Assembly (NCBI GenBank): GCA_945869735.1
Contig: CAMBPQ010000026.1
Coordinates: forward strand, 1-40,674
DNA from: Planctomicrobium piriforme
GTDB taxonomy: Bacteria > Planctomycetota > Planctomycetia > Pirellulales > UBA1268
Length of the DNA: 40,674 bases
Direction: 5' to 3'
Numbering within the stretch: the stretch's first letter is position 1; every line of letters starts with the position of its first letter. Below, in pieces: positions 1 through 40,674 of the stretch. The position numbers and the translations under genes were made by a program. Under the pieces are notes generated by a model. It was not told the origin of the DNA. It saw only the letters and a program-made list of their open reading frames with translations, and searched no databases.

Positions 1-742
1 CGAACATGTTTGTCGTCACGATCACGTCGTAGGCGTCGGGATTCTTCACCATCCACATGCAGCATGCGTCGACGTGGTTGTAGTCGGTCTTCACGTCGGG
101 ATAGTCCTTCGCCACCTCCTGGAACGTCCGCCACCAGAGATCGTGGCCGTAGGTGAGCACGTTGGTCTTGGCGACGAGCGTGAGCGTCTTCTTGGGACTA
201 TTCCGCTTTCGCGTGTAGTCGAAGGCCCAACGGATGCACCGTTCGCAACCCTTTCGCGTGTAGACGGCCTGCTGCACGGCCACCTCATCGGGCGTTCCCT
301 TCTTGAGGAAGCCACCGATGCCACAGTACATGTCCTCGGTGTTTTCGCGAACGACGACGAAGTCGATGTCCTTGGGGCCGCGGCCGGCGAGCGGGGTCTC
401 GACCCCGGGCAGGAGCTTCACGGGACGGAGATTGATGTATTGGTCGAGTTTGAACCGCAGGTCGAGCAGGAGTCCCTTCTCGAGGATGCCCGGCTGAACG
501 CCCGGATGACCGATCGCCCCCAGGAAAATTGCGTCCTTGCTGCGGAGCAGTTCGAGCCCGCCCTCGGGGATGATCTCACCGGTCTTGAGGTAGCGGTCGC
601 CGCCCCAGTCGAGCATCTCGACGTCATACGCAAACCCATCGAGAGCGGCGACGGCGTCGAGGACCTTGATGGCTTCGACGGTGACTTCAGGGCCGGTGCC
701 GTCACCGGGAATTGCGGCGATCTTCAGGGTCGACGAGGCCAT
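1..742 (-). CDS. leuB: 3-isopropylmalate dehydrogenase-type enzyme (5' part, runs off left edge)
   Basis: This is the N-terminal 247 codons of a beta-decarboxylating dehydrogenase that most likely oxidises 3-isopropylmalate with NAD+ in leucine biosynthesis. Visible motifs are the N-terminal GDGTGPEV, the LDWGGDRYLKTGE segment, the substrate arginines in LRFKLDQYINLRPVKL and the VVRENTEDMYCG loop. The string GGFLKKGTPDEVAVQQAV is typical of actinobacterial-style LeuB rather than E. coli LeuB. The family is about 350-360 residues long, so roughly a third is missing beyond the window edge. I chose ATG at 742; an in-frame ATG at 760 would add six residues (MEHAAT). Tartrate dehydrogenase or homoisocitrate dehydrogenase are alternatives in the same superfamily. 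The neighbourhood gives no pathway support because the next region is a dead transposase. Confidence 0.85.
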   Translation of the reverse strand, partial: MASSTLKIAAIPGDGTGPEVTVEAIKVLDAVAALDGFAYDVEMLDWGGDRYLKTGEIIPEGGLELLRSKDAIFLGAIGHPGVQPGILEKGLLLDLRFKLDQYINLRPVKLLPGVETPLAGRGPKDIDFVVVRENTEDMYCGIGGFLKKGTPDEVAVQQAVYTRKGCERCIRWAFDYTRKRNSPKKTLTLVAKTNVLTYGHDLWWRTFQEVAKDYPDVKTDYNHVDACCMWMVKNPDAYDVIVTTNMF

Positions 743-1078
743 CGTGGCTGCATGCTCCATGGAGGCGGGTGGAAACCGGCGACTGACGCTGACGTCAGAG
801 TACGGCGACGGACGCTGAAACGAAACCCGCCCTCGTCGGGGCCGGAAGTTCCCGGAAAGCTGGAAGCGTCAACGACGGGATGGCACATGGGAGAAGGGAG
901 GCACGGGGGTCGGCGAACGCTCGAGGAGCCTGGGGCGTATCCTCGCCCCGACGACGAGACTTTTGCCGCCCCCGAGCTGGCGTTCCACCAACGTCGAGTG
1001 CGCTCGAGAGCGCGTTTGAGATAGTTCTAGCGCTAGCTGCGCATGCTGGCTAACGTGGGTATCTCCAAGGAGGTACTC
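743..1078. other. Intergenic region, no gene seen
   Basis: I find no convincing coding sequence in these 336 bases. The stretch contains a short inverted repeat at 1000-1013 (GCGCTC, two bases, GAGCGC) and the palindrome CTAGCGCTAG near 1027-1036. Both lie just upstream of the transposase remnant and could belong to its left end, but I cannot define terminal inverted repeats. An open frame on the plus strand through 74-1024 is a shadow of the leuB gene and then of this spacer. Confidence 0.5.
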
Positions 1079-1560
1079 ATGAAGCCGGACTCGAAAGAGT
1101 TCCGTGGTCAGGTGCTCGCAGCGTGCGACAGAGGTCGCAGCACTCGCGTGGTTGGGGCGTGCGCCCTTGTGGGCGGCACTGACTGATCGGATCCGGGAAC
1201 TCATCCAGCAGCAGCCGGACGTCGCGGAGAGGCGGCAAGAGTTGCAGCGAGAGCAGCCGCTACTGAATCCAGACCGGCTCGTCTTCATCGACGAAACCTG
1301 GGCCACAACGAACATGACCCGCCCGCGAGGGCGAGCTCTCAAAGGTCAGCGGGTTGTCGCCAGCGTGCCTCACGGTCACTGGAAGACGACGACCTTCCTC
1401 GCGGCTCTGCGGGCCACGGGTCTGACGGCGCCGCTGGGGCAAGGCTTGTCTACCTGCCGCCGTACAGCACTGACCTCAACCCCATCGAACTTGTTTTCTC
1501 GGTCCTTCGGGGAACTTTGTGGGCGTGGGGTTGCCCATGTAGTGCGCCCGTGGGGTCGCG
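1079..1560 (+). pseudogene. IS630-family transposase remnant
   Basis: The start is well formed: AAGGAGG lies just upstream of ATG 1079, followed by [20 protein letters not shown], the usual IS630 N-terminus. That frame stops at 1184-1186 after 35 residues. The sequence continues in another frame with [40 protein letters not shown] and [11 protein letters not shown], the catalytic-domain region containing the first DDE aspartate (FIDETW). It then jumps, with a large internal deletion and a further frame change, to [20 protein letters not shown] near 1447-1505, which holds the final DDE glutamate (NPIE). The helix-turn-helix remainder, the middle of the catalytic domain and the C-terminus are missing. 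It cannot make an active transposase. Confidence 0.85.
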
Positions 1561-1822
1561 GGCGAAACGGTGCCGGATTGGTTCACCGGCGGTGACATGC
1601 TCGCCGCCGGGGGATTTTGCTACAGGATGCTCGGGTGTCCGACTGGGGAATTGCTCGTGAGTCGCAAAGATTCCCCGGCGTCTGCGCGTGCCACCCCCGG
1701 CTCCTCACGATCGGGAATCGGTTCGATCATCCGTGCAGCTTGCCTCCCGTCAGGAAGCCCCAAGCACAACCGCGGGGAATGCGGGTATTATCCGGCCCCG
1801 CTCCACCAAAGGCAGATGCGGT
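1561..1822. other. Intergenic region with one degenerate repeat arm
   Basis: This region separates the transposase debris from the 3' end of the AsmA-like gene. No gene is supported. It contains one degenerate copy of the window's palindromic repeat (L arm, 1743-1784), annotated separately. Confidence 0.5.
1743..1784 (+). repeat. Degenerate L arm of the interspersed palindromic repeat
   Basis: CCTCCCGTCAGGAAGCCCCA is followed by a diverged core (AAGCACAACCGCGGGGAATG). It matches the L arm seen intact at 7498, 16490, 19981 and 28711. No R partner is recognisable nearby, so this looks like a decaying solo arm. It lies about 40 bases beyond the stop codon of the minus-strand AsmA-like gene. Confidence 0.7.
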
Positions 1823-3472
1823 CTACTTGCCTTCCACGGGAGGCACCGGATCTGGCGTCCGCACGTCAGGGGTCGGCGGCGGGCTCAGTGGCGGCCGCTG
1901 CTGAAGCAGCCGGCCACGACGCGGAGCAGGAGGCTGATTGGGGTTTGCCGCCTCGGCCGCCCGGCGCTCGGCTCGACGCTTCGCGACTTCCTCCAAAACC
2001 CCTCCCACGAGATCCACGATCGCCTCGGTCGTGCCAGGCTCCGCACCCGCCTTGCGGGCCGCGTCAGCTGCTATCTGTTCAGCCTTCTCGCGTGGCGAGA
2101 GCGGCGTCTCCTGCTCTGCGACTGCGGGCTCCGTGCCCGTGGCTTTGGCCGTCTCCGAATCGGGGACGGCCGGCGTCGATTCGGGGGGTGACCAGCCCGG
2201 CTGCGGACGCGATCCATCCCGCAGGCGGTCGATGAGGTCGACGAGCACCTGGCCCGCGGCAGCCTTGATCGAGCCGTCGAAGATCACTTTGGGATCGCCC
2301 AACACCCCGCCGACGCCGAGCGAAAGCTGCTTGCCGGCCAGCGCTGCCACAAGTGGCCGGTCTTGCGGCAGATCGGCTGGAATCGGGAGCTTGAGTTTCA
2401 AGTCGAGCGAGCGGTCTTCGAGGCCCACCGACCCCTCCGACTGAATATCAAGCCGCTGCCCGGACTGCTGGAGCGGGATGCCGAACTTGAGGCCCTTGTG
2501 CCACATCCGCCGGTCGACGAGATGAAACTCGATGTCTGATTCGTCCGCGACCCGCACCGTCGGCGGCGGCGGCAGCTTGAGCGGCATCGACTTGAACATG
2601 TTCTCGACGAGCGGTCCCGGCCCGAGATTCACCTCGTGCATCGACAGGAGCCCGGAGAGCTCGGCCGCCTCAGGACGGCCGAGCGGTAGCCTCGCGGCGT
2701 CGAGCCGCAGGGAGAATCGGCCGCTGGTTCGCGCCGAATCGGCAAGTACCGGGACGATGTAGGCGAGCACCTCGTGGGCGACGGTCTGCTGGAGTTCTGC
2801 CTGCGTGAGCAGTTGCACGGGCTCCACGGTCCACTCTCCGTAGCCGTCGGCGGCGTTGGCGAGTGTCGCCCGTAGGTCGATCGGTTCGCTCACCCATGCG
2901 TCGGTGGTCCACGGTCCGCTGATGCGGACGACGGCATCCTCGATCTCGAGCCGCACGCGCACAAGATTTCGTCGGGGGCTACCCGTCGGCTTCGCGGCCG
3001 CCGCCGGCGCAACCGGAGGCGCGACGGCGGGCTCGTCGGGGGGCAGGATCGCGTCGAGGTTGGAACGGTGCTCACGGTCAAACGTGATCTCGGCTTCGAG
3101 CCCCTCCACCCGCAGGCGACCGAGGTCTCCGAGAGAGAAAAGGATGCCAGCCAAGCCGTTGCTCACCTCGATGCGACGGACCGTGATCGGCGCCTTGTCG
3201 CCGTTTCGCGGCCTGACCTCGAGGCCGTCAAGCACGATGGGGCCCCACCAGCCCGCGCCGACACGCGAGAGTTTCACGTCGGCTTGGAGCTCAGGAAGCG
3301 CCTGGGACACCAGCCGCGATACCCGTTCGGGTGAGCCCACGAGCGTGGGAAGCCAGAGCAGCGCTGCGACCAATGCGATCACGAGGCTCACGAGGAGCCA
3401 GCGGACGAGCGGCCAGACAAAGCCTCGTGACGGCGGCGTGGGATTGGCGTGGACGGAATCTGACTTAGCCAT
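1823..3472 (-). CDS. Membrane-anchored AsmA/TamB-like protein
   Basis: The product has 549 residues. After a short polar N-terminus comes one strong hydrophobic segment (about residues 19-42, WPLVRWLLVSLVIALVAALL), then a long region rich in beta-type repeats such as VGAGWWGPIVLDGLEVR, LGRLRVEGLEAEITF and LDIQSEGSVGLEDRSLDL. It ends in a low-complexity Pro/Glu/Arg tail (about residues 435-549). An N-terminal anchor followed by a periplasmic beta-rich body with 'GGVLGDPKV'-type repeats is the architecture of AsmA/TamB-like proteins, which act in lipid transport or outer-membrane homeostasis. That assignment is by pattern only and I cannot name a family. ATG 3472 is the natural start. The gene stands alone, with transposase debris downstream and the tRNA gene divergent on the other side. 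Confidence 0.7.
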   Translation of the reverse strand: MAKSDSVHANPTPPSRGFVWPLVRWLLVSLVIALVAALLWLPTLVGSPERVSRLVSQALPELQADVKLSRVGAGWWGPIVLDGLEVRPRNGDKAPITVRRIEVSNGLAGILFSLGDLGRLRVEGLEAEITFDREHRSNLDAILPPDEPAVAPPVAPAAAAKPTGSPRRNLVRVRLEIEDAVVRISGPWTTDAWVSEPIDLRATLANAADGYGEWTVEPVQLLTQAELQQTVAHEVLAYIVPVLADSARTSGRFSLRLDAARLPLGRPEAAELSGLLSMHEVNLGPGPLVENMFKSMPLKLPPPPTVRVADESDIEFHLVDRRMWHKGLKFGIPLQQSGQRLDIQSEGSVGLEDRSLDLKLKLPIPADLPQDRPLVAALAGKQLSLGVGGVLGDPKVIFDGSIKAAAGQVLVDLIDRLRDGSRPQPGWSPPESTPAVPDSETAKATGTEPAVAEQETPLSPREKAEQIAADAARKAGAEPGTTEAIVDLVGGVLEEVAKRRAERRAAEAANPNQPPAPRRGRLLQQRPPLSPPPTPDVRTPDPVPPVEGK

Positions 3473-3530
3473 GAACGGCGTAGCTCCGGGGGTTGTCGCG
3501 ACCGATTCTACGCGGCGCCCGCCGGGTGTG

Positions 3531-3569
3531 GTTCACGCGGCGTGAACCGTACCCCCAATCTGCTATACT
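3531..3569 (+). promoter_or_regulatory. Probable tRNA-Gly promoter with overlapping palindrome
   Basis: TATACT at 3564-3569 is a good -10 hexamer, about 11 bases before the mature tRNA 5' end. The expected -35 position (around 3541-3547, GTGAAC) is poor. It lies inside a perfect 17-base palindrome at 3531-3547 with 8-base arms GTTCACGC and GCGTGAAC around a single G. The palindrome could be an operator or could be incidental. Confidence 0.45.
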
Positions 3570-3579
3570 TTGCGAAGCT

Positions 3580-3652
3580 GCGGGCGTAGCTCAGTTGGTA
3601 GAGCGCTAGCTTCCCAAGCTGGATGTCGAGGGTTCGAGTCCCTTCGCCCGCT
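3580..3652 (+). tRNA. tRNA-Gly, anticodon CCC
   Basis: A complete cloverleaf can be folded by eye. The acceptor stem is GCGGGCG (3580-3586) with CGCCCGC (3645-3651), and the D-arm is GCTC/GAGC (3589-3604). The anticodon stem is CTAGC/GCTGG (3606-3622) around loop TTCCCAA, giving anticodon CCC, which reads GGG glycine codons. The T-arm is GAGGG/CCCTT around TTCGAGT (3628-3644). The discriminator is T at 3652 and CCA is not encoded. It stands alone, not in a tRNA cluster. Confidence 0.95.
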
Positions 3653-3663
3653 TTTCAGTTTTT

Positions 3664-3693
3664 GCCGGAATCACTGGGGATTCCGGCTTTCTT
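3664..3693 (+). terminator. Rho-independent terminator after tRNA-Gly
   Basis: A perfect 9-bp stem, GCCGGAATC (3664-3672) with GATTCCGGC (3679-3687), encloses loop ACTGGG. It is followed by TTTCTT. It lies 11 bases past the tRNA 3' end and is the clearest intrinsic terminator in the window. Confidence 0.85.
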
Positions 3694-3807
3694 CGCGCGG
3701 GCGGATTTTGTGCCCACTGGACTGCGTGACCCTGCGGAGCCCTCCGCAAACCCCCGTCTTCCAAGGGCTCGCCTTCACCACGAACGAGGGCCGCGGCGGC
3801 ACGGGCG

Positions 3808-4200
3808 CTACCGCCAGTTGCGGAACGGCTCGTCAATGCGAATGGAGAGCAACAGTTCGCTGGCGCTGAAGGCGGAAGTGTAGGAGCCGATGGGTTGTTG
3901 AAAAAAAGGACCGCCGCTGATCGACAGCGGTGTCGTGCCGGGACTCATCGCGAAGAATCGATAGCCGGTATCGAACGTGACCCGGTCGCTGAGCTGGTAC
4001 GTGAAACCTGTTCCCACCTGCCAGGCAAATGTGTTCACGGTGCTTGAGCCACTCAATAATTGACTGCCATCGGCCAAGAGCATCGAGTACTCATACCCAC
4101 CGACACCGACACCGACACCGAATCCGCCTCCGCCATACACGCCGAAGCGGTCGGTCCGTCGACAGACATGATCGGCGTGGCGTTGGCATTGACCGTCTGC
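3808..4200 (-). pseudogene. C-terminal fragment of an outer-membrane beta-barrel protein
   Basis: From about 4200 down to the stop at 3808 the frame reads RTDRFGVYGGGGFG, a Gly/Val run, then VGTGFTYQLSDRVTFDTGYR and finally SELLLSIRIDEPFRNWR. Alternating amphipathic strands and this ending resemble the last strands of small opacity-type or OmpA-type barrels. No start codon with a signal peptide or N-terminal strands is present upstream: the frame instead runs into unrelated sequence and then the transporter debris. The GTG at 4140 gives an open frame of 110 codons, but I regard the gene as 5'-truncated. A second frame at about 4140-4260 (FSGMGSVLEESEQTV) looks protein-like and may mark a frameshift or another fragment. 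Confidence 0.55.
4098..4121 (+). repeat. Hexanucleotide tandem repeat, four units of CACCGA
   Basis: Four uninterrupted copies of CACCGA on the plus strand encode the alternating Gly-Val run of the barrel fragment on the minus strand. The unit length is a multiple of three, so copy-number slippage would not shift the frame. Confidence 0.9.
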
Positions 4201-4255
4201 TCCGACTCTTCCAGCACGGACCCCATGCCAGAGAAGCTGGACAGATCGATCGGCT

Positions 4256-4530
4256 CGCCCAGGTCACCGGCACCACGGCCACGAGGTAGATCACGATCAG
4301 CGGAAGCCCCATCGTCTTCAGGTCGAGGCCATGGTTTCGCTTGAGAAAATCGGGCACCCAGAAAAGATACAGCCACCAGATCGGATCGGTGAGGAAGTTG
4401 CCGGCCTCACCGATGCCGAGCACGAGACGGGCCAGCGCGAGGCCCGCCGCGACTCCACCCAGGAGGGTCACTGCGGGCGGGTCGATCGACAACGTCGGCA
4501 GTGTGAGCCACGGCAGCCAGTCGGCACAGG
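4256..4530 (-). pseudogene. MFS transporter remnant (hexuronate-transporter-like), internally deleted
   Basis: One minus-strand frame contains AAGLALARLVLGIGEAGNF, the cytoplasmic-loop/TM4 region of ExuT-like anion symporters. It is joined directly to LTDPIWWLYLFWVPDFLKRN and HGLDLKTMGLPLIVIYLVAV, which in intact proteins lie roughly a hundred or more residues further on. The intervening membrane helices are deleted, the N-terminal start is missing and the frame leaves the family after about 4275. This is a relic of a sugar-acid transporter, not a functional gene. Confidence 0.75.
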
Positions 4531-4563
4531 CGTGGTGCGGCCGGCTGGCCGCTCGGCAAGTCG

Positions 4564-5859
4564 CTACTTGCCGCTGGCGCGGTAGTCCCAGGGTGAGATG
4601 GGGCTTGGCTGGGCCCAGAGGCCGAGCCGTTGCGATTGGGCCTGAGACTGAAGCACCGCGAGGTTTTGATCGGTGGAGTAGGCGGCGTATTGCCATGCGT
4701 TACCCGTGGCGACCAGCTGGCGATTCACATCCATCCCGTTGACCGAGAGGTGGCCGACCCAGCGGCCATAGCGGTCACGGCCGTCGTCAACCACCTCGAC
4801 GGTCTTGCCAAACACCATGCCGGCGAGCGCCTCGCGCGACGCCGTGCCGTAGTCCTGCCCGATCTCAGGGGCATCGATCTCCGCGAGGCGAACCTTCTGT
4901 TGCTGGTTGTTCTCATCGAGGCAACTCACTGTGTCGCCGTCCTGCACGCCCACCACTCTCCAGAGATGCGAGTTGGCGGCGCGGCTCGCGGACGGCTGCA
5001 TGGAAGAGAGCCCGCTCGAACTCACGGGCTGAGCGGGTGTTGATCCCGTTGACGGAACCGGCGCGACGCCTGCCCCCGTCGAACTGGCGGCCAAGGCGGC
5101 ACCGGCAACGGCGGGGGGCACAACCGTCACCCAGTCGCCGGATGATGGCGCGGCGGCAGGTGCCATACCCGGCGGTGGCAACGCGTCGGACGGCCCCCAC
5201 TGCGTCGGCGCCGCGGCCGGGGCCGTGCCCCACGTCTGTGGCGGCGGCTGCGCGATGAGCGTACCTGCCGGCGGCGTGATCGGTGTGCCCGTAAGCGCCC
5301 GCGAGTCGGTCGGAAACTGGTAGGGACTCGGCTGGTACCGCGCAACGGTCGCCGGTGGTAGCGACGGGGTCACCGGCTGCGCACCGGTTGTCGCGAAGTT
5401 CCATCCTGCCGGATACGCCGGCGGCGGTGCCCCGGGCGCCTGCCTGCGGTTCACCGTGGGCATGCCGAGCACAGGTGGCCCCGACTGGTATGTAAACACA
5501 TAGGTCGGCGCGACGTACATCGTCATCGGCCTGCCGTCGGGACCGATGCCCTGGTAGGGCACGGCCTGCGGCTGCCAACCGGGCGGAATCGCACCGCCTT
5601 GGATCACGGCCTGCGGCGTTGCCGGAGCCTGCCAAAACGGGATAGCACCGGGGGGCGTGATGCCCGCGCCGGGCTTGCCGTCCTTGTCGCCGGGCGCTGT
5701 CGTGGTCGACGTGCCCCCGCTGGCCCAGGCGCTGACCTTCGCCTCGTCGGAGGGCGTCTGCGCCAGTACCTCAGGCCGCGAAGACGCAACGACGAGGCAC
5801 AGCGCTGCGATGATCTCGCAGCGTCGCGCACCGGCACGTTCTCGGCTACCCTGCCGCAT
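4564..5859 (-). CDS. Secreted Pro/Ala-rich protein with C-terminal staphylococcal-nuclease (SNase) domain
   Basis: The product has 431 residues. The N-terminus (MRQGSRERAGARRCEIIAAL...) is basic then hydrophobic and ends near VLAQ, a likely signal peptide. Residues about 35-295 are low-complexity Pro/Ala/Gly/Gln sequence. The last 135 residues are an SNase domain: DGDT, then the arginine in KVRLAEIDAPE (R324), aspartate and glutamate in the same motif (D329, E332), and YGRWVGHL (R366). These correspond to the R35, D40, E43 and R87 set of staphylococcal nuclease, so Ca2+-dependent DNA/RNA cleavage is expected outside the cytoplasm. I chose ATG 5859 because a strong CCTCCT-complement Shine-Dalgarno (5868-5874) precedes it; an ATG at 5910 is open but has no such site. 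It is divergent from the HExxH gene. Confidence 0.85.
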   Translation of the reverse strand: MRQGSRERAGARRCEIIAALCLVVASSRPEVLAQTPSDEAKVSAWASGGTSTTTAPGDKDGKPGAGITPPGAIPFWQAPATPQAVIQGGAIPPGWQPQAVPYQGIGPDGRPMTMYVAPTYVFTYQSGPPVLGMPTVNRRQAPGAPPPAYPAGWNFATTGAQPVTPSLPPATVARYQPSPYQFPTDSRALTGTPITPPAGTLIAQPPPQTWGTAPAAAPTQWGPSDALPPPGMAPAAAPSSGDWVTVVPPAVAGAALAASSTGAGVAPVPSTGSTPAQPVSSSGLSSMQPSASRAANSHLWRVVGVQDGDTVSCLDENNQQQKVRLAEIDAPEIGQDYGTASREALAGMVFGKTVEVVDDGRDRYGRWVGHLSVNGMDVNRQLVATGNAWQYAAYSTDQNLAVLQSQAQSQRLGLWAQPSPISPWDYRASGK

Positions 5860-6003
5860 GGCGTCCGCCCTCCTGGCGAGGCGGGCTTGTAGCACGGCCT
5901 CTCCGCTCACTGCGATCGGAATTTGAGGCCCGATCCATCAACTCCCACCGCCGCGTTGCAGTTCGCCTTGCCGATTCGGTGGCGGCTGGGTGAACTGGGA
6001 GGA

Positions 6004-7338
6004 ATGCGTGGACTCCACCTCATCGTGATCGCCGCTCAAGGTGCCATCGCCGTCGCGGCGCTGGCGGCTGCCATGGCCCAGGCCACCGACATCGTGGCGG
6101 TGGAGCCTCTCGCGGCGACGGCGCGACGGGCCGGGCTTCGCGTGCTCGAATCCGCCCATCTGGTTCTGGCCACCGACCGGCCGGCCCGTGACGGTGACGG
6201 CGTGGACGATCTGCCGCGGGTCTTCGACGAGGCGTTCGCGGCGTGGTGCCACCACTATCGGCTCACACCTGAATCGCTGCCCACGTGGCGGGCGTTCGGC
6301 TGCCTCGTCGTCGATCGCGAGCGGTTCCGCACCGCGGGGCTTCTCCCCGACGCGATCCCAGAGTTCGTCAATGGATTCTGCGACCGTAACCGTTTCTGGC
6401 TGATGGACCAGTCCAATCCCGCCTACCGCCGGCACCTGCTCCTGCACGAGGGCGTGCACGCCTTCACCCTCACGGTCCGCGGCCTGGCGACTCCCACTTG
6501 GTACAACGAGGGGATCGCGGAGTATCTCGCCACGCATCGCCTCGACGCCGCGGTGAAAGCCTCTCGCTACGTCCCGACACCGATCCCTGATCGCGCATCT
6601 GACGTCGAGCAACTCGGCCGCATCGAGAACCTTTGCGACCTGCATGCCGCCGGCGCGTCGCCCGCACTCGCCGACGTGCTGGCCACGCCGGTCGGCCACC
6701 ACAATCGGATCGCCGACTACGCATCGAGCTGGGCCGCCGTTGCCTTCTTCGCCGGTCATCCCGCGTATGCGCCCGCGTTCCGCGAGCTCGAATACGGGCC
6801 GCTCGATGCGGAGTTCACCACGCGGCTCGCGGCCCTCCCCGGCTACGACCCCGACCGCGCTGCCCGTGATTTCGACGCCTTCATCGCTGATCTCGATTAT
6901 GGCTACGACTTCGCGCGGTCGGCGATCGACTGGTCGGCCGGCTCGCTCCTCGAATCGAGGCAGCGGCTCGACGTCGTCGCCGGCCGCGGCTGGCAGAACG
7001 CCGGCCATGCGTTGGCGAAGGGACAGCGCTACGAACTCCTGGCAACCGGCCGGTGCACGATCGGCGCGGTGGGAGACACCACGATCGAGAGTGAGGCCGA
7101 CGGGATCTCGCTCGACTGGTATCGCAGGCGCCCGCTGGGACGGCTGCTCGCTGCGCAGTGGGTTGGGCAGCCCGCGGGTGGCGGCCGGCCCACCTTCGTG
7201 ATCCTCGGCGAAGGCGCCCGGGCCACCGTCCAGGCCGTCACCGACGGCCCGCTCTACCTCAAGCTCAACGAACCGCCGGGAAGCCTCGCCGACGACAAGG
7301 GCTCACTCGCGGTCGAGATCCGGCCCGCGCAGCCGTGA
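6004..7338 (+). CDS. Secreted gluzincin-like HExxH protein of unknown function
   Basis: The product has 444 residues. A signal peptide is clear: MRGLHLIVIAAQGAIAVAAL followed by AAAMAQA. Residues 148-152 are HEGVH inside LLLHEGVHAF, and about 20 residues later WYNEGIAEY (166-174) supplies a candidate third zinc-ligand glutamate. This spacing is that of 'peptidase MA'/DUF1570-type gluzincins, so a periplasmic or secreted zinc peptidase is plausible. No substrate can be inferred. The C-terminal third (about residues 300-444) reads as beta-rich with no recognised domain. I chose ATG 6004, directly behind GGGAGG, because it starts the signal peptide; an upstream TTG at 5923 is open but gives a polar extension. 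The gene ends against a palindromic repeat cluster and is convergent with gltD. Confidence 0.65.
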   Translation: MRGLHLIVIAAQGAIAVAALAAAMAQATDIVAVEPLAATARRAGLRVLESAHLVLATDRPARDGDGVDDLPRVFDEAFAAWCHHYRLTPESLPTWRAFGCLVVDRERFRTAGLLPDAIPEFVNGFCDRNRFWLMDQSNPAYRRHLLLHEGVHAFTLTVRGLATPTWYNEGIAEYLATHRLDAAVKASRYVPTPIPDRASDVEQLGRIENLCDLHAAGASPALADVLATPVGHHNRIADYASSWAAVAFFAGHPAYAPAFRELEYGPLDAEFTTRLAALPGYDPDRAARDFDAFIADLDYGYDFARSAIDWSAGSLLESRQRLDVVAGRGWQNAGHALAKGQRYELLATGRCTIGAVGDTTIESEADGISLDWYRRRPLGRLLAAQWVGQPAGGGRPTFVILGEGARATVQAVTDGPLYLKLNEPPGSLADDKGSLAVEIRPAQP

Positions 7339-7362
7339 AGCTCCGCGCCACCGTCGTGGTCG

Positions 7363-7619
7363 CCACCCGTATTCCCATCGCTTGCGCTCCGGGCTTCTTG
7401 GGGGCGTAACCACGTCGGCGGTACGGCCACCCCGCGCGCCGCGTCTGGCGTATCAACGCCGCACTCCCGCGAGGAGCCCGCGCCCCCGACGGCGCGGCCT
7501 CCCGTCAGGAAGCCCCAAGCGCAAGCGCGGGGAATACGCTCAACACCCCGTCCCGCTCCGCACCACCACCACGGTCGCCACCCGTATTCCCATCGCTTGC
7601 GCTCCGGGCTTCTTGGGGG
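7363..7619 (+). repeat. Palindromic repeat cluster, R-L-R
   Basis: There are three arms: R at about 7363-7404 (core CGTATTCCCATCGCTTGCG), L at 7498-7538 (core GGAAGCCCCAAGCGCAAGCG) and a second R at 7578-7619 almost identical to the first. L is close to the inverse complement of R, so L can pair with either neighbour. Both arms carry the AAG/CTT version of the central triplet, where most other copies carry GAG/CTC. The cluster fills most of the 304 bases between the stop codons of two convergent genes, where it could serve as a bidirectional terminator. No gene is seen in this gap. Confidence 0.85.
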
Positions 7620-7642
7620 CATCTCGCGACGCGTCTCCCGCC

Positions 7643-9128
<1,486 letters not shown>

Positions 9129-9136
<8 letters not shown>

Positions 9137-12100
9137 TGACGTTGACCTCCGCCTTTCTGGCCTCTTCTTGATCCTGCTTCGCGAGTTTCTGGAGTTCGGC
9201 AACGGCCCGCTTGTAATCAGTCGGCATCACCTTCACAAACTTCGACTGCTCCGTCGCCCAGCGGGCCAGGATCTCCCTGCCGCGGCCGCTGTCGGTGTAT
9301 TCGACATGCCTCTCGATCACCGCTTTGACGTAGTCGAGGTCGCTCTGGTCGAGCGGGTCGAGCTCCACCATTTCCATGTTTACCTTCGGACGAAACGTGC
9401 CGTTCGCGTCCCAGACGTAGGCGATGCCGCCGCTCATGCCAGCCGCGAAGTTGCGGCCCGTCTCGCCGAGAATCACGGCCCGGCCGCCGGTCATGTATTC
9501 GCAACCGTGGTCACCCGTGCCCTCGACCACCGCCTCGGCACCGCTGTTTCGCACGCAGAACCGCTCGCCGCAGATACCGCGGATGAAGATCTCGCCGCTG
9601 GTGGCCCCGTAGGCCACGACGTTGCCGGCAATGACGTTGTCTTCGGCCTTGAACAACGCCTCCTTCGCGGGCCGCACGATCACGCGGCCGCCGGAGAGCC
9701 CCTTGCCGCAGTAGTCGTTGACGTCGCCCTCCACCTTCACCTGCACGCCCGGCACGCCGAAGGCCATCACGCTCTGGCCGGCCGTGCCGGTGAAGGTGAT
9801 CTGGATCGTGCCGTCGGGCAGGCCGCCCGCACCGTGCCGCCGCGTCACCTCGCTCGACAGGATCGTGCCCACGGTGCGGTTGATGTTTCTGATCGGCAGA
9901 TCGATTTTTACCGGCTCCTTCCGTTCGAGAGCCGGCTTGCAGAGGTCGAGGAGCGTGGTCATGTCGAGCGACTCGGCGATCCCGTGGTCCTGCGACTGTT
10001 GGCAGGAGGTCTTCACGTGGGCCGGCACCTCCGGCTTATAGAGGATTGTCGAGAAGTCGAGCCCCTTCGCCTTCCAGTGCGCGATCGCGGCCCGCGTGTC
10101 GAGCCGGTCGACCCGGCCCACCATCTCCGCGATCGTGCGGAAGCCGAGCTTCGCCATCAGCTCGCGGATCTCCTCCGCGAGCATGAAGAAGAAGTTGACC
10201 ACGTGCTCCGGCTGGCCGGTAAACCTCTTGCGAAGTTCCGGATCCTGCGTGGCGACACCCACCGGGCAGGTGTTGAGGTGGCACTTCCGCATCATGATGC
10301 AGCCGATCACCACGAGCGACGCCGTCGCGATGCCGTATTCCTCGGCGCCGAGCAGCGTGGCGATGGCCACGTCCTTGGCCGTGCGGATCATGCCGTCGGT
10401 CTGCACGACGATCCGGCTCCGCAGGTCGTTCATCACGAGCACCTGATGGGCCTCGGCGAGGCCGAGCTCCCACGGGAGCCCGCAGTGCATGATCGAGGTC
10501 TGCGGGCTCGCGCCAGTGCCGCCGTCATGCCCCGAGATCAAGACCACGTCGGCCTTGCCCTTCGACACACCCGCCGCCACCGTGCCCACGCCCACCTCCG
10601 CCACCAGCTTCACGCTGACGCGGGCGTGGTGATTGGCATTTTTGAGGTCGTGGATCAGTTGGGCGAGGTCCTCGATCGAATAGATGTCGTGATGCGGCGG
10701 CGGTGAGATCAGGCCCACCCCCGGCGTGCTGTGGCGAATCCGAGCGATCTCTCGGTCGACCTTGTGGCCGGGGAGTTGGCCGCCCTCGCCGGGCTTTGCC
10801 CCCTGCGCCATCTTGATCTGCAGTTCCTTGGCGTTGACGAGGTACAGGCTCGTGACGCCAAACCGGCCGCTGGCCACCTGCTTGATCGACGAGTTCTTGC
10901 TGTCGCCGTTGGCCTCGAGCTGGTAGCGGAGCGGGTCTTCACCACCTTCGCCGGTGTTGGAGCGGCCGCCGAGCCGGTTCATGGCGATGGCGAGCGTCTC
11001 GTGGGCTTCCTTCGAGATCGACCCATACGACATAGCGCCGGTGGCGAATCGCTTCACGATCTCCTTGGCCGGCTCCACCTCGTCGAGCGGGATCGGCCCA
11101 GCGGAGGCGGGATCGTCGGCGGCCCACTTGAAATCGAGCAGACCGCGGAGCGTGAGGAGCTTCGTCTGCTGCTCGTCGATGAGCCGCTGATACTTCCGAA
11201 ACTCCTCGCGGCTGTTGATCTGCGTCGACCGTTGCAGCGATGCGACTACGTCGGGCGCGAGCATGTGAGCCTCGCCCTTGCGCCGCCAGGCGTAGCGGCC
11301 GCCGACGTCGAGTTCGAGCGTGTTTGGAACATTGGTCTGCGGCCAGGCGTGCTCATGCCGCTTGAGCGCCTCCGCCGCCACGCCCTCCAGCCCGATGCCG
11401 CCGATGCGGCTGGGGGTCCGCGTGAAAAACTCGTCGATCAGCAGATGATCAAGACCGACCGCCTCGAAGATCTGGGCGCCGCGGTAGCTCTGCTGCGTCG
11501 AGATGCCCATCTTGCTCATCACCTTGAGCAGGCCCTTCGTCGCCGCCTTGACGAAGTTCTTGTGCAGCTTCTCACGCGGGTGGTCGGCCGCGACCATCTG
11601 TTCGGCCTGCATTTGGTCGATGGTGGCGAAGGCGAGGTACGGGTTCACCGCGCCGGCGCCGTAGCCGGTGAGCAACGCAAACTGCTGCACTTCGCGGGCC
11701 TCACCCGTCTCCACGACCAACCCGCAGCGGGTCCGCGAACCCTCGCGAACGAGGTGGTGGTGCACGCCACCGGTGGCGAGCAGCGCCGGCACGGCCGCCA
11801 TGTCGCGGCACACGCCCCGGTCGGAGAGGACGAGGATCGTCGCCCCCGCCCGCACGGCCGTCGAAGCCTCGGCACGGATCGCGTCGAGCCGCTCCCGCAT
11901 ACCCGCCGCACCGCCGGTAGCCGGATAGAGCAGCGAGATCGTTTTTGCCACGAGCCCCGGCTGGGCCGCTGAGCCGGCCGAGCCGAGCGCCTTGATGCGG
12001 GCACACTCGGCGTTGGTGATCACCGGCGTCTCAAGCCGCAGGAGCCGGCATTGGTCGGGGGTCGCGTCGAGCAGATTTCCCTCACTGCCGATCGTGGTGA

Positions 12101-13835
12101 TCATCGACGTGATGATCTCCTCGCGGATCGCATCGAGCGGTGGGTTGGTGACCTGCGCGAAGAGCTGCTTGAAGTAGTTGGAGAGGAGCTGAGGCCTGTC
12201 AGAGAGCACGGCCAGCGGCGTGTCGTTGCCCATCGAGCCGATCGGCTCGGCACCGTCGGTCGCCATCGGCCCGAGGATCACCTTCAGGTCCTCGAGCGTG
12301 AAGCCGAACGCCCGTTGGAGTTCGAGCAGGCTCGAGTGCTCGCCCGCCACGCCGGCCGACCGCCACGGGTCGACGGCGTGCGCATGGCTGTCGGCCTTGC
12401 CGCTCACGAGCGTCTCCGAAGCTTCGACGGCGCGGTTCTTCGTAAACTCCGCCACGCCGGCCGGATCGGGCAGGGAGTCGAGACGCACCTGGTTGGAAGC
12501 GATCCACTCCCGCCAGGGCTTGGCGGTCGCAAGCCGCCGTTTGATCTCGTCGTCCTCGACGACCCGACCTTCCTTGGTGTCGACCAAGAACATTCGCCCG
12601 GGCCGCAGCCGCCCCTTGCGGACGACCTCGCCGGCCGGCAGTTGCAACACGCCCGCCTCGCTCGCCATCACGACGAGCCCGTCTTTCATCTGCCACCAGC
12701 GGCCCGGCCTGAGGCCATTGCGATCGAGCGTGGCGCCGATCCGTACGCCGTCGGTGAAGGCCAGCGCTGCCGGTCCGTCCCACGGCTCCGTCAGACAGGC
12801 CTGATATTCGTAGTAGGCCTTGAGGTCGTCGGGTATGCTCTCGTGTCCGCTCCACGGCTCCGGGATCAGCATGCTCACGGCCTCCTCGACCGACCGGCCT
12901 GCCAGCACGAGCAGTTCGAGCACGTTGTCGAACGTGGCCGAGTCGCTGCCTCCCTCGCGGACCACCGGCTTGATCTTGTCGAGGTCAGGTCCGAAGACCG
13001 GATGGGCGAGCATGCTCTCCCGGGCGTGCATCCAGTTGATGTTGCCGCGGACGGTGTTGATCTCGCCGTTGTGGGCGATGTAGCGGAACGGATGCGCCAG
13101 ATCCCAGGTCGGAAACGTGTTGGTGCTATACCGCTGGTGCACCAACGCCAGCCCGCTTTTCATCCGCGGGTCGCGGAGTTCGGGGTAATACTTGCCCACC
13201 TGGTTGGCGAGCAGGAGCCCCTTGTAGACGAGCGTCTTGGACGACAGCGAGCAGACGTAGCAGAAGGCCTGCTCGGAAAGCCCGAGCACACCGATCTCGA
13301 TGCCAAACCGCTTCCGCGCCACGAACAGCTTCCACTCGAAGTGGTCGCGGGAGACCTTTTTACCGCGAGCGATGAACGCCTGCTGCACGACCGGCTCCAC
13401 CTCGCGGGCCGTGCCGCCGATCGAGCGGTTATCGGTGGGCACCGACCGCCAGCCGAGGAACTCGAGGCCCTCTTCGCGGCAGACCTTTTCGAAGAAGGTC
13501 TCGGCGGCCTCCCGATCCCCGTCCGAGGGCGGCAGGAAGAAGTTGCCGACGGCCCAGTCGCCAGCCGGAGGCAGCGTGATGCCCGCCTGCAAGGCTGCGG
13601 CGGCGAAGAACTCCTGCGGCAGTTGCATGAGGATGCCGGCACCGTCGCCGGTGAGCGGATCGCAGCCGCAAGCCCCCCGGTGCGTGAGGTTTTCCAGCAC
13701 CTCGAGCCCCTTCCGGATGATCTCGTGGCTCGGCACACCGTGCATGTTGACCACAAAGCCCACGCCGCAGGCGTCGTGTTCGTTGGCAGGATCGTAGAGG
13801 CCCTGCTTGGCGGGGAGACCGGGGAGACGCTTCAT
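9129..13835 (-). CDS. gltB: Glutamate synthase, large subunit
   Basis: The product has 1568 residues. It hydrolyses glutamine, channels ammonia and forms glutamate from 2-oxoglutarate. The N-terminus is a short propeptide ending at DA|CGVGF, leaving Cys23 as the class II glutaminase nucleophile. The central and FMN-binding regions are complete ([33 protein letters not shown]), as is the 3Fe-4S motif [19 protein letters not shown]. The C-terminal GXGXG beta-helix domain shows GGRVIVRP and GANVVAYG-like repeats. ATG 13835 begins the family's conserved start; the frame stays open to 14198, but that extension overlaps lysR and is not GltB-like. It is followed by gltD with an 8-base overlap and preceded by a LysR gene in the same direction. 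Confidence 0.95.
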
Positions 13836-13902
13836 TGCGATGCTCGTGCTTGCTGCGATGGGGAAACAGAAACGGATCGGTGTGCGAGGGATGCCGGGAT
13901 GA

Positions 13903-14820
13903 TCACGCGTGCGCCACGTTGGGGGCCGCATCGACGTCGTGGGCGTGGCCGCGGAGCAGTTCGATGAATCGCTCCACGGTGGGTGCGAGCGGCGTCCCGC
14001 GGGCGCGGATGATGCCGAGTGGCCGGATGAGTTCCTCGCCCACCAGCCGCACCATGCAGAGCGTGCCAGCGGCGAGTTCGCGGCCGACGGTCGGCTCGGG
14101 CAGCAGGGCCACGCCTGCGTCGATTTCGACGGCCCGTTTGATCGTCTCGATGTTGTCAAACTCCATGACCACATTCGGCTCAGCGTTGTGGGCGGCAATG
14201 GCCCGGTCGAGTTCGTGCCGGATGACGAGGTCGCTGTCGAAGCCGACCATCCGCTGGCCGTGGAGTTCGTTCAGCGACATCTGCACCCGGCCCGCAAAGG
14301 AGTTGGTCGGCGCACAGGCGAGCACGATCGTCTCTTCCCGCCAGGGCTCCGCCTCGATGGAACGGCTGCTCCGCGGATAACTCACGATGCCGACGTCGGC
14401 CTGGCCCTGCTCGACCGATTCGAGCACGCGGTCGGGATGGAGGTATTCAAGCCGCACGTTCGCCTTCGGATGACGGCTCATAAAATCCTGCACGTAGCGG
14501 CTCATATGATGCAGGCCGACGGAATAGATCGCCGCCACGCGGACGCGGCCGGCGACCTCGTCATGGAGCGTGCGAACCGCATCTTCGAGCGCGTCGTAAC
14601 TGGCGATGATCTTCCGGCAGCCGTCGTAGAAAGCCTGCCCCTCACGGGTGGGCACGAGCGGCCGCTTCGAACGCTCGATCAGTTGCACGCCGAGCTGGTG
14701 TTCGAGTTGGCCGACGAGTTGGCTGGCCCCAGACTGCGAAATACCGTTGTCCGTCGCCGCCTTCGAGAAGCTGCGCCGCGAAATGATGTCGCAGAAGATT
14801 TTTAGAGACTTCAGGTTCAC
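13903..14820 (-). CDS. LysR-family transcriptional regulator, candidate regulator of gltBD
   Basis: The product has 305 residues. The N-terminal winged helix-turn-helix is typical: [20 protein letters not shown], then [20 protein letters not shown]. The periplasmic-binding-protein-like effector domain follows from about residue 90 ([19 protein letters not shown]). I prefer GTG 14820 (VNLKSLKIF), which gives the usual LysR length. The ATG at 14901 would add 27 non-family residues and falls inside an inverted repeat that looks like an operator. The gene ends 67 bases before gltB on the same strand, so co-transcription with glutamate synthase is plausible and a GltC-like role is inferred. It is divergent from the porin gene, which could equally be its target. 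The effector is unknown. Confidence 0.85.
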
Positions 14821-14878
14821 CAGAGTCCGCAAAAAGCGGCCCTGAAATGCAAATCCGCCCCATCCTTGATGAAAAAAA

Positions 14879-14904
14879 CGAATGATGCCGCCATGCATCA
14901 TTCG
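14879..14904. promoter_or_regulatory. Perfect inverted repeat, likely LysR-type operator
   Basis: Ten-base arms CGAATGATGC (14879-14888) and GCATCATTCG (14895-14904) surround CGCCAT. The site contains the T-N11-A pattern of LysR boxes (ATGATGC...GCATCAT). It lies about 60 bases upstream of the preferred lysR start and about 160 upstream of the divergent porin start, the usual place for an autoregulatory LysR site. Confidence 0.55.
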
Positions 14905-15061
14905 GAAAACAAATGCAAGATAGCCGTATTCGGGGGCGGGTCAAGCAGTTTCCCAGAGGCGGGCCAGCCGGGCCGCTCACGCGGCCAAGCCCCCTATCTT
15001 CCCTATTCCAAAAAACCTGCACAACCGGCACATCCGGACCCGATTTTGATGACGGTTTACT

Positions 15062-16483
15062 ATGCGCACTTCGTTCCTCTCCGCCGGGTTTTCGCTCGCC
15101 TGCCTGCTCCTGGTGGCGACCGCACCGTCGCGCGCCGACGAGGTGGGCCCGCCCCCGGAAGACGACGTCGAGCAGGCCCAGTATCTGGAGGAGGCGCTGA
15201 CCCACGAGGATCCGGCGCAAGAAGCCCGCATCCGCGAGCTCGTCGATGAGGCCGTCGAAGCTCGGCTCGCCGGGATTCCAAGGCCCAAATACATTCCGGC
15301 CACCGACATCGCGCCGCCCCAAGGACTGCTCCTCTATCAGTCAACCAAGGGCTTTCCGCTCTCCGTGGCGATGAGCGGGTTCATGCAGTTGCGCTGGCTC
15401 GAGTTCGCCCGATCTGCCACCTCGTGGACCAACTCCGCCGGCACCACCCTGCCGATCAACAACATCAACACGTTCAACCTCAACCGCGTGCTGCTTTCCT
15501 TCTCGGGGCATGTGGTCGACGAGCGACTCGTCTATCGTGTGGCGCTTTTCGGCACGTCTGACATGGGCGTGCGGTCGGCCTTCGTGCCGCTGGGCGTGAT
15601 GGGCTGGAAGTTCAGCGAGGCGGCCACGCTCGCCGGCGGCGTGACGATCGTGCCGAGTTCGCGGGAGTGGGTCGATGGGCAGCCGTGGACGGTCGGCGTC
15701 GATCGCAGCATGACCAACACCTTCTTCCGCCCGGGCTACAGCCCCGGCGTCTTCGCGATCGGTTCGCTCTTCGACAGCTCCGTGAACTACCAGGCAGGCG
15801 TCTGGAACGCGATCGACGGCGGCCAGGCGGGCGTGCTTCGTCGCGGCACGTCGATGGCGTGGGCCGGCAACACCTGGTGGGAGCCGCTCGGCCCGTTCGG
15901 CCTTGGCTACTCCGACATGGAGGGGCACGAAGATCCGGCGATCCGCGTCGGCATGAGCGGCACCTACGCGAAGACGCAGGCGATCATCTTCGCGGGCCTC
16001 AATCCGGAAGACACGATCGTGCGGCTTTCCGACGGCACGCCGCTGGCACTCCCCAACGCGCTCGGGCCTGACAGCCAACTCAGGCAATACGAGTTCCAAC
16101 TTGCCACCGTCGATGCGGGCTGGAAGTACGAGGGGTGGGCGGTGAACTTCGAGTATTACTTCCGGCTGCTCGACGGGTTCGTCGGCTCCGGCACGTTCGA
16201 ACGGTCAAGCATCTACGACCACGGTGGGCTGGGGTATGTGTCGTGGTGCTTCGTGCCGCGGACCTACGAGGTCTACGCCCGCTCAAGCGCATTGACCGGT
16301 CCCTACGGCACCGGCCAGGAATATGGCGGCGGTTTCAACTGGTATGTGAACCAGTCGCGGCAGGGCCGGTTTACGATCGAGGCCCTTCACATGAATCGCA
16401 ATCCGGCGCAGAACATCCTTTATCCCTACCGCGCCGGCTACACGGGCACCGCGATCCAGACGCAGTTCATGATGGTGTTTTAG
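15062..16483 (+). CDS. Outer-membrane beta-barrel porin (OprP/OprO-like)
   Basis: The product has 473 residues. The signal peptide is MRTSFLSAGFSLACLLLVAT followed by APSRADE. A short acidic, probably coiled-coil segment (about residues 30-70, rich in Glu/Ala) precedes the barrel, as in many planctomycete porins. From residue 100 on, alternating aromatic strands appear (MSGFMQLRWLEF, LNRVLLSFSGHVV, LVYRVALFGTSDM, WAVNFEYYFRLLDGF) and the protein ends FMMVF with a terminal phenylalanine, the barrel-insertion signal. The overall pattern resembles phosphate-selective porin O/P proteins. Specificity cannot be read from sequence. It is divergent from lysR, with a putative LysR operator between them, and is followed by a palindromic repeat. 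Confidence 0.75.
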   Translation: MRTSFLSAGFSLACLLLVATAPSRADEVGPPPEDDVEQAQYLEEALTHEDPAQEARIRELVDEAVEARLAGIPRPKYIPATDIAPPQGLLLYQSTKGFPLSVAMSGFMQLRWLEFARSATSWTNSAGTTLPINNINTFNLNRVLLSFSGHVVDERLVYRVALFGTSDMGVRSAFVPLGVMGWKFSEAATLAGGVTIVPSSREWVDGQPWTVGVDRSMTNTFFRPGYSPGVFAIGSLFDSSVNYQAGVWNAIDGGQAGVLRRGTSMAWAGNTWWEPLGPFGLGYSDMEGHEDPAIRVGMSGTYAKTQAIIFAGLNPEDTIVRLSDGTPLALPNALGPDSQLRQYEFQLATVDAGWKYEGWAVNFEYYFRLLDGFVGSGTFERSSIYDHGGLGYVSWCFVPRTYEVYARSSALTGPYGTGQEYGGGFNWYVNQSRQGRFTIEALHMNRNPAQNILYPYRAGYTGTAIQTQFMMVF

Positions 16484-16489
16484 TGCACG

Positions 16490-16609
16490 CCTCCCGACAG
16501 GAAGCCCCAAGCGCGAGCGCGGGGAATACGCCCTCCACCCCAACCCGTTCCACACCACGCCAACGCCCACCACCCGTATTCCCAGCGCTCGCGCTCCGGG
16601 CTTCTTGGC
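16490..16609 (+). repeat. Palindromic repeat, L-R pair
   Basis: The L arm (16490-16530, core GGAAGCCCCAAGCGCGAGCG) and R arm (16570-16609, core CGTATTCCCAGCGCTCGCGC) are separated by 39 bases. By eye, 26 of 29 core positions pair between L and R. Both arms carry the GAG/CTC version of the central triplet. The L arm starts only 7 bases after the porin stop codon, so the hairpin would form at the 3' end of the porin mRNA, upstream of argB. Confidence 0.9.
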
Positions 16610-16671
16610 CAAGCCGGGCGTGGCCTCGTTCCCGCCGCTTTTTCATCCGTATTCAACTCCCCAACGGGTGT

Positions 16672-16677
16672 TAGAAT
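16672..16677 (+). promoter_or_regulatory. Possible -10 element for the arg operon
   Basis: TAGAAT matches a sigma-70 -10 hexamer. No good -35 is visible at 16-18 bases. A start site near 16684 would leave a short leader before GTG 16718, which argues against translation from TTG 16685. Confidence 0.3.
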
Positions 16678-16717
16678 CTCTTGTTTGGTTCCTGCCTCAC
16701 GAAGGACCGTTCGCGAC

Positions 16718-17680
16718 GTGCCCTCCACTCCGTCCGTAACCAAGGCCCAGCAGAAGGCGATCCAGAAGGCCGACACGCTCATCGAAGCGCTTGGCTGGAT
16801 TCGCAAGTTCCGCGACACGACCACCGTCATCAAGCTCGGCGGCAGCGTCCTTGAACATCCCGACTCCCTCCGCCACCTGCTGCTCGACATCGTGTTTTTG
16901 TCGACGCTCGGCATGCGGATCGTGGTTGTCCACGGTGGCGGCAAGGCCATCAGCCGGGCGATGGACGAGGCCGGCATCGAGCCGAAGTGGGTGCAGGGTC
17001 GCCGCTACACAGACGACGCCACACTCGCCATCGTGGAGAAGGTGCTCGCCACCGAACTCAACCACGACCTGGTCGCCAAGCTCGAGGAGTTCGGCGGCCG
17101 GGCGATGTCGCTCAACTTTCTCTCGACCAACGTCCTGTTCGGTGAGCGGCTCACGCTCGACGGCCCCGACGGGCAGTCGGTCGACCTCGGCCATGTCGGC
17201 GAGGTCAACCGTGTCGACCGGCTCACGATTGACAACCTCATGTACGCCGGCCAAGTGCCGGTGATTCCCTCGATGGCCATGGGGCCCGATGGCGAGAAGC
17301 TCAACGTCAACGCCGACACCGCAGCGACGGCCGTGGCCGCCGGCATCGGGGCCGAAAAGCTCGTCGTGCTCTCCGACATCCCGGGCGTGCTCCGCGACGT
17401 CGCCGATTTCGAGAGCCTGATCCCGCACCTCACCGCCGCCGAAGCTCGTCGACTGATCGCCGACGGCACGATAGCGGCCGGCATGATCCCCAAGATCGAG
17501 GGCTGCCTCCAGACGCTGGAAGAGGGCGTCAAGAAGATCCACATCATCGACGGCCGCCTGCGGCACTCGCTCCTCCTCGAGATTTACACGACCAGCGGCG
17601 TCGGCACTGAGCTCGTCCGTGACGAGTCGCTGTCATCGCCCAAGCCCAAGTCCACGGCCGCTGCGGCCGGCAAACGGTAG
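16718..17680 (+). CDS. argB: Acetylglutamate kinase
   Basis: The product has 320 residues and phosphorylates N-acetylglutamate with ATP in arginine biosynthesis. Conserved amino-acid-kinase motifs are KLGGS (residues 39-43), VHGGGK (71-76), [16 protein letters not shown] and VLSDIPGVL, and [20 protein letters not shown] matches the family C-terminal lobe. A roughly 20-residue Ser/Pro/Lys/Ala tail follows the fold. I chose GTG 16718 over TTG 16685, since both are open and the extra 11 residues are not family-like. It is the first gene of argB-argD-argF, with 49 bases to argD. Confidence 0.93.
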
Positions 17681-17729
17681 CACACGGTTCCCCGCCCCTC
17701 TTCCCTCCTTTTTTAGATGGGAGTCTTCA

Positions 17730-18953
17730 ATGGCCACGATCGACTCTGCAGTCGGCGACGCGACACAGCGCGTGATCGACACGTTCGACCGCTACGTCGT
17801 GCCCAACTACAGGCGGTTCCCGGTGTGCCTCGTGAAGGGCGAGGGCTCGCGAGTGTGGGACGCCGAGGGCCGGGAATACCTCGACCTGTTTCCGGGCTGG
17901 GGCTGCAACCTTCTGGGCCACTGCCCCGAGCCGGTGGTCCGCGCGGTGCAGGAGCAGGTCGCGAAGCTGATCCACGTGCCCAACACGTGGTACACGGAGA
18001 CCCAGGGCGAATGGGCGCACCTGCTCTCGGAGCGGTCGTTCGGCGGGCAGGCCTTCTTCTGCAACTCCGGCACCGAGGCCAACGAGGCGGCGATCAAACT
18101 GGTCCGCCTTCGCACCAACGGTGAGAAATACAAGATCATCACGTTTCAGGGTGGCTTCCACGGCCGCACCATGGGGAGCGTGACGGCGACCGCGCAGCCG
18201 AAATACCACGAGGGCCTTGGGCCCATGCTCGCCGGCTTCCAGTATGCCCCGCACGGCGACCTCGCCGCCGTCGAAAAACTCGTCGATGACCGCACCGGCG
18301 GCATCCTCGTCGAGCCGATCCTCGGCGAGGGGGGCATCGTTCCCGCGCCGCCGGGCTTCCTCCAGGGCTTGCGGAAGATCGCCGACGAACGCGACTTGCT
18401 GCTCGTGTTCGACGAGGTGCAGTGTGGCTGCGGTCGGACCGGAAAGTGGTTCGGCTACCAGCACTTCGGCGTCGTACCCGACGTGATGACGCTCGCCAAG
18501 AGCCTCTGCGCCGGGATCGCCGGCGGCGCGATGCTCACCACAGGAGAGCTTGCCAAGCACCTCCGTCCGGGGATGCATGCCTCCACGTTCGGTGGCAATC
18601 CGATCGCTGCGGCCGCGGGCATCGCGACGATCCGCACGATCGAGGAGCAGGGGCTCCTGGGGCATGTCGATCGGGCAGCCGCGGCGTTCCGCACGCGACT
18701 CGAGGCGCTGCAGGACAGGTGCGATGCCGTCCGCGCCGTCCGCGTGATCGGCATGATGATCGGTGTCGAGCTCTCGATCGACTGCGCCGCCGTCGTGCAG
18801 GCGTGCCTCGACCGCAATCTGCTCGTCAACTCCACACAGGGCCGGGTCATCCGGCTCCTGCCAGCGATGACGATCTCCCCGGCCGACGTCGAGGACGGCT
18901 GCGACCGGCTGGCCGATGCGATCCTCGAAGTGGCGTCTCACACGGCCACCTGA
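17730..18953 (+). CDS. argD: Acetylornithine aminotransferase
   Basis: The product has 407 residues. This is a class III PLP enzyme interconverting N-acetylglutamate semialdehyde and N-acetylornithine. Motifs are FFCNSGTEANEAAIKLVR (PLP phosphate binding, from residue 109), FQGGFHGRT (139-147), FDEVQCGCGRTG (PLP aspartate, 227-238) and TLAKSLCAG with the Schiff-base lysine K257. ATG 17730 is preceded by GGGAG at good spacing; the frame is open further upstream into argB but that part is not family-like. It lies between argB and argF, 10 bases before argF, so arginine rather than other omega-amino substrates is the natural assignment. Confidence 0.93.
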   Translation: MATIDSAVGDATQRVIDTFDRYVVPNYRRFPVCLVKGEGSRVWDAEGREYLDLFPGWGCNLLGHCPEPVVRAVQEQVAKLIHVPNTWYTETQGEWAHLLSERSFGGQAFFCNSGTEANEAAIKLVRLRTNGEKYKIITFQGGFHGRTMGSVTATAQPKYHEGLGPMLAGFQYAPHGDLAAVEKLVDDRTGGILVEPILGEGGIVPAPPGFLQGLRKIADERDLLLVFDEVQCGCGRTGKWFGYQHFGVVPDVMTLAKSLCAGIAGGAMLTTGELAKHLRPGMHASTFGGNPIAAAAGIATIRTIEEQGLLGHVDRAAAAFRTRLEALQDRCDAVRAVRVIGMMIGVELSIDCAAVVQACLDRNLLVNSTQGRVIRLLPAMTISPADVEDGCDRLADAILEVASHTAT

Positions 18954-18963
18954 AAACCATCCC

Positions 18964-19881
18964 ATGCTCCGGCATCTCATCGTTCCCGAAGACCTGAGTG
19001 CGGCCGAAATCGAGGCCGTGTTTGCGATCTCGCGCGACCTGCAGGAGAAATTTGTCGCGGGCCGCCGCGATGCGCTTCTGCCGGGCCGCGTGCTGGCCCT
19101 CGTCTTCGAGAAACAGAGCCTTCGCACCCGGGTGAGCTTCCAGGCCGCGATGACCCACCTCGGCGGCTCGAGCCTGTTCCTGGGCGCCGACACCGGCTTC
19201 GCCTCATCGCGGGAGAGCATCGCCGACTTTGGCCGCGTGCTCAGCGAATACGTCGACGCGATCGTCTGTCGCTCGAAGGCCCACGACACGATCGTGCAAA
19301 TGGCCGGTGTGGCGAGCGTGCCGGTGATCAACGGGCTGTCCGACGAGTCGCATCCCTGCCAGGCGCTGGCCGACATCTACACGGTCCGGCAGGCGATCGG
19401 CAGGGTGACCGGCCTGACGCTCGCGTTCGTGGGCGACGGCAACAACGTGGCGCGATCGCTCGCGGTCGTGTGTGGGCTGCTGGGGATGCGGTTCGTGCTC
19501 GCCGCGCCGCAGCGCTACCAGTTCGACGAGGCGTTCCGATCGCACCTCAAGGCGATCCTTCCCCACGCCGACATTTTCCAGACGTCCGATCCGGTGGCCG
19601 CGGTGCAGGGTGCCGCCGTCGTCTACACCGACGTCTGGGCGAGCATGGGCCAGGAGGCGGAGCGGCGGGAGCGGGTCGCCGCCTTCACGCCCTATCAGGT
19701 CAACGCCGCGCTCATGGCGCATTGCCCGGATGCGATGTTCATGCACTGCCTCCCGGCCCGCCGCGGCGAGGAGGTCACCGACGAGGTGATCGACGGCCCG
19801 CAGAGCGTGGTGGTCACGCAGGCTGCCAACCGCATGCACGTGCAGAAGGGGTTGATCGCCTGGCTGCTCGGCCACGCCTGA
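18964..19881 (+). CDS. argF: Ornithine carbamoyltransferase
   Basis: The product has 305 residues and makes citrulline from ornithine and carbamoyl phosphate. The carbamoyl-phosphate loop reads SLRTR (52-56), where E. coli has STRTR. The HPCQALAD motif is at 130-137, an ornithine-side DVWASMGQE follows, and HCLPA is near the C-terminus. ATG 18964 lies 10 bases after the argD stop; no strong Shine-Dalgarno is visible, consistent with coupled translation. Acetylornithine carbamoyltransferase is a relative but is less likely, given the length and the argB-argD context. Confidence 0.92.
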   Translation: MLRHLIVPEDLSAAEIEAVFAISRDLQEKFVAGRRDALLPGRVLALVFEKQSLRTRVSFQAAMTHLGGSSLFLGADTGFASSRESIADFGRVLSEYVDAIVCRSKAHDTIVQMAGVASVPVINGLSDESHPCQALADIYTVRQAIGRVTGLTLAFVGDGNNVARSLAVVCGLLGMRFVLAAPQRYQFDEAFRSHLKAILPHADIFQTSDPVAAVQGAAVVYTDVWASMGQEAERRERVAAFTPYQVNAALMAHCPDAMFMHCLPARRGEEVTDEVIDGPQSVVVTQAANRMHVQKGLIAWLLGHA

Positions 19882-19915
19882 GCGGGCCACTTCCCTGGGG
19901 CGCTCTTCCGCCGCG

Positions 19916-20098
19916 CACCCATCGCTCGCGCTCCGGGCTTCTTGAGGACATCGGGCGCCTCGTCTCCCGCGTCGGCGCGGCCTCCCGACAGGAAGCCCCA
20001 AGCGCGAGCGCGGGGAATACGGCCCCCACCCCAACCCGTTCCGCGCCGCCACCGCGCCGCCACCCGTTTACCCATCGCTCGCGCTCCGGGCTTCTTGG
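19916..20098 (+). repeat. Palindromic repeat cluster, R-L-R
   Basis: A partial R arm (19916-19945) is followed by an L arm (19981-20021) and a full R arm (20060-20098). The L-R spacer is 38 bases, close to the spacer at 16490-16609. The triplet state is GAG/CTC on both arms. The cluster fills the gap between argF and the convergent glycosyltransferase gene, and the gap holds no other feature. Confidence 0.88.
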
Positions 20099-20107
20099 CT
20101 CCGGCGG

Positions 20108-21862
20108 TCACGCGATGCGTGGCCCGGTGAGCCCGAGCACTGCGAGGAGCCGCGTCGCGTAGGCGTCGAATGAATGTGCCGTAGCGTAACTGAGCCGGGC
20201 AGCGTCGTGACGGGTGGCGTGGGCCGCGGCCGCAACTGCGGCCGCCAGCCGCGCGGCAATCTCGTCGGGATCCAACGCGTCGGCCACCCGCAGCACGTAG
20301 GCCGGGGCGTCAACCGCGTCGGCCAGATCGGCGTTGGCGACCGTGGGCAGACCGGCCGCGATGCAATCCATGAGGCCGCCGGAAATCGCGCCCGACCGCA
20401 CCGTCCGCAACTGGATCCCGTAGTCGGCCGCCTGGAGATGGCGGCGGTAATCATCCTCATCGACCCAGTCGCGGGTAAACGATACGGCCTCGGGACCACC
20501 CGCTCGGGCAGTCAGCCGCTCCACCGAGTCGCCCGGGTGACCAACAAACCGCAGGTGCACCGGCACGCCGCGGCGGCGCAGGATCGACATTGCATCGATG
20601 ACCGTCTCAGACGCCTTCGAAGGGATCACCCAGCCGAAGCTGACGATCAACACCGCGTCGTCGGCAACACCAAGGCCGTGACGGGCCGCGCGGCGGGCGT
20701 CGGCAGCGAGCTGATCGTCGGCCAGCTGGCGGTAGACGCAAAACGGCAGCGGCTCGACGCGCACGCCGGGCGTCGATGCGATGAGCCTCGCGAGTGGCCG
20801 GCTGTGCACGATCGCCGGATGCGCGTTGGCCAGGACCCCGCTGAGAAACGGCGTGGGCAGCGTGTCGGGATCGGCCAGCCAGCCGCGAACCTCGGCCTCG
20901 GTCACCACGCGGCGGAGTTCGCGCGCTGCCACCGCGCGGCCGCCGCCGATGCCGTCGCGCCAGACATAAAAGTCGATCAGCCGCCCGTCGTGAATGATGC
21001 ACGGGCCGCCGAACCGCCCGTGGAGGTCCACGATCCGGCGATGAAACGGCGAGTTGCCAAGCACAGCGATCGTGGCGTCGTAATCCGGCCGTAGCCACGC
21101 GGCGGCCGACAGGGGATACGTGCAGCGGACGCTCTCCGATGGCACGGGAGCGGGCTGCTCGGTGTAGATGTCGATGTCGGCGTGGCGACCGAGGGCCTCG
21201 ACGCACCGCAGCGTGTAGTCGGCGACGCCCGAGCGATCGGGTGGAAACGGCGAGGCGATCGCGAGAGTTGGCCGGCGGCGCTGGCCCGCGCGTTGAACAA
21301 AGGCGTCGAAGTGCTGGCGAAGCGCGGTGCTGAATCGTAAGCCCACCGCACCATCCTGCACTGGGTCGCCGCTCGACGCGCCCGTGAGGGTCATGCGTCT
21401 TCGCGAGATGCCGAGACGCTGCTCGAGGTCAGCGGCGGCCGGCTCGGAGATCGGGAAAAAGACACGGTAAGCCGCCAGCCACACGAGGGCCGCGGCGCAG
21501 GCCCGCCGCGCGGTCGCGTCGGGGAAGTCGTCGAAGATAAACTCGTGGATGACGGTAGCCGGCAGCACGTTGCAGCGGTCGAGGAGTCGGGCCGGCAGCA
21601 GCGTGTCGTGCGTCAGCGGTGAGAGCTGCAAAAACACGCTGGGTGTGCTTGAGTCGTCGTTGACAAACGCTCCCCGCGTCGTGTCACAGAGGGCCGCGTC
21701 CGCCGCAGCCAGCTGTCCGAGCCGCGGGTCGGTGAGACCAATGATCTCGACGTCGCCGGCCCCGCTGCGCACCGCGCGAAGCAGGCAGGCGGCGTGGGAG
21801 CGGATGCCACGACACGAATCCCGCGGATCTTGGAGCGAGCGGATGTCGGCAAGGATGCGCAT
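20108..21862 (-). CDS. Glycosyltransferase, GT4-like (GT-B fold)
   Basis: The product has 584 residues from ATG 21862 (MRILADIRSLQDP); an ATG at 21874 adds four residues. The first ~200 residues form one Rossmann-like lobe without a clear family match (SVFLQLSPLTHDTLL, FIFDDFPDATARR). The stretch TLAIASPFPPDRSGVADYTL at about 200 opens a second GT-B-type unit, typical of group 1 glycosyltransferases. The donor-binding lobe has VLIVSFGWVIPSKASETVID and RLRTVRSGAISGGLMDCIAA-like sequence, with AAGLPTVANADLADAV near the usual nucleotide-sugar glutamate/glycine loop. It probably builds a surface glycan; donor and acceptor are unknown. It is last in a minus-strand run of four genes, 29 bases after the small unknown gene. 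Confidence 0.75.
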   Translation of the reverse strand: MRILADIRSLQDPRDSCRGIRSHAACLLRAVRSGAGDVEIIGLTDPRLGQLAAADAALCDTTRGAFVNDDSSTPSVFLQLSPLTHDTLLPARLLDRCNVLPATVIHEFIFDDFPDATARRACAAALVWLAAYRVFFPISEPAAADLEQRLGISRRRMTLTGASSGDPVQDGAVGLRFSTALRQHFDAFVQRAGQRRRPTLAIASPFPPDRSGVADYTLRCVEALGRHADIDIYTEQPAPVPSESVRCTYPLSAAAWLRPDYDATIAVLGNSPFHRRIVDLHGRFGGPCIIHDGRLIDFYVWRDGIGGGRAVAARELRRVVTEAEVRGWLADPDTLPTPFLSGVLANAHPAIVHSRPLARLIASTPGVRVEPLPFCVYRQLADDQLAADARRAARHGLGVADDAVLIVSFGWVIPSKASETVIDAMSILRRRGVPVHLRFVGHPGDSVERLTARAGGPEAVSFTRDWVDEDDYRRHLQAADYGIQLRTVRSGAISGGLMDCIAAGLPTVANADLADAVDAPAYVLRVADALDPDEIAARLAAAVAAAAHATRHDAARLSYATAHSFDAYATRLLAVLGLTGPRIA

Positions 21863-21891
21863 GGCGGCGTGCACTGGCGGAGCAGCCGGCG

Positions 21892-22206
21892 TCAGGCGGA
21901 GTCGCCCCGCCGGGCGGGATCGGGCATGCCGAGCATCGCAGTCACAAACTGATCGATCATCCTCGGCTCGGCGCCGGAGGATGCTGACATGCGACGGAGT
22001 GCGTCGCGATCCGCCGCCGGCACGCCGAAGGCCGCCCGCCGCCGCAGTTCCGACCGCACGAGCGCGATGAGCAGAGGATCAATGGCGGCCGTCTCATCGG
22101 AAAAGGCGGCGGGGACCACGGGCGTGGCCGCCGGCCGCACCGGAAAAAAACGGCGCACCAGCGGCGCGAGCCGTCGCTGTCGAAATCGTCGCCATTCATC
22201 CCTCAT
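21892..22206 (-). CDS. Small basic protein of unknown function
   Basis: The product has 104 residues from ATG 22206 (MRDEWRRFRQRRLAPLVRRF); an in-frame ATG at 22215 adds MGG. The N-terminal third is strongly Arg-rich and possibly amphipathic. The middle (IDPLLIALVRSELRRRAAFG) is helical, and the end (DQFVTAMLGMPDPARRGDSA) is short and polar. There is no signal peptide, membrane helix or metal motif. It is packed between msrB (10-20 bases upstream) and the glycosyltransferase (29 bases downstream), which supports it being a real co-transcribed gene. I do not recognise the family. Confidence 0.55.
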   Translation of the reverse strand: MRDEWRRFRQRRLAPLVRRFFPVRPAATPVVPAAFSDETAAIDPLLIALVRSELRRRAAFGVPAADRDALRRMSASSGAEPRMIDQFVTAMLGMPDPARRGDSA

Positions 22207-22226
22207 GCCGCCCATACCGCGGGTGC

Positions 22227-22808
22227 CTACTTCCCGGCCGGTTTCTTCTCGTCGAGCGTGATGGCGCCGGAGTTGATGCAATACCGCAGGCCCGTCGGCG
22301 CTGGGCCGTCCTCAAACACATGGCCGAGGTGAGCGCCGCAGCGACGGCACGTCACCTCCGTGCGCACCATGAATTGCGTGCGGTCGTCGTGCTCCGCGAC
22401 CGCCTTTCCCTTCACGCCGTCAATCGGCGCGACGAAACTCGGCCAGCCACAGCCGCTGTGAAACTTCTCGCCGGAGGCGAAGAGCGGTTCGCCACAGCAG
22501 ACGCAGCGGTAGGTGCCGGCCGTCTCGGTGTCGGTGTACTTGCCCGTGAAAGCCCGCTCGGTCGACTTCTTGCGGGTGATCTCATACTGCAGTGGTGTCA
22601 GCCGTTTCCGCCACTCGGCCTCGGTCTTCGGGATGTCGTCGTCCGCCACGCGTCCGGCGAGGGCGGGGTTGACCGCAGGGGTATTGTCTTCCTGAGGAAA
22701 CTCGGTGGGCATCGGTGGGGCTCCGTGGGTTCGGGGTCCGGCGGCCACGATCGTGACCATCGCGACGAGCACTGCCGCAAGGGTTCTCATCGAAAAGACT
22801 GGCGTCAT
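22227..22808 (-). CDS. msrB: Exported peptide-methionine (R)-S-oxide reductase
   Basis: The product has 193 residues. It reduces methionine-R-sulfoxide in proteins. The zinc site is CVCC (C102, C105) with CRRC (C154, C157), and the catalytic cysteine is C177 in [17 protein letters not shown] (118-125) is the conserved substrate-side motif. An N-terminal hydrophobic stretch ([18 protein letters not shown], from residue 7) looks like a signal peptide or anchor, so the enzyme should act in the periplasm. ATG 22808 has GGAGG at good spacing; an ATG at 22838 lies inside the upstream gene. It follows the cyclophilin gene by 26 bases. Confidence 0.93.
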
Positions 22809-22834
22809 CGTGGCCTCCGTGGCAACGCTCGCGG

Positions 22835-23980
22835 TCACTGGGGCGCCCGCGCCCGCGTGTCCGACTGCGTCGTGGGAATATACGGATGGTCCCGCTTCCG
22901 CAGCACCTCCGCTTTGACGATTCTATCCGGCGGCACGCCCGCGACCGTCCGCCCCTGTTCGTCGGTGGTCCGCATGATCTTCGGAAGCACGTCGAAGCCC
23001 TCGATCACCCGGCCAAACACCGTATGTTTGCCGTCGAGATGCTCCGTCGGCCGGAAGGTCAGGAAAAACTGCGATCCGCCCGTGTCGGGTCCGGCGTGGG
23101 CCATCGACAGCGTGCCGCGGAAGTGTTTGCGGGCACCGGGGGCGTCGACCTCGCAGGCGATGGTGAAGCCCGGTCCGCCCCCGCCGGTACCGGTCGGGTC
23201 ACCCCCCTGGGCCATGAAGCCCGCGATCACGCGGTGGAACGGCGTGCCGTCGTAAAACTTCTTCTCGACAAGGCTCACGAAGTTGGCCACGGTGTTGGGG
23301 GCCTCGTTCTCAAACAGTTCAACGACGATGTCGCCGACGCTCGTTGAGATCTTCACGCGGGGCAGGTCGTCGGCCTCTGCCTCCGCCTTCCGCTTCGCCA
23401 TCTCGGCCTCGGCCTTGGGCCGCTCCCGTTCGATGGCTTCTTCGAGTTCCACCAGCCGATCTTTCCGTGCCCCGGCAGCTGTGGCCTTCGCCGCCCATGC
23501 GGCCGCCTCATCGAGCCGCGAGAGCGCGAGCGCAGCGGCGGCGGCGGCCCCGAATGTGTCGCCATCCGCGACGCCGGCCGCATCGAGCTTCGTTGCCTTG
23601 TCGAGCGCGATCTCGGGGGCGTCGGCCCGCACGGCTGCCGCCACGGCCGCTCCACTGATCTGCCGCGCCTCGACGTTGTCAGGGTCGGCGATCGCGAGTG
23701 TCATCGCAGCCGCCTCGAGCCGCTCGCTCGCGGCCTGGGCCTTCGTCGCCGACTCCTTAAACCTTGCCTCGACCACGGCCTTATCGGCTTTCGGCTGATG
23801 GTATTGGGCCTGGAGCACGGTGAGTTCGGCGACCAGGTCTTTCATCTCGTTGCTGGCCGCGTCGAACTCAGCCTTCGCCGCTGCCGCATCGGGCTTGGCC
23901 GGATCGGCTGCCGCCACGCCGCCCACTCCGCACACCGCCGCCGCCACGGCCGCCGCCATCACGTATCGGATTGCTTCCAT
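22835..23980 (-). CDS. Exported cyclophilin-type peptidyl-prolyl isomerase with helical N-terminal region
   Basis: The product has 381 residues. The signal peptide is [20 protein letters not shown] followed by GVAAADP. Residues about 30-205 are Ala/Glu/Lys-rich and helical, with TPR-like or coiled-coil character. The cyclophilin domain starts at about 208: [34 protein letters not shown] (catalytic R250 in FHR, Q258), then [13 protein letters not shown]. These residues are those needed for prolyl isomerisation. ATG 23980 is chosen because AGGAGG lies upstream; the frame is open to 24607 but that overlaps rsmD on the other strand. It heads a run with msrB, suggesting an envelope protein-folding and repair unit. 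Confidence 0.9.
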
Positions 23981-24044
23981 GCGATTGATGCCTCCTGTTT
24001 CCGGGTACCATAGCATCCCACACGAGCCCGCCGGAAACCCGCCC

Positions 24045-24698
24045 ATGCCCCGCCCCCCACGCCGCCGTGACCGCCCCCAGTCGCCCGCCGGCGGCCTGCG
24101 CACTCCTCCCGAAGACGCCGCCAGCGCCCCGCGGATCATCGGCGGTGAACTCCGCCACCGGCGGCTCGCGCACCAGCCCGATGGCCGGACGAGGCCCATG
24201 AAAGACCGCGTTCGCGAGTCGCTCTTCGATCTGCTGGGAGTCGACGTCCGCGGGGCTCTCGCGATCGACCTGTTCGCCGGCACCGGTGCGTTGGGCTTCG
24301 AGGCCCTCAGCCGCGGCGCCACCCGTGCGGTCTTCGTGGAGCGGCACTTTCCCACGGCTGACGTCCTGCGTCTCTCGGCGAAGGGGCTGGCCGTCGAGGA
24401 ACACTGCGAGGTGCGGTCGGGCGACGTGCTCCTTTGGGGCCGGCGGATGCCGGAGTTGCCGCGTGAGATGCACTGGATCGTGTTCGTCTCGCCGCCGTGG
24501 GCGTTTTTCGCCGCAGGCAACGAACGCCGAGCCGAGTTACTCGGGCTCATCGACGCGCTGCGGCTCGCCGCTCCGCCCCGCAGCACCGTCGTAGTCGAGG
24601 CCGACACCGCGTTCGACGCGACGGCGCTTCCCGATGCGGAGGCGTGGGAGTGCCGCCCGATCCCACCGGCCGTGCTGTATCTCTACCGGATGGCGTAG
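24045..24698 (+). CDS. rsmD: 16S rRNA (guanine-966-N2)-methyltransferase RsmD-like
   Basis: The product has 217 residues. After a Pro/Arg-rich N-terminal tail of about 30 residues comes [12 protein letters not shown], then [18 protein letters not shown], the RsmD signature. The SAM-binding motif I is [20 protein letters not shown] and VFVERH is motif II. Motif IV, normally DPPY or a close variant, reads FVSPPW here. Length and order fit RsmD. It is divergent from the cyclophilin gene (64 bases between start codons) and ends against a palindromic repeat. Confidence 0.85.
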
Positions 24699-24722
24699 CG
24701 AGCGTATCGGTGTGGCGGGCAG

Positions 24723-24818
24723 ATTCCCCGCGCTCGCGCTTGGGGCTTCCTGACGGGTGGCGTGGCGTGATGTGCTAACAAAAAGCCCGGAGCGCAAGCG
24801 ATGGGTATCCGGGTGGCG
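24723..24818 (-). repeat. Palindromic repeat, inverted orientation, R-L pair
   Basis: On the plus strand the L complement (24723-24760, core CGCTCGCGCTTGGGGCTTCC) precedes the R complement (24780-24818, AAAAAGCCCGGAGCGCAAGC), with a spacer of only about 19 bases. The spacer (CGTGGCGTGATGTGCTAAC) recurs nearly unchanged at 26362-26380, so arms plus spacer were copied as a unit. The triplet states differ between arms (GAG against CTT), which still allows a G-U pair in RNA. It sits between the convergent rsmD and chrA. Confidence 0.88.
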
Positions 24819-24839
24819 TTCACCCAGCGACCGCCGCGT

Positions 24840-26150
24840 TCACGACACGCCGAGCACGAGCACATGTGCGACGATGCCGACCGCGGCGGCCGCGAGCACC
24901 ACGAGCGGCGTCGAGGCCCACCCGCGGGCAATCGCGATCCCGCTCACGATCGTCACGATGATTGGCAACGCCGCGGGCACGCCCCCGGGTAGCCATGCGG
25001 CCTGCGCGAGCCCGAACCCGAGGAGGAGAATCGCCGCCACGACGACCGCACCGATCGCCGTCATCGCCAGGCCCAGCCGCGAGCCGGCGCGGATGCGCGA
25101 CACAAACGGCGCCAGCGGCAGCACCATCGCAAACGACGGGATGAATGCGAAAAGCGTCGCCACGAGCGCTCCCTCCAGCCCAGCGCCGAGCGACTGGCCC
25201 GGTCCCGTCCGCCAGCCGGCGAGAAACCCGATGAACGTCACCACGAGGATCAGCGGCCCCGGCGTTGCCTCGCCCATCGCCAGCGCGTCGAATCGCTCGT
25301 CAGGCTCCAGCCAGCCGCGGGCCACCGATTCGTCAAGCGCCCAGGGCACAACCGTATAGGCTCCGCCCAGCGACATGAGCGTGGTCTCGGTGAACAGCGT
25401 GGCGATTTCGCTGCCGCGGCCGCCAGCCGCATGGGCCAGCCACACCACGGCATAGGCAACGCCCCACACAGTGACCGCCGTGGCCGCCACCGTGACCGCC
25501 TGACGAACACCGGCCTTTCCGCACCACGTGTCGCCGGTGCCGGCTGGCATCGCGCATGCCGCCGCAGCGCTGCCGCTCGTCGCGACGCCAACGACTGGTA
25601 AGGCGGCCCCGATCACACCCGCCACGGCCACGACGAGCGGGAAGGGCGCTCCCGCGGCCAGCGCCGCCAGCGCCAGCGCCGCGATCGCCAGCGTCAGGGG
25701 CGAGGTGAGCGACTTGCGTCCGATCCTCCAGGCCGCGAGGGCCACAAGCGCTACGACGGCCGGCCGCATGCCCGCGAAAGCGGCCCTCACCAGCGGCACC
25801 GACTCCCCCGCCGCGTGCGCCCAGGCCAGCACCGTCACGAGGGCCGCTCCCGGCAGCACGAAGAGCGTGCCCGCGATCAGGCCGCCGGAGAGACCGCCCC
25901 GTCGCCAGCCCGCGTAGGTCGCGAGCTGCTGCGCCTCGGGCCCCGGCAGCAGCATGCACAGCCGCATGGCCGCGAGAAACTCCTCCTCTCCGAGCCAGCG
26001 CCGTCGCTCCACGAGCTCTCGGTGCAGCAGGGCCACCTGCCCTGCCGGCCCGCCGAACCCCAGCGCGCCGATCATCAGCCAGACGCGCCAGCCGGAGCCG
26101 GAGTCGTGGTCTGAGTCGTGGTTTGGAGGGGCTCGGTTGGGTGGAGACAC
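24840..26150 (-). CDS. chrA: Chromate transporter
   Basis: The product has 436 residues. This is a polytopic membrane protein of the CHR family with two homologous halves. The first half shows GALGFGGPAGQVALLHRELV and LCMLLPGPEAQQLATYAGW; the second shows MSLGGAYTVVPWALDE and GEATPGPLILVVTFIGFLAG. About ten hydrophobic segments can be counted. The family exports chromate by exchange with protons or sulfate-like anions. The start is GTG 26150 (MSPPNRAPP); no better ATG precedes the conserved region. The gene lies alone, divergent from the cupin gene, and its first codons fall inside the 76-bp duplicated segment annotated at 26143. Confidence 0.9.
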   Translation of the reverse strand: MSPPNRAPPNHDSDHDSGSGWRVWLMIGALGFGGPAGQVALLHRELVERRRWLGEEEFLAAMRLCMLLPGPEAQQLATYAGWRRGGLSGGLIAGTLFVLPGAALVTVLAWAHAAGESVPLVRAAFAGMRPAVVALVALAAWRIGRKSLTSPLTLAIAALALAALAAGAPFPLVVAVAGVIGAALPVVGVATSGSAAAACAMPAGTGDTWCGKAGVRQAVTVAATAVTVWGVAYAVVWLAHAAGGRGSEIATLFTETTLMSLGGAYTVVPWALDESVARGWLEPDERFDALAMGEATPGPLILVVTFIGFLAGWRTGPGQSLGAGLEGALVATLFAFIPSFAMVLPLAPFVSRIRAGSRLGLAMTAIGAVVVAAILLLGFGLAQAAWLPGGVPAALPIIVTIVSGIAIARGWASTPLVVLAAAAVGIVAHVLVLGVS

Positions 26151-26218
26151 GTTTCGGTTTCAGCGCCGTTTGGAATCTCAGGCAAGGGTATTGCCAGTGG
26201 GGCGGTCCTTGAAAGCCC
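26143..26218. repeat. Diverged direct repeat, copy A (chrA 5' end)
   Basis: These 76 bases match 26451-26526 in the same orientation, without gaps, at roughly 80 percent by hand alignment (for example GACACGTTTC and TTGCC-GTGGGGC). Copy A covers the first codons and upstream region of chrA. Confidence 0.8.
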
Positions 26219-26225
26219 GTATGAG

Positions 26226-26416
26226 TGGGGCTTCCTGACGGAACAAAAAGCCCGGATCGCAAGCGACGGGTATCCGGGCCGCGACCGTGTTGGTGGCGGG
26301 GAACGTGTCGGAGCGGCGGGCGGATTCCCCGCGCTCGCGCTTGGGGCTTCCTGACGGGAGGCGTGGCGTGAGGTGCCTACAAAAAGCCCGGATCGCAAGC
26401 GACGGGTATCCGGGCC
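26226..26416 (-). repeat. Palindromic repeat cluster in a divergent promoter region
   Basis: In plus-strand order: a truncated L complement (26226-26241, GGGGCTTCCTGACGG), an R complement (26245-26280), a full L complement (26323-26361) and a second R complement (26381-26416). The two R copies continue into matching flanks (GGCCGCGACCGTGT), so more than the arm was duplicated. Unlike the other clusters, this one lies between two divergent genes rather than at 3' ends. Confidence 0.85.
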
Positions 26417-26450
26417 GCGACCGTGTGGTCGGCGGGGAGCGCGGTCGGAT

Positions 26451-26526
26451 GGCGACACGTTTCCGTTCCGGCCCCGTTTGGTATCTTAGGAAAAGGAGTT
26501 GCCCGTGGGGCAGTCTTTCAAAGCCC
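26451..26526. repeat. Diverged direct repeat, copy B (cupin upstream region)
   Basis: This is the partner of 26143-26218. It lies about 50-120 bases upstream of the cupin start. The two copies flank the palindromic repeat cluster. Confidence 0.8.
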
Positions 26527-26572
26527 TCATTGTCGGCCGCGTGATTTTTTCGGGGAGGCGAATATTGCAGCT

Positions 26573-26950
26573 ATGTCGATGGATGTCGTCAACCAACAAG
26601 ATGCGGTGCCCTTCACCACGGTCGACGGCTCCACGATTCGCGAGTTGCTCGCCCACCGCAACTCCTCGATCCGCCAGCAGAGCCTGGCCGAGGCACGGCT
26701 CGCCGCGGGATGCGCGACGGTGCCCCACCACCACGCCGTGACCGAGGAGATCTATTACATCCTCTCAGGCGCGGCCGACATGACGCTTGCCGACGAGACG
26801 CGACCGGTCCGTCCCGGCGACGCGATCGCGATCCCGCCCGGTGTTCGACACACCATCCGCAATACGGGCCCGGGTGAGCTCGTGTTTCTCTGCACCTGCG
26901 CACCCGGCTACGAGCATTCCGACACGTTTCTCGATCAGCCCGCCACCTGA
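26573..26950 (+). CDS. Single-domain cupin protein
   Basis: The product has 125 residues. It contains the two cupin motifs: VPHHHAVTEEIYYILSGAAD (motif 1, His/His/Glu metal ligands) and PGDAIAIPPGVRHTIRNTG (motif 2, final His). It is a small cytosolic beta-barrel, probably metal-binding; catalytic or ligand-sensing function cannot be told. ATG 26573 is annotated, but the only good ribosome site (GGGGAGG, 26551-26557) is 15 bases away, and an in-frame ATT at 26564 sits at ideal spacing. It ends 50 bases before the first gspE and could share its transcript. Confidence 0.8.
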   Translation: MSMDVVNQQDAVPFTTVDGSTIRELLAHRNSSIRQQSLAEARLAAGCATVPHHHAVTEEIYYILSGAADMTLADETRPVRPGDAIAIPPGVRHTIRNTGPGELVFLCTCAPGYEHSDTFLDQPAT

Positions 26951-27000
26951 CCGCCCTGCCGAATCCCAGCCTCTTCATCTCTCACCCTCTGCCCCACCGC

Positions 27001-28701
27001 ATGGCCAACGCGTTTTCTCAGATTCTCGTCGCCGAAGGCATCGTCTCCGCCGAGCAGCTTGCGGAAGCCGTGCGGATCGCCGGCACGTCGGGCAAGCAGG
27101 TGCACGACGAGGTTGTTCGTCTCGGCTATGCCCCCGGCGAGAAGGTGATGAAGGCCCTTGCCAAGGCCCACCGCCTCAAGTTCGTCAACCTCGCCGACAT
27201 CGCGGTGACTGAGGAGGTGATCGACCTACTGCCCGAGAGCGTCGCCCGTGAAAACACGATCTTCCCGCTTTCGGAGTCGGGGGGTTCGCTTCGCATTGCC
27301 ACCTGCGATCCCACCGACATGGACGCGCAGGAGAAGCTGCGGTTCATCCTCAACCGCGACATCGAGATGGCCCTGGCGGTCCGCGAGCAGATCGTGGAGG
27401 CGATCAACCGCCACTACGGCCTCTCCGACGGCGAGAGCGCCGACTCGATGCTTCAGGAGTTCACCGACACCGCGATCGACTTCACCGAGACGGCCATCGA
27501 GCAGCAGGGCGCAGCAGCCCAGGAAGAGACGTCCGACGCGCCGGTGGTGAAGCTCGTCAACCTCGTGATCACCGAGGCGGTGCAGCTCCGCGCCAGCGAT
27601 ATCCACATCGAGCCCTTCGAAGACCGCGTGCGAATCCGCTACCGCATCGACGGCCGGCTGGTGGAGCGCGACAACCCGCCCCGGCGGCTCCTCGGGGCGA
27701 TCCTCTCCCGCATCAAGATCCTCTCCAAGCTCGACATCGCCGAGCGGCGTCGTCCGCAGGACGGCCGGATCAAGCTCACGGCCGACGGCAAAGACTATGA
27801 CCTCCGCGTGAGCGTATTGCCGACCAATCACGGTCAGTCGGTTGTGATGCGGATCCTCGACAAGGAAAACATCAAGGTCGGCATCCGGCAGTTGGGCCTC
27901 GCCGAGAATGAGTTTCGGCAGTTCAAGAACCTGATCCGCCGTCCCAACGGGATCATCCTCGTGACGGGCCCCACGGGCTCGGGCAAGACGACCACCCTCT
28001 ACGCATCGCTCAACGAGCTCAACCGCCCCGACACCAAGATCATCACCGCCGAGGACCCGGTGGAGTATTACCTCGCCGGCATCAATCAGGTGGAGATCAA
28101 GCACCAGATCGGCCTCGACTTCGCCCGGGTCATCCGTGCCATGCTGCGGCAGGCGCCCAACGTGATCCTCGTGGGCGAGATGCGCGACACGGAAACGGCG
28201 CAGATGGGCATCCAGGCCTCGCTCACGGGGCATCTCGTGTTCTCGACGCTCCACACCAACGACGCCCCGGGCGCCATCACGCGGATGATCGACATGGGAG
28301 TGCCGGCCTATCTCGTGGCCTCGAGCGTGATTGCGGTGCTCGCCCAGCGGCTGGTTCGCATCAACTGCCCGAAGTGCAAGCAGCCCCATCAGCCGCTCGA
28401 CACCCAGATTGAGGCGGCGGGGATCACCCCGGAGATGCTCAAGGGGGCGACCTTTATGAAGGGCCGGGGCTGCGCCCACTGCACGAAGTCGGGCTACAAG
28501 GGCCGTCTTGGCATCTTTGAGTTGATGGTGATGAACAACAAGATCCGCGAACTCGCCTTCCAGGGGGCGGCCACCCAGGAAATCCGTCGGGCTGCGGTGA
28601 GCGGCGGGATGAAGGTGATGTTTGACGACGGCATCCAGAAGGCCCTCCGCGGCGTCACCACGCTCGACGAGGTGTTCCGGGTTTCGAAAAAGGCCGAATA
28701 G
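27001..28701 (+). CDS. GspE/PilB-type assembly ATPase (first copy)
   Basis: The product has 566 residues. It is a cytoplasmic hexameric ATPase that would drive pseudopilus or pilus extension. An N-terminal T2SSE-N/MshEN-type domain covers about residues 1-135, but the usual R-(L/I)-G opening is absent (NAFSQILVAEG instead). The catalytic core has RASDIHIEPFEDRVRIRYRI, Walker A GPTGSGKTTT (323-332), the Asp box EDPVEY, Walker B VILVGEMRD (388-396) and the His box STLHTNDAPG. A tetracysteine zinc site, CPKC (456-459) and CAHC (491-494), is characteristic of GspE/PilB and absent from PilT. It is separated from pilT by 443 bases holding a palindromic repeat. Confidence 0.92.
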   Translation: MANAFSQILVAEGIVSAEQLAEAVRIAGTSGKQVHDEVVRLGYAPGEKVMKALAKAHRLKFVNLADIAVTEEVIDLLPESVARENTIFPLSESGGSLRIATCDPTDMDAQEKLRFILNRDIEMALAVREQIVEAINRHYGLSDGESADSMLQEFTDTAIDFTETAIEQQGAAAQEETSDAPVVKLVNLVITEAVQLRASDIHIEPFEDRVRIRYRIDGRLVERDNPPRRLLGAILSRIKILSKLDIAERRRPQDGRIKLTADGKDYDLRVSVLPTNHGQSVVMRILDKENIKVGIRQLGLAENEFRQFKNLIRRPNGIILVTGPTGSGKTTTLYASLNELNRPDTKIITAEDPVEYYLAGINQVEIKHQIGLDFARVIRAMLRQAPNVILVGEMRDTETAQMGIQASLTGHLVFSTLHTNDAPGAITRMIDMGVPAYLVASSVIAVLAQRLVRINCPKCKQPHQPLDTQIEAAGITPEMLKGATFMKGRGCAHCTKSGYKGRLGIFELMVMNNKIRELAFQGAATQEIRRAAVSGGMKVMFDDGIQKALRGVTTLDEVFRVSKKAE

Positions 28702-29144
28702 GCCACGTCGTCCGTCAGGAAGCCCCAAGCGCGAGCGCGGGGTATACGCGTCGCCCTAAAATCGGCGTCCGAGGCGCCTCCCGGCCGTGCCTCGATGCCA
28801 CCCGTATACCCGTCGCTCGCGCTCCGGGCTTCCCGGGGCACTCGAAGCCCCGCGTCCAACTCGCCCGACGGGATTTTCTGGTCTGGGGGAGACTTTTCTG
28901 CCGATCCTGCGCATAATGCTGGTATCGAGTCGCCGACCTCCGTCAGGGGCTAAGGTTCGGCGCCGAGTGAAATGCTTCCCGTGACCGGGTCCGCCCCCTC
29001 ATTCTCGCTGCCCTTCCGCTGCGGCATTTCCGCGGGCCGGCAACTATTCTCTCACCGGGTTTCCGGTCAGAATAGATTTGCTTTTGGAGGACGTTCCGAA
29101 GGCGTTTCATCGCCAGCCGAGCCCATCCATCTGGGGACGCATCC
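28702..29144 (+). other. Long intergenic region before pilT
   Basis: The first third holds the palindromic L-R repeat (28711-28838). The remaining ~300 bases contain no convincing open frame. CATAAT at 28912-28917 could be a -10 element, without a clear -35. GGAGG near 29086 is too far from the pilT ATG; the pilT ribosome site is probably GGGGA just upstream of 29145. This region is the likely promoter of the pilT-to-gspJ operon. Confidence 0.45.
28711..28838 (+). repeat. Palindromic repeat, L-R pair with compensatory changes
   Basis: The L arm (28711-28749) ends in GGGGTATACG where other copies have GGGGAATACG. The R arm (28798-28838) begins CCCGTATACCCG where others have CCCGTATTCCC. The two changes restore pairing with each other. 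The R end GGGCTTCC also pairs two bases further with L GGAAGCCC than the usual GGGCTTCTT does. The spacer is 48 bases. It begins 9 bases after the gspE stop codon. Confidence 0.9.
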
Positions 29145-30701
29145 ATGACCGCCATAGCCGGAAGTTCCGCGCAGTCGCAGCAGGTTGAAAAACTGCTGAA
29201 ACTCGCCTTCGACAACGGGGCAACGGAGATCCGCCTGTCGGGCAACGCCGCGCCCATGTTGCGGATCGATGGCCAGTTGCGTCCGCTCAAGAGCAAGCCG
29301 CTCACTGCCGACGACGTCGCGGGCTTGGCTGCCGCCATCATGCCGCCAGGGTGCGACCCGGCGAAGTTCGTGTTCGCCGCGCCGCAGGGCGACTGCGTGG
29401 CCGCCCTGCTCGATGTGCAGGGCACGAAGGTGCTGATCCTGAGTCCTGCCCAGGAGGCGTCTCCCGCGGCTGCGGCCGACATGCCGCTCGAACTCGATGT
29501 GCAGCGCGATGCACCGCCCGCGGCAGAGGCTGGGGGAGAGCGCGAAGACGTCTACGCCATGCCTCAGGCGGCCATCGGCACGATCCAGATCGACAAGCTC
29601 CTCAATGCAGCCGTGAAAAACGGCGTCAGCGACATCCACATCACCGCGGGCCTGCCGCCGGTGTTTCGTGTCGACGGCCACATGAAGCCGCAGCCCACGA
29701 AAGTGCTCACCCCCGACGACACCAACGGCCTGATGAAGTCGATCACGCCGGAGCGGTGCCAGGCAGAGCTCGCCGAAAAGGGCGGCTGCGACTTCGGCTT
29801 CGCCTTCAAGGATCTAGCCCGGTTCCGCGTCAGCGTGTTTAAGCAGCGAGGCAGCGTGGCGATGGTGCTGCGGCAGATTCCCAACAGGCTCCTCACGCCC
29901 GAGCAACTCGGCGTGCCCGAAATCTGCAAGAAGCTCGCCACCCGGCCCCGCGGCCTGTTTCTCGTGACCGGCCCGACGGGCTCCGGCAAGAGCACCACGC
30001 TCGCTTCGCTGATCGACTTCATCAACAAAAACTACGACCATCACATTATCACGATCGAAGACCCGATCGAATTTTACCACTACTCACAGAAGAGCACGGT
30101 GAACCAGCGGGAGGTCGGCACCGACGTGCCGAGCTTCTCAGAGGCGCTCCGCCGCGCCCTGCGGCAAGACCCCGACGTGATTCTCGTCGGCGAACTTCGC
30201 GACCTCGAGACGATCGAGGCCGCGATCTCGGCCGCTGAGACAGGCCACGTGGTCTTTGGCACGCTCCACACGACGGGCGCCCAGGGCACGGTCAACCGCA
30301 TTATCGACGCCTTTCCGACCAACCAGCAGGAGCAGGTCCGCACGCAGCTCTCGACGGCCATCCTTGGCGTGGTCTCGCAGACCCTCCTGCCGAAGATCGG
30401 CGGCGGCCGATGCGCTGCCTACGAGGTGCTCGTGGTCACGCCCGCCATCGGCAACCTGATCCGCGAAAATAAGACGTTCCGAATCAACTCGGCAATCCAG
30501 ACAGGGGCCAAACTCGGCATGAAACTGCTCGACGACGACCTCTTCCGCCTCTGGAACGAGAAAAAAGTCACCGAGGAAGACGTGCTTGCCAAGGCCCAAA
30601 ACGTCGACGAGCTCGCCAAGCGGATCACCAACGCCAAGCAGGGCATTTTCGACGACGAGGAAACGGTCGCCCGCAAGTCCGGCAAAGACGGGGAGAAGTA
30701 A
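29145..30701 (+). CDS. pilT: PilT-type ATPase with duplicated N-terminal domain
   Basis: The product has 518 residues; typical PilT is about 345-370. The last ~370 residues are a standard PilT: N-domain 148-235 (DIHITAGLPPVFRVDG), Walker A GPTGSGKS (276-283), Asp box IEDPIEF, Walker B VILVGELRD (345-353), His box GTLHTTGA and the PilT signature AIGNLIREN (434-442). No tetracysteine site is present, as expected. The extra N-terminal ~145 residues contain a second, weaker copy of the N-domain start: residues 14-66 align without gaps to 148-200, sharing KLL, NG, DI/EI, R-(I/V)-DG, LT-x-DD and GL. A Pro/Ala/Glu linker follows. PilT powers pilus retraction in known systems. gspE2 starts 3 bases after its stop. 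Confidence 0.93.
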   Translation: MTAIAGSSAQSQQVEKLLKLAFDNGATEIRLSGNAAPMLRIDGQLRPLKSKPLTADDVAGLAAAIMPPGCDPAKFVFAAPQGDCVAALLDVQGTKVLILSPAQEASPAAAADMPLELDVQRDAPPAAEAGGEREDVYAMPQAAIGTIQIDKLLNAAVKNGVSDIHITAGLPPVFRVDGHMKPQPTKVLTPDDTNGLMKSITPERCQAELAEKGGCDFGFAFKDLARFRVSVFKQRGSVAMVLRQIPNRLLTPEQLGVPEICKKLATRPRGLFLVTGPTGSGKSTTLASLIDFINKNYDHHIITIEDPIEFYHYSQKSTVNQREVGTDVPSFSEALRRALRQDPDVILVGELRDLETIEAAISAAETGHVVFGTLHTTGAQGTVNRIIDAFPTNQQEQVRTQLSTAILGVVSQTLLPKIGGGRCAAYEVLVVTPAIGNLIRENKTFRINSAIQTGAKLGMKLLDDDLFRLWNEKKVTEEDVLAKAQNVDELAKRITNAKQGIFDDEETVARKSGKDGEK

Positions 30702-30704
30702 GTC

Positions 30705-32423
30705 ATGGCCCTCAAGCGTATCGGACAGATTCTGGTCGACCTCGGGCTCATCGACGAGCAGCAGCTCGCGACGATGCTCGAGGAGCAGTCGAACCGCGGC
30801 GGTGAACTCCTCGGCAAGATCGGCGTGGCGCTCGGGTTCTACACCGACGAGCAGCTCGGCGAGGCGCTGGCCGAGCAGTGGGGCACCACGTTTGTCACGC
30901 TCTACGACCGCCAGATTCCAGTCGACGTGATCCGCCTCGTTAGCGAGCCGATGGCCCAGCTCTACCGAGTGGTGCCTCTCGAGCTCGTGGGCGACCGACT
31001 CACCATCGCCTCGGCCGAGCCGCAGAAGTTCCAGATTGCCGACGAGCTCCACACTCTCCTTGGCTACGACATCCACGTCTGCGTGGCGACCGAGCCCGAG
31101 ATCACGAAGACGATTGAGAAGCTCTTCTCCTCGGAGACCGAGAGCGTGGAGTCGCTCGTCGAAGACCTCGAGGCCGACGACGCCCTCGCCGCCGCGGCGG
31201 CCGCCGCCGGCAAGGAGGGCGTCACCGACCTGACGAGCGTCGAGGCTCTCGCCGAGAGCGCCCCGGTGCGGAAGCTGCTCAACATGGTGCTCCTCCTCGC
31301 GATCCGCGACGGCGCCAGCGACATCCACTTCGAGCCCTTCGAGACGGATTTTCGCATTCGCCTCAAGGCCGACGGTGTGCTCCAGGAGATGGTGCCGCCG
31401 CCCAAGCATCTCGCCTTCGCGATCACCACCCGGATCAAGGTGATGGCCAACCTCGACATCGCCGAGCGCCGGATGCCGCAGGACGGCCGGATCGAGCTAA
31501 CGGTGGGCGGCCATCCGGTCGACCTCCGCGTGAGCGTGCTGCCGACCTTGTTCGGCGAGAGCGTGGTGATGCGGGTGCTCGACCGTGGCGTGGTATCGCT
31601 GAATCTCGAAAAGATCGGGATGGAGCAGACAATGCTGCGGAAGTTCCGCGAGGTGATCAGGCGGCCCAACGGCATCGTGCTGGTCACCGGCCCCACGGGC
31701 TCCGGCAAGACGACCACGCTCTACTCGGCCCTCTCCGAGCTCAACGAGATCGAAGACAAGCTGATCACGACCGAAGACCCGGTCGAGTACGACATCGACG
31801 GCATCGTGCAGGTGCCGATCGACGCCGACATCGGCAACACCTTCGCCGCCTGCCTTCGCTCGATCCTCCGCCAGGATCCCGATCGTATCCTCGTGGGCGA
31901 GATTCGCGACGTGGAAACGGCCGAGATCGCGGTGCAGGCGTCGCTTACCGGCCACATGGTGTTTTCCACGCTGCACACCAACGACGCCCCTTCGACGGTC
32001 ACGCGCCTCCGCGACATGGGCGTGCCGCCGTTTTTGATCACAGCCACGGTCGAGGCGATCCTCGCCCAGCGGCTCGTGCGGCGGATCTGCACGGGCTGCC
32101 GGGAGGAGATCGTTCCCGGGGCCGACGTGCTGGCCGACTTGGAAATGACGACCGACCAGGCCGTTGGCAAAAAGTTCTTCCGCGGCAAGGGCTGCGACAA
32201 GTGCAACCGCACCGGTTACAAGGGCCGGCTCGGCATCTACGAGCTGCTGATCATGAACGATGAGATGCGGGATATGATCATGCGCAATGCCTCCACCGAA
32301 GAGCTCCGCGAAGCCGCCCGCCGCAATGGCATGGTGACCCTCCGCGACTCCGGCATGGAGGGCATCTTCACCGGCCAGACGACGGCCGACGAGGTGATCC
32401 GCGAAACCATCCTGGATGCGTGA
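30705..32423 (+). CDS. GspE/PilB-type assembly ATPase (second copy) with MshEN-like N-domain
   Basis: The product has 572 residues. The N-terminus carries two tandem motifs of the MshEN c-di-GMP-binding type: RIGQILVDLGLIDEQQLATM (from residue 5) and GKIGVALGFYTDEQLGEALA (from residue 38). An acidic/Ala linker (about 142-180) precedes the catalytic core: GASDIHFEPFETDFRIRL, Walker A GPTGSGKTTT (329-338), TEDPVEYD, Walker B RILVGEIRD (394-402) and STLHTNDAPS. The zinc tetracysteine is CTGC (462-465) and CDKC (497-500). It should power pilin polymerisation, possibly under c-di-GMP control, which is inference from the motif. It is tightly packed: 3 bases after pilT, 2 bases before gspF. Confidence 0.93.
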   Translation: MALKRIGQILVDLGLIDEQQLATMLEEQSNRGGELLGKIGVALGFYTDEQLGEALAEQWGTTFVTLYDRQIPVDVIRLVSEPMAQLYRVVPLELVGDRLTIASAEPQKFQIADELHTLLGYDIHVCVATEPEITKTIEKLFSSETESVESLVEDLEADDALAAAAAAAGKEGVTDLTSVEALAESAPVRKLLNMVLLLAIRDGASDIHFEPFETDFRIRLKADGVLQEMVPPPKHLAFAITTRIKVMANLDIAERRMPQDGRIELTVGGHPVDLRVSVLPTLFGESVVMRVLDRGVVSLNLEKIGMEQTMLRKFREVIRRPNGIVLVTGPTGSGKTTTLYSALSELNEIEDKLITTEDPVEYDIDGIVQVPIDADIGNTFAACLRSILRQDPDRILVGEIRDVETAEIAVQASLTGHMVFSTLHTNDAPSTVTRLRDMGVPPFLITATVEAILAQRLVRRICTGCREEIVPGADVLADLEMTTDQAVGKKFFRGKGCDKCNRTGYKGRLGIYELLIMNDEMRDMIMRNASTEELREAARRNGMVTLRDSGMEGIFTGQTTADEVIRETILDA

Positions 32424-32425
32424 CC

Positions 32426-33757
32426 ATGCCCACCTACATGTTTGAAGCCATCGACGCGGCCACCGGCAAGGAAATCCGGGACACCGTCGACGCTGCCAGC
32501 GAGGCCGAGGCCCAGGCCACGATCCGGTCGATGGGCTACATGGTCACGAAGCTCAAGGCGCAGCGGGCGAAGGCCAGCAAGTCGGGCGGAGGCCGCGGCA
32601 AGAAGCCGGGCCGCACCTTTGCGATGGGCGGTGTGAAGGGCAAGGATCTCACGCTCTTCACGCGTCAGCTCTCGATTCTCCAAGACGCCGGCCTGCCGAT
32701 CCTTCGCAGCCTCAAGGTGCTCGCCGAGATGCAGAAGCCGGGCCGGCTCAAAAACTCGCTCCTCGACGTCTGCGACGAGATCGAAGGCGGGTCGACTCTT
32801 TCGGAGGCGATGTCGAAGAGCCCCAAGGCGTTCGACCGCCTGTATTGCAACATGATCCGGGCCGGTGAGGCAGGAGGCGCGCTCGAGGTGATTCTCCGTC
32901 GGCTCGCGGAGTTCATGGAGCGGAGCGAGTCGCTCCGCCGCAAGGTGAAAGGCGCGCTCGTCTATCCGATCGTGGTGGTGCTGGTCGCCGTCGGCATCCT
33001 CACGTTCATCATGATGAAGATCGTCCCTCAGTTCAAAAAGATCTTCGACGACTTCGGCAGCACCTTGCCGCCGATGACGCAGATCCTGATCGACATCTCC
33101 AACTGGGTGGTCAACTACTGGTATCTGATCCCGGCGATTCCCTTCGGCATCAATATGCTCATCAAGGCGATCAAGCTCATCCCCTACGGACGCTTCGGCT
33201 GGGACCTGTTCGTACTCAAGATGCCGATCTTCGGCCCACTCGTCGAGAAAAACATCCTCTCCCGCAGCGCCCGCACGCTCGGCACGCTCCTTGCGAGCGG
33301 CGTGCCGATCCTCGAGGCGCTCAACATCACGAAGGAAACTTCGGGCAACATGATGTTCGAGCGGCTCTTCGGGAAGGTGTCTGATTCGATCCGTGACGGC
33401 GAGTCGATCGCCAAGCCGCTCAAGGCCTATGCCGTCCCGCCGTTCAACCTGGTGGCGCTGCTCTTCTGGACGTTCTTCGCCCCGGTTATCGGGGTGCTGA
33501 TGTACCTCGTGAAATACAAGAAGCCGGTCGTCGACGACCTCGTGGTCAACATGGTTGACGTGGGTGAGGAGTCGGGCGAGCTCGACACGATGCTCTACAA
33601 GGTGGCCGACACCTACGACGAGGAGGTGGCGGTGCTCACGGAGAGCCTGACGAGCCTGATGGAGCCGCTGCTCATCATCTTCCTCGGCGGTGCGGTGGGT
33701 TTCATCGTGATCGCGCTCTTCATGCCGCTGATCAAACTGATCCAGGATCTGTCGTGA
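32426..33757 (+). CDS. GspF/PilC-type inner-membrane platform protein with extra hydrophobic insertion
   Basis: The product has 443 residues. It is the platform protein that couples the ATPases to pilin assembly. The two GspF domains begin LFTRQLSILQDAGLPILRSL (78-97) and FVLKMPIFGPLVEKN, RTLGTLLASGVPILEAL (262-299). Expected membrane helices are at 178-200 and 411-436. Unusually, after VPPF (337-340) there is an insertion of about 30 residues, NLVALLFWTFFAPVIGVLMY and onwards to about 371, before the conserved NMVDVGEESGELDTML. In E. coli GspF, LFPPMM runs straight into the GE-SGELD motif. The insertion contains an additional predicted membrane segment. ATG 32426 follows the gspE2 stop by 2 bases; the last 4 bases overlap the next gene. 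Confidence 0.92.
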   Translation: MPTYMFEAIDAATGKEIRDTVDAASEAEAQATIRSMGYMVTKLKAQRAKASKSGGGRGKKPGRTFAMGGVKGKDLTLFTRQLSILQDAGLPILRSLKVLAEMQKPGRLKNSLLDVCDEIEGGSTLSEAMSKSPKAFDRLYCNMIRAGEAGGALEVILRRLAEFMERSESLRRKVKGALVYPIVVVLVAVGILTFIMMKIVPQFKKIFDDFGSTLPPMTQILIDISNWVVNYWYLIPAIPFGINMLIKAIKLIPYGRFGWDLFVLKMPIFGPLVEKNILSRSARTLGTLLASGVPILEALNITKETSGNMMFERLFGKVSDSIRDGESIAKPLKAYAVPPFNLVALLFWTFFAPVIGVLMYLVKYKKPVVDDLVVNMVDVGEESGELDTMLYKVADTYDEEVAVLTESLTSLMEPLLIIFLGGAVGFIVIALFMPLIKLIQDLS

Positions 33758-34677
33758 CGACCGTGCACCCCACACCCCGCGTCGTGGCAGCCCCCCGGCG
33801 GATGCCGGGGCCGCCGGGCGCGTCGTCGGCAGTGCGCGAGCCACGGAGCGCGGCCCGCCGGGCGTTTACCCTGGTCGAACTGCTGGTCGTGGTCTCGATC
33901 ATCCTGGTGCTCATGGGGCTGATGGCGTCCGCCGTGTCGGCCGCGCGGGGCAGTCAGAAGAAGCAGGCCACGCAGGCGCTGATCGCGAAGCTCGACGTGA
34001 TCATTCAGCAGCAGTACGCGACCTATGCGTCGCGGAACATACCCGGGGCGACCACGTCTGCAGCCCGTGGCGTCGGCCTCCGAAAGATGGCCACGGGCGA
34101 TTTGCCAGACAGTTGGGCCGACGTGGCGTACATGGCGTCGAACGCCTCGCAGTTCACGTCGTCGCCGCAGCGGGCCTACGTGGCCATCTACAACGCGGCC
34201 ATCGCGGCCAACAAAACGCCCACCTCCGACTACAGCGACGCCGAGTGCCTGTTCATGATTGTTATGCAGGGTGGAATCGCGAACTGCCTTGACTGTGGTG
34301 AACTCAAAACGACCGAAAAGGGCGATACGGATAGCGACGGTTTTTTTGAGTTCTTGGACGCGTGGGGGCAGCCTCTCCGCTACGTCCTCTGGCCGGCTGG
34401 GCTGGAACTTCCGCCCGGAAGTGGCAAGTTCTTTTCCACGAACCTTCCAATTTCTTCCGCGGCCGCAGGAAGAACCATGCGTCCGCTGATTTTTTCCGGC
34501 GGCGTTGACCAAACGAACTCAACTGCTGTGAACGGGGGATCGAATCTGCAACTCGGCGTTAAGTGTGGAGACCCGACCGACCCAACCGTGTCGACCTTTG
34601 GCGGCAAGGAAGCATCGGCTGGCGGGGACTTCCGCGCCGACAACATCACCAACCTCGACGCGGAGGCATTGAAATGA
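33754..34677 (+). CDS. GspG-like major pseudopilin
   Basis: The product has 307 residues. The class III prepilin signal is ARRA|FTLVELLVVVSIILVL with Glu5, but Ala replaces the usual Gly at -1. The leader is 37 residues from GTG 33754, or 21 from ATG 33802. C-terminal GspG features are present: DTDSDG (191-196, calcium-loop-like) and DAWGQPLRY (202-210, matching the family DPWGNPY). At 307 residues it is about twice E. coli GspG. The GTG overlaps the gspF stop by 4 bases. Expected role: main pseudopilus subunit, inserted in the inner membrane and processed by a prepilin peptidase not in this window. Confidence 0.85.
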   Translation: MTTVHPTPRVVAAPRRMPGPPGASSAVREPRSAARRAFTLVELLVVVSIILVLMGLMASAVSAARGSQKKQATQALIAKLDVIIQQQYATYASRNIPGATTSAARGVGLRKMATGDLPDSWADVAYMASNASQFTSSPQRAYVAIYNAAIAANKTPTSDYSDAECLFMIVMQGGIANCLDCGELKTTEKGDTDSDGFFEFLDAWGQPLRYVLWPAGLELPPGSGKFFSTNLPISSAAAGRTMRPLIFSGGVDQTNSTAVNGGSNLQLGVKCGDPTDPTVSTFGGKEASAGGDFRADNITNLDAEALK

Positions 34678-35693
34678 TGCCGCTCCGCCATCGCACCGCC
34701 TTCACGCTCGTCGAGCTTCTCGTGGTCACCTCCATCATGGCCGTGTTCTTGGGGCTCGTCCTTTCCGGTGCCAAGCCGGGCACGAACGGACAGATCCGCC
34801 AAGCGGCCCAATCGCTGGTTTCCGTGCTGACATCGGCACAGTCCCGTGCCCTGGGAAACCGGGCGGGCAGCGCCGTGATCTTCGAATCGGGAACGGCGGC
34901 GGGCGTCGCGGCCTCGATGTGTATCCGCGTCTCGAACGGTGACGTGCCGCCGTTCATCACCGGCACAGCCGGCACGTTCACATCACTGACCCCGAACTCA
35001 GCCACGATTCCGCTCACGCCGACGAATGCCGACGCCGCAGACCTCCAACACGGCTATAAGATCCAGTTCGGTGGCGCTGCGAGCGGGGCGAGTGTTCCCT
35101 ACCAGCCGCCGTCGCCCTGGCTCTCGCTCGCTGCTCCAGTCGCCAGCGGCGCGACGGTGAGCTTCCGGACAAGCGCCAGCCAGGCTCTCACCAACACGGT
35201 CTGGCCCGAGCCGACGAAAGCGGTGGGCGGTGGCAGCAACCCATTCGACTTTCAGGTTGCCAGGTATCCCCTGAAGGCGGACGTGGCCGCGGAGTTCCCG
35301 AAGGCCGTCGCCGTCGATCTTCGCTACAGCGGGATCGGTGACGATCCGACCACGGCCTGGGGCGGACTCGCAAATGACGGTGCGATCGCACTCGTCTTCG
35401 ACAGCATTGGTGGTGTCGACGCGCTGATGCAACAGGTGCTCGGAGAGGCCTCGATGCGCACCAACCAACCGATCGATCCCGTGCAGCCCTTCTACTTGCT
35501 CGTTACAGCCCGATCCGAGATCGATGATTCGACCTTTCCTGCGCTGTCGAGCCCCAAGGCTCTCTGGATCGCCGTACACCCACAAACCGGCCGCGTGACG
35601 GTCGCGTCGAACGTTGTGCAGTCGGGCACCGACGCCACCGCGCTGCGTGCCGCCCGAGCCAAGGCCCGTGCTCTTGCCACCATCGGCAAATGA
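34674..35693 (+). CDS. GspH-like pseudopilin
   Basis: The product has 339 residues from ATG 34674, overlapping the previous stop (ATGATG, next ATG at 34677). The prepilin signal is HRTA|FTLVELLVVTSIMAVFL, with a short 9-residue leader and Ala at -1. The region after the helix (IRQAAQSLVSVLTSAQSRAL) matches the GspH pattern, where the helix leads into a surface beta domain. The rest is beta-rich, and the C-terminus (ALRAARAKARALATIGK) is helical and basic. Assignment to GspH rather than another minor pseudopilin rests on order and the post-helix segment. The last 4 bases overlap the next gene. Confidence 0.78.
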   Translation: MMPLRHRTAFTLVELLVVTSIMAVFLGLVLSGAKPGTNGQIRQAAQSLVSVLTSAQSRALGNRAGSAVIFESGTAAGVAASMCIRVSNGDVPPFITGTAGTFTSLTPNSATIPLTPTNADAADLQHGYKIQFGGAASGASVPYQPPSPWLSLAAPVASGATVSFRTSASQALTNTVWPEPTKAVGGGSNPFDFQVARYPLKADVAAEFPKAVAVDLRYSGIGDDPTTAWGGLANDGAIALVFDSIGGVDALMQQVLGEASMRTNQPIDPVQPFYLLVTARSEIDDSTFPALSSPKALWIAVHPQTGRVTVASNVVQSGTDATALRAARAKARALATIGK

Positions 35694-36625
35694 ACGCCAC
35701 CTTCCACATCCCGACATGCCCGTCTCCCCGCGATCGCGGTCGACGCGGCGGAATGACGCTTCTCGAGGTGCTGGTCGCCTGCGGCATCCTTGTCGTGGGG
35801 CTTGCGAGCATCGCCTCGCTGCTGCCTGCCGCGGGTTCGCGACTGTCGCAGGCAGCGCTCGAAGACAGGACCGGTGCCGCCGCTGCCAACGCCTACGCCG
35901 AGATCGTCAACCGAGGCCTGATCGCAGCCGACCTGTTTGGATCGGGCACGACGAAAGCCTGTGTCTTCGGCCAGACGTTTCCGACGCTGGCGACAACCGC
36001 CACGGCCAGTAACTTCATTGTGTCAGCCACGTCGACCGTATTGCAGACCCGCATTGACTCAACCCGGGGGTTCCAGTTGGAAGACGAGGTCGTCTACACG
36101 GCACCCACCACAGCCGACACACCCAACAACTCGTTCGTGAGCGGCAATGTCGGTCCGCGGGCGTATCGTGACGGGTTGTGCTGGGGGGCGATGTTGGCAC
36201 CGACTCAGTATCCGGCGGTCGCCGGCGGTGTCGCCACGCTCAGCATTGCGGTCTTCAAGAAGCCCGGGAACTCAAAACTGTTGACGCTGACCGGGACTCC
36301 TGCGCCGATGTTTCGATACACCACCGGAGCCGCGTTGGGCATCGCGGATGAAGCGACTCGCAAACAGTTTCTCGCTGGCTGCTCGTCGGTGCTCGTGCTG
36401 CCAACGGTGGCAAATACTCCACCGAGATGGGTCAAAATCACGTCCTCATGGACGAATCCCGGACCGGGCATTCCTGAAGATGCCACACAGCGGAAATCGT
36501 TCATCGTTCTCGACCTTGCCGCTCTGGGCTCGGGCACCGCAAACCTGATCTCGAGCGGAACGATGACCGTGATCGGTTTCGAGAACTTGATGCGCGTCGA
36601 TCAATACCCCGTGTCTTTGGATTGA
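35690..36625 (+). CDS. GspI/PilV-like minor pseudopilin
   Basis: The product has 311 residues. The prepilin signal is RGG|MTLLEVLVACGILVVGL with a 21-residue basic leader; M at +1 and the 'LLEVLVA' form are characteristic of GspI/PilV proteins. E. coli GspI is about 120 residues, so this is much enlarged. The C-terminal region (TGAAAANAYAEIVNRGLIAA, then beta-rich) has no recognisable domain. The ATGA overlap with the previous gene implies coupled translation. The next ATG is 8 bases past its stop. Confidence 0.78.
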   Translation: MNATFHIPTCPSPRDRGRRGGMTLLEVLVACGILVVGLASIASLLPAAGSRLSQAALEDRTGAAAANAYAEIVNRGLIAADLFGSGTTKACVFGQTFPTLATTATASNFIVSATSTVLQTRIDSTRGFQLEDEVVYTAPTTADTPNNSFVSGNVGPRAYRDGLCWGAMLAPTQYPAVAGGVATLSIAVFKKPGNSKLLTLTGTPAPMFRYTTGAALGIADEATRKQFLAGCSSVLVLPTVANTPPRWVKITSSWTNPGPGIPEDATQRKSFIVLDLAALGSGTANLISSGTMTVIGFENLMRVDQYPVSLD

Positions 36626-36633
36626 CCGTCGCC

Positions 36634-39600
36634 ATGAACACGTCATCTCATTTTCGTCTCCCACCCAGCCGTCGGGGAGCCCTGCTGTTGCTGGTCCTCA
36701 CGTCCCTGTCGCTGTTCATGATGATCGGTGCGGCGATGCTTGTGATCGCCACCCGTTCGCGGACCGCGGCCCGGGCCTTCTCTGACGCCACCAACTCCAC
36801 GGCCAACGGTTCGATCCAGGCCAGTGCGATGCTTGACGAGGCGCTGATGGTGCTCCTGCGGGGCTCGAAAAGCGCGTTGCCTGCAGTAATGACGGAGAGC
36901 ATCCTCGAAGACAAATACGGCACCGACGTCGTAACCGGCACCGCCACGGCCCCAGCGAAGCTAACCGTCGGAACGCTCTCGAACTTCACGCCGATTCTGA
37001 GCACGACCCTGCAGGGGCTCTCTTCTCCCGCCCATCCCTGCGACCTGAATGGTCGGATCCTTACCTTTAAACCAGCGCCCAACGACGGCGACGTGGCGAG
37101 TTACCGTATTCTCCGCACAATCGCGAATGGCGGAGGGTATACCGTCTATCTTGCGAACACGCCCACCGCCCGGACCCCGCTGCTGCCCAAACAGTCAGCA
37201 GCGGTCGTGATCAACGGCCGTGAATTCACTCCCTCGATCTCGTCCACCGCCGTCGAAGCCTACGACTCCTTCGACAAGGACCCGTGGTTGGCCCAGATTC
37301 CCCTTTCCAACTCGCGACCCATCACATCTGGTTCGATCCGACCGTCTTACTCTCCGACGCCGATCGCTTCGGGCAGCGCGCCCTGCGACAACGATAACGA
37401 CGGCTTCGTCGACGGCGTCTGGATCTCCGGCACGACCGGCTTTCTGCCGGAGCGACCTTCGTCGCTAGGTGGCACGCTGAAGTATAAGGCGTCGTACCTC
37501 GTGCTCGACCTCGACAGCCGGCTCAATCTCAATGCCCATGGCTCTTTGGTGCCGGTCACGACTAGTTCGGCCGACTGGCCGGCAGATGTCGCCGGCACGG
37601 CAGTAAGCAGCGTGCCCCTCGGCCTCGGCTACGGCCCCGCCGATGTCGATGCCTCGCGAATCGTCGCCAGCGGCTCTGCAGTCGCAGGCGCTCCAGGGTT
37701 TCCAGGCCGCTGGTCCAGCATCGTCGTCGCTGGCACCTCGGCCTCCGCGAACGGCTCCAGCCAACGCCGGCCGACCCCAGTTGTCGGGCTGCCCATCGAC
37801 GGCCGCTACGGCGCCGATGCGGGCGGGAAATACGTTCCCGGCAAGCCCGACTCTACGGTCCCGCCGATGCAGCAGTGGACGCTCGGCGGCGGATCCCCCA
37901 CCGATCTCCATGTGCGGATGAAGACGTTCGTCGCGTCCACAGCCAGTGGAGTGCCCTCGCTCGTCTTCTACACGCCCGACCGCAACGCCAACGATTTCCT
38001 TCAGAGCCCCTACGAACTCCGTCTCGATGGCGACGGTCCGCGGGGCACGCAGGTGCGGCAGCCGTCCGCCAAGTCGAATACGCCCCCCAGCGATAGCCCT
38101 TTTGTGGCGACCGAGCTCGAGCGCATCCTCCGACCGTTCGACTCCGACGCCGGCACTCTGCCGCCTCGGCTCGCCGTGCTGCTCGACGACTCTGCGGAGC
38201 GGTCGCGGATGACGGTCACCACCGACTCCTGGGACACACCCGTGATCACGGGCACCGCCATGACGAAGGTCCGTGGCTACCTGCAGCAGTTTCCGCCGCC
38301 CACCGCCCCTTCGGCCACGATCGCCACTGGCGCTGCATCGGCGGTGTACGACACGATGTCGCCCGACGTCAGCGCGGGCGTCCGCTTCGACATCAACCGA
38401 CCGCTCCAGTACGCAAACCTTCCCCCCGCCATGTTGCCGAAGATCAAGGAAAAGTATTGCCAGCACCTCTACACGCTCCTGGTCGCTCTGAGCCAACCGG
38501 CCAATCAGGCCACGGCGCAGTGGGCGGCGAATGTCTGCGACTTCCGCGACGCGGATTCCACGATGACGCGGTTTCGCTTCGATACCACTCCCACCGACGG
38601 CTGGACGGCGGGCACGTCGAGTGTCTTCGGGGCCGAGCGTCCGGAGGTCGTGATCACGGAGACACTCGCGTGGAGCGGCTATCTTTCGGTCGTCCTCTAC
38701 CATCCGTGGGCCGCCTGGATGGTCGACAAGGCAACCGCGACGAACATGACCGGGGGCACGCCCGTGGAGCAGGTCGATTCGAATCTCGCTGCGACCGACA
38801 ACGCCAACGCACTCGACCTGTCACGAAAGAATGCCGCCGGCGAGTCGATCTGGCGACTGCGGGTTGCCGGCGGTAGCCAAGTAGCCATCGGAGACGTGGC
38901 CGCGGGCCTCGGTGCGGCCGATATCGCCAAGTGCAAACTGCTCCCCAACGGCTACCTCTGCATTCAAACGTCTGCAGCTGCCGGCACGACGCTCCCTGCC
39001 CTCACGGTGTCTGCATTCATCCCAGGAGCCCCCGGGCCCGGCACCGTGGTGCTCGAACGGCTCGCCGATCCGACCAAACCCAAGAACGACGTTCAAACCA
39101 GCGACGACTACAACCCATACGTCGCCGTCGACGAGGCGACGATCACCGTCGCAGCAGATCAGATCACCGCGCAGAAACGGCAACGCAACCCGCTCACCAA
39201 CCCACGCCCGTTCTGGACGCAGGCCTGGATCGACGCCGCGGGGGCTCCCGCCGCCTATCCCAACAAAGCCCCCTGGTTTCACTGGCCCAACCGCCCATTC
39301 GTGAGCATCGCCGAACTAACGCTCGTGCCCACCGGCGACGCCAGCGGCATGCTGGCCGTCGGCGCGACAGCCCCTCCGGTGAATAATCCCACGAGCCTGA
39401 TCCTCGATGCGGTGCATGTTCCCTCTCGCTTCGGGGGTACGAGCATGCGGATCGGCGATGACTCGCTCCTGCTGGCCACCGCAACGGCCGAACGGGTCTG
39501 CTCGACGCTGCTCCCCAAGTGGCGGGAACCGGGCCGTGTGAACGTCAACACGATCGTCGCCAACCCGGGCAACGCCACGTCACAAGTTGACGACGCTGTG

Positions 39601-40002
39601 TGGAAAGCCCTCGTGGGCGACGGTGTCGGAAACGTCAACGGCGGCACCAACCCGTTCGCGACGGGCACGCCCGCCGACGCTGCGAACTCGGTCACCAAAC
39701 TGCTCTCTATGTCGTCCGCGCCAGTCGGTCTCATCTTCACCGACAGTCCCGCGGCACCCCGCAACGACGATCCGTTCTTCACCTACGCCACCGCAAATCG
39801 AATGGCCAACTGTGGCACGATCCGCTCGCACGTGTTTGCCGTCTGGATCACGCTTGAGATCACCGACGACACGGCCAGTGCGCCCACGAAGACTTTCAAG
39901 CGGCTGTTTGCAATCGTCGACCGTTCCATCCCCGTCGGTTTCAGCAAGGGCGAAGACCTCAACGTTCGCGATACGATCCGCCTCGTGAGGTATCTGGAGT
40001 GA
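36634..40002 (+). CDS. Giant GspK-like pseudopilin
   Basis: The product has 1122 residues. The N-terminus is SRRG|ALLLLVLTSLSLFMMIGA, a prepilin-type signal lacking Glu5, as is normal for GspK, the tip subunit. GspK-type landmarks occur far apart: calcium-loop-like DNDNDG at 252-257, LDSRLNLNAHG (R296-N300) and GRVNVNTI (N970), plus FVSIAEL shortly before the last. In E. coli GspK (about 330 residues) the corresponding elements lie close together, so several hundred residues of unrecognised beta-rich sequence are inserted. ATG 36634 is chosen; an in-frame TTG at 36622 is possible. The gene sits between GspI-like and GspJ-like genes. Confidence 0.75.
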   Translation: MNTSSHFRLPPSRRGALLLLVLTSLSLFMMIGAAMLVIATRSRTAARAFSDATNSTANGSIQASAMLDEALMVLLRGSKSALPAVMTESILEDKYGTDVVTGTATAPAKLTVGTLSNFTPILSTTLQGLSSPAHPCDLNGRILTFKPAPNDGDVASYRILRTIANGGGYTVYLANTPTARTPLLPKQSAAVVINGREFTPSISSTAVEAYDSFDKDPWLAQIPLSNSRPITSGSIRPSYSPTPIASGSAPCDNDNDGFVDGVWISGTTGFLPERPSSLGGTLKYKASYLVLDLDSRLNLNAHGSLVPVTTSSADWPADVAGTAVSSVPLGLGYGPADVDASRIVASGSAVAGAPGFPGRWSSIVVAGTSASANGSSQRRPTPVVGLPIDGRYGADAGGKYVPGKPDSTVPPMQQWTLGGGSPTDLHVRMKTFVASTASGVPSLVFYTPDRNANDFLQSPYELRLDGDGPRGTQVRQPSAKSNTPPSDSPFVATELERILRPFDSDAGTLPPRLAVLLDDSAERSRMTVTTDSWDTPVITGTAMTKVRGYLQQFPPPTAPSATIATGAASAVYDTMSPDVSAGVRFDINRPLQYANLPPAMLPKIKEKYCQHLYTLLVALSQPANQATAQWAANVCDFRDADSTMTRFRFDTTPTDGWTAGTSSVFGAERPEVVITETLAWSGYLSVVLYHPWAAWMVDKATATNMTGGTPVEQVDSNLAATDNANALDLSRKNAAGESIWRLRVAGGSQVAIGDVAAGLGAADIAKCKLLPNGYLCIQTSAAAGTTLPALTVSAFIPGAPGPGTVVLERLADPTKPKNDVQTSDDYNPYVAVDEATITVAADQITAQKRQRNPLTNPRPFWTQAWIDAAGAPAAYPNKAPWFHWPNRPFVSIAELTLVPTGDASGMLAVGATAPPVNNPTSLILDAVHVPSRFGGTSMRIGDDSLLLATATAERVCSTLLPKWREPGRVNVNTIVANPGNATSQVDDAVWKALVGDGVGNVNGGTNPFATGTPADAANSVTKLLSMSSAPVGLIFTDSPAAPRNDDPFFTYATANRMANCGTIRSHVFAVWITLEITDDTASAPTKTFKRLFAIVDRSIPVGFSKGEDLNVRDTIRLVRYLE

Positions 40003-40007
40003 CATCC

Positions 40008-40674
40008 ATGCCCCCGAATCCTGTGATCCTGACTCCCACGCCGCTCCGTACGACGCGGCGTTGGCCGACCGGCTTCAGTCTTGTCGAACTCCTCGTTGCC
40101 AGCGCCATTGCCTTGGTGGTGATGGGGGCGATCGCGCAGCTGTTTTCCCTGTTTGGAAGAACGATGTCTCAGAGCCAGGCCACGGTCGATCTCTCGGGGC
40201 GGATGCGGACCGCGGCGTGGCAGTTGCGGCAAGACCTCGCCGGAGTGACCGCCGATCTGGTGCCATGGAACCAGCCGGAATCGAACTCCGGCTATTTCGA
40301 ACTACTCGAGGGTCCTGTGCGCGACGCATCGTTTGCCCTTGCTGGTGGCGTGGTGACCGGGACCCTTAGCGCCGACACGGATGATTCGCTGTTCTTCACC
40401 ACGCGGTCGGCAGGCGATCCGTTCGTGGGCCGCTTCGGCGCGGGCACCATCGAGGCGCCGTGCGCCGAGGTGGCCTGGTTCTGTCGCGAAGCGGGCGACC
40501 AGCCCATCGCCGGCACGACGCTCTACAACCTCCACCGCCGCCAGTTGCTCGTCGTCGGCTTCGTAGGTACGGCACCCTTTTCCACCGGAAGTAACTCGGC
40601 TCCGGTGGCGGGTCTCATGCAGGCAGCCGGCGCGGGTGGCGTATCGACGCCTGTGTACGACCTGTCGCTCCGAC
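40008..40674 (+). CDS. GspJ/PilW-like minor pseudopilin (runs off right edge)
   Basis: This covers the first 222 codons. The signal is RRWPTG|FSLVELLVASAIALVVMG with a 22-residue leader and Glu5, the form typical of GspJ/PilW. The following MRTAAWQLRQDLAGVTADL matches the conserved region after the GspJ helix (R-x-LRxDL). Its start lies 5 bases after the giant GspK-like gene, so K precedes J here, whereas the canonical T2SS order is J then K. The 3' end is outside the window. Confidence 0.85.
   Translation, partial: MPPNPVILTPTPLRTTRRWPTGFSLVELLVASAIALVVMGAIAQLFSLFGRTMSQSQATVDLSGRMRTAAWQLRQDLAGVTADLVPWNQPESNSGYFELLEGPVRDASFALAGGVVTGTLSADTDDSLFFTTRSAGDPFVGRFGAGTIEAPCAEVAWFCREAGDQPIAGTTLYNLHRRQLLVVGFVGTAPFSTGSNSAPVAGLMQAAGAGGVSTPVYDLSLR

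What the first reader, a model, noticed from the sequence alone, without database searches (positions are those of the whole stretch)
36634..40002. GspK-like tip pseudopilin enlarged to 1122 residues
The GspK landmarks DNDNDG (252), LNLN (297-300) and NVNT (970) are hundreds of residues apart instead of adjacent. The large unrecognised insert could be an adhesin or effector domain displayed at the pseudopilus tip.
Basis: partly seen in the sequence, partly recalled or inferred. Interest (0 to 1): 0.5.

Follow-up and report, generated by a model that had tools for sequence, protein, structure and literature searches.

The report
Giant planctomycete GspK-like tip pilin
This very large protein looks like the tip subunit of a bacterial secretion or pilus filament into which extra domains, one shaped like the tail domain of animal nuclear lamins, have been inserted; the enlarged form is shared by many planctomycete bacteria and may let the filament grip something outside the cell.

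Summary
In detail: a 1122-residue ORF with DNDNDG at 252, LNLN at 297 and NVNT at 970. The GspK reading is supported by structure. An AlphaFold2 model aligns best with ETEC GspK (3ci0 chain K: Z 13.0, 260 of 280 residues, rmsd 4.5; next row Z 8.8), although no Pfam or NCBIfam GspK model matches. The size is not a peculiarity of this gene. It belongs to a family across Planctomycetia (mostly ~1100-2900 aa, this one near the small end) in a conserved operon: PilB ATPase and PilC platform, several prepilins, the giant. Other members of the order carry a separate ordinary T2SS operon with a 531-629 aa GspK, so the giant is a distinct variant, probably of a type IV pilus-like machine. The "unrecognised insert" is several inserts. 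One, residues about 669-838, has the lamin-tail (Ig-like) fold (ten lamin structures on top, Z 7.7-8.7), which sequence models missed. It sits inside the GspK helical domain, is less conserved than the core, and is absent from a natural paralogue. Best explanation: a GspK/PilX-type tip subunit carrying display modules at the filament end. Ligand, surface location and tip position are inferred, not shown.

The parts
36634..40002 (+). giant GspK-like minor pseudopilin, 1122 aa
36673..36861 (+). residues 14-76: long N-terminal alpha-1 helix after R-R-G (type III prepilin-like); Gly at -1, no Glu at +5
36922..37227 (+). residues 97-198: extra beta-barrel between alpha-1 and the pilin sheet (tentative, Z about 7 to EF-Tu/IF2 domain II-like, Upf1 1B and reductase barrels)
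37387..37413 (+). residues 252-260 DNDNDGFVD: conserved DxDxDGxxD loop, likely Ca2+ site (inferred)
37522..37533 (+). residues 297-300 LNLN (LDLDSRLNLN), counterpart of NESARLNLN in planctomycete GspK
37564..38085 (+). residues 311-484: poorly predicted, variable extra region
38086..38595 (+). residues 485-654: conserved helical region including AANVCDFRDADS, proposed counterpart of the first GspK helical (SAM-like) part
38638..39147 (+). residues 669-838: inserted lamin-tail-like (Ig-like) domain
39289..39330 (+). residues 886-899 NRPFVSIAELTLVP, counterpart of NGPLESVEELLLVR of GspK
39541..39552 (+). residues 970-973 NVNT (REPGRVNVNT), counterpart of VPGRLNVNQ of GspK
39559..39825 (+). residues 976-1064: proposed second helical part of the GspK alpha-domain
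39832..39999 (+). residues 1067-1122: C-terminal pilin beta-strands, most conserved region
27001..28701 (+). PilB/GspE-type ATPase (MshEN + T2SSE)
29145..30701 (+). PilT-like ATPase (T2SSE)
   Evidence: the PilT label is from reading and recall
30705..32423 (+). second PilB/GspE-type ATPase (MshEN + T2SSE)
32420..33757 (+). PilC/GspF platform protein (T2SSF)
33754..34677 (+). prepilin, GspG/H-like
34674..35693 (+). prepilin, GspH-like (ATG at 34674 proposed; the listed ORF starts at 34563)
35690..36625 (+). prepilin, GspI/PilV-like
39999..40674 (+). prepilin, GspJ/PilW-like, cut by the contig end

Best explanation
A minor pseudopilin of the GspK/PilX type, whose GspK core (alpha-1, pilin sheet, two-part helical domain, C-terminal strands) has received several inserts, among them a lamin-tail-like Ig domain within the helical domain. 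It is cleaved by prepilin peptidase after G15, needs no Glu5 because it caps the filament, and with the I- and J-like neighbours starts and tops a pseudopilus or type IV pilus-like fibre driven by the PilB/PilT/PilC set. The bulky inserts then stand at the fibre tip and bind an external ligand or a secreted partner. Shown here: sequence, family, operon. Predicted here: fold of core and insert. Inferred: cleavage, tip position, surface exposure, binding.
For: Model of P0001 (pLDDT 70.3, pTM 0.79, alpha-1 = 14-76) aligns with GspK 3ci0_K at Z 13.0, 260 of 280 residues, rmsd 4.5, rank 1, rank 2 at Z 8.8. Gly at -1 in 34 of 34 and hydrophobic residue, never Glu, at +5 in 34 of 34 rows with residues there; GspK and PilX lack Glu5 (PMC7541494, passages). 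Profile-profile against four planctomycete GspK: N-terminus 82%, C-terminus 20-22%, with a co-linear alignment of PFxSxxEL, GRVNVNT and the last strands. Insert model: top ten VIA rows all lamin tails, Z 7.7-8.7, 103-118 residues, next Z 6.2; Foldseek ranks 1-4 lamin-B1, probability 0.99-1.00; profile match to 14 planctomycete lamin-tail domains 41.5-43.8% against at most 0.5% for 7 control regions. Operon: of 25 loci with 7.5 kb or more upstream, PilC-like 23, second PilB 23, G-like prepilin 24. Mean identity over 28 pairs: core regions 43-67%, inserts and linkers 26-42%. A paralogue of 721 aa (L036), from the same MAG as the long L033, lacks the lamin-tail insert and keeps the core.
Against: No Pfam or NCBIfam GspK model matches (one of 8 homologues hits NF037980 at E 0.72). 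Foldseek alone gives nothing at E <= 0.001 for either model and 3ci0 is not in its top 50. Sequence alignment of the first helical part to GspK is not significant (0.7%). Insert model is weak (pLDDT 61.5) and Z 8.7 is only a little above the usual best Z of 7-8 stated by the tool; with another column rule the lamin-tail profile match falls to 8%. The second helical part, a core region, also diverges (43%). Nothing shows tip position, export or binding.
Confidence: 0.62

Rival explanations
1. It is the tip or substrate-recruiting subunit of a true type II secretion pseudopilus: the inserts recognise secreted enzymes in the periplasm and never leave the cell.
For: GspK is the closest fold. No ordinary GspK (PF03934) was found in the own genome: nothing at E <= 0.001, best hit a ComEA-like HhH protein at E 0.00115. 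One secretin and one prepilin peptidase are present elsewhere in the genome.
Against: Four other genomes of the order carry a separate operon with an ordinary GspK followed by a PilM/GspL-like gene, so in them the giant is not the T2SS GspK. The operon holds a PilT-like ATPase. GspC, L and M were not recognised next to the giant in the loci read.
Confidence: 0.2
2. It is a type IV pilus tip adhesin, a functional replacement of PilX plus PilY1 in one chain.
For: Minor pilins plus one very large protein in one operon resembles the M. xanthus FimU-PilV-PilW-PilX-PilY1 clusters (PMC7541494, passages). PilT-like ATPase in the operon. A PilM gene followed by three genes of 463, 717 and 464 aa lies elsewhere in the genome.
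Against: No PilX_N or PilY1 match. No PilN match in the own genome. Adhesion not shown.
Confidence: 0.35
3. The inserts are an enzyme or effector domain.
For: Bacterial lamin-tail domains often accompany hydrolases (recalled; PMC6461901, passages, proposes a peptidase-anchoring role for one).
Against: No credible enzyme family matched in P0001 or in the 8 and 14 rows scanned (only sub-threshold single hits); the one insert that could be identified is an Ig-like fold.
Confidence: 0.05
4. Landmarks are fortuitous and the protein is unrelated to GspK.
For: No sequence-family match.
Against: Family-wide conservation and GspK as first structural match covering 260 of 280 residues.
Confidence: 0.05

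Closest known systems
GspK, minor pseudopilin of type II secretion (ETEC GspK, PDB 3ci0 chain K)
   Same: predicted core fold over 260 of 280 residues; prepilin N-terminus without Glu5; LNLN and N-x-N-T/Q landmarks in order; operon with G-, H-, I- and J-like prepilins
   Different: 1122 aa against about 330 in E. coli (recalled) or 531-629 in planctomycete GspK; extra barrel, extra 311-484 region and lamin-tail domain; no match to Pfam or NCBIfam GspK models; PilT-like ATPase in the operon
Modular type IV pilins (PilB of Streptococcus sanguinis, ComZ, CofB; PMC8179133, passages)
   Same: functional module grafted on a pilin, presumed tip location; as in ComZ and GspK the extra part is inserted rather than appended
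   Different: module is a lamin-tail fold, and the carrier is GspK-like; that survey looked for proteins with domain IPR012902, and its main text does not contain 'IPR001322' or 'LTD'
PilY1 with PilX (type IVa pilus tip complex)
   Same: one very large protein encoded with minor pilins; Glu5-less minor pilin at the top
   Different: PilY1 is not a pilin; here carrier and large part are one chain; no PilY1 domain
Lamin-tail domain (Pfam PF00932 LTD)
   Same: predicted fold and weak profile match of residues 669-838
   Different: below Pfam thresholds; located inside a pseudopilin
Verru_Chthon cassette protein A (TIGR02600)
   Same: large protein encoded with prepilin-like genes (recalled)
   Different: no match of P0001 or its 7 aligned homologues; hits in relatives cover about 55 N-terminal positions, mostly in other, shorter frames

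Membership tests
GspK | prepilin-like N-terminus with Gly at -1, long hydrophobic alpha-1, no Glu at +5 | tested here: met
   cleavage itself not tested
GspK | pilin fold interrupted by a helical domain, as in 3ci0 chain K | tested here: met
   predicted model, Z 13.0, 260 of 280 residues
GspK | match to PF03934, PF21687 or NF037980 | tested here: not met
   so I call it a GspK-fold variant, not a member of the curated family
GspK | encoded with GspE, GspF and other pseudopilins | tested here: met
GspK | GspC, D, L, M of a T2SS in the same operon | tested here: inconclusive
   not recognised next to the giant in the loci read; secretin and PilM lie on other contigs of the own genome
GspK | tip complex with GspI and GspJ; Ca2+ sites | not testable with these tools
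   needs complex structure or biochemistry
Lamin-tail domain | Ig-like lamin-tail fold | tested here: met
   predicted insert model, ten lamin structures on top, Z 7.7-8.7; Foldseek ranks 1-4
Lamin-tail domain | match to PF00932 | tested here: not met
   not listed for P0001 or homologues; no match in the own genome at E <= 0.01; profile-profile 41.5-43.8%
PilX / PilY1 | PilX_N or PilY1 domain | tested here: not met
Verru_Chthon cassette protein A (TIGR02600) | match to TIGR02600 | tested here: not met

The most novel reading that the evidence does not exclude
The giant is the tip receptor of the pili-like fibres of Planctomycetia that bind polysaccharide: a GspK-type cap carrying lamin-tail and other binding modules catches macromolecules, and fibre retraction brings them to the envelope for the uptake system that PMC5394234 describes as still to be characterised. 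Paralogous giants in one genome would give different ligands.
Probability: 0.17. Interest if true: 0.8.

Novelty: new variant of a known kind. Interest (0 to 1): 0.5.

Why it matters
It identifies by fold a large planctomycete protein family that Pfam and NCBIfam leave unnamed, suggests that a GspK-type cap can carry an inserted lamin-tail-like module, and offers a concrete gene to test for the unexplained fibres and macromolecule uptake of Planctomycetes.

Tried and rejected
Sequence-family scans (Pfam, NCBIfam) and a profile search of PDB sequences gave nothing useful. Foldseek alone on the whole model: no E <= 0.001 in PDB or viral models; other structural families are not excluded by their absence there. 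TIGR02600 as the family: rejected. The PF03934 hit in the own genome at E 0.00115 is a ComEA-like HhH protein, not GspK (the name ComEA is recalled). Lamin-tail by Pfam search: no match in the own genome, found only by fold. The barrel at 97-198 was not settled (Z about 7, many unrelated families). Two paper searches with 'lamin tail domain' found no report of this protein among their 3 listed papers (of these I read passages of PMC6461901 only); 'GspK' + 'Planctomycet', 'Planctomycetes' + 'pseudopilin' + 'type II secretion' and 'Verru_Chthon cassette' showed none either (listings, and passages of PMC8179133). Rows dropped: of 48 loci, 35 entered A2 and 13 did not (L058, L064, L065, L068-L072, L074-L078: short, divergent or cut). 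A5 uses 29 of the 30 segments that reached half of the window segment's length (L042 left out for a masked run).

Full report
The observation. It lies in a + strand operon of two PilB/GspE-type ATPases, a PilT-like ATPase, a PilC/GspF platform protein and three prepilins, and is followed by a fourth prepilin that the contig end cuts. The own genome has one copy.

A family, not a freak. The open frames in full-length loci are mostly about 1100 to 2900 aa; the window member is near the small end. In an even draw from the phylum, 17 of 246 genomes (the own one included) matched a family profile at E <= 1e-8: 4 of the order, 11 of one other family of the class, 2 others. So the large size is old. 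The motifs are conserved family-wide. The operon is too: of 25 loci with at least 7.5 kb upstream, 23 have a PilC-like and 23 the second PilB-like gene, 24 the G-like, 17 the H-like and 19 the I-like prepilin, and 9 a strong PilT match; PilT lies at the edge of the fetched flank, so that number is a lower bound. A J-like gene follows directly in 8 of 25 loci with 2.5 kb downstream.

Relation to GspK by sequence. No curated GspK model matches. In four other genomes of the order I found a separate operon with an ordinary GspK of 531-629 aa; two of the four were scanned and match PF21687 at E 3.3e-16 and 1.5e-18. Against a profile of these four, the giant's N-terminus matches with 82% probability and its C-terminus with 20-22%. 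The alignment, although weak, is co-linear: NRPFVSIAEL with NGPLESVDQL, EPGRVNVNT with VPGRLNVNQ, and the last strands. The spacing LNLN to N-x-N is 260-294 in the ordinary ones and 673 in the giant.

Relation to GspK by fold. The AlphaFold2 model from 36 sequences (pLDDT 70.3, pTM 0.79) has a helix 14-76 and C-terminal strands 1067-1121. VIA-align puts ETEC GspK first, Z 13.0 over 260 of its 280 residues at rmsd 4.5 and 11% identity; the next row has Z 8.8. Foldseek by itself gave no significant hit. Taken together I regard the GspK core as likely real.

The inserts. Compared with ordinary GspK the giant has a barrel at 97-198 (tentative), a variable stretch 311-484, and a domain between AANVCDFRDADS (631-642) and NRPFVSIAEL (886-895), two motifs whose counterparts in ordinary GspK lie a few tens of residues apart (by eye). 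Folded alone, residues 655-962 give an ordered core of about residues 668-844 whose ten best structural matches are all lamin A/C or lamin B1 tail domains (Z 7.7-8.7; Foldseek ranks 1-4). A profile of 14 lamin-tail domains from related genomes picks this region with 41.5-43.8% probability, while 7 other regions of the giant get 0.5% or less; with a different column rule the value is only 8%; a loosened alignment covers the whole lamin-tail profile. Over 28 pairs of 8 homologues the core is better conserved (54% alpha-1, 62% Ca/LNLN, 58% first helical part, 48% around GRVNVNT, 67% C-terminus) than the barrel (36%), 200-250 (42%), 311-484 (39%), the lamin-tail (39%) and the linker after it (26%); the second helical part, 43%, is an exception. 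Locus L036 encodes a 721-aa paralogue, from the same MAG as the long L033, with the core but only 90 residues where P0001 has 312 (651-962). The insert is thus a removable module.

How it most likely works. By analogy with GspK, which lacks Glu5 like PilX and is proposed to form the tip (PMC7541494, passages read; PMC8179133, passages read), the giant should cap a filament begun with the I- and J-like subunits, with its inserts outward. The DxDxDGxxD loop is probably a Ca2+ site (inference). The ligand is unknown. Planctomycetes have pili-like fibres of about 12 nm and an uncharacterised macromolecule uptake (PMC5394234, passages), and appendages reported to bind branched carbohydrates (PMC8303584, passages). 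That these fibres carry the giant is a hypothesis that I could not test.

Novelty. Modular pilins and the inserted helical domain of GspK are known (PMC8179133, passages). A lamin-tail-like insert in a GspK-type core, and its spread over Planctomycetia, did not show in my paper searches; the library is partial. I rate it a new variant of a known kind.

Noticed in passing
L031:14776-15849, L033:11401-12324; own genome G000: DUF1559 (PF07596) prepilin-like genes lie downstream of the giant cassette in two relatives; the own genome has 19 DUF1559 match places. The giant's machine may assemble or export these unexplained planctomycete pilin-like proteins.
   Followed up: partly
L033 and L036; L098:4355-9055 and 14765-18385: Some genomes hold two or more giants; in L033 the cassette has prepilins but no PilB/PilC hit in the 6.5 kb upstream, whereas the paralogue in L036 sits in the full operon.
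   Followed up: partly
L094, L095, L096, L097: Separate ordinary T2SS operons with a 531-629 aa GspK followed by a PilM/GspL-like gene in four other members of the order.
   Followed up: partly
window 36922-37227: Beta-barrel of residues 97-198 resembling translation-factor domain II and reductase barrels, Z about 7, identity unsettled.
   Followed up: no
L117:4233-11262 (own genome, contig 53): PilM followed by three genes of 463, 717 and 464 aa, likely the inner-membrane part of the machine, on another contig than the giant operon.
   Followed up: partly
window 27001-32423: Two PilB-type ATPases and a PilT-like ATPase with an extra N-terminal part stand in one operon.
   Followed up: no
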